DNA from: Lineus longissimus
Taxonomy: Eukaryota > Nemertea > Pilidiophora > Heteronemertea > Lineidae
Reading direction: 5' to 3'
NCBI RefSeq assembly: GCF_910592395.1
Contig: NC_088324.1
Coordinates: 5,174,953-5,238,952, forward strand
DNA: 64,000 nt
Program-made: the position numbers and the translations under genes
Shown: one piece after another, positions 1 through 64,000 of the stretch
How positions within the stretch are numbered: position 1 is the stretch's first letter
How the letters are laid out: each line of letters opens with the position of its first letter
The notes under the pieces: generated by a model
Seen by the model: only the letters and a program-made list of their open reading frames with translations
What the model was told of the DNA's origin: nothing
Database searches by the model: none

Positions 1-447
1 GTCTTGCGGTGTTCACGGCCGCTCCGGAATTGGTGCATTACCAACATTTTATTGCTAAAACGGCCATTTTGGGTTCGTTGTTCCGCGGATGATTCTGCCT
101 TTTATAGTAGTAAATGATGCTGTGATCAGCATTCATTTAGGACACTAGGAAAGAGGAAACTAACAACAAGATGTATGTATCATGTTAGAATAGCCCACCC
201 AGTACATTTGTGTAAATTGAGACTTAAGCAAAGTGCGTGTCACTGGTTTAGTTCGGCTGTCCTCAGTATAGAGGGCGCCTGTGGGTGGGACATCCCGTCT
301 AGTCCTTTGTCTTTGAGCGCCTGTCAAGGTTGTGACAGTTGTCACTTTTGTATTTTCAGTTTAACCCTATGCCTATACTACGGAGATAAATAGACGTCTT
401 CTTAGAGTCGAAATCGTCGTTGCTTTCCTTGATAGTGTCACATCACA
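1..447 (+). repeat. 5' LTR of BEL-1 (partial)
   Basis: Positions 1-447 are repeated at 6906-7351 with three differences. The LTR ends in ...CATCACA at 447. The upstream part of this LTR is outside the window. Confidence 0.92.
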
Positions 448-456
448 GTTAAAATC

Positions 457-2559
457 TTGAGGTTCAAGATGACATCCCGTAGAGGACTGGATTTGCTGTC
501 GGAGGCCACAATGAGGAGGCTAGAAGAAGAATTCGAGACAACCCAGAGGGAAATCGAATCACTCACGGAGCAGATCGCAAATACACCCGGTGGAACCCTA
601 CTACTTGGTGGAGCTTCGGCAAGTAGGCCTCAACCACGCCGCCTCGTGGATGAGGGTGGGAGTAGAGATGAGAGGAAGACCCCTGCGGTGCAGGGCCCTG
701 ATGGTATTCAGTATGGACGCGGTGGTGATGCATGGGCATGGCCACCCGTCGTCAATGGTGGCCTGTCGTCACAGCCACCAGTTAGTGTGAGTGAAGGACA
801 CTTACTTTATGGTTGTGGTGCAATGTCACAACCACTCGTCGATGGTGGCCTATCGTCACAGCCATCAGTCAGTGTCAGTGGAGGACACTTACAGCAACAT
901 GGTGGTTATGGTTTGTCACAACCACCTGTCATCAGTGGTGATCCATTGTCAATGCCATCAGTCAGTGTGAGTGGAGGACACTTACTTCATGGTTGTGGTG
1001 CGTGGTCACAACCACTCGTCGATGGTGGCCTATTGTCACAGCCATCAGCCAGTGTGAGTGGAGGACACTTACAGCAACATGGTGGTTATGGTTTGTCACA
1101 ACCACCCTTCGAAAATAATCCACGAGTCGAACCAGAGCAGTTGTACCATGCTGCTTTTGCTGCACCCGTACCAGTAGTTATTGGAGGAACAGTATATTAT
1201 CCCGTACCGCCAAGTAATCACGTCGGGCACCCTGAGCCCCGCCCCCCGGTTACCTCTACACCCCAAGACTATCGCAACAGCCCTACAATCCATGGGGCGT
1301 CGTACAGGTGCACACCTGGTCAGTGCCATGTAACTGATCAGCAAAACAGTCAATTTGAAATGTCCAGTGTTGGCCAAGTCATGGGCAAGGTTGCTGAGAG
1401 CTTGGAACGACTATCCGTAAAGAGTAGTCTACAGCCCATGGAAGTGGTGAAGTTCGCTGGTGAACCTTCTGAATATTTGAAGTTCAAGTCACGCTTCAGT
1501 CAGATGGTGGCGTCCTACGACCTGACTGAGGAACAACAAATGTCGAGACTTCTCCAGTTCTTAGATGGCAATGCTAAGACTGCAGTGAAGTGATATGAGG
1601 GCGTCACTGGTGGGTTGAAGAAGGCCTTGGACCTACTGGAGCAACGCTTTGGGAAACCCCACCTGATCACGCAGGCCTGTGTGGACACTCTCACCCTTGG
1701 ACCGAACATTGCCAATAATGATAAACAAGGGTTGAGGGAATATGCTGACAAGGCCCGAATGATTTACGAAACACTACACTCGATGTCCGCGATGAGCGAA
1801 ATGAATATGTCCAACCTGGGTTTGATAGTTGGAAGGCTTCCTTTACGTTTGCAAGGACAATTTCGGGACAAGGCTCAGAGAATCCGTGACAAAGGCGAGA
1901 GTCCAGGTTTGAAGCATATCGTGGAGTTTGTTGAGACCGCAGCGCAGGCTGCCAATGATCCGATTTTCGACAATGTCGGGGAAAATTCCAAGGGTTTTCC
2001 CAACAACAGTTCGAACGTGTCAAAGCCAAAGCCACAGGGCTTGGGGACCAAACCGCCAAGAGCAACAACAATGACAATCACGGCTGGCGGTGCTAGGCCT
2101 CAGGACCAGAGCAGGTGCCACTTTTGTAATGACAATCATAAGCTGCAGAACTGTCAGAAATTCCGTGGTAAAAACAGAAAGGAAAGGAACTCTTTCATTC
2201 GAAACAAGAAACTGTGTTTCAATTGTTTTGGCGACCATTACTATGATCGTTGCACCAGCACAGGACGCTGCAACTGATGTAAGGAGAAACATCACACGCT
2301 ACTCCACAGGGACATAGACCGGCAGGGCGATGAAGAAAGGCCTGCATCAACCCCATCTGAAGCCAAGGTGGGGCGAAAGCCGGAGACCGAATCGACCAAA
2401 GCTGAGGCTAGTAGTGTCAAAGAGAGGACAATCAACAACAATACGGCATGTAGGGTTGAGGACAAACCAATGGGAATCACCTGCACTGCATTACCAGCCA
2501 CACCCGTGCGTAGAGTTGGAGCAGATGGAAGGACAATCACCACGTATGCCTTGCAGTGA
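457..2559 (+). pseudogene. BEL-1 gag region with zinc knuckles, disrupted
   Basis: One reading frame runs from the ATG at 457 (or 472) to 2559. The N-terminal part has a short coiled-coil-like segment, then a glycine/proline/serine/valine-rich repetitive region (about 739-1110), then the DUF1759-type gag domain typical of BEL/Pao (about 1440-1950). At 2118-2310 there are Cys/His knuckles ending in a CKEKHHTLLH-like motif. The frame is broken by TGA at 1591-1593 and TGA at 2275-2277. At both positions family members usually have tryptophan, so each looks like TGG changed to TGA. The frame then runs into a stop at 2557-2559, where the protease should begin. Gag would package the RNA in virus-like particles; this copy cannot do so. 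Confidence 0.85.
739..1110 (+). repeat. Tandem repeats inside BEL-1 gag (about 180-bp units, each of two ~90-bp halves)
   Basis: Blocks with SQP, VSVSGGHL and QQHGGYG-like words recur. Two ~180-bp units are visible, starting near 772 and 951, each made of two related ~90-bp halves. The translation is low-complexity G/S/P/V/H. Such expansion in gag suggests slippage or unequal exchange during reverse transcription. Confidence 0.75.
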
Positions 2560-5500
2560 AGCAACTTTTATCGCTAGATCGTTAGTCGACAAGCTGGCTT
2601 TGAAAACTGAGAACTATGAGACTCTAGAATTATGCACTATGTCAGGGGTCACCACCGAGACAGTTGGGAACGTTAGCTTTTCCGTGGAGCCAGCCAAAGG
2701 AGGAAACGGAGTGACGGTGCAAAACACCAAGGTCGTCACAAGCTTGAATATCACTGCGACCCGACCTATCGATCTCAGTCGGTGGCCACACCTGGACGGA
2801 ATCAACACAGCTTTAACAGCAGATTCAGACATCGCTGAGATAAAGGTGCTGATTGGGGTGGACGTGCCACAAGTCCACATACAGGAGGAAGTCCATGTAG
2901 GAGGACGCGGGGAACCTTACGCTATCAAGACTTTGTTAGGCTGGTCCATACTGGGGCCGCTGAGAACCAAGCAGCAAGCTGAGAGGTTGAACGTCAACTT
3001 CCTCCAGTTCAAGGACCAGGATCCGTGTTCCATGGAGGACCAGATGCGGCAGTACGTTGGCATTGAGGAGTCCGCCATCATTGGCATAAAGAAGGGGATG
3101 TCGCCCGAAGATAGACGAGCCCAAGCGATGCTTGAGAAAAGCACCACCCTCAATGATGGCAGGTATGAGGTTTGCATGCTATGGAAATCACCAGACACCT
3201 AGTTACCTAGCAACCAAAAGGCTGCGGAACATAGGATGATGTCTCTGAGACGAAAGTTGAAGAATAGCGCGGACTTTCACTGCAAGTACAAGTGCTTCGT
3301 AGACAAACTGTTAGACAGGGTCACGCTCGTAAGCTGACCCAGGAGGAGAGTGAAATGCATGGACAGCGGACATGGTTTCTGCCTCATCATGGTGTGGTGA
3401 ACCCCCAAAAACCGGACAAAGTACGCGTCGTCTTTGATGCTGCTGCGAAGACAGATGGTGTATCTCTGAACAGCCAACTCTTACAAGGGCCGGACTATAC
3501 CAATAGTTTATTGGGAGTTTTGCTGAGATTCCGGGAGTACCACATAGCAATTGTCGGCGATATTGAGGCGATGTTCTTACAGGTCGCAGTCCCCGATGAA
3601 GATTTAGACTCGCTACGGTTCTTCTGGTGGCCCGATGGAGATTTAGACAAGCCCCTTCAGCAGTACAAAATGCTGAGGCACATATTTGGTGCCACAGACT
3701 CACCGAGTTGTTGCAACTACGCAGTGAAACGTACCGCAGAGGACAATAAGGACCAGTATAGTGAGGATGCAGTCACAACCGTTGAACGTGAGATGTATGT
3801 CGATGACCTCCTTAGGTCTCTCAACATGACAACGCAAGAAGCCATCCAACTGATCATAGAAATAATCGACATGCTCGCCAAGGGAGGATTTCGTATTACG
3901 AAGATCTACAGTAACGTGAGAGAGATTTTGAGGGCCATCCCTCAGAATGAACGAGCCAAACCTACCCTTGATTTGGATTTAGATGAGCTGCCCGTGGAAC
4001 GTGCCCTAGGTGTTGAATGGAATACTGAGGAGGACGTCTTCCAGTTCAAGGTCCAGCTGCAAGAGAAGCCGATGACCAAACGTGGAGTGTTATCTACCCT
4101 TTCATCTTTGTACGATCCCATCGGATTTGTTTGCCCCGTAGTCCTTGAGGCAAAGCAAATCATGCGGCGCTTGTGGCAAGCCAAGGTAGGATGGGATAAT
4201 CCCATTCCAGAGAACGAGTTGGCAGCATGGGATGATTGGCTCACCGGTCTGTCGGCGATTTCTCGGATCAAGATTCCTAGATGCTACCTCAAGTTCCAGA
4301 TTGAAGTAAAGGAAATTAGCCTGCATCACTTCTCTGATGCATCAGAGAAGGGCTACGGCATGTGTGCCTACCTAAGGATGGTATACCAAGATGGGAGCAT
4401 CAGTTGTTCATTCCTGACTGGGAGGAGTAGATGTGCACCCTTACGTCCGATGTCGATTCCCAGGCTTGAGCTGCAAGCCGCAGCAGTGTCAGTCAAGATG
4501 TATTTGACTGTCAAGGAGGAGTTGACCTACCCCATCAATGGAGTGGTTTTTTGGACTGACTCTATGACAGTACTACAGTACATTAAGAATGAATCCAAGC
4601 GATTCCACACGTACGTCGCCAACCGGATAGCTGATATTCGTGATGCCACCAGTCCCAACCAGTGGAGACACTGTCCGGGAGTGTCGAACCCATCCGACTT
4701 TGCATCAAGGGGACTTTCCCCTCAGAAACTAGCCAGTCAAGACCGATGGTGGAATGGCCCAGAGTTCCTGTGGCAGGATGAGGACCAGTGGCTGAATAGT
4801 GAAGTCCAACCACTAGCAGAATCTGACCCTGAGGTACGCAAGGGAAGTCAGCAGGTCTGTCAAGTCTCGACAAGGGTCAAGGACACTGAGATGGTAGCGC
4901 CTGAACAGCATGGATTGAGCCGTGTAATCCACTACTACGGTTCATGGAAGTTTCTGCTGAGAATGGTTGCCTGGTTGCTACGGTTCTGTCAATGGATCAA
5001 GGACAAGAAACAAGTCACTGTCCCAGGTGGTCTGTCTGTCGAGGAGATTCAAGGGGCCGCCAGGGTCGTCTCTCGTATTGTCCAAGCTGAAACCTTTGCC
5101 GAAGAGATCGCCACAATCCAAGCAGGGGATGAAATCAAGGAAGGGAGCAAACTGACCAATCTGAGGCCAATCGTCGTTGACGGATTGCTCCGAGTTGGGG
5201 GTCGCTTAGAAAGAGCTGTCATCCTATCCTGGGACGAGAAACACCCAATCATTTTGCCTCGTGATCACCCTGTGACTGTCAGGGTCATGCGACATTACCA
5301 CGAGAAGCTTGCTCACGTTGGTAGAGAACAGACTCTAGCCGAGTCCAGGCTAGAGTTTTGGGTTATCCGAGGGAAAGGACTGGCTAAGTCGATGGTCAGA
5401 AACTGCATCAAGTGTCGTATTGCCAACGCGCGTGTCATGGAGCAGTTGATGGGACAGTTACCACCCTGTCGCCTCGTACCATACCAACCACCGTTCACAT

Positions 5501-6390
5501 TTACGGGAGTCGACTTCTTCGGACCTATGCAATTCAAGTGGGGACTCAACAAGACCAAGAAATGTTGGGGATGTCTATTCACTTGCCTCAACTCACGAGC
5601 GGTGTACCTGGAAGTGGCGCCTTCATTGAGTACGGATGACTTCATCATGGTGTTGCGTCAATTCATCTGTCGCAGGGGGCCGCCAGAGGAGATCAGATCT
5701 GATCACGGATCCAACTTTGTGGGAGCCAGTCGGGTACTGCAGGAGTCCGTTGCTGAATGGAATCACGAGAAAATCCAGAAAGAGCTACAACAGAAAGGGG
5801 TTAAATGGGAGTTCCATCCCCCTACTGCTGCCCATATGAGTGGAGTCTGGGAGAAATTGGTCCAATCTACGAAGCGTCATCTCAGGGTTCTTGCTGAAGA
5901 CCGATTGTTGACTGAATTCCAGCTTAGGACACTATTTGCTGAAGTTGAAGCCATCCTCAACAATCGACCTCTTTGTGCTGTGTCTGAGGACATCAATGAT
6001 TTGGAGGCCTTGTTGCTGCAGCGGAAAGTGGCAGGTCTGCCACCTGGGGTGTTCACGAAGGAGGATGGCCTCCGTAGGAAAGAATGGAGGAAGATTCGAT
6101 ACCTGTCGGAGCAGTTCTGGAAACGCTGGATCTCAGAGTACCTACCCAGTCTCCAGCAATGGTCAAAATGGTTGACACCTCGGCGTAATATTCAGGAAGG
6201 TGATCTAGTCATGATGAAGGATGACGGAATTCTCCGAAATCAGTGGAAGCTCGGACGCGTCGTTCAGTCAATCTTAGGAGACGATGGAATGGCTCGTGCA
6301 GCTTTGGTTAAAACTTCCACCGGGGAGTTAACCCGCCCAATAGCCAAGCTGTGCATGCTGGAGGAATCTCCAGACCAGACAGGACGTTAA
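2560..6390 (+). pseudogene. BEL-1 protease-RT-RNase H-integrase, disrupted
   Basis: The frame from about 2551 to 3199 encodes the peptidase A17/DUF1758 region. The segment that should carry the LDSG-type active-site aspartate is missing: around 2553-2562 the frame jumps from TYAL to SEATFI, consistent with a small deletion. TAG at 3200-3202 and a one-base shift near 3313 follow. From there a single 1,000-residue frame runs to 6390. It contains RT (YVDDLL at about 3800), an RNase H-like domain, an integrase with a Cys/His zinc-binding segment and D-D-E residues (VDFF, SDHGSNF, WEKL), and a C-terminal DUF5641-like domain. Organisation and lengths match BEL/Pao. The last frame is intact but has no proper start. 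Confidence 0.9.
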
Positions 6391-6896
6391 ACATTACGTG
6401 ATTCTCGCGTTGTAACCATCGCGATTCAGTGAGGAAAATGCGCGCGTAATTGTGACTTGCCAAACGGGCAATATTCGTGCTATGACACTTGTGTAGTCGT
6501 TCCGTTAGTCTTATACCACCTTTTGGTTTTGCGCCTAGTATCATTGCGCTCTTTATCGTTTACTTCATTCGTTTGATGGAGTGAGAATTCAGGACGTTCA
6601 TTATGTTGGATGTTTTATTTAGTACTGAGAGTGTAGGCGGATCGCTGCTCTTGGTTGTTACTTGCATAATCGATGCCTTTGGTTCTTGTGATCATTGAGT
6701 CAGGTATCTTACTGGTTAAATGCTAGACTCTGGAATTGACAATCTCTTTGGACTAATTACTATATGCAGTGTAGTGACATTCCGTTGGACAATGAAGGAC
6801 AGGTTGATTTAAGATCTATTGTGGATAAGTTAGAAGCGACACTCCTGGTTGTATAATAAGCTGCTTAAAGGTTCAGTCAGCTTATTGGGGCCGCTA
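6391..6896 (+). other. BEL-1 3' untranslated stretch; possibly the start of the 3' LTR
   Basis: About 500 bp between the end of pol and the first part of the 3' LTR that can be matched. No open frame or clear polypurine tract was found. The left LTR is truncated by the window edge, so part of this stretch may belong to the LTR; a TGT at 6897 is one candidate start. Confidence 0.5.
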
Positions 6897-7351
6897 TGTC
6901 GTGTCGTCTTGCGGTGTTCACGGCCGCTCCGGAATTGGTGCATTACCAACATTTTATTGCTAAAACGGCCATTTTGGGTTCGTTGTTCCGCGGATGATTC
7001 CGCCTTTTATAGTAGTAAATGATGCTGTGATCAGCATTCATTTAGGACACTAGGAAAGAGGAAACTAACAACAAGATGTATGTATCATGTTAGAATAGCC
7101 CACCCAGTACATTTGTGTAAATTGAGACTTAAGCAAAGTGCGTGTCACTGGTTTAGTTCGGCCGTCCTCAGTATAGAGGGCGCCTGTGGGTGGGACATCC
7201 CGTCTAGTCCTTTGTCTTTGAGCGCCTGTCAAGGTTGTGACAGTTGTCACTTTTGTATTTTCAGTTTAACCCTATGCCTATACTACGAGATAAATAGACG
7301 TCTTCTTAGAGTCGAAATCGTCGTTGCTTTCCTTGATAGTGTCACATCACA
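6897..7351 (+). repeat. 3' LTR of BEL-1
   Basis: Matches 1-447 from 6906 onward with two substitutions and a one-base deletion. It ends in CATCACA at 7351. The start at 6897 (TGTCGTG) is a guess based on the TGT...ACA rule and could lie further left. Confidence 0.8.
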
Positions 7352-8127
7352 ACGAGGGCATTACTTTAGACAAGTACAACATCAAATATAACGCAGGCAT
7401 GCGCTGTACCTTCAAGGCAGGTATTTGCTCACTTTGGGGTAGGTTTGGAATGCGAAATAACTTTGTGAAGACTTTATACACAGATAGCCCCGAGGTTTAT
7501 GTTGACAAACTGACCGATGATAGCATCGAAGTCACCGATTCTCTGTTAGTGAATGAAGAATTCGTTTTGTTAAAATACTGTGCGAAGTCAGATTTCGTCG
7601 AACCTTGTCCTCACACAAATTGTGTCATCGCAGCTTACACAACCGCTCATGCACGGTTGAAATTGTACGAGGAATTGGAAAAACTAGGGGAACAGGTGCT
7701 ATATTTTGATACAGATAGCATTATTTACGTACATGACAAAACAAACACGAACCACATCAATCCACCTCTGGGCGACTATCTGGGTGATTTTAAAGACGAG
7801 TTGGGCGGGGGGGGGTCCATTGAAGAATTTGTATCAGGAGGGCCTAAAAACTATGGGTATCGTGTGAAAGGGAGCCAAGAGACTGTGTGCAAAGGCAGAG
7901 GGTTCACTCTTACCAATAGTAACAGTAAAAAAATTAATTTTGAAACAATGAAGGATTTGGTGCAAAACTTAAATTTTTCGGACACAATTGCCGTCGAAAA
8001 TCCTTACAAGATAAGGAGAAGGAAGGATTTCAAAATTGCTACAGTTCGCGAAGTGAAAAAGTATGGACTTGTGTATGATAAACGTTACCTGACCCGCGAT
8101 TTCCACACCTCGCCCTTCGGCTATTAA
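7352..8127 (+). pseudogene. Protein-primed type B DNA polymerase, C-terminal part (Polinton/Maverick-like)
   Basis: About 258 codons open from the LTR junction to a TAA at 8125-8127. Visible family B features are a motif B-like KAGICSLWGRFG near the start and the catalytic motif C FDTDSIIYV at about 7711-7737. The protein ends in PFGY, as many Polinton polymerases do. The N-terminal exonuclease and palm parts would lie upstream of BEL-1, outside the window. The product would replicate a self-synthesising DNA transposon by protein priming. A run of seven G at about 7807 encodes glycines and keeps the frame. A mitochondrial plasmid or adintovirus-like polymerase is a less likely alternative. 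The C-terminal frame is intact, but the gene is split by the retrotransposon. Confidence 0.78.
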
Positions 8128-8418
8128 CTATGTTAATGATAATAATAATAATAATAATGACCATCATTGATCTGTTAAGCCCATTCTCAATTTTTTTCAC
8201 AAGTCATAATGAAACCCATTTCATGTTTTGTTTGTGAGTTTGTAAGCACAAATATGTAGCGATTGTTTGTGTTTATGTCTTACAGCAACATTTGTAAATA
8301 TTATTGTGTAATTTTCTAGTCATCATCATCGTCATCAACATCATCGTCACCGTCACTGTATATGTCCACATAATCAATGACAGTGATGTAGTGTAATCTC
8401 AATAAATGGGTCATAGAG
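8128..8418. other. Non-coding stretch with AAT and CATCAT/CGTCAC simple repeats
   Basis: AT-rich sequence after the polymerase stop. It holds an (ATA/AAT) tract at about 8140-8157 and a CATCATCATCGTCA-type imperfect repeat at about 8322-8356. I see no gene. It may be Polinton 3' sequence. Confidence 0.6.
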
Positions 8419-8551
8419 TTTGAGGTGGTGCCACCTCGTGATAGATTAGGGACAGTACAAAATGGCTGTCATGTTCTAGAAATATACTTCAAGTGTTCAG
8501 AGTTTAAATCCATCGTTATCTTCTTTCGGAACGCCCATCGGCAACTGAACA
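8419..8551 (+). repeat. 5' LTR of Gypsy-A (end firm, start tentative)
   Basis: The end is fixed by CTGAACA at 8545-8551 followed by the PBS. A start near 8419 (TGAGGTGGTGCC) is inferred. No second copy exists in the window to confirm it. Confidence 0.55.
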
Positions 8552-8565
8552 TGGTGTCAGAAGTT
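8552..8565 (+). other. Primer-binding site of Gypsy-A
   Basis: TGGTGTCAGAAGTT follows the LTR end directly. This word is common as the tRNA primer site of Mag-type Gypsy elements. Confidence 0.6.
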
Positions 8566-8838
8566 AAAAAAGACACTCATGAACTGGGAGAGACTGTTAT
8601 ATTTGTTGAGAGATGTCGATGTTGATGAGCTTTGAGCCAAGATTTGTGAATCTTTCCCCAGTCGGAGCAAATGTTTCTGATGACTGCATGTACATCTCGT
8701 GTGCATCATGTGTATAAAGGTGCTGTGCAGTGACTTTTCATGTGCTGAACAGTGAGTTGCGCCCATGAATGATGAATCTGAAGATAATCTAAGGAATTTT
8801 CGTGACATTTTGCCCTTCCCTGTTACTGTTATTACAAC

Positions 8839-9283
8839 AATGGCACAATTCCAAGTGCAGCCACCTGAGTCTTTTGACTTTGGTAAACCTGAAGGGTGGA
8901 ATAAGTGGATCCGGCGATTTGACAGATTTCGACAGGTGTCTGGCCTTGCTGCCAAGTCGGGAGAGGAGCAGGTCAACACGCTGGTGTACTCCATGGGAGA
9001 TGAGGCAGAGGACATTCTGACCTCGTTGAGACTCACTAATGACGAGAAGAAAGATTACGAAGTAATCAAAACCAAATTACAAGGTTATTTTGAACCGAAG
9101 AGAAATGTGATCTTTGAACGGGCGAAATTTAACCAACGTTTCCAGCGAAAAGGTGAAAGTGTCGATACTTTCATAACTGACTTGCATACACTCGTGGAGA
9201 AATGTGACTTTGGAACTTTGCACGATGAATTAATTCGCGATCGAATTGTCGTTGGGTTACAGGACAGTAAACTTTCATGCTAA
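8839..9283 (+). pseudogene. Gypsy-A gag, C-terminally deleted
   Basis: The start at 8839 (MAQFQVQPPESF) matches the usual Mag-type gag N-terminus; an in-frame ATG at 8765 is also open. The capsid-type retrotransposon gag domain is clear, with WNKWIRRFDRFR, VNTLVYSMGDEAEDI and FNQRFQRKGESVDTF. The frame ends at 9283, just after VGLQDSKLS, where the family would continue to a zinc knuckle. The knuckle and the protease N-terminus are missing, so gag and pol were joined by an internal deletion. Confidence 0.8.
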
Positions 9284-10815
9284 GCTTGCTAAAGGGCAGC
9301 ACGCCACATTGGCAGATGTGTATGTTGCGCGCGGCCTAGCAAAACCGTTGCTAGGAGATAAAGCGATTCGTAAGCTAAATCTTGTGTCAGTAGTCCAAGC
9401 CGTTTGTAAAAGTCAACTCACCAAATGGAAAAAACAGTTCCCAGAACTTTTCGCAAATCTTGAGAAAATGACTGGTGAGTACGAGATCAAGTTGGAAGAC
9501 AGTGCGAATCCGTACGCAATTTCATCACCACGTAGAGTTCCCATACCGCTCTATAATTTAAATAAAGTGAAAGCCGAACTGTTACGTATGGAAAAATTAG
9601 GGGTAATCTCAAGAATAACTGAGCCTACCAATTGGTGCGCGGGAATAGTCGTTGTTCCAAAATCCAATGGAACTGTTAGGATCTGTGTGGACCTAACCAA
9701 GTTAAATGAGAGTGTAAAACGTGAGAATTTCATTCTGCCATCAGTTGACTCTACACTAGCGCGGCTCAGTGGAGCCAAAGTTTTCTCTAAGCCAGATGCA
9801 AATTCTGGCTTTTGGCAAATTCCTCTTCGCAAGGAGTTGTCCCGTCTTTGCTGTTTCATAACGCCATTCGGGAGATTTGTTTTCAACCGCCTTCCTTTCG
9901 GGATTTCATCAGCTCCTGAAATCTTCCAGCGCAGGATGCAGGAGATGTTAGATGGTCTGGAAGGGGTAGTGTGCCACATGGACGATATTCTAGTGTTTGG
10001 GGCTGATCAGGCAAAACATGATGAGAGACTCAAAGCTGTTCTTCAGAGACTTAAAGATGCTGGTGTCACACTTAATGAGGCCAAGTGTGAGTTTTCAGTT
10101 GACAGGATTAAGTATCTGGGGTACTTGATCACAGCCGAGGGAATTTCAAGATAGTGACAAGATAAATGCTATCCAGAAAATGGCAAAACCGCAAAATGTG
10201 TCAGACATTAGGCGTTTCCTTGGCATGGTAAATCAGTTGGGAAAGTTTATTCCAAACTTAGCGGACAAAACCGAGCCTCTTAGGTCTCTTCTCAGCAAGA
10301 AGAATCAATGGTGTTGGGGGTCATCTCAGGACCATGCTTTCCAGGACTTGAAAGCATGTTTGTCTTCTAAAACGGTACTCGCAATGTACGACCCAAGCCG
10401 GGACACTGTTGTTTCTGCGGATTCATCCTCTTTCGCGTTAGGTGCCGTGATAAAACAGAAGCAGGAGGACGATATGTGGAAGCCTATTGCATATGCGTCG
10501 CGATCATTATCGGACACTGAGAAAAGGTATGCGCAGGTGGAAAAGGAAGCATTGGCGTCAGCCTGGGCCTGCGACCGATTCCAAGTGTATTATCTGGGTA
10601 AGCGCTTTACCCTAGAAAAGGACCATAAGCCGCTTGTTGTGCTACTAGGTTCGAAGAGTGTCGATGAACTGCCTGCGGGAGTTCAACGTTTTAAACTGCG
10701 TATGATGCGTTTCTCATATGACATCGTACATGTTCCGGGGAAAGCACTTTATACTGCAGATACGTTGTCCAGGGCACCTATATCTTCGCCATCGTCTACT
10801 GTCGAGGAAGGATTT
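9284..10815 (+). pseudogene. Gypsy-A pol: protease remnant, RT and RNase H
   Basis: One frame (about 9267-10154) begins in the C-terminal part of protease (KAIRKLNLV) and continues through RT: DANSGFWQIPL, LPFGISSAPEIFQ and the catalytic box HMDDIL (Y replaced by H) at about 9976. A small indel at about 10150 moves the frame. The next frame (about 10165-10815) has the RT end and RNase H, with SADSSSFALGAV, EKEALA, DHKPL and DTLSRAP. It then merges with Helitron sequence. Integrase is absent. Confidence 0.85.
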
Positions 10816-10829
10816 TACAACAAAGTAAT

Positions 10830-10853
10830 GATATTGAAACAAATCCAGGTCCA
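10830..10853 (+). other. 2A-like ribosome-skipping motif in Helitron
   Basis: Encodes D-I-E-T-N-P-G-P, fitting the D(V/I)ExNPG|P consensus. It is in frame with the downstream protease-like and Rep domains. The upstream partner is lost because the frame is cut just before this point. Confidence 0.7.
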
Positions 10854-11779
10854 GTTGATCAAGTTTTCTCTGCTTCTGGTATTCCTGCGTATATTGATAA
10901 AGTCACACAAGGCCCATTCCATCAGGGCAATTCAAAATATTCAGAAGCGTCAATTGGCAGACAATGTGTGACCAATGCCGCTACAGCTTTAATGTACTCA
11001 CTTATAATTTCACCTGCTCATTGGCAATCACAAGAACTTGATGACATCTTGGATGAAGGTGACTCGTGGTATAAACAAATTAAAATGGCAGTACCAAGTT
11101 TACGTTACTTAGCTGTTGATCAGCTTCCACCATATCATTCAATGATGAGCGAAAATTTCAAAATAAAGCCGGTTGGGGTGTCACAGAATATCTGCTTGGT
11201 GTACAATGAAAATTCATCTGCTATATCTATGAGAGAATTTCTTGCAAAGATGGCTTCATGTCATGCAGTTATTGTAATCATTGGATCACAGGCATTTGCT
11301 GTAATGCATGTTGACAATCGATATTATATGTTTGATGCGCACAGTAGAGATAGATCAGGTCGTCCTTCTCCAAATGGTTTTTCAGTTTTGCTCACATTCT
11401 CAAATGAGTCGAAGTTAGATATGTATTTAAGACAGTATGCTTCAAATGTCAATCAATCTGTATTTGAGGTAACTTTTTACAAGGTTGAGAAAGTTACATC
11501 CAGGGCTTTAAAGCTTGGTCTAAAAAGACACAGTTCCATCAACCATGTCAATAGTGATGATGTTCAGTCAGATGCTAAAGAAGATGAACAGGATTCAGCT
11601 ATCAATGCTCAAAGTAGTGATAAACGTAAATCAGGGGAATTGGTTGAAAAGTATTTCGTTGATCAATCTAAAAAAGCAAAAAAACATGAATATTTCAAAC
11701 TGTGTATGCAAGAAAAAAGACGAGAACCAAGTAAATATGAGCATCAGCGAATGAAGCATTTTGACAAATTGTCAAAATG

Positions 11780-12250
11780 CAAAGCAAGACAAAATGAAAA
11801 TAAACATGAACAGCTTAAAACCAATGAGAAACTTTCCAAACAAAGAGCAAGAAAGGATGAGAGTAAACACGACCAGCTTAAAACAAATGACAGACTTTCC
11901 AAACAAAGAGCAAGAGAGAATGAAAGTAAACATGAACAGCTTAAAACAAATGAGAAACTTTCCAAACAAAGAGCAAGAGAGAATGAAAGTAAACATGAAC
12001 AGCTTAAAAAAAATGAGAAACTTTCCAAACAAAGAGCAAGAAAGGATAAGAGTAAACACGAACAACTTAAAACAAATGAGAAACTTTCCAAACAAAGAGC
12101 AAGAGAGAATGAAAGTAAACAAAAACAGCTTAAAACAAATGAGAAACTTTCCAAACAAAGAGCAAGAAAGGATAAGAGTAAACATGAACAGCTAAAAATA
12201 AATGAGAAACTTTCCAAACTGAGAGCAAGACAAAATGAGGAGAAGCGTTG
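11780..12250 (+). repeat. 63-bp coding tandem repeat (about 7-8 copies)
   Basis: Each unit codes for 21 residues of the form N-E-K-L-S-K-Q-R-A-R-x-x-x-S-K-H-E-Q-L-K-T. Copies are highly alike, with ARENESK and ARKDKSK variants alternating. The segment is very basic and probably helical. The reverse strand is also open across the repeat, which is a side effect of its periodicity. Confidence 0.9.
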
Positions 12251-14985
12251 TAAAGAAAAAAATGCTGACAAGCAAGCAAAGATAAAGGGAAGACTTGATC
12301 CTCAAAAACTGAGTATCGGGAATGTAAACGATACGTCAAGAAAAAGGAAATTACGTCAAGATGGTACATTTTGTAACATTGAAAACTTAAGAAAAAAGTT
12401 AAAGCGGCTTGATAATAAATCGAGTGAATCGTGTCATGAAAGATTAGATATCAATCAAAATGAAATTCCACTTACAACACCATCTTATAACTCGTATACA
12501 AAAAAGAAGTATGGATGCAATTTAGATGCAAATATTGCCATATTTAATGCATTAACATGTGATGGTCCAATCTATGTATGCACCTGTTGCCACCAAACTT
12601 GGTTCAAACATTCTGTAAAATCTTCAGAATCATGGCCCAAAAATTTTGGCTCTGAATTTGTTAAAAGCGCTTTGACAGAAAAATCATCTGTGAATGGTAA
12701 ACAATGGCTCTGTAATACATGTTTGGACTCCCTTAAATCTGGCAAAGTTCCTAAATTAGCTGTTGTAAATGGAATGAAATTTCCTTCTCGACCAACAGAA
12801 TTAGTAGATTTACATCAGCTTGAAGAGAGACTAATAGCTTTGAGAATACCATTTATGCAAATACGACAGTTACCAAGAGGATCACAATTGTCTATGAAAG
12901 GATCAGTAGTAAATGTGCCGACAGATGTGCAAACTACAGTCAATTCACTTCCGAGAACAATTGATAAAACTTGCACAATTCCAATCAAGTTAAAGAGAAA
13001 ATTATCCTACACCCACGCTGTTACTACACAAAATGTACGCCCTGCTGTAATCATCAGTGCTCTGCATTATTTAATGAAAAACAGTGAATTGTATAAAACA
13101 GCAAATTTGACAGTGAATAATGAATGGCTTCAAAGTTTTCCACCAGAAGTTGAAGAGAATGAAACTGTCAATTACAACAATGAGTGTAGAAGTGATTACA
13201 ATGAGAAAGATGTTGATACCCTTGTAAAAGAATTTGAAGAGGCTGAAAAATATAAAGATGATGACCATTTTGAGGAAGACCAAGATGATAATTCAGGCAA
13301 TTTGGATACATTATTAGATGAACCTGAAATATCAAACACTTATACTTACTCATTTGCACCAGGTGAAAATCAGAGGCCACTTGGCCTTTTCCAGGATGAA
13401 GATTCTGAATACCTTTGCTTTCCATCAATATTCATTGGACAGCGACGTCCAGATAATAAACAGCGTAAGGTCCCTGTTCATTATAGTGACATATGCAAAT
13501 GGGAACTAAGAGCAGCAGATAGACGAGTTGCAACATCTGTACCAAATCTTTTCTACAAAATGAAAAAGTTGCAAATCAAACAAATATCTGATAAAGTTCA
13601 ACCCGCTATGCGAAGATGTAAGACACAAGGTAAAACATATTGTGCAAAGGACTTACTCGATGCTTCCATCATTAGTGAAATAGCTAGACTGGATGAAGGA
13701 TATCGGATCTTCAGAACAATAAGAAGTTCTCCACCATATTTTGAAGCAAGAAAAAAAGATCTTTTTGCGATGATAAGACAATTGGGATTGCCAACATGGT
13801 TTATATCACTGTCTGCTGCTGAAACTAGATGGACTGATCTTCTGCGCACTTTAGGAAATTTGTTAGATAACAAAAACTATTCAGATGAAGAAATTCTTGA
13901 ATTTAGCTGGACCAAAAAAAGTGACTTAATTAAAACTGACCCTGTTACGTGTGTAAGATTTTTCGATCATCGAATCCATACATTTCTACATACAGTCTTG
14001 ATAAGTCCACATCACCCTATTGGCAAAGTGGCTGATTTTTTCTATCGAGTTGAATTTCAACAACGGGGAAGTCCTCACATTCATATGCTCATGTGGATTG
14101 ATGGTGCTCCACAGCTCAATAAAAACTCTGATGAAGAGCTTATCCAATTCATAGACCAATATGTAAGCTGTTCATTGACATTTTGTGATGAATCTGATGC
14201 AACCTTTATTGAGTTGCAAATACACAAACATAGTAAAACTTGTCGTAAAAATGGAAAAGCAGTTTGCCGTTTCAATTTTCCTCTGCCTCCAATGCCTGCT
14301 ACTAAAATCTTGTATTCATTTGAAATAGAGCCAGAAGACATTGACAAACACAAATTAAATTACACGAGAATTACAAATAAATTATACTCTATGGGAGATG
14401 GTTCAGACATATCATTTCATGAATTTCTTAATCAGTTGGAGTTATCTGAAGAAGAATATTATTCTGCTCTAAGGACATCAATTAATGGGCCTAAAATATT
14501 CTTGAAACGAAAACCATCTGAAATTCGAGTAAATGCCTACATGAAATTATTGGTGAATGCTTATAAAGCCAATCATGACATTCAGTTTGTTTTAGATGCG
14601 TTTGCGTGTGCAACATACATTGTGTCATATGTTAGCAAATCAGCTCGTGGTATGAGTAATTTATTACACAATGCTTGTAAAGAAGCAAGAAATGAAAATA
14701 GCAATTTACGTCAGCAAGTCAGACAAATTGGAAATAAGTTCCTAAATGCCTGTGAAATATCAGCTCAAGAGAGTGCATATCTAGTCATGCAATTACCTCT
14801 TACCAAAGCAACTCGTGATGTAATATTTCTCCCAACAGCACCACTTGAGGATCGAACTTTTTTGATTAAAATTAATACTGAATTAGAAAAGCTTCCTCCC
14901 AATTCAACAGATATCAAAGTTGGTAATATCATAAGAAGATACAGCACTAGTACAAAACAGTTGAACAATTGGTGTTTGGCAGATT

Positions 14986-15094
14986 AGGCTAGCCATTTTT
15001 GAGGAAATAAACTTCAGATCGGTCCAAATTTCCGTTGTCAACTTTCACTCACTTTCTCCCTATCCTTGCAGGTCCACCCCATCCCGGGGTTACA
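14986..15094 (+). repeat. 5' LTR remnant of Gypsy-B
   Basis: About 109 bp matching 37709-37817 nearly base for base, ending in GGGGTTACA. It starts exactly where the ~87-bp repeat of the 3' LTR starts (AGGCTAGCC). Everything upstream in the LTR is missing and Helitron sequence abuts. Confidence 0.88.
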
Positions 15095-15113
15095 TTTTGG
15101 GGACTCAGCCGGG
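15095..15113 (+). other. Primer-binding site region of Gypsy-B
   Basis: TTTTGGGGACTCAGCCGGG follows the LTR end directly. It resembles the TGGxGGCTCGTCCGGGA class of retroelement tRNA primer sites with changes. Confidence 0.5.
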
Positions 15114-15171
15114 AAGCCAACAGCAAGTGAACAACATCTGATAATAACCAGGGAGTGACAACGAGGGAATC

Positions 15172-16294
15172 ATGGAGAAGGGTGCGAGGCTGCTGTTGTT
15201 GACCAACATACATACCAGCTTGTATGCGGCCAGTCATGATGACCTAACAGCGATGGCCACCGCTGGTGGCATGACAACGACCGAGAAAACGCGTGACAAA
15301 CTTTAAGCGACCTCGAAGCCGTGATGACGAGATGTGGAGGTGACGCGGATGGTGGGGAAACGGTGTTGAACCGACTACAAGCTAGTGTGAATAAAGTAAT
15401 TGCTTCTTGCGTCAAAGCGGAACCTGTTCCAGTAGCGATGGGTACTACTACCCCTGTGGGCGTCACCTGGCGGAAAGACTTGAAGTTAGTGGGACAAATC
15501 GGTGACGCGGATCGTGATAAAACCATGTCGTACATGAGTTTTCTACATCAGATGGAGGCAGCAAAGGCTAGGGGGCACAGCAATCTGGAGATTGTGAATG
15601 CAGTGGTAAGGGCCGGGCCATTCAGCCCAGTACGAAGTTAAGGAGCTACTTGGAAGGCTGAACAGACCTGACATTAGAAGTGGTGCAGAAGATTGTACGA
15701 ACCTTCTATCACGAAAAGAACAGCACTGAATTGTATCAAGAACTGTGTAACCTAACTCAGGGCCAAACAGAGGGGGCGCAGGACTTCCTTTACCGTGCAT
15801 TGGAGATCCGCCAGAAAATCACTTTTGCCTCAAAGGAATCTAAATTCAGTTACGATCAGACTGGTCTGCGTGATGACCTACTTAGAAGTGAGATGCAGGT
15901 ACTGCTCAAAAGCTACAAGGATGACGAGGAACTAGTTGCAGGGTTGAGTCAGGCAACAAAGGAACTTGAGGAACGTAAAGTTAAGATCGGTGGCCCCACC
16001 AAAGTTAAGATTTCAATGGTTCAGGATGAGGCAGGGGCTAGTAATGTGCTAGCGGAAATCCAAGCACTACGATTGGAAGTGAAGGAGCTGCGCACGTCGA
16101 TGAAGGAGCGGGACAGCACGAACAGCGACCAGCAGAAACCGCGTGACCCACACAGCACTACCAAAAGGAGACGGAATCGATGTCAGGCATGTGTGGACAA
16201 TGAAGTGCAGCGGTGTTTCCATTGTTACCTGTGTGGAAGTGGCGATCACTACAGGGCCTATTGTACAAAATCGAAGTCGCAGGGAAACGAGTAG
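15172..16294 (+). pseudogene. Gypsy-B gag
   Basis: The likely start is the ATG at 15172. The frame is broken twice (near 15310 and near 15640), giving three overlapping segments that read as one gag. The first is an N-terminal part; the second contains MSYMSFLHQMEAAKARGH; the third runs 15680-16294 with the capsid C-terminus and one CCHC knuckle (CYLCGSGDHYRAYC, about 16227-16268). Gag ends at TAG 16292-16294, overlapping the pro-pol frame. The overlap holds a canonical slippery heptamer, so pro-pol was probably made by -1 frameshifting. Confidence 0.8.
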
Positions 16295-16343
16295 AGGTTA
16301 CTGACAGGGGGGTGTCAGTGGCCTGTGTGTCAGAAAAGTCCCC
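16282..16343 (+). promoter_or_regulatory. Putative -1 programmed ribosomal frameshift site (slippery heptamer plus pseudoknot)
   Basis: G GGA AAC (16282-16288) lies in the gag frame six bases before the gag stop codon's end and has the X XXY YYZ pattern. Slipping back one base leads straight into the open pro-pol frame. Downstream, ACTGACA (16300-16306) pairs with TGTCAGT (16313-16319). The six-G loop between them can pair with CCCC at 16340-16343, giving an H-type pseudoknot. The spacer of 11 nt is slightly longer than usual. Confidence 0.65.
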
Positions 16344-17761
16344 TACTCCTGTTTGCTATTATTGTGGTTGTGGTTTACAAAAAATTGTGAAGGTGTGTAC
16401 GGGATGTCACTCGGTGACTTATTGTTCTGTCAGAGAGTCATGTCAGAGAGGGCATTGGGCGGTGCATAGGAACCTTTGTAAGGTGATTCAAGCGGAGAAG
16501 AATAGGAGACAGGAACTGGGAAAAGACTCTGTGACAGCAGCATCACTCCGTGGAACTGTGCATGGACTGACTCCAAGGGCAAAATCTGAACTGGTTAAAT
16601 TAGTGGGTGAACAATGTAATATTCTAGCTAAAATATACAATAAGGCTCAGACATTTCTCTGGGACACAGGTGCACAGTGTTCATTAGTTAACACTGACTG
16701 GTTAAAAAGTAATTTTCCACAAAAAAATGTGAAACCAATTGAGGAGTTGTTTCATAGGGATCTGTCTCTTCGATCGGTCAGTGGGGGTCTTTTAGCGATT
16801 CAGGGGTATGTGACATTTCACACTGAGTTTGGTGGTCAACTGATAGATGTTCCATTTGTGGTGACTATCGCCAAGCTAGAGAACCCGATATTAGGCTATA
16901 ATGTTATTGCCCATCTCGTTAATAACCATCCCGATGCATGTTCTCTGAGTTCTGTTTTTCCAGGGCAGAAGCAACAGACAGTGGACTCGGTGGCTCGGGT
17001 GGTGCGGCAAAGACGGGAAGAGGACATTGGTCTAGTGAAAACTGGTCGTCAGCCTGTGACCCTGGCCCCAGGGGAGTGCAAGACGTTGAAATGTTTCATC
17101 CTGGTGCAGCCAATGGGGGTGAGTTGGGCATCTTTTCTCCCTCTGTTACTATGGCTGAAAATGGCAGTCTTGAAATGCCTGAATCCTTGGTGCGGCTCAG
17201 TAAGGGTAAATTGTGCTCTTTGAATATTCCGGTTAAGAACAGCTCTGGGCTAACAGTCGTATTAAACCGTGGTACAATCATTGGTGAATTACATTCAGTA
17301 CAGTCGGTGGTGGCCATGAGACCACCTGAAACCTACAAGGACCAAACCTGTGTGAACCAGGTGTATCAGACCAAAAACCCTGTGTCGGCCAGTGACCAAG
17401 GGACAGCCTGGGATCCGCAATTAGAATTAGATGAAGCTGTCTTAACGCCTGATCAGGTTAGGCTCGTACGGCAGATGTTACGTGAAGAGTGTGAGGCCTT
17501 TTCAAGAGATGACAACGATATCGGGTGCGTACCAGATCTCGAGTTGGACATCGAGCTTTTGGTCAAGGAAACAGTCCGAAAAACGTACAATGCAGTACCT
17601 CCACCATTGTATAATGAGGTAAAAGATTACCTGATCGATCTCATCAATAAGGGGTGGATTCAGAAGTCCACGTCCCCGTACTCTAGCCTCATGGTCTGCG
17701 TCCGGAAACGAGATTTACGTTTACGTCTTTGCATTGACTACCGTGCGGTTAATCAGAAGTA
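16289..17761 (+). pseudogene. Gypsy-B pro-pol start: MYND finger, protease, RT N-terminus
   Basis: In the -1 frame after gag there is a MYND-type zinc finger (about 16347-16479; CYYC, CTGC, YCS, HWAVHRNLC). Next comes a retropepsin with active site LWDTGAQ (about 16660). A one-base indel near 17110 moves the rest into another frame that runs to 17762. That frame contains the RT N-terminus (WIQKSTSPYSSLMVCVRK, LCIDYRAVNQK), where the Helentron-type element interrupts it. The MYND finger between nucleocapsid and protease is unusual. It could bind proline-rich partner peptides, but this is only inferred from the family. Confidence 0.8.
16347..16479 (+). other. MYND-type zinc finger within Gypsy-B
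   Basis: The spacing of cysteines and histidines (C-x2-C, C-x2-C, C-x5-C, H-x3-H-x3-C) fits the MYND consensus. It is encoded in frame with the protease, not in a separate gene. Confidence 0.75.
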
Positions 17762-17879
17762 AATGAAATGGCCAGGGCCATTGTGCTCACCTCATGCTGT
17801 AGGAAAGATGGATAAAGAGCATGGTATTGTGTCATGTAGTGTTAAGTTTGATGTAGGTCCAAGCAATTACAATTTCCCC

Positions 17880-18780
17880 AAAATGGCCAATTTACAGTAC
17901 ATTCGACCTCTGTGACCTTGAAAAGTAGGTCAAATCAAAACACATTGAATGGTTGTTAGAATTAGATGTACCTATGATATAAAATTGGTGCCAATCGGGC
18001 AAGTCATTAATAGGAATAATGGCATTTTGAAGAATTTAGGATTTGGCCCCCTCCCTGGAGGCCAATCGGCAAATCAGATCGCACCAAACTTCGGTACCTG
18101 AGATCACCTGACCAAGGGGTACATGTGTACTTAATTTGTGATCAATAGTCATTGCAGTTAAGAAACGTGCCATAGTTACGGCCTGACGGTGAATTTACGC
18201 CATTTGACCTCTGTGACCTTGACAAGAAGGTCAAATTAAAAACCTGTGTGACATATACTGTATGGTGGTTAGATGTACCCATGATATCAAATTGGTGGCA
18301 ATCGGGCAAGAAGTTAAGGAATAATCACATTTTTAAGGTTTTTGGATTTTGCCCCCTGGTGGTCAAGTGGTGAATCATATTGGACCAAACTTCGGTCCCT
18401 GAGATCACCTGACTAAGGGGTAAATGTGTACCAAATTTGGTATCAATAGTCATTGCAGTTTAGAAACGTGCCATCGTTACATCCTAACGGCCAATTTACA
18501 CCATTTGACCTCTGTGACCTTGAAAAGGAGGTCAAATCAAAAACCCGGAGGATATATGATGCACCTTTGCTAGAAGTACCTACCATATTTTTTTCAAAAT
18601 TTCCCGACTACTATTAAGGGAGATATTGCATATTTTCACTTTTAACGTTTGGCCCCCTGGTGGCCAAACCATGAAACGAATCAGACTGAAACTTGGTCTC
18701 CAAGGTGTCATTACATAAGGGTACATGTGTACCAAGTTTCAACTCAATAGCTCTAACAGTTACGAAACGTGCCCTGCTAA
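17880..18780 (+). repeat. Three ~300-bp tandem units in the Helentron-type element
   Basis: Shared blocks in the same order: TTTGACCTCTGTGACCTTG, AGGTCAAAT, GGGCAAG, a TTTGGCCCCCTGG-type block, CCAAACTTCGGT, TGTGTAC and AAACGTGCC. Spacing between equivalent positions is 300-301 bp. Confidence 0.85.
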
Positions 18781-18789
18781 CGGACGACG

Positions 18790-18824
<35 letters not shown>

Positions 18825-18849
18825 ACGACGGACGCCACGGTATGGGATA

Positions 18850-18875
18850 AGCTCACCTCTGCTAAGAGGTGAGCT
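18850..18875 (+). terminator. 3' terminal hairpin of the Helentron-type element
   Basis: Ten-base arms AGCTCACCTC and GAGGTGAGCT around a 6-base loop, followed by AAAAA. Helitron-type elements use such a hairpin to end rolling-circle transfer. Confidence 0.7.
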
Positions 18876-18880
18876 AAAAA

Positions 18881-19239
18881 GGAGCCAAAGGCCCATTCCC
18901 CGGATTCAGAACGCACTTGACAATTTAAAAGGCAACTGTTGGTTTTCAACGCTAGATCAAGGTAAAGCGTACCATCAGGGGTTCGTTAAACCTGAGTGTC
19001 GGCCATGTACAGCATTTATCAGTCCTTGGGGCCTGTGGGAGTGGATCTGTATTCCTTTTGGCTTGTCTGGAGCCCCTGGAGCTTACCAGGCCTTTATGGA
19101 GGAGACTTTATGGGACCTTCGCGACAAGAATTGTGTACCATACTTAGATGATGTTTTAGTTTTCAGTGGCAGTTTTGAGAAGCATTTAGAGGACGTCCGG
19201 GCGGTGCTTCAAACATTACGGAAGAAGGGGATCAAACTA
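18881..19239 (+). pseudogene. Gypsy-B RT middle segment
   Basis: Reads RPIPRIQNALDNL, STLDQGKAYHQG, IPFGLSGAPGAYQ and the catalytic box YLDD (about 19140). It stops at GIKL, where the TA-flanked pogo element begins. The pieces on either side join in frame when the pogo element and one TA copy are ignored. Confidence 0.9.
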
Positions 19240-22200
19240 CTCTAATCTCCCACTTACCTGTCCCATTCCTGAACCCGGAAAATCATCAGAAAATCCTAAG
19301 TCCAATAAAATGGGGTGGGGTATGGTCGGAAACAGAATGCCCTGGATCAATATTATAATTGTTCTGTCGACTTCCTTGTCACACCCCAGAGCCTGGCAAA
19401 GAATTACACTAGGCCTAATCAGGTGAGGTTACGGATGACCTCAGTGACATAACAATTACGTATTCTCCAAAACAGTATAAGAGAAGTTGGACAGTTCTTG
19501 TGTACTCATTGATGTTTTTGTCAGAGGTTCGATTTGTTAATCGACGAGATGCGTTTGTTTTGGATTTTTTGCTTTGCCATTGGATTTTGGGTCGTGAATT
19601 CGATGGATAACGGTGACGACGGTGATGGTGGCGGTAATGGTGGGCATGGTGATGGTGGTGACGACGGAGGTAATAATGGTGCGGCTAACGAAGGCCAAGA
19701 AAGGAGACATCTTCATGGCTACAGCTTGAATCAGTGTTTGGACTACGTGGATACTTTTAGGCTGCACCATGCGATGGGCATTGCGCATGCCCGGTCTTGT
19801 CGTTCTTTTGCCGTACATCACCGCATCCATCCAAGAACATTCTCAAGATGGCTAGACCAGTATGAAGAGATGTCGGAACGCCGCGACAGGTGCACCCAAA
19901 TTGAGAGGAGACGGCGGAGGATTCGGCAGCATGGCAATGATGAACAAGGTAACTCATTTTTGTCAGGAATTTACGAAAGATGTACAATTTTAAGTGAAGT
20001 AGGCCCATAAGATTAAGGCCTGTACTCACTGACGCGTTTTTCCGCCGCATTTTCACCGCCGGGCGGGGAATCCTTTGTTCACCTAATGAATAACAATTGA
20101 TTTCCGCGCCTCGGTGAAAACGCGGCGCAAAAGCGCGACAGTGAGTTCAGGCTTTCACTGTGAAATGAGGTTTTATCCATAGTTCGACATTATTCAGGGA
20201 CTCTTCTTAGATTTCAGGCATACTCTACTCTTCTCCCCCTCCGATTCATCCCTTCACCGTCTGCTTGATAGGCCTACCGTTTGTCCTTTTCAGCGTTTTG
20301 GGCAGACATGGAAAATCAGCTCAACGACTGGTTTATTTAACGCCGCCAGCATGGAATTCCAGTATCCGGGATCGATCTCCAGTCACAAGCAGCCAGAGAA
20401 TACAGACAATGGTGGACTAATCTGACGGAGGAACAAAGGCAGCAGACGAGAGCGCAAAGGCCTCGCAATCAGGATTTCCGAGCGTCAGATCACTGGCTGA
20501 CCCGATTCAAAGAAAGGTAAAAACAACGAAGCCATTTCGTAAATTGGTATCTCACTTGGGTTGGGTTCTCTCACAACTTTTGTTCTGCCATAATGGAATA
20601 ATGGGCCCAATGACCAAGAAATGGACAGTAATGGGGGAGTAAGCTACGTTTTTCAAAGCTAAAAGTGGTCTCCTTTTCCTTTCAGAAAAAGAATAAGCCA
20701 TCGAAGAAAGAATAAGGACACGCGAACCCTCCCCGACAACGCTATGGAAATAGCGGCCGTCTATCGTAGGGAAACGTCTCAAATCATCCAAAATGGAAAT
20801 TTCCATGTGATCATCAACATGGATGAAACATTTGTCAACTTTGACATGGTGCCGAAAACCACAATGGCTACAACAGGATCACATTCGATCGACATCAGAT
20901 CCTCAAGAGGGAACGGGAAGATTGGATGCACGGTAACCTTGGCCGTCTCCAGCGATGGACGAAAACTACCAGCTGAGGTCAACTTTAGGGGCTTGGATGC
21001 TGAAGGCGAAGTTATTGCAGAACTGCGAGCCCATGCTCCCCAGAACGTGCGAGTAAGTAAACCTTTTCATTAACTAATCCTGGTTTATTAGCTGTTAGAT
21101 GACCATATCATCTTCAACTGCCAATTGAGCTAGCTCTATGATCTGCCTGCTCCTCGTGTTTAATGGTCTTTTTACGAATCCTGTTCTATTTTTAGAATCA
21201 TTGCAGTACGTTGATCTTTGAAACCATTTCCCAAAGCTATCAGCTGGCTGAGCAACAATACAATCGGAGAATGAGTCATACATTTTCATGAATTGCACCG
21301 ATTTATTCTTTATTTCCAAACGAAACGTTTTAATCTTAGGTTACAGGTACTCCGAATGGCTGGGCAAGACATCAGTCATTGATCGAATGGTTGCAAGCCA
21401 TTGTTGTGCCATTTATTGCCGGAGCAACCTTTCTCCTCATCTTGGATCGCTACCCTGCCCATAGACATCATCTGTTTACGGAGGAAATTCCGCGGCAAAA
21501 TGGACAGGATTCGTTCATTCCTGGACGATGCACTTCAATTTTGCAACCTTTGGACTTAACTGTAAATCGCAGTTTTAAATGTCATCTCAGATTGGTGTGG
21601 AAAGCCTGGAAGATTGGACATACCGAAGATGATGGACACTGTGATCAGATTTCCCGCCAGGAGGTAGTACGTATGATCAGTCTCGCCTGGGAAAGAGTGG
21701 CATTCCAAGTGATAGTCAGTGGGTGGAGACTAAGTGGACTTCTTCCGGACGGGAATGACGACCCAGTGATCCCGCATCCAGCAGATGGGGAACTTGAAGA
21801 GGTTAATGATGAGCTTGAGTTTGACCCTGATGACGCTGATGTTGACTTTCATGATGAATAAAACCTTATCAGAATGTTAATCTTCTGTTCAATTTTTTCT
21901 TTAATGCCCATTATCAGGCAGTAGATCACCCTGTTCTTTCGTCCCAGTTCCAATCTAGTGACTTTACCCTTCCATGTCAAAGACGAGGCCACTCTTTTTA
22001 ACTACAGGTGATGAAATCAACAATCAGGCCCGATCACAGTTTAAAGACTCCTTGTGGGTGTTCCTAGACCACTTCACTGCTTAACTGCAGAATAGCCAGG
22101 ACTCTTCTATAATCACCCTTATTCCATTGGGCAATTGATCGGTTGTAGTAGCTCCCATTGTGTAAATACAGTGTGTTAAATGGTGAACGAATCGCCACAG

Positions 22201-22436
22201 TGATCTTGAGCTGTTACGAAACCGTGACCCTAATTGCCCCGGTCGCCCAGCCGCAGTACACGTAAACGACTACGTGACTAGGCAAGATTGTCGTAAAGCC
22301 TTACAGTGTCCATTGTCATGTCACTACTCCAGGCTGTTCCATAAATTGAGCTCTGCCCCAACCAAAATTAGCAATATTCGGACTTAGTCACTTGCGATAG
22401 GGTTTGGAAATGGGACAGGTAAGTGGGAGATTAGAG
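19240..22436 (+). mobile_element. pogo-like DNA transposon (Tc1/mariner superfamily), 3,197 bp
   Basis: Perfect 27-bp terminal inverted repeats (19240-19266 and 22410-22436, beginning CTCTAATCTCCC) are flanked on both sides by TA (19238-19239 and 22437-22438). Removing the element and one TA restores the RT reading frame of Gypsy-B. Inside lies a four-exon transposase gene in the same orientation. About 560 bp without a gene lie between the transposase stop and the right repeat. Confidence 0.93.
19534..21861 (+). pseudogene. pogo/CENP-B-like transposase, four exons, one nonsense codon
   Basis: Proposed exons: 19534-19948, 20294-20516, 20686-21052, 21340-21861. All junctions have GT/AG and compatible phase. 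An acidic glycine-rich N-terminus is followed by a first helix-turn-helix (FAVHHRIHPRTFSRWL), then a CENP-B/Tc5-type second HTH in exon 2 (HGIPVSGIDLQ, DHWLTRFK). The DDE/D domain comes next, with candidate catalytic aspartates in INMDETF (exon 3), LILDRYPAH and LQPLDL (exon 4), and an acidic tail (DPDDADVDF). TAA at 20338-20340 in exon 2 (after DWFI) breaks the frame. The start could also be 19549 or 19603. The enzyme would cut and paste at TA sites in the nucleus. Apart from the stop the gene looks well preserved. Confidence 0.8.
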
Positions 22437-24102
22437 TAAAACCCCGGAAATGTTTCATTTTCCGGAAGGAGGTGAGGTTTTTAGGGCAGTTAATTTCAGA
22501 GGCTGGTAGTCGAGTTGATCAGGCAGACTTAGAGGCAGTAGCAGCGTTGAAGGACAGGGAACCAAAGACTGTAGGGGATGTTCGCAAGTTGCTTGGCCTC
22601 CTGGGCTATTTCCCTAAGTATATTCCTGATTTCAGTCAAAGGCCAAGCCCTTGTACGACCTACTGAGAGCCCGAGAGGAACTGGTACCAAAGTCGAGATC
22701 CAGACAGAAAGGTAACAAGCGTAATAAGCAAGGTCAGGCATCATCCAGACAAGAGGTCACATGGACAGGAGAGCACAAAGTTATTCTTGAAGGGTTGATT
22801 GACGTCCTCACAAGCCCCAAGGTCATGGCATTCCCGGATTTTAATGCTCCGTTTGTGCTGCAGACTGATGCGTCACAAGAGGGTCTGGGGGCGATTTTAT
22901 ACCAAAAGCAAGAAAATGGTAAGATGGCCGTGATAGCGTATGGTTCTCGCACTCTCATGCCAGCTGAGAAAAACTATCATCTGCACAGGGGGAAGTTAGA
23001 GTTTCTGGCGCTCAAGTGGGTGGTGACGGAGAAATTCCCCGATTACTTGTATTATGCACCCTCTGTTGACATTTATACGGACAATAATCCCCTCACATAT
23101 GTACTCACAACAGCAAAGCTTAACGCCACAGGTCACAGATGGGTCGCAGAACTGTCCGATTATAATATATCTAACATTAATTATAAGCCAGGTGTAACGA
23201 ACACAGCAGCGGATGCACTGTCAAGATTACCATTGGATGTGCATGGCTATATGAAGAAGTGTACAGCGACCACGGACCGAGATCAACTACTGGCAGTGTT
23301 GGGATCGCATGGCAAGCCTGAAAGTGAGGCAGACACCGACACGGGTTGGGTAAATTGTCCAGCCGAGACCGATAGAGAGAATGAGGCAGAGATTGAAGGC
23401 ATTGAGACGTTCAGCGATAGACAGATTCAACAGGCCCAGATGGAAGACGCTGAGCTGGCGAAGGTGATGGGTTGGTGTAAAGGGAAACAGAGGCCAACAC
23501 GACAGCAGTTGTCCAGAGAATCTCAGATGGTAAAGGCTTGGTTACGAGACTGGGACAGACTCAAGGTGTCCGAAGATGGGATCCTCCGCCGGTTGTGTCA
23601 TTTACCAGATGGGAATGTGGTCAATCAACTCTGTATGCCCGCCAAGTATCATCCATTGGTTTACCAGGAGCTTCACGAGAGAATGGGGCATCCTGGCGCG
23701 GAAAGGGTAATATCGCTTGCCCGTGATCGCTTTCACTGGCCAGGCATGAGTAAGGATATCACTACTTATGTCACAAAAAGGTGTGTTTGTATCAAGGATA
23801 AGAAACCAAACAGCCTTCCCCGTAGCCCGCTTAAGCCCATTCATACCACTTGCCCATTTGAATTAATCTCCATTGACTTCCTACATCTCGAGAAGGCCAA
23901 GGGTGGTTATGAGTACATACTTTTAATTGTTGACCATTTCACTAGGTTTGCCCAGGCTTATGCAACACGCAATGAAGCTGGTAAAGCTGCGGCAAATATA
24001 ATTTTCAACGATTTTATCCCTAGGTTCGGCTTTCCCAGCAGATTGCACCAAGACCAAGGGGGGGAATTTGAGAACGCACTCTTCCGTCAACTACAGCAGA
24101 AG
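22437..24102 (+). pseudogene. Gypsy-B RT end, RNase H and integrase N-terminal half
   Basis: The RT connection segment resumes with [20 protein letters not shown] and [15 protein letters not shown] one-base shift near 22640 leads into a long frame with RNase H (LQTDASQEGLGAILYQ, LEFLALKW, TDNNPLTY), a Cys/His zinc-binding region (HERMGHPG) and integrase D residues (ISIDF, HQDQGGEFEN). BEL-2 interrupts at 24103. Target site AGAAG (24098-24102) is duplicated at 35104-35108. Confidence 0.88.
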
Positions 24103-24402
24103 TGTCAGGAATTACGCATTCCTGAACCAAGTCATTTCCTGAATCAAGTTATTAGTTCGACAAATCGCTGCAGCTGCATGGGGCCAGGAAGTCTGAGGAA
24201 ATCCTTGCGGATTAAGCTAAGCTTAATCGTCTAAGCACCTTCTTTCATCTCTTAACATCTGTTAATTTGTAATCTTGTTTACTTAGTCAATAGTTTGTAG
24301 AAATAAAGTCAGTTGTAAAAGAGATACGATAGAGTCAAGTTCACCATCAATTTGTAGTCAGCAACTCCCCAGTAGAAAACCCGAAGTGCGGAGTTTTCGA
24401 CA
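24103..24402 (+). repeat. 5' LTR of BEL-2
   Basis: Begins TGTCAGGAATTACG and ends GTTTTCGACA. Identical to the right LTR after removal of the LINE and one copy of its target duplication. AATAAA at about 24302 may be the polyadenylation signal. Confidence 0.96.
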
Positions 24403-24420
24403 TGGTGCCGTGACCAGGAT
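24403..24420 (+). other. Primer-binding site of BEL-2
   Basis: TGGTGCCGTGACCAGGAT follows the LTR end directly. Confidence 0.65.
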
Positions 24421-24474
24421 CTGGGAAATTCACCGAGTAAATACACAACGCGATATACTAACGTAAAGGTCAAA

Positions 24475-27400
24475 ATGGATAAAATTGATCAACTCAAGAA
24501 AAACAGAGACTTGTTACAGGAAGCCTAGGACACCGGTTTCGAACAGGCAAATGCCGTGATTGAAAAGGAGTCACCAACGAAATTCGAACTGTCAAAAGTT
24601 GAAGCATGTTCAACAGAAATCGACGAAACGTTCGTCAAGTTACAAAGTCTAAACGTGGAAATAGCGAAACTAGTTACAAAACAGAAGGAAGATGACCTCA
24701 CCAAAGAGGAAATCTTACAAACGAAACAGAGGAATATAGACAATCGAACTAAACTAGTGCACGTGAGTAAGTTTGTAGAATTACAGTCCAAGAAAACGGT
24801 CGCAAAGCCAGCGACAGTCGACGCGCCAGCCGCGTCAGTACCCAAAACAGCGCAACTGCCAAAGTTGAAATTACCGACATTCGACGGGTCTTACACATCA
24901 TGGAAATCTTTTTGGGACACGATTGAAGCAGATGTTCTCAGTGCTAACTATGCGGATATCACGAAATACAATTATATCAAGGGACAGTTAACGGGCTCAG
25001 CGACAGACGCTGTTGCTGGTCTTCAAGCTTCAGGGGAAAACCTGAAAGTACTGGTAGAAATCTTGAAAGAACGTTTCGGACAACCCCGAAAAATCATTCG
25101 ATCACATGTGAATAACCTCTTAGAAATGCCAGGGCCTGCAGGACATTATAATGCTCTCCGGGAATTCCACAACCGAGTAATGGGGGACATACGGTCCCTA
25201 GAAAACCTCAACGTCGATATCTACAAATGCGCTCCGTTTATTGTACCAATCATCGAAAAGAAGTTACCGAAATTCTTCCGGGAAAAAATGGGAACCTCAG
25301 GGCAACAGGATGCTTTTGACTTAAAGCGATTCATGCAGTCTTTCTCGGAACAGCTTGAAAACGTTGGAGAACGCGCAGATGCTCCTCCACAGTCGGATAT
25401 TAGTCATAGGAAAAGTACGCAGAATCAGAATCGAAACCTGAACGGGAGTAAAGTTTCATTGGATTCGTTTGTAAGTGTGCCCGCAGCCAAACCCAAAATG
25501 TGTCAATTCTGCAACTCCAGTCACAGTTGTTTTGAATGCACTCTATCACCAACAAACCGATACAATGCCGTTTTCAACAAACGCCTGTGCAGCAACTGTC
25601 TTCGAACATCTCATATCGCCAAGGAATGTAACAACCGCAGCAAATGCCACACGTGTGGTAAAAAGCACCACACCAGTCTTCACGAATACTTTGAACAGAA
25701 ATACAGAAATTCAAGTAACACAGGAATGTGTGCCGTAACCCCCAAGTACTCCGATGTACAAAAAATCGATATCAATGATCACGTGGGATTTAAAACAACA
25801 AACGTGAACTCCAAAAAACGCGCAACCAATAGGCCGTCCACAGTTCTACTAGAAACAGGGTATGTTACCTTACAGAATAAAGGGAAGGAAGCCACAGCAG
25901 GAGTGCTGATTGATAGAGGAAGCATGTCCTCTTACATTCGCAAAGATACAGCACAAAAGCTTCAACTCAACCCGGTGCGTTCCCAATCCATAAGTGTTAA
26001 TGGCTTCGGAGGCCACTCTTCAAAACGGCAATACGACATTGCAAATGTTGAAATTGCAACCACTGACGGCATCAAAATAATTGAAGTTCTCATCACCGAT
26101 GAAATAGTCAACCCCATCAATCAACGAGGATGGAATACATGTAAGGAGTACCCATACATAGCGAATATTGAAAACAAGTTAGCAAATAACTTTAGTGCCG
26201 ATGAATTCACCGTGGATATCATGATTGGATGTGATCATGCCTTCCAGTTCCTTGAAAATCGTCTAGTGAAAGGGGACGGGCCGACAGTACAGTATTCAAA
26301 TTTGGGATGTTTTGTGTCAGGACCACTGTTTCCCGTTAAAATCGAACACTCCGTGATTACATCAGCAGATCGAATCAACACAACCGCAAACGAACATATC
26401 ATCGAGGACAATGATCCCGAGATACAATCACTTGAGGAATTCATCAACAGCAGCACTCTTCAGCCAACGGATGAAAATGACACTGATTTCGATGAACAGT
26501 TTAAATCGGACTTCATGCAAAAAATCGAGTTCAAGGATGGGAACTATTCGGTTCCGTTACCATGGAGACCAGACCACGCGGAACTACTCACTAACAGAAG
26601 GGAATGCGAAGCCAGGCTACGTCAAGTCATGGCAAGATTACGTAAGTTAAACCTTCTCAACAACTACACCCAAGTAATGCAGGAAAACCTGGACAAGGGT
26701 TTCATCTCAGAGGGCAGCCCAGATGACTGTGACACCGGCCACTATTTGCCTCATTTTCCCGTACTCCGTGACAGTGAAACAACCCCCCCGAGAATCGTTT
26801 TTGACGCCAGTAGTGGTAGCCCATCGCTCAACTCATGCCTTTATGAAGGACCTAATATGCTTCAAGACCTAACTGAACTGATCATGCTCTTTCGGACCAA
26901 ACGGATTGGTCTGTCCGCAGATATCGCTCGTGCCTTTTTAGCTGTGCATTTGTTAGAATCGGAGAGGAAGTGGGTTAGATTCCTCTGGTATAAAGACAAT
27001 GATGTCTCGAAAGAACTGATTCCTTATCACTGTAACACTGTCATATTCGGAAATGTTTCCAGCCCATTCGCCCTCGCTATCACTCTGCACAAGCATCTGT
27101 CTAGTTACGATACCCTAGTTGCCAAGGATATGAAAACAAAATTCTACGTTGACAATCTGTTAACCGGAGTCGATTCAAATCAGGAAGCATTGGATTACTT
27201 CCAGGAGTCTCGTGAGATCATGAACCACGCGTCTTTCAATTTGCGCCAATGGAGTTCAAACTCGGAAACACTCGATGAAAGAATCAGATCGGAAGGAGTA
27301 CAAACAAAATCTGACATTGTAGGGGTACTTGGACTGAAATGGGATACCAAATCTGATCAGATTTCAGTCGCGAAAAAGGATCTCAAATCATCAGGAGAAC

Positions 27401-29862
27401 TTTCAAAACGTAAAGTAACATCTCAGACCGCATCAATCTTCGACCCGCTCGGAATTGTAGCACCGCTGACAGTCCCTGCTAAGTCTTACGTGAACAACCT
27501 GTGGAGAGGCCAAAAAACCTGGGATGAACACTTATCAATCACCGAACGGCAAGAATGGGAAACAATCAAACAGGAGTCCCTCCCTCTCACGCACATGCTA
27601 TCTATACCCCGTTGGCTAGGGGGTGACACCAGCAAACCGTTACAAATCGTAGTATTCTGTGATGCATGTCCCACCACCGCCATTGGTTGTGTCGCTTACG
27701 CTAAACAGAACAATAAAGTCGCCCTCATCGGCTCTAAGAACAAAGTCATCTCAGAGAAAAATGTCAATTTCACAGTCCCTAAGCTTGAACTGATGGCCAT
27801 GGTCTTGGGGGTAAATTATGCAGAGACCTTGCGAAATACCTACATCACGCAGTATCAGACAATCGAAGTGGTATACAGCACTGATTCAGAGATAGCGCTT
27901 TATTGGCTCAGATCCAATAAAAAACTCAAGCAGTTTGTTCACAACCGCGTGCAAACAATACGTCAGAAGTCAGACTTGACTTCTTGGTACCATGTGTCAA
28001 CCAAACAAAACGCTGCAGACATCTTATCACGTGGTGCGACACATCAGGAATTGAAGGACTCTTCATGGCTGCAGGGACCAAAATGGCTCAAGGATGATTA
28101 AACCACGTGGCCTTTAACCGCACTTTCCGACCTAACCTTGAACAGTTCCGTCTCTCTGACAGCTGCGTTTGAAATGCAAAATGACTTCGTTGTTACAAGC
28201 ATGGTCGCAACAACACCTGTCGCAAGTATCAGCGACGTTATAGCACAGGACAAGTTCAGTTCATGGAATAGACTTCTGAGAATTACCGCCTTAGTATCAC
28301 GCGCTTTCAAACCCGGACTCAAAAACAGGAATAAACTGTCTGCACAAGATATCGCTAACGCGGAAGAAAAATGGATTACAAATCTTCAAAACGAACACTA
28401 TAAGCACGTTACGGATTACTTGAAGTTAGAACAAAGTGGAAGGCATAAGCTGCCTTCTCGACCCACAATCATCAGTCAATTAGGGCTCGTTCTTGACAAA
28501 AAAGGAACAATTCGTTGCGGCGGGAGGCTTACTAATTCAGACGTCAGCTCAGACAGGAAGTACCCAATTCTCCTGCCAAATCAATCCTACATAACAACGT
28601 TAATCGTCCGGAACGCCCACCACAACGTGGTACACTACGGCTTAGGGTCCACCATGGCTTATCTTCGGGAGAAGTATTGGGTCACATCAATGCGCTCAAC
28701 CGTTAAGAAAATCATCGGACATTGTGTAATCTGTAAGAAAGTGTCTGGGCGTCCATATCTGACTCCCATCGCACCACCACTGCCAGACTTTCGGATTAAC
28801 GACTTGTCAGCTTTCAAGTCCACTGCTGTAGATTTTACATCACACCTCTACGTACGAATTAAGGACTCGATACAAAAAGTGTACGTTTGTCTCTTTACGT
28901 GTTGCACCACGCGAGGCATACACCTTGAAATCACGCCGGACTTAACTGTTGAATCATTTCTAAGAGCTTTCAGACGTTTCACTTCAACACATTCAGTGCC
29001 TAGCCTCATTTACTGTGACAATGCCAAAACGTTTACAAGCGCCGACACCGAGCTGAAACGGCTGTACAACATTGTGGGAACAGAACAATTCCAAAACCAC
29101 CTGTCTAAGAAAGGAATAACATTCAAATATGCACCCGTACAAGCCAGCTGGTTTGCTGGCGTTCATGAGAGACTGATTGGTGTGACGAAACTTGCACTTA
29201 AGAAAACCTTGCGCAAATCACTCGTTCCAATTGATGAGTTTCAAACTCTCATCAAAGAAATTCAAGCAACGGTAAACAACAGACCACTCACATATTTGTC
29301 ATCAGATCCAAATGAACTCAAAGCGATAACACCGAATAATCTGATATACGGACATGATATGTCTTTGTTGCCACACGAAGGAGAAGATAACTTGGATGTA
29401 ACATACGCCGGCAGAGATAAACTTGAGAAATTGGCGTACAAACGCGCAGAACGACTACAAACATTCAAGAAACGTTTCTATGACGAGTATCTCGCTAGGC
29501 TACGGGAACAACACCAGTACGAACTTAGCAAACAAAATGCCAAAGCTGACATCATTAAAATTGATGACGTCATTCTTGTACACGACAAGGATGCCAAGAG
29601 GAGACACTGGAAACTTGGGATCATAAAAGAACTCAACAGAGGCCAAGATGGGCTGACCCGATCTGCGCTTGTCAAAACTGCCACAGGGCAATCTAACCGA
29701 GCAATCGGAAAATTGTATCCGCTTGAGTTAACCGTTGACGAGAGCATCGAACGGTCTGCGCAAATCAAATCTGTTCAAAAAACAAAATCTCGACCAAAAC
29801 GGTCAACCACTGACATTACGAGGCTCAAAATCAGAGAGCACTTGGATTACTACGGACAGTAG
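24475..29862 (+). pseudogene. BEL-2 gag-pol polyprotein, two nonsense codons
   Basis: A single frame of nearly 1,800 codons from ATG 24475 to TAG 29860-29862, interrupted only by TAG 24526-24528 and TAA 28099-28101. Order: coiled-coil N-terminus; DUF1759 gag (KLPTFDGSYTSWKSFWD); three Cys/His clusters (about 25499-25682); peptidase A17 with LIDRGS where D-S/T-G is usual; RT with YVDN (about 27149), a known BEL/Pao variant; RNase H (FCDACPTTAIG, STDSEIALYWL); then, after the second stop, integrase zinc motif, D-D-E residues (AVDFT, YCDNAKTF, GVHERL) and DUF5641. Initiation at 24556 would avoid the first stop. Product: virus-like particle and cDNA integration machinery. Confidence 0.93.
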
Positions 29863-30387
29863 ATATTGTAGCGTACGTGACATTCCGTTTTAATATTCAC
29901 TTCGTCAAAGCTATACACTTGGGCAATGTATAGTAATGTGGATGCTCCCCTCCGTCGGGGTTACGACGCCTGTCGTCCATGAGAAACTGAAGAGACAATC
30001 AACATAATCGAATTGACATTTGAATTTCATCTATATTGAAATACTAGAACATTATCATGGAATATTAGTTAGTTGTAACATGTTTGACACCATCGTGCTA
30101 TAGATATTCATCTTTTGATCATCATCATCTCGACATTTAGTTTAGAAACTTTAGAATCTCAATACGGATTAATCTCTTTAACGTACTTTGCATGTATTGA
30201 AGCTTATCTACCATCTCATGTTTACTTCAAGTATTTTGTGTAGTTAGCGGTTTCGAACACCGTTTAGTATCAGTCAGTCTGGATTGCAGACCACCGAGGA
30301 TGATTAGCCAATCACTGTTTAACTATTCAGGGATTAAAATAATCATATGATTAAAGGATTAACCATGTGCTTGCGGGCGGGGGGGAA
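29863..30387 (+). other. BEL-2 3' UTR with polypurine tract
   Basis: Non-coding. The run GGGCGGGGGGGAA directly before the 3' LTR is the likely plus-strand primer. Confidence 0.75.
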
Positions 30388-31001
30388 TGTCAGGAATTAC
30401 GCATTCCTGAACCAAGTCATTTCCTGAATCAAGTTATTAGTTCGACAAATCGCTGCAGCTGCATGGGGCCAGGAAGTCTGAGGAAATCCTTGCGGATTAA
30501 GCTAAGCTTAATCGTCTAAGCACCTTCTTTCATCTCTTAACATCTGTTAATTTGTAATCTAACATTGTGCCAGTAATCTCAGCCAACAGTTTTGACATGG
30601 GTGTGTAGGTAACTTGCAGATTAGTCGCGCATGTGGTTGTGAGTTCAATTTTCCAACCAAACCTGTTACTCAGGCTGAGATCAAATGTTATGCGATATGA
30701 TTGTACACAACTTGTTGAGCCACAATAGCACTGATGACTGTATCAATATCTTGTTTTCGGTTGTTAATAGGTTTAAAAAATAACAACCTACTATAAGCGT
30801 TTCAAGTAAATGTGTTCATTACACTCCAACAACATAATTATTTTCATTTGTGGCAAGCCAATCCACTTAATCCTGTATCTACTGTGGTACTTGTACTAAT
30901 TTCAATTCCTCCTAAAATGTTCACCTTATTCTTCATTATGTACTTGTTTTACTGTATGTTTCTAGCTTGGCAGCTTCCCAGGATCCTATTGTTGTATTCT
31001 A

Positions 31002-34000
31002 TTGTACTTAATGGCGATTGAGTTAGCCCTTTGGAGGGCGAGAGTTGGTGAGTTTAACGGTGGAACTACATTCCGCTTTAGGGGCGGTGTGTCATCTTTT
31101 ATGCATAAGGTTAATGTGCCATTACTATTAATCCAAAGAGATGCCTTTCTTGGTGGCACTGCTCTTCTACTCTGTATGCTTTTTATGTTAATTAACCAAA
31201 AACTTGGTTTGGTCCTTATCTACTGTTGCCTCTTCTCAGTGATAAGACTTGTACTTCTCGTGGTGCCGTTTGGTGTATTTCTGATTGTCAAAAACTTATT
31301 GTCGCATCCTTTAGCTCCACGTGGTATTGTCTACTATGCTTCAACAGTTTTCATCTTATTGTTATTGGTTCCTGGGCTGTGGGATTTGACCATTTTTGTT
31401 GTTAATCCTGACTTTACGAGTAAACTTATTCTCCTGGCTGGTGATGTTGAATGTAATCCAGGGCCTAATATTAATGCTTTTAATGTATTGTTCACAAACA
31501 TAAACAGTCTCTCCGCTGAAAAAGGTCAGCGACTCAATGCTCTAAGCATGCGTCTAAAAACGGACAATATTCACATTGCTTGCCTAAGTGAAACGGGGTG
31601 TAATTTGAACCCAAGTGATTGTACAATTAGTGGATACCACAACATTGACCAGTCTGTTTACAAGGCAAGTGCCCGTGGTCTAATGGTCTATGTTCATGAT
31701 TCTCTTGTTGTCGATAGGCGATTTGACCTGGAGACACATGAAGGTTGTATGTGGTTGGATGTAAAGATAGGGCGGCGAACACTTCTCTTAGGGGTGTTTT
31801 ATCGTTCACCTTCGCAGGATAAAGCGACAAGGGACGCTTACTTTGCTGAGTTTGACAGGAGTTGTACCCTGGCTTCTAAATCAAAAGTAGATGTTACATT
31901 AATTGGAGGTGACTTTAATGCTAGGAATAAACTATGGTGGGACGGGGATGTTAATACGTGTGAAGGCTCTCAGTTGTTTGATTTATCTGTTAAACATCAA
32001 CTGTCCCAGTTTATTCATGAACCTACCAGGATCACTGACAGTTCCAAATCTTGTATTGATCTGGTTTTCAGTAATGCTCCTGGGTATGTGCTGGACGCAA
32101 CGGTTGAAGCCCCAATTGCCATGTCAGATCATAGTTCTACTATTGTTTCCTTGGACTTCTCTAAACCAGTGACTGACACTCCTACAACCAAAACAATCTG
32201 GAGCTATTCGAGGGTACACATTGATGCCCTAAATGCTGCTGTCGCTGACAATGATTGGGAAAGAGTGTTTATTGGCAACAATGTAAATGACATCACTTCC
32301 TCTTTTGTTGAGGCGTTATCCAGTATATTCAATGAGCAGATACCGCATCATGACAAAGTTATCAGAGCTAAGGACATGCCGTGGTTCTCCAGTAGGATTA
32401 AGAAAGCTGTAAATAAACGGGACAAAATGTATAGGAAACTTGTAAGGAACAATAGTATTGGCAATTTTGCTCGATACAAAGATTGTGCTAAGTGTGTGTC
32501 TGACCTAGTTACTTCAGCTAAGAAGACATTTCATGAAAATGTATGTAAGTCTCTTGATACCAGTTCGTCCAGCAGCAAAAACTATTGGCATATTATTAAG
32601 CAACTGCTCGGTAAAAAGTTTGCCTCTGGTATCCCATGTATTGTTCACAATGATAATATGTATGTTTCCCAGCAGGAAAAGTGCCAGCTATTCTTGGAAC
32701 AGTTTATGGTCAAATTTCATCATGACCACAATGAGGTCTTGTCCCCTGTTTTCCCTGCAAGGACAATGGCATCAATTAGTGACCTGAGGACCACTGAACT
32801 CGAGGTCAGAAAACTTCTATTGGACTTGGACGTCTCAAAACAAGGCGGCGTCGATGGTCTAACAAATAAAATGCTCAAACTTGTAGCTTCTTCTCTTGCA
32901 AAACCACTGTCTGAGTTATTTAATGTCCTCCTACAGCATGGCAGTTTTCCTGATTGTTGGAAATTAGGCATCATAGTGCCGATCTATAAGAATAAAGGGA
33001 GTAAGTCATGTCCTTCTAATTACCGTCCTATTACCCTGCTAAACTCCATGTCTAAGTTGTTTGAAAAGGTTGTGTACTCATCTATGTATGATCATTTGCA
33101 GCTCAATGAGCTTTTATTCAAACGTCAATCTGGCTTTCTTCCTGGTCATAGTACTGATAAGCAGCTTCTAAGTATTGTAAATATGATTCTTTCAAATTCT
33201 GAAAATGGTATGGAAACTAGAGGGGTTTTTCTTGATATTGCGGGGGCCTTTGATGCTGTTCCGCATTTTCTTCTCCTTCAAAAGCTTAAGGCCTATGGTA
33301 TAAGGGGAAAACTTCTTGAACTGCTCAGGTCGTACCTTTCAAACCGCAAGGTTAAGGTAAAGATCGAAAGTTCTTCTTCGGATCTGAGCCCGACAGGTTA
33401 TATTAATAGTGGTGTTCCACAGGGTTCTATACTTGGCCCGCTCCTCTTCTTATTGTATATTAATGATCTAAGTGATGTTGTTAAAAATTGTATCTTGTAT
33501 CTTTATGCTGATGACAGTTCTTTATTTCTCCCGGCCTTGCCGAATTCCACTGACGAAACCCATACTCTTATTCAAAATGACCTTCACAATTTGTCAGTTT
33601 GGTCGGATGTGTGGAAACTTGATTTTAAAGCGTCAAAAAGCAAAGAGGTCATATTTCACTCTCCTCGTAAAACTATCAATAACCATCCACCTCTGTCTTT
33701 GGGTACGGGAGTTATTCCAAGGGGCGCATTCCATAAGCACCTTGGTGTTACACTTGATGAGTGTTTGACTTTTAGCATGCATATCAACAATATTGTAGTA
33801 AAATGTAACAACATGTTAAATCCACTGAATGCTTTGAAGTTTACGGTTCAATCAAGGCATCTTGAACGCATGTATCTATCATTTATATTACCTCATCTTG
33901 AATATGGATCTATTATATTTGACTTTACCAATCAGGGTCTACTTTCTCAATTAGATAAAATCCATTATAGGGGTGCCATTATAGTCAGTGGTTGTATTCA

Positions 34001-34727
34001 TGGGACTAACACCCAAAAGGTTTTAAAATGTTTGGATTGGATGTCACTTTCTGCTCGGCGTAGGGAAAAAAGATTGGTGCTTATGTATGAGGTACAACAC
34101 AATTTGGTACCATGTTATGTCAATGAAATCTTTGACATTTATCGTAATCGGGCGCCTCCTGGCCGTTTAAGGACTCAGCGAGACTATGTACTTCCCCCTA
34201 GATCATCTGCAAGATTTAGCAAGTCAACTGTGCCATGTGTAATTAGAGATTGGGAGTCTGTGCCTGTCAATATAAAAAACTGCTTCTCAAGAAACTCATT
34301 TAAATACAATATCCGAATTTTTCTGAGAGGTAAACATAACCTTCTTACTTCTACAAAATTGGCTCTTACTCGTAAAAATGAACTTTCACTCAATAGGACA
34401 AGGTGTGACTTAGTTTTTCGGTGTCACTTTTATTCCCACAATTTTACCAACGTTTTAAGTCCATCTTGTGATTGCGGGGCTCACTCCCAATCTACTAAAC
34501 ACCTTCTCTTTAATTGCCCTTTATTAAATGATTTACGTAACGATTTCTTGAATGATCCTGGTTTGCTGCCACACCTTACTTCTGTTAGGTTTTTCAATCT
34601 TCGTGTTGATGAGAGGCTCCATTTTCTTCTTAATGGTCAATTTTCATTGGACCTTACTTCAAACAGGCTTGTTGTAGAAAAAACAGCCACTTTTCTCAGT
34701 AATATTATCGCCTTTTCTGGTAACTAG
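31002..34727 (+). CDS. LINE ORF: hydrophobic leader, 2A peptide, AP endonuclease, reverse transcriptase
   Basis: An uninterrupted 1,241-codon frame. Residues about 30-145 contain several hydrophobic stretches that look membrane-active. Residues 147-155 spell GDVECNPGP, a 2A ribosome-skipping motif, so the leader would be released from the enzyme. The AP-like endonuclease follows (FTNINSLS, LSETG, LIGGDFNARN, SDHS). Then comes RT with NYRPITLLNSMSKLFE, QSGFLPGHSTDKQL, GVPQGSILGPLLFLLYIND and YADDSS (about 33504), and a C-terminal Cys/His cluster (CDCGAHSQSTKHLLFNC). The enzyme nicks target DNA and copies its RNA there. Starts at 31002 or 31017 are both possible. All key residues seem present, so this copy may be active. 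CR1, L2 or Jockey affiliation needs a tree. Confidence 0.92.
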   Translation: MYLMAIELALWRARVGEFNGGTTFRFRGGVSSFMHKVNVPLLLIQRDAFLGGTALLLCMLFMLINQKLGLVLIYCCLFSVIRLVLLVVPFGVFLIVKNLLSHPLAPRGIVYYASTVFILLLLVPGLWDLTIFVVNPDFTSKLILLAGDVECNPGPNINAFNVLFTNINSLSAEKGQRLNALSMRLKTDNIHIACLSETGCNLNPSDCTISGYHNIDQSVYKASARGLMVYVHDSLVVDRRFDLETHEGCMWLDVKIGRRTLLLGVFYRSPSQDKATRDAYFAEFDRSCTLASKSKVDVTLIGGDFNARNKLWWDGDVNTCEGSQLFDLSVKHQLSQFIHEPTRITDSSKSCIDLVFSNAPGYVLDATVEAPIAMSDHSSTIVSLDFSKPVTDTPTTKTIWSYSRVHIDALNAAVADNDWERVFIGNNVNDITSSFVEALSSIFNEQIPHHDKVIRAKDMPWFSSRIKKAVNKRDKMYRKLVRNNSIGNFARYKDCAKCVSDLVTSAKKTFHENVCKSLDTSSSSSKNYWHIIKQLLGKKFASGIPCIVHNDNMYVSQQEKCQLFLEQFMVKFHHDHNEVLSPVFPARTMASISDLRTTELEVRKLLLDLDVSKQGGVDGLTNKMLKLVASSLAKPLSELFNVLLQHGSFPDCWKLGIIVPIYKNKGSKSCPSNYRPITLLNSMSKLFEKVVYSSMYDHLQLNELLFKRQSGFLPGHSTDKQLLSIVNMILSNSENGMETRGVFLDIAGAFDAVPHFLLLQKLKAYGIRGKLLELLRSYLSNRKVKVKIESSSSDLSPTGYINSGVPQGSILGPLLFLLYINDLSDVVKNCILYLYADDSSLFLPALPNSTDETHTLIQNDLHNLSVWSDVWKLDFKASKSKEVIFHSPRKTINNHPPLSLGTGVIPRGAFHKHLGVTLDECLTFSMHINNIVVKCNNMLNPLNALKFTVQSRHLERMYLSFILPHLEYGSIIFDFTNQGLLSQLDKIHYRGAIIVSGCIHGTNTQKVLKCLDWMSLSARRREKRLVLMYEVQHNLVPCYVNEIFDIYRNRAPPGRLRTQRDYVLPPRSSARFSKSTVPCVIRDWESVPVNIKNCFSRNSFKYNIRIFLRGKHNLLTSTKLALTRKNELSLNRTRCDLVFRCHFYSHNFTNVLSPSCDCGAHSQSTKHLLFNCPLLNDLRNDFLNDPGLLPHLTSVRFFNLRVDERLHFLLNGQFSLDLTSNRLVVEKTATFLSNIIAFSGN
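31440..31466 (+). other. 2A ribosome-skipping motif in the LINE
   Basis: Encodes G-D-V-E-C-N-P-G-P, a full match to the 2A core. It sits between the hydrophobic leader and the endonuclease. Confidence 0.85.
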
Positions 34728-34871
34728 TGCCAGATCAATTGAACCCCTCATCAATCACTACCTTTGTACAAACTATAACTATTTGTGTTACTTTACCTTT
34801 ACTTGCATCCCTTTCTTTCCATTCAAAGTACCTTATCTTGATTCAACTTGTTCTTTGTATACCATTGTAAC

Positions 34872-34964
34872 CAGGGCTATTAATGCTTTCAGCCTAAGCC
34901 CTGGCAATTGTCTCAATATGTAATTTTGTTTATTTGGATTTAATAAATAATAATAATAATAATA
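34872..34964 (+). other. LINE 3' end: stem-loop and AAT-rich tail
   Basis: CCAGGGCT and AGCCCTGG arms (within 34872-34906) flank a ~19-nt loop. They are followed by TAATAAATAATAATAAT repeats up to the target duplication. RT of this LINE group usually recognises such a 3' structure. Confidence 0.7.
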
Positions 34965-35103
34965 AATTTGTAATCTTGTTTACTTAGTCAATAGTTTGTA
35001 GAAATAAAGTCAGTTGTAAAAGAGATACGATAGAGTCAAGTTCACCATCAATTTGTAGTCAGCAACTCCCCAGTAGAAAACCCGAAGTGCGGAGTTTTCG
35101 ACA

Positions 35104-36233
35104 AGAAGTGTGGGATACTCCACTCCAGGACCACACCATATCATCCAGAAGGCAATGGGAAATGTGAGCACTTGAACAGAACCCTCCTGGGAATGCTGCG
35201 TACCTTGGAGAATAGCCAGAAAGCCGACTGGAAGAACCACCTCAATCGACTGGTCCACGCGTACAACTGCACAAGGCATGAGAGCACAGGGGTCTCACCT
35301 TTTCGCCTGCTATTTGGTTACAATCCAAGGCTGCCCGTTGACTTGATCTTCGGACTAGATACTCAAGGGAGAGGGCCTGGCGATAAGTGGTAAGAAGGAT
35401 TAAAGGAAGCCTATGCTCAAGCTGAGGAAAAATCAAGAAAAGCTGCACAAAAGAACAAGCGGATCCATGATAAGAAGTCATTGAGGAGCACTGAGTTGAA
35501 GGAAGGTGACCGAGTGCTTGTGCGCAACTTGACACCACGCCGGGGACCGGGCAAGTTGAGGTCCTATTGGGAGGACAAGATACATGTCGTCTTGAGAAGA
35601 CTAGCCCCCGATGCCCCAGTCTATGAAGTGAGGTCCGAAGATGGGAAAGGACGAAAGAGGGTACTTCACAGAAACCTACTGCTTCAATGTAGTGAGCTCC
35701 CCATTGAAGGCCGAGTTGAGGAGGTGCCAAGGAAACGGTTACGTACAAGGGCAGCACGGGACAGAAGGAAGTCACAGTCAGAGCAGACATTCCCCCCTGA
35801 TACTGGCAGTGGTAGCGAAACCTCAGGAGACTATTATCTACCGATTATTGAGGCGGAACCAGTATCACAGTCTGAGGTTGAAGCTTATGACAGTGGAGGC
35901 CTGGCAGGGGAGGATGTTGGCACAAATGCAGATCAGACCCCAGAGGGCGACACCCCCAGTTCATCACCGTCAGACGAAGAAAGAGCAGAGTCGGGATCCC
36001 AGGAGAGTTCATCAGGGGACACACAACCAAATAGACCCGTGCGGCAGAGGACAAAACCGCTCACACTTACTTATGATGCACTAGGCCAGCACTCATATCA
36101 GTCCAAACTTTGGAAAGTAGGAGTGGAACCTGGTGGGATGTACCATCCTGGTTATCTGTCTTGGCGCATTGGTCAAAACAACATCACCTCTGAGCCACAG
36201 TCGGGTGGTTGGCCCTGCGGGATACGATTTTAG
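35104..36233 (+). pseudogene. Gypsy-B integrase C-terminal half and pol tail
   Basis: Resumes after BEL-2 with [13 protein letters not shown]-type sequence including the third catalytic residue (GKCEHLN), then [14 protein letters not shown] and [20 protein letters not shown] at 35391-35393 breaks the frame; the same frame continues with EGDRVLVRNL, an integrase C-terminal domain. After that comes an acidic serine-rich tail and a basic RPVRQRTKP motif, ending at TAG 36231-36233. Confidence 0.87.
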
Positions 36234-36705
36234 ACTGCTGTGTAATCAACATGGCTATTTGTGATGGGTTTCACTTCAACCTGATTGCCCCAAGTGAAGC
36301 ATAAGTTGCTAACAAGATTTGTTGAACTCAACTTTGGGCAAGTGCCAACTTGTAAATATGTTCTATGTTCATTCATTGTTATTCGATTCAGACTATAAAT
36401 TTGTGTCAAAAGTTGTAACATTTAAATTCTTTGTTTTCAGGCAACCATCTAAACCTGCAGGGAAGCTGGTGTTGACCAAGTGTAATGGTGACAGGACGAT
36501 TGGGCGATCCAGGACAGGATGTGCTGTACATTCGAGGGGTCCGATGAGTTGATAAGTATATGGTGGCCACTTATACAGTTCGACTTAAAGTAATCGGGGG
36601 AAAGCCTCTTTAGTAACCGGTAAGGTTGGATTGCGGGTCCAGTTCATCAGTTTATACTCTTAGAATAAGTAATGTCAGGGACGACATTTTCTAAGGGGGG
36701 GAGAG
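36234..36705 (+). other. Gypsy-B 3' UTR with polypurine tract
   Basis: No supported gene. CTAAGGGGGGGAGAG (36691-36705) directly precedes the 3' LTR and is a good polypurine tract. Confidence 0.75.
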
Positions 36706-37817
36706 TGTGACAGTCGGCACCGAGGGAAAAACAGGGGTCGTTAAAATTTTACTAATTGTAGGAGCAACGTTTATTTTGGGACATGGTGTAGGCGGTTGTC
36801 AGGGGAGCGCGTGGTTGTTCCCCGTAGTAACTGGGGATAGCGTCACCTGAAATCGAGGCTAGCCATTTTTGAGAAAATAAACTTCAGATCGGTCCAAATT
36901 TCCGTTGTCCACTTTCACTCACTTTCTCCCTATCCTTGCAGGTAAGGTGAAAGACTTTTACTCAGATCAAAACATAAGTTATAGTGCATGTACTGGTACC
37001 ACAAAAGTGGACTGAAATCAGTTCGGGTAGAGTTATTTTAGACTTGGAACCGGCCGGTCGTAGAGACGTCAGTTTGGCTGCGGGGCCGTTTCCCGCCGTG
37101 GCGGCAGGACAGAATCAAAGTCCATTTACGAGGCTCTGCATGGTTTAAGCCAGGTATTTTGGCTGCGGTCAGTGATAGAAGGTTAAGCCTGAGTCAATGA
37201 ATAACACGTGTGTGTACAGCTGGTAAAATGGTGGCAGAATTTGAGTAGAATTCATGCAGAGGCTTCGTCGGGTTAGTTCGTAACTCTACCGATAGGTGGC
37301 AGGAACGCATGGGCACGTCCCATATTTGCATATCTGGGGAAAACCCCTGATGTTTTGGTGTTGAGAAACCTTATTTGATATGTTCGTGGTTCTCTCTTTG
37401 AGCTCCCTGGAAGGGATTAGTAAGTAGGTAAGAAATATAGCACTGATGGTTGTCAAGACTAAATACTATTAGTAATGTCATTGCAAGAGATGGGTGTGAA
37501 ATCTCAGTGTGATGGAAATTGTCATTCAAATGTAACTTGTGGAATAAGGACCTTAGTAGGTAAAGCTGATGTTAACCCTTGTTGGGAATATTGATGTTAA
37601 AACCCCTACAATGGTAAGGTTAATTCTATACATGTATAACTGTTCAAGGGAGCTCTTCTTATGTTGTACCTGTACAATTGTTATTTGTTGTCTTCCCTCC
37701 TTTTGGGGAGGCTAGCCATTTTTGAGGAAATAAACTTCAGATCGGTCCAAATTTCCGTTGTCAACTTTCACTCACTTTCTCCCTATCCTTGCAGGTCCAC
37801 CCCATCCCGGGGTTACA
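36706..37817 (+). repeat. 3' LTR of Gypsy-B, 1,112 bp
   Basis: Starts TGTGACAGTCGG after the polypurine tract and ends GGGGTTACA, the same end as the remnant at 15094. It contains an internal ~87-bp direct repeat (36856-36942 and 37709-37795). Confidence 0.82.
36856..37795 (+). repeat. ~87-bp direct repeat within the Gypsy-B LTR with splice-like edges
   Basis: Copies at 36856-36942 and 37709-37795 are nearly identical (AGGCTAGCC ... CCTTGCAG). The first copy is followed by GTAAGG, a good 5' splice site. The second ends in a pyrimidine-rich TTGCAG, a good 3' splice site. The ~765 bp in between has no open frame. Confidence 0.8.
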
Positions 37818-39547
37818 GTGACAGGTGCGCAATACGTCACGAGTGATCAGCACAAAGACTTGACTGTTGCAAGAAAGGAAAGAGATCACAATGATACCTT
37901 TAAAATTCTTGTACACTTCCAGGAGTACAGTCCATTTGTATCGTCTGAAGCATTGCACAACATTGCCACTGGAATTACAGCCAGTGCTTCATGCAATCAG
38001 CACAAAGCACAAGATGTGGGCGTGAATATCCTACAAAAAATGGAAGGACAAAACGCATTTGAGTATTCCTTCAGTAGACAGGCCCAAATAGAGAGACTTG
38101 GACCAAAGCCAGTAGTTGTTGGTGGTGAAATTGTGGCTGTTGATCCACAGCTCCTTTTCCAGCGGTTGCTGATTGTGGCTAATAACTCTGACTGCAACCT
38201 TGGTGAACTTTTAAAATATGAACTGTCTACCTATCCGACTGCCTTGTTTGACAGCACGGTTTTCTACGCGAGGCAAACAAACCACAGCTCGCTGATGCAC
38301 TGAAGGATCATCTATCGCCGAAGGATCATCTATCGCAGCCGCAGTCCGTGCCAGAATACCATGTGTTCGATGGAGGATCATTACTTCACCGATTTCAATG
38401 GAGGAATGGGGCTACATTTGATCAAATTGCCAACATGTATGTGGACTATACAGTGAAGAACTTTGCTAATCCTGCTGTTGTGTTCGATGGATACAAGTCG
38501 AGTGGTTCCACAAAGCACGTAACACATATGAGAAGGTCAAAGGGGGCTGTTGGGCCAACAGTTTTGTTCACAGGCAGCATGACTCTAAAATCAAAAAAGG
38601 GACATTTTCTCGGAAACACAGAAAATAAACAGAGTTTCATACAATTCCTGTGTGAAAAGCTCCAGGCTAGTGGCGTAAGAACGTTGAATGCTGATGGCGA
38701 TGCGGATCTCTTGATTGCCTTAACTGGTGTGGAATGTGCCAAGCTTGGTGTGACGCATGTTATTGGGGAAGATACTGACTTGCTAGTGCTACTCTGCCAC
38801 CACACACAACCGGGAATGCACGAGTTGATCTTCAGATCTGATAAGCCGAAAAGAACAGACAAGTCCAACAAGTGTAATTGTTGGAATGTCAACCTCTTAC
38901 GAGACCTCTTGGGTGATAAGGTTTCTTACTTGCTGCCTCTTATCCACGCAGTAGGTAGTTGTGACACAACCTCCAGGTTGTATGGCATAGGAAAGGGGGT
39001 TCCGCTAAGAAAGGTACAGACAGACGCAAACCTATGTAAACACATGGAATCCATTCTGGAAGGTTCTACTCCGAAGGAAATTCAGATTGCTTGGGAAGGT
39101 GCCTTGGTGTCTTTGTATGGTGGCATGGAACATGAGACATTGGATTCCTTACGACTCCGGAAGTTCAAAGACAAAGTAGTAAAAAGTGTAGCTAGTGTTC
39201 AGATTCAAAACCTCCCACCTACATCCGATGCCACCAAATACCACAGTTACCGTGTGATGTACCAAGCTAAATTGTGGATGGGCAAAGATGGTGAATTAAA
39301 ACCAGATGATTGGGGATGGCAATATCAACAGGATAAGTTGGTACCACGAACAATGGACTGTCGGCCAGCACCAGAGAGTGTTCTCAAAGTTGTTCGATGT
39401 CAGTGCAAAGGAAACTGTTCTAATAATAAATGTAGCTGCAGAAAGCATGGCTTACAGTGTACCAGTGCATGCAGTGAATGTAAGGGTGTCAGTTGTACCA
39501 ATACACCAAACATTGCAGAAGAACTGAGCAACATGGATATCGAGTGA
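37818..39547 (+). pseudogene. PIN/FEN-like nuclease-fold protein with CXC (tesmin-like) tail, 5'-truncated and frameshifted
   Basis: Coding begins at the LTR edge, so the N-terminus is lost. The first frame (37818 to about 38270) shifts by one base near 38270 into the frame that runs to 39547. The second part has a PIN/XPG-like Asp pattern: VFDGGSLLHRFQW, VVFDGY, DGDADLLIAL, GEDTDLLVLL (about 38770) and GSCDTTSRLYGIGKG. It ends with a Cys-rich CXC-type motif (CQCKGNCSNNKCSCRKHG, about 39400-39455). An 18-bp direct duplication (GAAGGATCATCTATCGC) lies at about 38303-38340. I know this architecture as a multi-copy family in invertebrates, probably transposon-borne, but cannot name its element. 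It could be a structure-specific nuclease; this is inference from the fold. Confidence 0.65.
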
Positions 39548-39604
39548 ACAGCTTGCCTTAAAAACCGAAGAAGATGTTACGTAGGTACATACCATGAAAA
39601 TGAT

Positions 39605-39632
39605 GTAGTACTACGTCATGACGTAGTACTAC
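39605..39632. repeat. 28-bp perfect palindrome with ACGTCATGACGT core
   Basis: GTAGTACTACGTCA joined to its reverse complement, about 60 bp after the PIN-like stop codon. It contains TACGTCA/TGACGTA words like bZIP half-sites. Confidence 0.85.
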
Positions 39633-39754
39633 GTCATGATGAAAGCATTTATGTATCGACTTGTCAAATGTCTTTATCACTTTAATGCTTGACTGTGACA
39701 GAAATCCATCAGGTTTTGTACATTTATAATGGCAAATGGCTGCCTTGACAGTAC

Positions 39755-39778
39755 CATGACGTAATGCTACGTCATGGT
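39755..39778. repeat. Second ACGTCA palindrome
   Basis: CCATGACGTA - ATGC - TACGTCATGG, followed by GTGACGTCAC. Same core as the palindrome 130 bp upstream. Confidence 0.8.
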
Positions 39779-42318
39779 GACGTCACAGAATGTTTTTAAT
39801 GGTCTTATTAGAGAGTTTGATATCATATTCCTATATGTCTGTAATACATTTATGGGGTCTAAAACCAAGCATTTAAAATCTACCTGTACATTGAAATTTT
39901 ACTTTTGAGTTTATGCTAATTTGACCATTTCCCGGCCTCTGAGGCGAAAGGATTTTGGATATGTTTTTAAGGGGGACCTATAGAACAACTTAAAAAAAGA
40001 AAACCTTCTGTTGCAATTTGTTCTAGGTACACTCTTATTTTTACTGGACTACAGTAGGTGTTCAAATTCGAGAACTCTTACTCATTAAAGATGACGAACC
40101 GAACCTTTTAAATAAGGACGAGATCAAGGAAATTATTATGTTCCTTTCACAGCTGTTTCAGCTAAGCCTAAACATGACATCGAAATAAACCATTCTGCCT
40201 ACTAGCCTGCTGCCCAACGATTGGTCCATGCGAAAAGCCTGTTAACCGCTATGTAAACATTAGCTGCGCTTACACCACGAAATATTGGTGGACCAATTGC
40301 ACTTACACCACCACATTGCCGCGACAAATTGGTTCGGCAATCCATTGCCGATACAAATTGCCGAGCGAATTTGTCCCACCAAGCTTGATGGTCCAAATTC
40401 GCCCGGCTTGTTAAAAGCTCGGCTTTGTCGTGGTGTACGCGCAAATGGATCGGCAATTAGCTAGTTAGATGGTTCGGCTCCAGGCGGCGCTTTCGAAATG
40501 GCGCTTTCTGCTAAGGCTTTCTGCGTTCTGCTTATTGTTTGCGCGCCATCTGTAGCCGGATTTTATAACTAGCTGCAGCGCTGGTGTAAGCGCTTGGTGG
40601 ATTTTCGATGGTGCGGCATTGGTTCCCGAACCAAGATTGGTGGTCCATTTTCAGGTGGTGTAAGTGCGGCTATTGTCGCCAATACACATCTCACACATTA
40701 TCGCAATACCCATTCAGCCAAAGGGTTAATGCATTGGCATCGTTCAAACATCAGCGCGCTTCTGTACACGTGCTCGAATTAGATACGACGGTTTTCATTG
40801 GCTCATAAGTTGTGTCACATGACCATTCACCCGGCTTGAAAATTTCATGAAATTTGGACCAAAATTAACGAAACAGTGGCGATTTCCATGTTTTTTATCG
40901 ATTTTTCGACAAGTTACAGATTTCGGAATTCTTCAAGACTAGATAGCCGGGTAGGTATAATATCATATATCATAAATACCCCGGCTGTTTTGCATAACTC
41001 ATTTCAGTTTCGTACAGAATCGTGCGTTTATTCTGAAATTTCTCAAACTTTGATCTGCTCAAATTCAAAATGGCCGACTTGCAGACGGAGATTGAGATGG
41101 GGTGCCAAGTTCATCGTACAACATCGAATTCCCTTGATCGTTATTTAGCAAAACGAGTTACTTCCAGTATTCATTTAAATCTTTACTTTTAAAATATATA
41201 TCTATTTTATGTTAGTTTGCTGTCTATTCATGCAGAAAATGCATTTGAAAAACAAATGTCTAAAAATAGTTGAGTTTTGAAGTTCGATGGTCGGGTCTAT
41301 TTTGGTGAAAGGGGTACAGCATGGGTAATAGTACAATAATAAGTCATGATCGTGCTTATGAACAAGCCATGAGTTAGCATATACCATAGTTTATGTTGAA
41401 AATATCTTTACAGATGTAATTGATAAATATAGTCTTAAGAATTCGCCAAATATAGAAAAGTTCTTGGTATATTATCCACCTGTTAGCAAAATGAACTCGC
41501 CCATTGACCCACATTCCAGTTTGTTGTGGTATTTTTGTACAGGGTGATGCCAAAACAGTGCCTTTTGTTGACTGGTAAACATTCCTTCAGTTACTAAAAT
41601 GCCTTTTTCTTTAATTTCAGCTGGTTGCATGGTGTGTACTGCAGATAACTTCTTGACTTAATCCGGCTGATGTGATGCTTTAGTTGATTCGAGAGGCTAC
41701 ATGTATATAGGCCCAGTACGTCGACATCATTGATCCGGCAGTGAACAAGATAAGTGGTAAGTTAAGCGATGTTTCCCTTCATCTATGTATTCACAAACAG
41801 ATGATTGAAATCATTATACTGTATTCCCGTAGGCTTTGTATGCATGTATTCTATCTAATAAATTACTCTTTATTTCAGGTTCAGCCTCCAACATGTGTCA
41901 CCAGAAATGCAACCGACATTATAGACAGGCGTGATTACTACTCTGATTTTGGACTGATGGTAAGTTCCGAGGCTATTTTGATTGCAATTAAATATTATTT
42001 GAATCTACATTGAAATAAAAGTGGACATCTGTAGGATACTTCCTTTCTTTCTCTAGATTCAACACTGGTCAGTGTCAGAATTGAATTAGAATAGAAGCTG
42101 TGTCTGTTGGAGCCACCCCCAGTTACAGAAGTCCAAGAAATCCACTGACAAATCAGGAAAACGTATATTCAATGTCGACGACACGTGTTGTTCAGATTGG
42201 ACTCAAACGTTTATCTTGGAACCGTTCTTAGTCAAGTTGATGAACATCATTTCCAAATTGAGGACTATACAGGAACAGTGCGCACCTTCATTTGTCTGTC
42301 ACTTTGATTAAAAGAAAG
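39779..42318. other. Long stretch without a supported gene
   Basis: A GC-richer block at 40265-40690 holds several inverted copies of CTTACACCACC / GGTGGTGTAAG and ATTGGTGG words, possibly a decayed foldback element. A possible exon lies at 41880-41959 (TTATTTCAG before, GTAAGTTC after, open for ~26 codons). Nothing else connects to it, so I do not call a gene. Confidence 0.4.
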
Positions 42319-42322
42319 TTAA

Positions 42323-42332
42323 AGGGAAGGAC
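42323..42332 (+). repeat. Left terminal inverted repeat with TTAA outside
   Basis: AGGGAAGGAC, preceded by TTAA at 42319-42322. Confidence 0.82.
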
Positions 42333-42467
42333 AAATCCTCACCCACAACTTCATGAATAAATATGCTTTGGGGTCTTAAAAATCAATTTCAATTCATTTT
42401 AATCGAAATGCACTGTTAATTTGATCACAATTCTACGATTTGTTTGGCTTGAATTTGGTTTAATTCG

Positions 42468-42526
42468 TCGTCTGCTAAAAACTTGACATCAGCGCCACCA
42501 CACGTACGTGACGTCACGGCATGTAT
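42468..42526 (+). promoter_or_regulatory. Left subterminal inverted segment, likely promoter of the ballast-like gene
   Basis: Shares TCGTCTGCTAA, AGCGCCACCA and CGTGACGTCACGGCATGTAT with the right-hand copy, in the same order and nearly the same spacing. It contains the full CRE-like palindrome TGACGTCA. It ends 35 bp before the ATG at 42561. Confidence 0.7.
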
Positions 42527-42560
42527 ACAATTTACGATCAGCTGTTCAGATCCACGCAAA

Positions 42561-44076
42561 ATGATGGCTTCGAGTGATGATTCTTCAAGTCTGTCCGATA
42601 TAAGCGATAATTTCAACGATAGCGATGAGAGTAGGGACTCCGAATCTATTGATCTTGACGAGGAAGAGTTCGAAGAACAGATTGGTGCCGGTGGGGCGGT
42701 GAAAGGATACCAATTCGAGCCGCACGGCGATGAAGATGGCAGTTCTGAATTTTCTTCAAATTCGTCTTCAGAATCCGCGGAGGAAGACGCAAATATGGCC
42801 AAGTGGAGGGAACGAATGACCACAACGAAATGGTAATTAGTTTTTCCTTTCAATGTCCTGGGTTGCCAGTCATCGTTTCTCAAATCTTTCGTTGAATCAT
42901 TGTCGAATTTGGCCATAATTAAACATGTTCAAAGATACCAGTTCACCCAATGTACAAATCCACTAGCCTACATTACATACATGGACGCACTAAAAATATA
43001 CACAACTACTACATGCATGACAGGTGAATGCACTCATCTCCAGTCAGTGTTGGGAAGTCAATATTGACTGTAGCTACTATATAGGGCCTATGTCTTAGTC
43101 CTGTTTAAGTAACAATGTTTAATACCTCAGGATGTGAATGATGATAGACCACTGGTAGTGGTTCGTTCGTGAATTCCTCCCGCTAGAATCGAGAAACCCT
43201 TATAAAAGGTCGTTGTATTTACAGTCTCTGGCGATATATAGTCTGTGGCATATTAAGTTGCATATTAAGTTGCATAGCGAGTTGGTTGGTTGTGGTTGTT
43301 TCTATCAAATGTTATTTCCTCAAAAAATCTAATCATCACTCCACACACATTATAATTATGTTCATTATTTTTTAGGTGCGAATGTGACAAGAAATGTGTT
43401 AACTCACTGATACCAGAGGAGAATGCCTGCTGCCGGGAGAAGGCCCCAATTGATGGAGTACTCGAGGAGTACAACTGTGACTTCAAGCCAGAGATCGCAT
43501 GCATAACGGACCATCCTGCTTTCCACAGCAATTGCCTCGATGTCTGGTCCCTGCAGCTTGCATACAGGCTCTTTCATAAGAAGGAAGTGCCAGGAGCAAT
43601 AAACTTGTAAGAAGACTTCTTCTATTTTTATTTTTTTATTAAATTATAATTATTCACTGTATTAGTGTGTACACTTTTACAAAAGAAGAACAATATGGCA
43701 TCAAATTTGTTGTGTATCATTGTACCAGTAAACCTTTTTAAACCACAAAGATAATTTTTATCTAATGGTCAAGCATATTTTCTGCTCCATTAGAATTCAA
43801 GCCTTACCAGCTCTGACCAGTACACGCAGGCCTGAATTATGCCATCTATGACAGAATCCATTTCTTCATTTCAGGAAATACAGATATGTTGCATATCGGC
43901 AACTAATCCGATGGTGTTGGAGATATCTTGGAGAAGGGAATCGTGTGCCATTACCAGCCTGTGCTGTTCATTTAATCCGTAAGACTTTTCCTCCAGAAGG
44001 CGAAATTGTGGGCTTTAAGTATCCACCACTCAAGAACAAAGGCACTAAGAGAAAAAGGCGGAATAATAGTCAGTGA
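42561..44076 (+). CDS. P2X7 ballast-domain-like protein, three exons, 234 aa
   Basis: Exons 42561-42832, 43376-43606 and 43875-44076 join in phase with GT/AG borders and end at TGA 44074-44076. Exon 1 is serine/acidic-rich and probably disordered, with KGYQFEP near its middle. Exons 2-3 carry the Cys-rich fold seen in the cytoplasmic tail of P2X7 receptors: WCECDKKC, NACCREK, CITDHPAFHSNCLDVW, AYRLF, YVAYRQLIRWCWRYLG, ACAVHLIRKTFP. No channel or membrane segment is present. In P2X7 this region binds zinc and guanine nucleotides; a role here is unknown. It lies within the TTAA-bounded element and converges on the transposase gene, with 29 bp between stops, so I take it as an element-borne accessory protein. 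A captured host gene is the alternative. Confidence 0.82.
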
Positions 44077-44105
44077 CACTGTTCAATGTTCAAACAGACT
44101 GGTCT

Positions 44106-47100
44106 TTATAATTTCTTGAAACGCTTGTACCTCGCCAAGTAGCCTTCTACTGCTTCACGTTTATCAGGATGTACATATTTGCTACTCAGAAAGTCATGTT
44201 TTCGTTTGTTTGTAATCTTCATGTTGTTCTTACATCTATGATGAGCTTCATCCATCAGTCTCTTTGCATAGCCTAAAAATAGACATTGTAATTTATGTAA
44301 AGAAATATGTTTAAATAATAATAATATTAAAGTTTTCATAATACTGAAACAAAAGTAATTCTTTTTCAATCTGAAGTCTAATATGTTCGCTCCTTTGAAA
44401 AATCATGCAAGAAATAATTCATAATGTGGAAAAGTAAGCAATCATTGCAAGAGGGGTAAGGGGTGTATCAGCTCCTGTCTATAATGACCCTTCCTTTGGG
44501 TACCTACTTGAAACTCTGGTGAGAGTCATTGACACTCTGTACATTCATGACACTTGTAGATGACAGCACAGTATTTTATTGTGGAGAATTATGTTTAATA
44601 GCAGTGCTGGGACTGTTTGAGTGGTAATGGGTCTGATCAGAGTTAAGTACATGAACTTACCATATGTGCTCTCTTTCCTCACTGGTCGAACAGAATGACC
44701 CCCCTTCTTCACTTTTGGAAAGAAGACGTCCCACCTCTCCTTCCCATCTTTGTTGACTGCCTGCTCCTTCTTGCCATTTTCATTATAATGTAAGGCAGCA
44801 ATACATAGTCTGAAATCAAACAGAAAAAAAATGAAAATGCATCGTAGGCCTGTGACAGCGTAGGCCTGTAACAGCTGAAGTAAGCCAGTGACTGGGCAGT
44901 GGCTGGCTGGCTTACTTGAGCATTTACAGTATGTGGCATTGAAAGTACACTGGAACAAACATATTGACCACTCGTGAACCATAGGCATCTTAAAGCCAAT
45001 AATAGTTATAGTGCCATTCATGTCAACAAAATAAGTTTAAAGTTAAGTACGTACTGGTAAACATGTACATGAAGATTGAATTCAGTAGCTAGGGGATATC
45101 AGTTTTCATTATTGCACCCCCTGCACTGCCCAACTGTTCAGCATCACTGCACTGATTATTTAAATGATTCAAAAACTGTCCTACCTGCTTTCCATGCCAT
45201 CAGGGAAGAAATGGATCTGTTTTGGTGCGAAATGGTTCACCACACTGTGAAACGCCTCAATTCCGGATGTTTGTTGACTACAGGATATCTTTCCAATATC
45301 TTTGACTAATCTTGGGGCAGTGATGATTTTGGTCAATTCATTGGACACCCTTGTTCCTGAAAATGAAAACAAAACTTACCCATACAGCATGAACAATTCA
45401 CAAGTTTGCTCTTACCATAACATGGAACCCCCCCCCCCCCCCCAGGAAAATATTCATTAAAATACAATACCTGCAGTAAGCCACTTTTTGCTGTTGCGTC
45501 GTCGCTTTCGAAGTCTACCGTGGCCACACTTGGGGAACAGGTTGCCATGACCTTTGTGGATGTTGTGAAGGTGATTATCCAATGACTTCCATTTGGCAAT
45601 TATCAGATCAGATTGACCCTCAGGGGTGTTCGATGCCACATAATAGAGGTGGTTGGTGATGGCCTTACACCACTCCGCAGCTATTTCGCACCCTTTCAGC
45701 TTCGCAATTTTCAGAACCTTCTTCTTCACATCTGGAAAAAAGTAATCCCAATTAACCATTGATTGAATGAACAATTCTGCATGTCTTTTGCTGAACTCAA
45801 GAAGGAAATAAGACATTCATATGACACCCAAGTACCAAGTCATGGATTCACACAATCGAGGGCTAGCACTAGCAGTATATGCACATTACATGTACTGGTA
45901 AACAATATTTGACAATGTCTACATATACAATAGGCCTACAAGCTGAGATGGAATTTCATTAAGCACTCCGTGCAGGAGGTGAAAGATTATTGTAGAGTGG
46001 CCTGAAATCAATATTTAGTGATTTAATTTTTTTACATCCGTATGAAAACATGTAGGCTTCATGTACTTACTTTTGGCAAGATGCCATGCATCAAAGAAAT
46101 GTGAAGTTCCCCCAAGGTTTTCTCTGAGCCATTTCTGTATTTGACAATGTCTGTCAGTGATTATCTTGTTAATCGATACATCATTTTCATCAAGGATGCG
46201 TACACAGCGGATCAGCCCTTCTTTCTCCATATGAACTGAAGATTTGACCTCTGTACTCTGGAATGGAAATGTCATGGTACCGGTAAATACAACTTTCATG
46301 TGTCATGTTTTGGACCTATGATTTTTCTTTGACTTTGGCAAAATTCGACTTCTGTGAGTTCTACTTATTTAGGCAAGGTTTTAATTTACTTGAGACCACT
46401 GGCTCAAAAGTATTTACAAACAGCCCTAATGCCTTGTTTCTCATTGTTTGTGAGGAAAACCACAGAAAAACTTTTCAATATCAATAATAACTTGGTATAG
46501 AGGTGAAAAAAACTTACTTGGACAAGCTCCATGGCTATGATCTTTTTATTGTCAAGGTCCATGAGGGAATACGATCCATACTTGGCTGAATGGCCAGGTG
46601 TATCCGACCTGCCATCACCACCAACGACAAGAGGGGCATCACTCTCCTTAACGTCAACTAGTAGTGCATGTTGTTCTTTGCTCCATACTTCTGTCACGGC
46701 TGGGCTAAGGTACATGCGCTGGTGATTAAAGTACGTTGTCCTGGAGAAGGCCTGGCAACCAAACAACTTTAGAAAACGAAGAATTTTGGCTGGTATGCTG
46801 CCCGAAAACAGTATGGAACCTGACAAGAGGATGTTCCCTGCTGGTACCTTGCCACACATCGGTTGGCTGTGCCAAACCCTGGAAGAAGAAATGACCTTGC
46901 AATGCATATACAATGGAATATCATTTGAGCCATCTGAAATACATACACATACCGGTAAATTATTTCAAAGAAAGCAGTGCACACTCTAGTAAATCATATG
47001 TAATTCACAATGGGCTGTCAGAGTGGCGCATTGGCAACATCGGCGCCTGTCACCACTGAGGTCCCGAGTTCGATTTTCGGTCGAATCCGGTCACTTATGT

Positions 47101-49804
47101 GATAGAGAGGCAACTCTTTGACAGCATAGGTTTTCCCGGGACTCCGGTTTCCTCCTACATAACAATAGCATCACCCAGTTTAATTAAATGAGTAGCTATA
47201 ATGCCTTAATTAGACGCTTGCACTCCTCGAATAATATTTTAATCCACAATGCTTATGTACCAGTAATGAGGAAATGATAATTATCAGTCCATATGAAGAG
47301 ACATAAAAATAGGCTTATTTGACTCAAATGAAAACTATACCGTACCGTGAAAATCCACATTGACTGTTACTGCAGTGCTGCTCAATCGATATGAAAGTTC
47401 CAATCCTTTTGATATGCCCCGATGATTCTGATGAACACACTGGACATGATGCAAACAAAGTCATCAGACAAGAATGAAAAACGAAATACTTTTCCTCCGA
47501 GACTGGGTCTTTGCTGGAAATGAAAATGACAACACATGAAGGACAAACAGACAACTGACAATTTGATACTAGCACATCTGAAACAAAATCGTCCTCAATC
47601 TGGTATTCCCGCCAAAACAAAATACATGTAGCTGTTCAGTAGTAGAATCTGAGAAAACCCATTTGCTTTAGTTCAACATGAAATCTTTGTTATTATTCTT
47701 AACTTTCAAAGGAATTAGTCAGCAGCACTTACTTTACTTCATTCTGCCAATCTTCGAATTCCCTTTCATCACAATCATCAGATTCATCAGCTGAATTTGG
47801 TTCATAATCTGGATCAACAGAATCATGCATTTCATCCTCTGTCTCCATGACCGAGTCGTCATCAGTTTCAACAGGCATGGCAGTACCACTACAAACATCT
47901 GGCTCCAGTGGTGGATCTGGCAAGTCACAGCCCTGGGGACAATTGCACATACATTTACATGTATCAGTTTGAGTTCCTGAAAACACAGGGGCAACATTAT
48001 ATTAAGCCTACATGCATAATGCCATAATTGAAGAATTGCACCATCTATACCAGAATACATCCTCATGTCCATACATCCTCATGTCCATGTTGTCCAAGAC
48101 AGTTGCTTTGCTAGTACTAAATCCCAAGATTAACTCAGTTCACTGTCCACAGCGGATTGGCACTTAACTGCTTCAGTTATGACAACAACCTCCACAGGAA
48201 TTGATTATAACAAAAAAAACCAGATAATTGACATTGTGATTGGCAAATACATGTATATTAACCATTTGTGAATTCATGAAATTTACAAAGACTTTACACT
48301 TACAGCTCAGCTGTGGTTTTGGAGGGGCAAGATTTTTTTCATCCATTGTGCATGTTTCATATATTGCAAAGAAATCTTAAAATTACCTTGTGAAAAAGTG
48401 TTTGGCATAACTTGTACGTGAAAGGAACGATAAGACGTTCTCTTAGTCTGCACGTATTGATCCACAAGCTCTGGCTGAAATACAAAAATTTGAGATTAGA
48501 ATGAGGAATATCATTTCAGACACAAAATATACCATGTGCTGGCCTACATGATGTGTACTGCACTGAACATGACATGACAACAATGCTCCACAAATTCAAG
48601 TATAGCTGTTATTGACACCAATCAGACAAATGTCAGACTGCAATTACTTGATATCATTCTTTTCCTGAAAGTGATGTCAATGTGTGATGATGGCAGTATT
48701 TGATTGAGACAACTCTCGGGAAAAAAAGAAATGAGTGGGATGGCCATGTTTCTTACCAACTTTGTCATGTTTGTATCATTGCATTCTATCTCCATCGCCT
48801 CTGAGTCTGCCTCACATGATGATGGCCCTGGTACTGGTGATGATGGTGCTGTAGTGGAATCAGCTGACTCAGTAATTCCAGAACTTGGAAGTAATACTTC
48901 CATGGCTTCTTTGACCCTCTGAAATGGAACAATATTTTTATCAGGGGTAAGGTCATAAATAATAAATTTATTGGCTTAACTCAACTGCATTATCTCCCCA
49001 ATATGGGTAAGGGTTACGGTTAGTTGCCTATATTTTTCCCATACATAAATTCTAATACATTTCACACTCAATGGTTGGGGATAATGCAAATATGCACCCC
49101 CCCCCCCCTCCTCCCATTCCACACACTCACATGACGTGTGTTTACTTGTCTGACAATGACTTTAGTCTAAGTACAAGTAGTAGGCTAGGGCCTAGGCCTA
49201 GCTAGGCTATGCTATTGCTAGAGCTATGCTAAGTTAAAGTAAGTTAAAGTTGGCGAACTAGACTAAATCATGAAATAAATACAATGAAATATAGAATAAT
49301 GTATGATGATGCACGTACCTTTCTCCTGTCTTTTTTGGTTGCCCAAGGTCTAGAAGTTGGGGGTCGTCTTGGGGTTGAACCACCGGCGAAGGAAGAGGAA
49401 GAAACAGAAGGCCTAACGTTAGGACTAGGGGTGCCATGGGTTGGCCTTTTGGGGAAGAGGTCCGGATTTGGCTTGGCCTTGGGCACTAACCTCCACGAGA
49501 TTTTTCGAGCCGCCTCTAGACCCTTATCCTCCAACATAATCCTGATTTGCATCCAGTTATCGATTTGGTCCCGATCAAAATGGTCGCCACAAAGCCGTGA
49601 TGTGCCTTTGACGAACTTGAAATCCTGGCGAGTCCTCCGAACTGCTTTGCACCAAAAATCGAATCTTTCCGGCGACTTCTCACGGGCAGGAAACTCGAAC
49701 ACTCCAACACCATCCTTTAATTTCGATTTATCACAGCCCCAAGCGGCACAGCGAGTTCCCCCATCTCTCCTCTGCCTCTTCGGCCTCTCACTAAACTCCT
49801 GCAT
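44106..49804 (-). CDS. THAP-domain DDE transposase (Kolobok-like), 11 exons, 814 aa
   Basis: Exons on the minus strand: 49804-49319, 48918-48757, 48474-48387, 47976-47733, 47513-47346, 46878-46518, 46257-46071, 45731-45471, 45356-45185, 44809-44661, 44272-44106. All phases agree, all introns are GT/AG, and the sum is 2,445 nt with no internal stop. Exon 1 is a THAP zinc finger (CAAWGC, FWCKAVRR, SRLCGDHF) with a basic tail. Exon 4 has a CKCMCNC cluster and an acidic stretch; exon 5 has CPVC. The catalytic part shows GGDGRSDTPGHSAKYGSYSLMD-type sequence (exon 6), TDRH and FFDAWHLAK (exon 7) and SGIEAFHS (exon 9), a plausible D-D-E set. THAP would bind the element ends and the DDE domain would cut at TTAA. 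All expected parts seem present. Confidence 0.85.
45425..45443. repeat. Poly-C tract
   Basis: About 19 consecutive C in a transposase intron, near the exon 45356-45185 acceptor. Confidence 0.9.
47011..47200 (+). mobile_element. tRNA-derived SINE in a transposase intron
   Basis: GGCTGTCAGAGTGGCGCATTGG at the start resembles a tRNA A box region and GAGTTCGATTTTC a B box. Downstream is a GGGACTCCGGTTTCCTCCTACA-type block like conserved SINE bodies. It lies between exons 5 and 6, opposite in strand. Right end unclear. It is too diverged from a tRNA to be functional as one. Confidence 0.55.
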
Positions 49805-49909
49805 TCACGATTTTGAATAGAATATCGGCACACAATAGCAAAATTGTCGCGACCCAGATATCAATATCACTGCTTTGTTAACATAAAATGGACGATCTGG
49901 ATACAATGG

Positions 49910-49969
49910 ATACATGCCGTGACGTCACTTGTCCGATGGTGGCGCTGCAGTCTCACTCTTAGCAGACGA
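49910..49969 (-). promoter_or_regulatory. Right subterminal inverted segment, likely promoter of the transposase gene
   Basis: Inverted match of 42468-42526, including TGACGTCA. It lies about 105-165 bp upstream of the transposase ATG (49804, minus strand). Confidence 0.7.
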
Positions 49970-50112
49970 TGTTTTCAGCCAGTTTTGCAGTGTCTAAAGT
50001 CCCGTCATTTGGGTTAAAATAATTTGATAAACAAGGGGCGAAGTGTTTGAGAGAGTTGTTTACTGTACAAAGCATCAAATACAAGCAATAATTGCATGGT
50101 AAAAAACCACCG

Positions 50113-50122
50113 GTCCTTCCCT
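50113..50122 (-). repeat. Right terminal inverted repeat with TTAA outside
   Basis: GTCCTTCCCT, followed by TTAA at 50123-50126. Perfect reverse complement of the left end. Confidence 0.82.
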
Positions 50123-50301
50123 TTAAAGTTGAAACTTCTATAGCAAGGAATATGAAGATGTGAACTTTGCATTATTATTTTTTGAATGTATGAGTCTATT
50201 GAATGTAAATTAAATGCATATTGTGAATAATTAATAATAATAATATTGTGTACATTGAAATCATGACTTTTAATTTTTGTGTACTGGTACTGCCTTGATA
50301 T

Positions 50302-50930
50302 GTTGTCCTCTGTGACTGTTGTCTCATCTCTCGGAATAACAAGACCCCAAGCTGGATGAAACACCTACATCCCCTGCATATAAAAGATAGGTTGTGACAT
50401 AATGTCCTCTGTGACTGTTGTCTCATCTCTCTTAATAACAAGGCCTCAAGCGGGATGAGACAGCTACATCCCTTGCCTATGATAATAAAGGTTGTAACAT
50501 ATAATGTCCTCTGTGACTGTTGTCTCATCTCTCGGAATAACAAGGCCTCAAGCTGGATGAGACAACTACATCCCTTGCCTATGATAATAAAGGTATGTCC
50601 TCTGTGACTGTTGTCTCATCTCTCTTAATAACAAGGCCTCAAGCTGGATGAGACAACTACATTCCTTGCCTATGATAACAAAGGTTGTGACATGTCCTTG
50701 GTGACTGTTGTCTCAATTTCACTCCCGGAATTACAAGACCCCAAGCTGGATGAGACACCCGTTGTCCTGCCTATGATATCATAGGTTGTGACCTGTCGAT
50801 TTTTGCAACTAACTGTCTCATCTTGGTAGGCCTACAATAGGACACATTTGTCCTGCCTATATATACTATAGGTAAAGACCTGTTCTTTGCGACTATTTGT
50901 CTCATTTGTGTACAACAGGGCACCAATCTT
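50302..50930. repeat. Minisatellite of ~90-105-bp units, each able to form a hairpin
   Basis: Units begin TGTCCTCTGTGACTG near 50302, 50403, 50505, 50595 and 50693; two more decayed copies follow. Inside each good unit GTTGTCTCATC and GATGAGACAAC can pair (11 bp, ~27-nt loop). Units end with CCTTGCCTATGATAATAAAGG. The array starts about 175 bp outside the Kolobok-like element. Confidence 0.88.
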
Positions 50931-51584
50931 TCATACCACAACATAAGTAATGGGCATGGCATTTTCAAATGACGACCATTCTTCACAACGAATAACGAAG
51001 TAGGCCCTTTCAAAATGCCTTTTATTTGTCTTTGCCTGAGTGCAAACCTAATCTAATCACAGCCATACAAAGCTATGTTATATGCAGAATATTAAAATGC
51101 TTTTTACAGAAGAATTGGTATCTGGGCTGAAACATAATAGAGGTGCAAACAATCATCAATATTTTTACAGAAAAACTCCATCAAAGTCATCTTTTATACA
51201 CTACACAGTGCAGGCCCAAGCCTATCCAAGATGGCAGCCGGAATATAATACACAAAGCTTGGTTCAGGTCAAGTTGGTTCTAATAAACGCATGCAATCTT
51301 AATTACTACTAACACAATTAAGGGGCATACATGGGTGGATTCAGGCCTTTCATGTAATCCTTAAGCGGTTGGGGTGAGGAACTGGGTTGTTTATTGGGGT
51401 AGCAATTAACACCTTCATGCCAGCACCTCCCTAAAAAGCGGCGTCTGGTGCCGTCTGATTAAACTTGCGTTTCTATTCTAGCTGAAACAGCTGTGATCTT
51501 TGGATTTAGAGGGTTTTGCAAAAAAATCGAATATGGATTTAGCTGGTTTTGCAACCAAACATAATTAGTGTGTTGATGAAATTG
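50931..51584. other. No gene seen
   Basis: AT-rich sequence without a supported frame or repeat. Confidence 0.5.
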
Positions 51585-51825
51585 ATTAATTTAATAAAGA
51601 TAGATTTTTGAAATTCTGACCTTTTATTCAATGAGACATTAGCATCTATTACAATAGAAATGAACAGGGGGAACACCGATGTACATCCCCCTGCAAAAAA
51701 CCTAATTAATTTAATAAAGATAGATTTTTGAAATTCTGACCTTTTATTCAATGAGACATTAGCATCTATTACAATAGAAATGAACAGGGGGAACACCGAT
51801 GTACATTCCCCTGCAAAAAACCTCA
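51585..51825. repeat. 120-bp tandem duplication
   Basis: 51585-51704 is repeated at 51705-51825 with essentially one difference (CATCCCC versus CATTCCC). Very recent. Confidence 0.93.
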
Positions 51826-51963
51826 TTTAAAACAAAAGGCCTCAGATGGATTTAGAGGCTTTTGAATCTGAACTCTTCATATAGACTCCGAATTATTTGG
51901 ATTACATACAACTGCGAATAAAGCTGCAGGCAAAATAACAGCTATACAGCAATACAGCTACAG

Positions 51964-53955
51964 GCAAAATAATATCAATTCTATCGACAGCCTTCTCGGG
52001 AAGAGGTGGGATGTCCTGCCTCTCCCTGATAGTTTCTTTCGTTGCGTGACGGAACTGTCATTTCGTCTGGATATCAATGGAGTGGGAAAGTTGACAGTGA
52101 AAACGGCGCGTTTGGAGGGCCACCTACCATCTGACTACAGGCAATTTATCCAAAATAGGTTTACTGTTAGTCGTTGCGATGACGAGTGAGGGACCAAGCT
52201 CTGTACATGTAATTTTCCCCAAGTAAAAGCCTTCCGTCATTTGCGGCCATCATTTCACAGGGTAACATTGTTGAGCAAAGCAAAGCGGGTGAAGAACGAC
52301 AAGCCTATATCAAGGACAGGGTTTCTTCCCTAGTCAATAACATCAACAAACGAGGAGTTAGACAATGAAATTTCAAAGTGCTTTTCAAGAAGAAGAACAA
52401 CTTCAGTGAGCCAGAACCAGTGAAATTGAACAAGACACATGCAATAACAGTGATCTCCCCACCCCCTGAAGACCAATCAGCTGAATTTCCACATATATTC
52501 TCAAATGTAATAGACGACATACAATTTGGAAAGAAGCTGGACAAGAACGTGGCGGAGACACTGAGCCTTCAAGAAGAGTACACGCATTTGAGTCTGACAA
52601 AAGCAATATTTGCTCACTTCCATGCAATGGTTGAAATTCTATCAAAAGATCCTGACCCTGAGCTGATTCCTGGAAGAATGGAGGGATCCAAGATGACAGA
52701 AGATTACAGATGGGGCTATGGGGACGGCGACATGGCAAACTAAAAGCACCAATCGGAAAGCTTTTACCAACTATTCACGCTCCGATATGGAAGCAAGGAA
52801 CTCAGTCCATACATGATAAAACTCATTGATCATGCCCCACAGCTGATGCTTCAGTTGCCATTTCCTCTTGCACGATTTCAATCAGAAGGCGGCGAACATG
52901 CAAATTACTTGCATAAAACTTACTTCTATCACCACACAAGGAGAGGCGGGGGCAAGGACAAGCCAGACACTACAAGGGAGATGTTATTCAAGGTTTGGAA
53001 GGATTTACGATACGAAATAGATTCGAAGATGACATCTGACCAACCAGATGCAAGACAGGCAAGCTTAGATTTCCAGAGATATGTCAAACAACATTTGGCT
53101 GCAACTACAATTCAGAACAGAGTGAGGGAATATTTGAAAACCAAGCACTCCAAGTCTCCTACTGAAACCATCAAAGACAGGAGCTGTTCTCTTGAATCCA
53201 AAGCCAGCTGCCTGTCTGGACTGAATTTCATCCTATGTGGTAAAGTTCCATCGCACAATGGTAAATCTTCTACTCAAGATGCCATGAAGAAACTTATTAA
53301 AGACAACGGAGGCAAGATTGGCCCAGCCAATTTGCCGGACGGTAGTGGAAAAGGATTGTCAACAAAAAGGTACACTGTACTTTCAGCACAAGCACGCATT
53401 GATGGAAGTAAGGTTCCAGAATGCATGAACATAGCTCTGAGAAGAAAATTTGACATCCTCTCGTATGACTTCATACATAAAGCTGTAGAGAATAATGCTT
53501 GTGATATCGACACCTATAGATTGAACACAAAGAAACTGGAAGCAAAAATTGTCCCGGACATTACAATAGAGGAGAAGCATTTCTCAAAAACTCCGCAAAT
53601 GCTCACATTGATCAAAGGCTGTCGCCGAAGAAAATGGTCGGCTGAAAAATGCATCTCACACAGCGAATATAAATCAGCAGGTAGAAATGCAGCACAGTTG
53701 TATGTAAATACAAGGCAAGATATATCTCTGAAACATGTCAAGTTAGACTTTAAGTCACAGACCAAACTAAAAGCAGGGTACTTTGAAGAATGGAGAAACT
53801 TGATCGAAGCGGAGAAGAAAGTGTGGAGAGAGCGATGGAAGGATAGGGTTAATGCAAATTTAGAAATCATCCGCTTGGCCGATGAAAAGGGAAGACTACT
53901 CGAAAAGTACAATAGAATTAAAAAACAGACCAGCGAGGCCGGATGCCTGAAATGA
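51964..53955 (+). pseudogene. BRCT-domain protein, decayed
   Basis: A coding-like frame begins near 51980 (SIDSLLGKRWDVLPLPDSFF) and is cut by a TGA near 52188. It resumes by about 52260 and is cut by TGA 52366-52368 and TAA 52741-52743. It then runs open from 52744 to TGA 53953-53955. Recognisable parts are HAPQLMLQLPFPLARFQSEG, HANYLHKTYFYHHTRRGGG and a BRCT-like domain (LSGLNFILCGKV, LIKDNGGKI, FDILSYDFIHKAVE; about 53215-53510). The C-terminus is basic with a coiled-coil (about 53780-53930). BRCT domains bind phosphopeptides or DNA ends. The rest resembles uncharacterised repeat-borne invertebrate proteins; I cannot name the element. No intron is needed, so it may be a processed or intronless transposon gene. 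Confidence 0.6.
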
Positions 53956-54442
53956 ATTGAAGTATCGTCCTTTCCATGCCAACACCTTTCAGTCTACTGG
54001 TCGTTTATTTATCATATTCTTTTCAAAAAAAGATGTTGGCCTATGATGAGGAGAGTGCCACACAAGCTCCTAAATCTCGACCAAATAGGGTCATTGTCTG
54101 TTACAGACAACTTGCAAATTGTGGGAATAATTTGAAGTGGTTATGGCAGCACTCCCAGGAAAAAGGCCCGAGATTATGATGTAGGCCTTTATCATAGTAT
54201 ATCTTGAGTACAGGCGGGTAGTCCGAACTATGCCCTGCCTGGTAAACGTAAACATACCTACATCGTCTAATATCAATGTAGGCCCGGGACAAGCGCCAAT
54301 GTTTCCGCTAATCTGATAATTTGAGTATCATGAGCTTGGCAAATTGTACGTTAGTTGGGTTTCATGCAATACTATGCAACTGGTTGATGAAGCACTAGAC
54401 AGTGGGCCGACGGATGATGAAACTCAGCAAATGCCTGTAGTA

Positions 54443-54889
54443 AGGCTGAAAGGGTGGATGTCGTCCTGGGTGCCGACAAATGGTACCCAGATTCGAGATC
54501 GACTGGACAATAAGCACCCTGGATGCCATTACACCAGAAAAAAACGCGTTTAGGCCTATAGGTCATTGAAAGCACATTTCGGATATATCCCTCCTATACA
54601 CCTTTTCTGAATAAATCATCCAAAATGTGCTTTCAAAGACCTTTAGCCCTAAACGCGTTTTTTTCTGTTTATCTGTTCTTTTTATTTCGCGCACTGCTAA
54701 TGCCACAAGTACCACGGCGCGAGATAAAACGAGATTGCAAGAAACGTCGTCCCTAAGATCCGTAAGCCAGGCAAAAAGAAGCTGGGTGCTGTTTGTCTAG
54801 TGTAATGGCACCCAGGGTGTTTATTGTCCAGTCGATCTCGAACCTGGGTACCATTTATCGGCACCCAGGACGACATCCGACCTTTCAGC
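54443..54889. repeat. Foldback element, ~450 bp
   Basis: Outer arms 54443-54536 and 54795-54889 are inverted copies about 90% alike (GGATGTCGTCCTGGGTGCCG ... CCATTACAC). Inner arms 54542-54577 and 54624-54660 (AACGCGTTTAGG, TTGAAAGCACA) are also inverted. No coding sequence. It could be two head-to-head copies of a short repeat. Confidence 0.82.
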
Positions 54890-57800
54890 TGTAGTAAGGG
54901 GTGAGCCCAACTTGTTCCTCGGCATCCCGGGATATACGGCATTCACTGTCAGTTTTCCGAATTAAATATTTCATGTATTTGTTGCAGTTGGATGCGATTT
55001 CATTTAGGAGGCTGTTATGCTGCTGGACATGAAAACTTCTGCCACAACCGGCCTAGTCTTGGTAGGCGCTACATCAATTTTGTCCCGTAGCATTAAATTT
55101 GGCCCAGTGGGAAAATGTGTCTAAAACAAGAAACTGAATTTTTACTTGCAAAACAATATAAGCTTACCGGCAAATCAACATGATAAAGTTTCTTCATGGC
55201 CTTACTTCGACTCGTTTCGCCATCATCCTAGTTAGTATCAAGTGGTTTGAGTTCATATGAACCAATTTAAAAATTTTCTGTGAAACTAAATGAAGCTCAC
55301 AAGTGATGTACATGTAGTAATATTTGAAAGATAGAGAAAACGCCTGCGTTTTACCTGCAACCCCCCCCCCCCCCCCCCCCCCGAGATGTTAACTTGATCA
55401 GGCCTTCTGTCTGCAACTGTTGGAGAGATGTGTTCACATTAACCGTTGGTGGTGGTGGTGGTGGGGGGGGGGCCTCAGAGAGCAGTCGGCTTATTATGTC
55501 ATATTATCAGAGATGTATATATTTTCGGCAGTTTCATTTACCATGCATAGAAAAGATTCAACTCTATACGTGTATACTAGAATTGAAATCTCTAGTTTTC
55601 GCGACTTCAGAGAGATTCCAAAATGGTGTAAATGTTTTTTTTCTTCAACAACGGTAGTTAGTGATTTTATATGTAGTGACTATATCCAATGCATTATCTA
55701 TTTTTGCCCAGACATGACCAAGATGTCAAATGCTCAATGCTGATCCAGGGTTTTCGGTAATGGTGTGTTAAGCCTGTGAGCAAATCACTAGGCAGGACTG
55801 GAGAAAGTCACATATGATGAGGTTTCACAAGCTTACCTTTTGCCCCAAAAATACATTTTATATTTTCGTTCGATCAATTTCGTTACTAGCATTTGCATTG
55901 TTATGTGACATTGCTAACATTTGTACATTGTAATGCGGGCAGCTGGTGTCAATGGACACTAACTAGATTGTTTTAATCGATCCCATCCAACAAAGTCGAG
56001 ACACCACCAACATTGATAGTTTCAGGAACACTACAATGTAGGCCTAACCGTAAGATTGCAAAACCTCATTATAAAGGCATTTACTATATACGGTACATGA
56101 GTGACAACTCATTATTATTAGGGCATATGATTATTTTGAATGAACCCAGTTTAGCTGAGACCAAATTGAAAGGCCTGCCCTAGAATATCTAGCGAAAAGA
56201 CCTATCTTCTTAAAATCATTAGATTTAACTGTACAAAGCATAGGTCATTCTAGCCATGTTCATTTTGTATTTCTTTATTTAATTTAGGGATAAGAAATGA
56301 TGTGTTACTGTTGCAATTCCTTTCCTGTTATCAAAGAATTATTGCTACAGATCATGGGAATATCTGGGATCTTGAAACCCAGACCTAATTTCTTGACTAT
56401 ACATCCTGGGTCAGAAAGAAACTACCAAGTACCCGTTTGAACCCTAAAAGTCTTTGTGAGAAACAAGTTCGGATAAAGTTCAACTTTTTTTGAACATTTG
56501 TTATGGTGACATTTTTAAACACTGTCTGCTAAAATACCAGTATCGGAAATATTTGACGTTTGAATTTGCAGCCGTGCAACAATAATACAATCTGTTATAC
56601 ACAATTTTGAATGATCATCTATTGAATAAATTGGTATTTCGAAGCCTGCTGGTATAAAGGTATGAAGGGACTAGAATTATTAACTGGTATTTCTCGCTAT
56701 GCCCAAAGAAATGCAACATTGTAGGGAAAACACTCACAGATACTACACTCTCTCACCAGTGCAAAATCTGAAGTCGTCTACTGAGACACAAATGAAACGA
56801 AGTGTCATCTATAGTGATAATCATTCAATTAATAATTGGCTAGAAGTCTTACTGGTATTACAAATATTTGTCCAATAGTTCAATTTCCAAAATGTATGTG
56901 GAAATTACCTTTATCAGTTTTTGATTCTAAGCCCTTCTTCGTTTTTAAAATTTCATCAGTGATAAATGTATATAAATCTGTTATGTATTTGTTGTATTTG
57001 ATTATGAATGCCCAAAATAATCGAGAATATAGACCTTCCACACTTTGTTTCTGTATTTCGGTATAACTGTTCTTCTGCAAAGGTTGTGGAAAATGTTTTA
57101 ATTCTTGTTTTTCACGACAATTCAGATGTTGGATTAGAAAACACTTTATTTCAACGACATGCATGTATGTAACGACAATGAAATGTCCTGTTTCTGGATC
57201 AAGTGATTATAAACAAGGCATTTTATTTTATCGTCCACCCTGTATATAATGACTGCTTCTATGACCAAAAGGTGGTGGCACTGAAAAAGTGGACCTTCAC
57301 AATTCCCTTTTTGAAAAGCAATACAGTCCCCACCGGCCAAAATCGAGCTTTTCTACCCCTGGCGGAGGCGAATGGAACCAAGCTACCGTGTTTCAATCTG
57401 TTGCAGCCGCTGATCCGGTCAGTGAGCTGTGGCCCGAATTCGCAAACAGGTAGTAAAATTTACATGAAATACTGCATTTCTCACTAAAATTCTGGGAATC
57501 AATCCTTTTAGTTACTTTTAGCTCTCTCGATTATATGGTGGTCATGAGCAGTAATTAATTCAGTGCGGCCCTTTTGAATCATAATGTTAGCCTACAATGC
57601 ATGAAAAACATTGTCATTATGAATGATTTCTGTTTGTATACATACTAATTGGTTGTAATGGTACCATTAGTAATTTGCACTGATAATGATCATCAATAAA
57701 AATGTAGTTGAAAAATAAATCGAGTTTCCTTTTTTTGCACTGAGGCCCAGTTCACACAGAGCTATAACACACCTCGCGACATAATCACGGAAGGCATTTT

Positions 57801-58390
57801 GGTGCAAACAAAGGCCTTTCGCTGAAACACATAGTCTTACGTGAACTGGACCACATGAACAAGTCATTTGAAAATGGGCCTTAACAGGACTGGTCTATCA
57901 TGCTAGTGTTAAGGCTCGGGCAAACTGATCCGATTTATATCTCTGCCTGATTTCCACAGGCAGTTGTAAAAACGTTTTGGACAAAATGCCTGTGGAAATC
58001 GCAAGACACGCGTTGCAAATCGGTCAGTGTGCCGAGGCCTTGGCCGAAATTAGCTAAACACTCCAGTCCAACGCCTTGCCCTGTATTATCCTATACATTT
58101 TGTGGTCGTGTGAGTACAGTACTGTACGGCCCCATGTCACCCACTTCCCTGCTTCCCTCAGGATGATCAGTAACTTCAATGGAACTTTACATTGGAGGTC
58201 TCAACCATTCAGATGGAGTTCTACTACATGTAAGTGACCGTAGCATAAGTGCTTGAGAACATGAGAAACGAAATATGCAAAGCGTGTTCAATACTTTGTT
58301 AGGCTGAGGACATTTTTAATAAAATAAGACGAAATGGCTCTTTGACCCCCTCCCCCGAATGAAAAAAAAAACGTGTTTCGCATGTCCTCA
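54890..58390. other. Long stretch without a supported gene; simple repeats
   Basis: Contains a C run of ~21 at 55362-55382 and a (GGT)n-G run at about 55447-55472. A short open segment near 57320-57450 ends at a possible donor (CAAACAG|GTAGTA) but has no recognisable domain. Otherwise nothing seen. Confidence 0.5.
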
Positions 58391-58420
58391 AGTCTCAAGT
58401 ACTTTTGCCACAGTCCCAAA

Positions 58421-59010
58421 GGAGCTGCTCTGCACCTACAGCAATAACGCAGGAATACATGTATGAAGCAACACTTGCTCTTTTACATTTCCAATGTCCA
58501 AAGGAATGCGTCACATTGAGGGATTCGCTATTCTGCATTCCAAGTGCCACCGCATGAAGGGTAGGCCTGCGAAGGGAGAAGCCACCATATCCAGTTGGCA
58601 GCATTTCTAACAATCATTGAGGAGGAGCTGTTCTGCATCCCTGTCATCATGACGAGATGAGACGGGGGGGGGGGTATCATCCGCCCCTGTTTCCTCTCGA
58701 CAACGGGAATGTTTTACAGAAGAGTCCCACACTGGAGGAGTCAGCATCATCCTTGGGACAGCTCTTCCGCATTACTGTCATCATAAGATGGGGGAGGGGG
58801 GGGGCAGTAACACCTGCCCTGGTTTCCTCTGGATGACAGGCATATTAAAGAGGAGTCCCATGGGAGGAGTCATCAACATTCAGGGTCAGCATTTCAGAAT
58901 CTTGAGGAGTAATTCCGCATCCTTGACATCATGAGGAGATGTGGATGAGAAAAATCCCGCCCTTGTTTCCTCTGGGTGACAAGCAACTTTTACTGAAGAG
59001 TCCCGAATGG
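58421..59010. repeat. Degenerate tandem repeat of ~140-bp units
   Basis: Related words GAGGAGCTGTTCTGCATCC / GTCATCATGA ... CCTGTTTCCTCT recur near 58623, 58757 and 58903, with a weaker copy near 58421. G runs occur at 58665-58673 and about 58793-58804. Confidence 0.6.
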
Positions 59011-60700
59011 AAGGAGTTGCGAGTGATTTGATAGGATTCCCCATGGAGCGCTTATGAATAATAAATTTCAATCTTTATTTGTTACAATGATATTCTAATG
59101 AAGAAGTCAGCCAATCTATACTGCATCTGGACAATTTCATTATGAAACATAGAATGGTGTTGAATAATAAGGATGCTTACCTGAAGAAAGCGATCAAGAT
59201 GTCAAATGGTGTTTTGAAACTTTCATTTGACTCCATAGCGAAACGACTGATGATTCAGTCCAAATCTATCCCCTATTAACCGGGGTCAGAATTATGCTAT
59301 GACTGAGCCATTCGAAATGCTGACACCCTGGCAACATCCTGAAAACTTGGCTTCAATGACCAATAGACCTCCTCCACTTTTGGAAAGTTGGAAAGAGAAC
59401 ATACGCAGACCTAATAACGTTTATAACATGTAGATGGTCTCATCAATCCGGAACGTGCCGTTTTTAATGAAATGTTGACCGGTTCCTAGAGTCTGTTTGG
59501 GTCGGACACATAGTATTTAATTAATGGTTGTGGCAGTGAGATTTGATTGATCTTTGATTATTATTCAAAAGTTACACGACATGCCAATGTCAAGTCTGTG
59601 ATAACAGGGAGTAATGTCATAAGTGGACGTTCACATGCTGGACTCGGCCTACGCAATGTTAGCTTATAAAATTGGTGAAAAGTAGTTTCGTAAACATCGA
59701 TAAGCAGACCTAATGATATTGACAGTCTTATGAATTAGTAGGGAAAATTTGTTAAAAGTCGGACAAAATAAATTGTGAAAAAGTTATAAAATACGCTAAC
59801 ATAATAATAACCCACAAATCAAAATCAGTGGTCCATTCCCATTATTACCGGCCTGATGGTTTAGAATGACATCATAAGCAGCCCGTCAAGCAGGTCAAGA
59901 TTAATAAATTCTTTCAGAAGTAACCTGCTTAATGCCATTTTACACCTGTAAATAGGTTACCGATAGACTCAGAAATGCAAGATAATTTTCAAAAGCCACT
60001 ATTGACATTCTCCCAGTGCTAACACATAAAAACAATGGATCGTCGTCCGCTTGTTGTAAAAATGATCTGAAAAACGATTCTTTTATGAAGCCTGTGTAAA
60101 AGTAGAAAGTGTCCCTCCTGGAAAAAGTGTCCGGGCCTATTTATGGCATATGGTTCTATAGAGGCCATGACCGTCAATATCTCCAGCGCATACTAGAATC
60201 CTTTATTTCCGGAAAGTTTATCCTAGGACATTTTAAACGTCTACACCGGCACCCCATTCAGCCATGTCAGCAACACATCGAGTGCATTCGATCTAATCCA
60301 CTAATCCACATACCCATATTGCACCAAGGGTAATGAACCTAGTAAGACAGGTAAACCTAACACAGCAGGTGGTGTCTGTCGTGCAATAGCAGATGTCTAG
60401 GAGGAAGGCCACGGAGTGCAATCAATCAGCTTATCTGAACATCCAGCTGAGAGGCATTCCACCTTTTTCGCTCAACTTTGGCTAACGGGGTCTGGCGGTC
60501 ATGCATAAAGGTTTATTGACAGAACACTGAGGAATGTACATATTTTGACAGTTTTTGTTCTTTTTCAAGTTACTACAAGTTCAATTTGCAAGTTACAAGT
60601 GAAAACTTTCAATTCAGAAGGATTACAATCATTTACGGAACTTTATCATACGAATTTATCTTTTGTTCAGAAAAAAAATTCCCTTAATCATTGCAAATTT
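59011..60700. other. No gene seen
   Basis: AT-rich sequence. Short open frames here lack any domain. Confidence 0.5.
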
Positions 60701-60736
60701 TTTGGAATTGATCTACTTCCTGTAAAAAAATTCAAG

Positions 60737-62840
60737 ATGATGACAAAGAAATCCAAGAAGCCCAATTTTACAGCCAGGGAAGTAGCAATTCCGACTCAGA
60801 TGGTGAGGCAGAATGCGTCGATGATGACATCCAAGTTCCGTAACATGACCGAGAATGATAGGAAAAATGAGTTGTGGACAAAGATAGCCACCAGTGTCAA
60901 TGCTGTTGGCATTTGCAAGGGAACCTCGGATGAGGTGAAAGAGAAGTGGCGCCAGTTGAAGGCCAAGGCCAAATCCCAACAGGCCAAGCCCAAGAAAGAA
61001 GAGAAGAGGACGGGAGGTGGCCCAGTTGTCGCACTGGATATGGTGTCAGAGACCATAGCTGCAAGGCTGACCCAAGCTGGGAGGGAATTAAAGGAGGCTC
61101 GGAGTCTGCAGCTTGTGTGTTTACTACTCCTCCCCCTGCTGCTACTGCCATAAGTCATCATGCCATTGCCAATGTTGCCAGTGAAACATTTTTTCCTTTG
61201 ACAGTTGGACCAGAGCCAGCATTTTGTGACCAAGGTATGTCATGTATGTTAAAATCATCCCTTTTGTGCATATTTCAAAGCCAAAATTTGCCACATTAAA
61301 GGGCAAAAGTAAAATGACAGCCAGCAATGCAAATGAGCAACCAATCAAAAACTTCTAATATCTTTTTTATGTCAAATACTCCTTCATTAAATTTGCCTTT
61401 TAATGTCAAATCTTTATTGCCTAAGTCATGACAGTTTGTTCTTGAGCATACATCTTTATTGTTCTAAGGGTAAAATTAACTCATAAGCTTGAAAAAATAC
61501 GTCTGCTTGCAGTTCATGATTTGGCACTGTGCCAGTGCCAACCCTAAAAAATCATTAATGGCGGCCATGCTACTTCTGACAATCTGATCACAGTGCATGG
61601 GTTTTCTGTGTCCGTCTGCATTGAAAGGAAGACTGGCTATTCATACAATACACCCTAAAGTGTTCACCAGAATATAATCTTTTACAACAGCTCACCTAAT
61701 AGTCATGGCATTCCCAATTATGCCTCCAAAACATGCTTTGACTCGAGATTACTTTCAATGCATGTCCGGTTGGCTTCAGGAAATGTACATGGCCATGCAC
61801 ACTGATGATGCACACAGCTGCAAAGCCAATGGTCACAGGTGATTGAGTTACATTAACATATTTTGTTGTCAAAGTTTTTGAGATTTAAAATTAAATAAGT
61901 ACAAAAAAAAATGAAACCTGAAAGAATGCAATTTATTGTTTCGTATTTTAATTTTTCTGATAGCTAATTTTTAAATTAAAAATGACTGAAAATACTCATT
62001 GTATTGTAGTGTATTGCCCAAATACCTATGATTCCAGCTATTGCTCCTTCAACTCAGCAGTATAGGGTGCAGATGCAGTACTAATACCATGCTAGTGGCT
62101 CAAATATGACAATCATTTCAGTTCATGATATAGTTGCAATATGTCATGACAAGATGAAATCAACTTCATCTTTATGAGAAAAAGTAGTAAGTTTTCTAAA
62201 ATCTATATTTGCTGTGAAAATATTCCAAGTCATTTTTAAATATTATATAAAACATAAATCCTTGTTTAACATCAATACCAGTATACACAATGTTATAAAT
62301 GTACCTTTGATTTTGGTAATTGAATTTACTGTTATTTTATTCTCTTTTAAAGCCTCGTTGACTGTGCTTGAAACAACACGGGAAGAAGAAGAAGTCCAAC
62401 GCCTCTGCATTGAAGCCTCCAGTGGACATGTTGAGGACCTGTGGAAGTTTGAGGTAATGCCCATGGAAGAAGATGGTGCAGAACTTGAATCGCTGAGATC
62501 GATGGCAAGACGAATAGAAAGAATTGGGAGGGGTAGAAAGAGGGAGAAGTCAGCAGTCAAAACGAGCAAGGCCCCCTCCCTGGTGAAGGCAGCAGAGGAG
62601 AAAACTTGCGGACATTGTGCAAGGCAGCACAACATGATTGAGTCAGAAATACGCAACAATGAACTCAGGAGATGTGTTTTGGAACTCAAGATAGAAAAGT
62701 TAAGGTTGGAAGTTGCGAAGTTGAAGAGAGAGAGAGTTGAGTTGAGAGCTGAGTTTGAACTGAACAGAGAAAGTGAGAGGAGTATAAATTTGCTAAAGGC
62801 TTTTTTGGACTGTAGAGACTGTATAGAATTGTTATCTTAA
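60737..62840 (+). CDS. Myb/SANT-like DNA-binding protein with coiled-coil exon (tentative model)
   Basis: The exon around 60737-61236 starts with M-M-T-K-K-S-K-K-P-N-F-T and encodes a Myb/SANT-like domain (NFTAREVAI, LWTKIATSVNAV, EVKEKWRQLKAKAK). Near 61085 the frame seems to shift by one base, because the best continuation (GIKGGSESAACVFTTPPP ... PEPAFCDQ) is in another frame and ends at a donor (CAAG|GTATGT, about 61233). A second exon at 62352-62840, after TTTTAAAG, encodes an acidic start, CGHCARQH and a long Lys/Arg/Glu coiled-coil (LELKIEKLRLEVAKLKRE) with stop at 62840. Myb-like partners of this type occur in PIF/Harbinger elements and in NAIF1-like host proteins. No Harbinger transposase is visible nearby. 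The frame problem may mean a pseudogene. Confidence 0.5.
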
Positions 62841-62893
62841 ATTGTTATCTCATGAGACTGTATATGATATTTATTTTCATATTGTTAATATGT

Positions 62894-63479
62894 GACCCTC
62901 CAGCACAAAACCGATCGGAAGTCGCACGGCCGTATTTTTAGCAATAGGCCCAAATGCATTCTTCATATGAAAATCATAAATTTTTAGATTTATGATTCAA
63001 ACACAGAAAAATCTCTAATGATCACTTCCCAGTGAATTTTTTTGTGAAACTCCTACCTAAAATGCTTCAAAACATGCTTTTATTGAGAGGGTGCTGCTAA
63101 ATCCACAAGAAAAGGGTCTTGAAAAAAAATGGAAAAAACAACCTATAAAACCATCTGCTGCCGCACGGCAGACAGGGATACCCCCACCATGTTTGATATC
63201 AATAGAAAGCTTGGGATTCCCTTGAGATGCATATTTAATTATGATATGCGTCATTACCCACATAAACCAATGAGAGGCCGCAATACAACCTCCACTTTAG
63301 TAAACAAAAAGTCTTTGTTGGTAGAATCAGGCTGAAAGGCCGCTTCTGATTGGTCAAAATCACTTCGCGCATGCCCAGTTCGAAATTTTCATCCACTTCC
63401 GTTTTTCAACATGGACAGAGAAATTGCAACTTTACGAGACAAGACCACTAATGAATATTCATATTCAGGTTGGAGGGTC
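62894..63479. mobile_element. Candidate MITE
   Basis: GACCCTCCA at 62894-62902 and TGGAGGGTC at 63471-63479 are inverted and frame a ~586-bp non-coding block. No clear target duplication. Short arms make this tentative. Confidence 0.35.
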
Positions 63480-63729
63480 GAGGCCTATCAATTAGACGAG
63501 TGCATGTTTTTAACTCTCAAGTACATATTTGGAAAGGTATTGAAAAAATATTTGTTGTGGCAAGTCTACAGATATAAAGAAATTATTTGATGAAAAAATT
63601 AATTTCGAATTTTGCCAATTGGGTAATAGGGGGCGTGTTTTGAGTTTTTTCTGCCAGTTGGCTGAAAAGAGTGGAAATATCAATGTCTGTCTAATTTGTC
63701 GATTATCAAAAAATTTCACGTCTCAGCTG

Positions 63730-63849
63730 TTCAGTGACACTCGGCATTACTGGCGATGGAAGGAAAATGGCAGTTCACATTACATTCAAAACCCCCACGA
63801 GAGCTGCAATGGCGGAGATAGAGGCAAACCCCCCTGAGAATGTTCACGT
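63730..63849 (+). pseudogene. Isolated exon of a pogo-like transposase
   Basis: After TCTCAG, an open stretch reads C-S-V-T-L-G-I-T-G-D-G-R-K-M and ends N-P-P-E-N-V-H followed by GTAAGT at 63850. It matches, residue by residue in many places, the end of exon 3 of the pogo transposase at 20930-21052 (CTVTLAVSSDGRKLP ... APQNVR|GTAAGT), including the intron position. The neighbouring exons are either beyond the window edge or lost. Confidence 0.65.
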
Positions 63850-64000
63850 AAGTGGGATGATTTTCTCAAGTATTGGCAGGCATGTAAAAACTTCTCTATC
63901 CACCGCCCCTCGTTTCTCTTTGCTCATACTTCTCGCTACCCTTCTCACGAGATGTGACCCCCCTCCCTACCGCGATAACCACATTCCTGAGGTAGCAAAT

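What the first reader, a model, noticed from the sequence alone, without database searches (positions are those of the whole stretch)
42323..50122. Intact two-gene Kolobok-like transposon with convergent transposase and P2X7-ballast-like genes
TTAA duplications, perfect 10-bp inverted ends, matched subterminal inverted segments and two uninterrupted spliced genes define one unit. A DDE transposon that carries a P2X7-tail-like protein as a second gene is, to my knowledge, not a standard element description. The gene stops are 29 bp apart, so the unit is compact and looks selected as a pair.
Basis: partly seen in the sequence, partly recalled or inferred. Interest (0 to 1): 0.92.

Follow-up and report, generated by a model that had tools for sequence, protein, structure and literature searches.

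The report
Two-gene Kolobok transposon with KolX
This is a complete, apparently recently active jumping gene of the Kolobok type in a ribbon worm that carries a second gene related to the tail of the P2X7 receptor; that pairing is already published under the name KolX, so it is a well-preserved new member of a known kind.

Summary
Window 42323-50122 is one TTAA-flanked element with perfect 10-bp inverted ends, a 3-exon plus-strand gene (234 aa, Pfam P2RX7_C) and an 11-exon minus-strand THAP/DDE transposase (814 aa); the stops lie 29 bp apart. The genome holds four full-length copies at four TTAA sites; three have both genes open. One copy's insertion point aligns to unoccupied relatives of its flanking repeat. 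A second, diverged family has the same convergent pair, with pN/pS near 0.3 for both genes, though KolX is broken in both of its copies seen. Genome-wide, 86 of 118 transposase loci have a convergent P2X7-tail-like gene within 10 kb (shift controls: mean 0.41, maximum 3), none a divergent one. The interpretation that this is no standard element is wrong: Kojima & Bao 2022 (PMC9587614) describe the Kol0 lineage of Kolobok as encoding a transposase plus KolX, which has the P2X7 cytoplasmic-ballast domain. Additional here: the phylum (not among the Kol0 hosts that paper lists in the sections read), genome-wide pairing, and a subterminal motif found only at element ends. What KolX does is unknown; I favour a zinc-binding cofactor or regulator of transposition.

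The parts
42319..42322 (.). TTAA target-site duplication, left
   Evidence: TTAA at both ends of all four copies
42323..42332 (+). terminal inverted repeat AGGGAAGGAC, left
42469..42526 (+). subterminal module CGTCTGCTA..GCGCCACC..GTGACGTCA..CATGTAT (KolX side), including TGACGTCA at 42509-42516
42561..42832 (+). KolX exon 1 (acidic/serine-rich N-terminus)
43376..43606 (+). KolX exon 2 (cysteines 92, 94, 98, 109, 110, 133 of the protein)
43875..44076 (+). KolX exon 3 with stop; RW..LPACAVHLIRKTFP block
44106..44272 (-). transposase exon 11 with stop
44661..44809 (-). transposase exon 10
45185..45356 (-). transposase exon 9, catalytic E in GIEAFHS (by motif)
45471..45731 (-). transposase exon 8, H2CH-like HLHNIHKGHGNLFPKCGH
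46071..46257 (-). transposase exon 7, second D (ITDRHCQ) and DAWH (C/DxxH) motif
46518..46878 (-). transposase exon 6, first D (GGDGRSDTPG)
47346..47513 (-). transposase exon 5
47733..47976 (-). transposase exon 4, cysteine cluster CKCMCNCPQGC and acidic stretch
48387..48474 (-). transposase exon 3
48757..48918 (-). transposase exon 2
49319..49804 (-). transposase exon 1 with start codon and THAP domain (Pfam PF05485)
49910..49968 (-). subterminal module, inverted copy on the transposase side, including TGACGTCA at 49920-49927
50113..50122 (-). terminal inverted repeat, right
50123..50126 (.). TTAA target-site duplication, right

Best explanation
An autonomous, recently mobile DNA transposon of the Kolobok superfamily, Kol0/KolX type, in Lineus longissimus. 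Shown here: TTAA insertion at four sites, unoccupied relatives of one copy's target repeat, two open genes, the same convergent pair in a second family and at most transposase loci of the genome, and purifying selection on both proteins between families. Inferred from the superfamily: the THAP-DDE transposase binds the ends, cuts the element out and pastes it into TTAA. Inferred: the subterminal module about 145-215 bp inside each tip, which also lies upstream of each start codon, serves as transposase-binding site and/or shared promoter element. Inferred with less confidence (about 0.45): KolX is a zinc-binding cofactor or regulator that works with the transposase in trans, so each family keeps both genes. 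The confidence given is for the identity of the element, not for the role of KolX.
For: Ends and TSDs of four copies; 8 of 10 genome-wide matches of the exact 14-base end are these ends; identity to the window copy in blocks over 200 bp 99.5-99.8% (C8) and 96.8-99.2% (C6, C12); both genes open in 3 of 4 copies. Unoccupied sites: joined C8 flanks align across the junction to three repeats elsewhere, one with an intact single TTAA. KolX: Pfam P2RX7_C E 6.8e-11, PDB P2X7 E 1e-7 over residues 88-219. Transposase: THAP E 6.4e-8; D, D, DAWH, H2CH-like and E motifs in order, kept in family 2. Family 2 has ends TTAA-AGGGAG and the convergent pair, two copies on C6. pN/pS between families 0.31 (0.23-0.40) for KolX and 0.28 (0.24-0.32) for transposase. 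86 of 118 transposase loci have a convergent KolX within 10 kb, 0 a divergent one; 300 shift controls gave mean 0.41, maximum 3. Module: 10 genome-wide matches, all inside ends of six elements of the two families, 0 for the control; 4 of the 10 are the ends from which the pattern was made.
Against: 29 of 118 transposase loci had no KolX found within 10 kb and 75 of 164 KolX loci had no transposase match. Three of the four searches scored only 150 of 151, 187 and 170 candidates, and with the Pfam search alone the KolX of the window, C8 and C12 copies was missed, so absences are not proven. The two KolX-only loci read are deletion derivatives. KolX is broken in one of four family-1 copies and in both family-2 copies seen. 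No phylogeny against named Kol0 transposases could be made. No expression or activity data. A fold prediction for a relative KolX was of low confidence. Synonymous sites between families are saturated, so only pN/pS is used, on tblastn stretches that may run a little into introns.
Confidence: 0.92

Rival explanations
1. KolX is a passenger: the pair is kept only because both genes sit between the same ends, and KolX contributes nothing to mobility.
For: Genes between the ends hitchhike automatically. KolX is broken in one of four family-1 copies and both family-2 copies seen. 29 of 118 transposase loci lack a detected KolX.
Against: pN/pS of KolX between families is about that of the transposase (0.31 vs 0.28), and lower in the ballast part (0.23) than in the N-terminus (0.43). 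The seven zinc-ligand cysteine positions are invariant in seven KolX proteins 33-77% identical to the first. A passenger would drift after family divergence.
Confidence: 0.12
2. KolX is a self-encoded repressor of transposition rather than a helper.
For: A multicopy cohort has KolX exons without stops while the transposase is mostly deleted in the two copies read, as in repressor-making deletion derivatives of other transposons (recalled, P-element KP type).
Against: Any internal deletion that starts in the transposase leaves KolX by default; only two of these copies were read.
Confidence: 0.25
3. The two genes are a chance neighbourhood: a host ballast-domain gene beside a separate transposon.
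For: Stand-alone ballast-domain genes exist in many animals (PMC7016195, passages).
Against: Both genes lie between the same ends in 4 of 4 copies with different flanks and in a second family; 86 of 118 convergent, 0 divergent genome-wide.
Confidence: 0.01
4. A piggyBac element, which also uses TTAA and in a few families encodes a protein like the KolX C-terminus (PMC9587614).
For: TTAA target.
Against: Ends begin AG and close CT, the RR/YY termini given for Kolobok as unlike piggyBac; THAP domain and DAWH motif; the Pfam scan of the transposase gave THAP alone at E up to 1; the cysteines are present, whereas the piggyBac proteins described lack most of them.
Confidence: 0.01

Closest known systems
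Kolobok superfamily, Kol0 lineage with KolX (Kolobok-1_XT type; Kojima & Bao 2022, PMC9587614; abstract, sections 3, 10, 12, 16 and passages seen)
   Same: TTAA duplication, RR/YY termini, DDE transposase with C/DxxH, second gene KolX homologous to the P2X7 ballast with seven conserved cysteines
   Different: A new family, in a phylum not among the Kol0 hosts listed in the sections read (vertebrates, annelids, cnidarians, sponges); the subterminal module, the convergent 29-bp spacing and genome-wide pairing were not met in the parts that I read
XKol transposons of Xenopus (PMC6004289; passages seen)
   Same: TTAA, AG termini, THAP C2CH, H2CH and DDE motifs; the related T2-MITEs have AGGRR ends
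   Different: The passages seen describe the transposase only; different end sequences
KolobokP (PMC9587614)
   Same: Kolobok superfamily
   Different: KolobokP has long terminal direct repeats and a His-Me nuclease; none of the 20 largest of 35 direct-repeat families joins the two ends of this element
P2X7 receptor cytoplasmic ballast / stand-alone ZCD and nanor-like genes (PMC7016195, passages seen)
   Same: Domain homology over KolX residues 88-219; seven cysteines in matching order, one pair placed by eye; residues matching R546 and R578 kept, the two that the paper finds kept beyond deuterostomes
   Different: No channel; the H547 and R574 positions are Y and V in the window copy (read from the alignment)

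Membership tests
Kolobok superfamily | TTAA target-site duplication | tested here: met
   4 of 4 copies; one of three unoccupied relatives keeps a single TTAA
Kolobok superfamily | 5'-RR and YY-3' termini | tested here: met
   AG...CT; definition
Kolobok superfamily | DDE transposase with C/DxxH between second D and E | tested here: met
   GGDGRSD, ITDRH, DAWH, GIEAFHS in order; catalytic roles assigned by motif only
Kolobok superfamily | THAP domain and H2CH finger in the transposase (PMC6004289) | tested here: met
   THAP E 6.4e-8; H2CH-like block at residues 619-636, by eye
Kol0 lineage | second protein KolX with P2X7 ballast similarity | tested here: met
Kol0 lineage | seven zinc-binding cysteines | tested here: met
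   C92, C94, C98, C109, C110, C133, C197 in the window protein; matching to the P2X7 ligands partly by eye, as the alignment leaves the CC pair 109-110 unmatched; equivalents invariant in 7 of 7 other KolX proteins of the genome
Kol0 lineage | ballast three-dimensional fold | tested here: inconclusive
   AlphaFold2 on a relative KolX (L054): mean pLDDT 56.5; no fold search made
Kol0 lineage | position in the DDE tree with named Kol0 families | not testable with these tools
   named Kol0 sequences were not at hand; homologue database switched off
KolobokP | long terminal direct repeats | tested here: not met
   none among the 20 largest of 35 direct-repeat families
KolobokP | His-Me finger nuclease gene | tested here: not met
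   Pfam scans of both proteins found only P2RX7_C and THAP
KolobokP/E/D | second CCHC finger downstream of the first D | tested here: not met
   no CCHC between GGDGRSD and ITDRH in the translation (by eye)

The most novel reading that the evidence does not exclude
KolX is an obligatory second subunit or regulator of Kol0 transposition, using the subterminal module as its DNA site, so that the P2X7 ballast descends from a transposition cofactor whose zinc and nucleotide chemistry first served DNA movement.
Probability: 0.25. Interest if true: 0.65.

Novelty: new member of a known kind. Interest (0 to 1): 0.33.

Why it matters
The role of KolX, and hence the original job of the domain that became the P2X7 tail, is not given in the parts of the papers read here. 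This genome offers three copies of one family with both genes open, a second family and deletion derivatives, which makes a plus/minus-KolX transposition assay directly feasible.

Tried and rejected
Considered and rejected: chance pairing, piggyBac, KolobokP (see rivals and membership). A viral-contig scan with KolX residues 92-234 gave 7 pattern matches, none a relative. Rfam: 0 matches in the window. The transposase had 0 PDB sequence matches at E up to 0.1. The low-confidence fold was not taken to fold search. I first thought that the window copy had gained a SINE in a transposase intron; C6 and C12 also have the 297-bp segment, so it is absent from C8 only.

Literature: PMC9587614 abstract, sections 3, 10, 12, 16 and passages; PMC7016195, PMC6004289, PMC8593623 passages; others as search listings only. 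Searches for 'KolX' (1 paper) and 'Kolobok'+'P2X7' (2 papers) in the held open-access library are the basis for what is in print on the pair; the subterminal module was not searched for in print. Supplements could not be read.
Full report
What is there. The unit 42323-50122 is bounded by TTAA and by AGGGAAGGAC inverted ends. The plus-strand gene (42561-42832, 43376-43606, 43875-44076) gives 234 aa and matches Pfam P2RX7_C (E 6.8e-11, residues 74-216) and P2X7 chains of the PDB (E 1e-7, residues 88-219). The minus-strand gene has 11 exons from 49804 to 44106 with consistent phase, 814 aa, a THAP domain and the D, D, DAWH, H2CH-like and E motifs (positions). The stops are 29 bp apart.

Where it is. 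The window is C17:5174953-5238952 of a 391,118,348-base assembly in 30 contigs. The lengths of the six contigs seen (C2 29.19, C4 25.59, C6 21.66, C8 20.96, C12 17.97, C17 16.30 Mb) agree within 0.01 Mb with chromosomes 2, 4, 6, 8, 12 and 17 of Lineus longissimus, 391 Mb (PMC8593623, passages). That paper counts 32 scaffolds, the held copy 30 contigs. I take the organism to be this nemertean.

Copies. The first 278 bases match four places at 97-100%. Read in full, all four have both ends and TTAA on each side: spans with TSDs 7808 (window), 7516 (C8), 10736 (C6), 8859 bp (C12). Both genes are open with GT/AG splice sites in the window, C8 and C6 copies; window and C8 differ by 0 bases in KolX and 4 in the transposase coding sequence, window and C6 by 14 (9 amino acids) and 14 (5 amino acids). 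C12 has an insertion in KolX exon 1 and a 7-base deletion in exon 3; its transposase reading frame stays open but has small indels and no GT donor at exon 10. The exact 14-base end occurs 10 times in the genome, 8 at these ends; its control has 11 matches.

Unoccupied sites. The C8 copy sits in a repeat. Of the 23 places listed for its joined flanks I aligned three that span the junction; all three align across it, and one (C19:10012600-10012798) keeps a single TTAA there, at about 74% identity. These are relatives of the target repeat elsewhere in the genome, not alleles of the same site. The same search for C12 did not complete.

A second family. The C6 copy lies between transposase exons 10 and 11 of another two-gene element, C6:7819905-7843305, with ends TTAA-AGGGAG and the same convergent order. 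A further copy without this insertion, C6:7496422-7502542, has TTAA-AGGGAGGGCCCAA at both ends and both genes by position. Between the families, KolX (199 codons) is 69% and transposase (677 codons) 64% identical in amino acids; pN/pS is 0.31 (bootstrap 0.23-0.40) and 0.28 (0.24-0.32); the ballast part of KolX 0.23, its N-terminus 0.43. Synonymous sites are saturated, and the tblastn stretches used may run into introns. Six of the seven ligand cysteines could be compared there and are kept; the seventh shows in the second copy. KolX is frameshifted in both family-2 copies, and the second also has an in-frame stop, so this family is partly decayed.

Pairing through the genome. Transposase exon 6 has 126 matches, 118 after merging neighbours. 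The KolX searches (Pfam family 118 matches, exon 2 73, exon 3 150, of which 149 were entered) give 164 merged loci. 86 of 118 transposase loci have a convergent KolX within 10 kb, 0 a divergent one; by nearest neighbour it is 85 convergent, 4 same-strand, 29 none. In 300 circular shifts the convergent count averaged 0.41 and reached at most 3. The shift control used the last match as contig end, an approximation. Of the 29 without a find, eight are on C14, all on one strand. 75 of 164 KolX loci have no transposase match within 10 kb; the two that I read are derivatives of another family with AAGGTCATATATCAAGG ends, KolX kept and most of the transposase gone. Three of the four searches were capped at 150 scored candidates, so absences are not proven. 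Seven KolX proteins, from the eight best Pfam loci with one duplicate left out, share the seven cysteine positions without exception.

Subterminal module. Within 300 bp of the tip, four ends (KolX and transposase side of the window copy and of the first family-2 copy) share CGTCTGCTA, GCGCCACC, GTGACGT and CATGTAT in that order; 500 single-base shuffles of the ends shared no 8-mer. Ends on the same side of the two families are related by descent, so the sharing between the two sides is the telling part. As a pattern of the first three words it occurs 10 times in the genome, all inside ends of six elements of the two families, with 0 matches for the control; four of the ten are the ends from which the pattern was made, and two of the twelve ends lack the exact pattern. 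In the window element it contains TGACGTCA at both sides, a CRE-like palindrome (name recalled). It lies upstream of both start codons, so a promoter role and a transposase-binding role are both open.

Known or new. PMC9587614 says that the Kol0 group, the first Kolobok families reported, encode a transposase and KolX; that KolX is similar to P2X7 residues 476-595 with seven conserved cysteines; and that P2X7 arose by fusion with KolX. The element fits each Kol0 feature tested here except the fold, which was inconclusive, and its place in the DDE tree could not be tested. It is a new family in an animal group not listed for Kol0 in the sections read.

What remains open is what KolX does. Selection on it about as strong as on the transposase, the fixed orientation and the conserved cysteines argue for a function in the element's life cycle; cofactor and repressor cannot be told apart here.

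Noticed in passing
C14 of the own genome (2458513, 3377035, 3814476, 4941120, 5370097, 5884668, 7147108, 8044520): Eight transposase-exon matches without a detected KolX, all on the plus strand of one chromosome at intervals of roughly 0.4-1.3 Mb; could be a dispersed array or a captured transposase.
   Followed up: no
L069 (C4:18229500-18238500) and L068 (C2:13979000-13988000): Derivatives with other ends (AAGGTCATATATCAAGG) that keep KolX exons and have lost most of the transposase; further KolX matches of the same score suggest a multicopy cohort.
   Followed up: partly
window 10722-14987: A long open frame with a Helitron_like_N domain and, nearer its start, a Herpes_teg_N match at E 1.6e-10; by eye it overlaps a Gypsy-like frame and holds a 2A-like NPGP motif.
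   Followed up: partly
window 3268-6390, 22630-24234, 24529-28101, 30966-34727: Retrotransposon frames: two with Pao peptidase (A17), one with RNase H and integrase domains, one LINE-like with endonuclease and RT and a GDVECNPGP 2A-like motif by eye.
   Followed up: partly
window 50304-50757: About 4.6 tandem copies of a 102-bp unit just outside the right end of the element.
   Followed up: no
window 38252-39547 and 52744-53955: Open frames of 431 and 403 aa; the first has no Pfam match at E up to 0.001 but a cysteine-rich end, the second only a weak BRCT match below the cut-off.
   Followed up: no
C13:15902232-15902429 of the own genome: A lone KolX exon 3 at 97% identity to the window's, with no transposase match listed near it: a possible remnant of the same family.
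   Followed up: no
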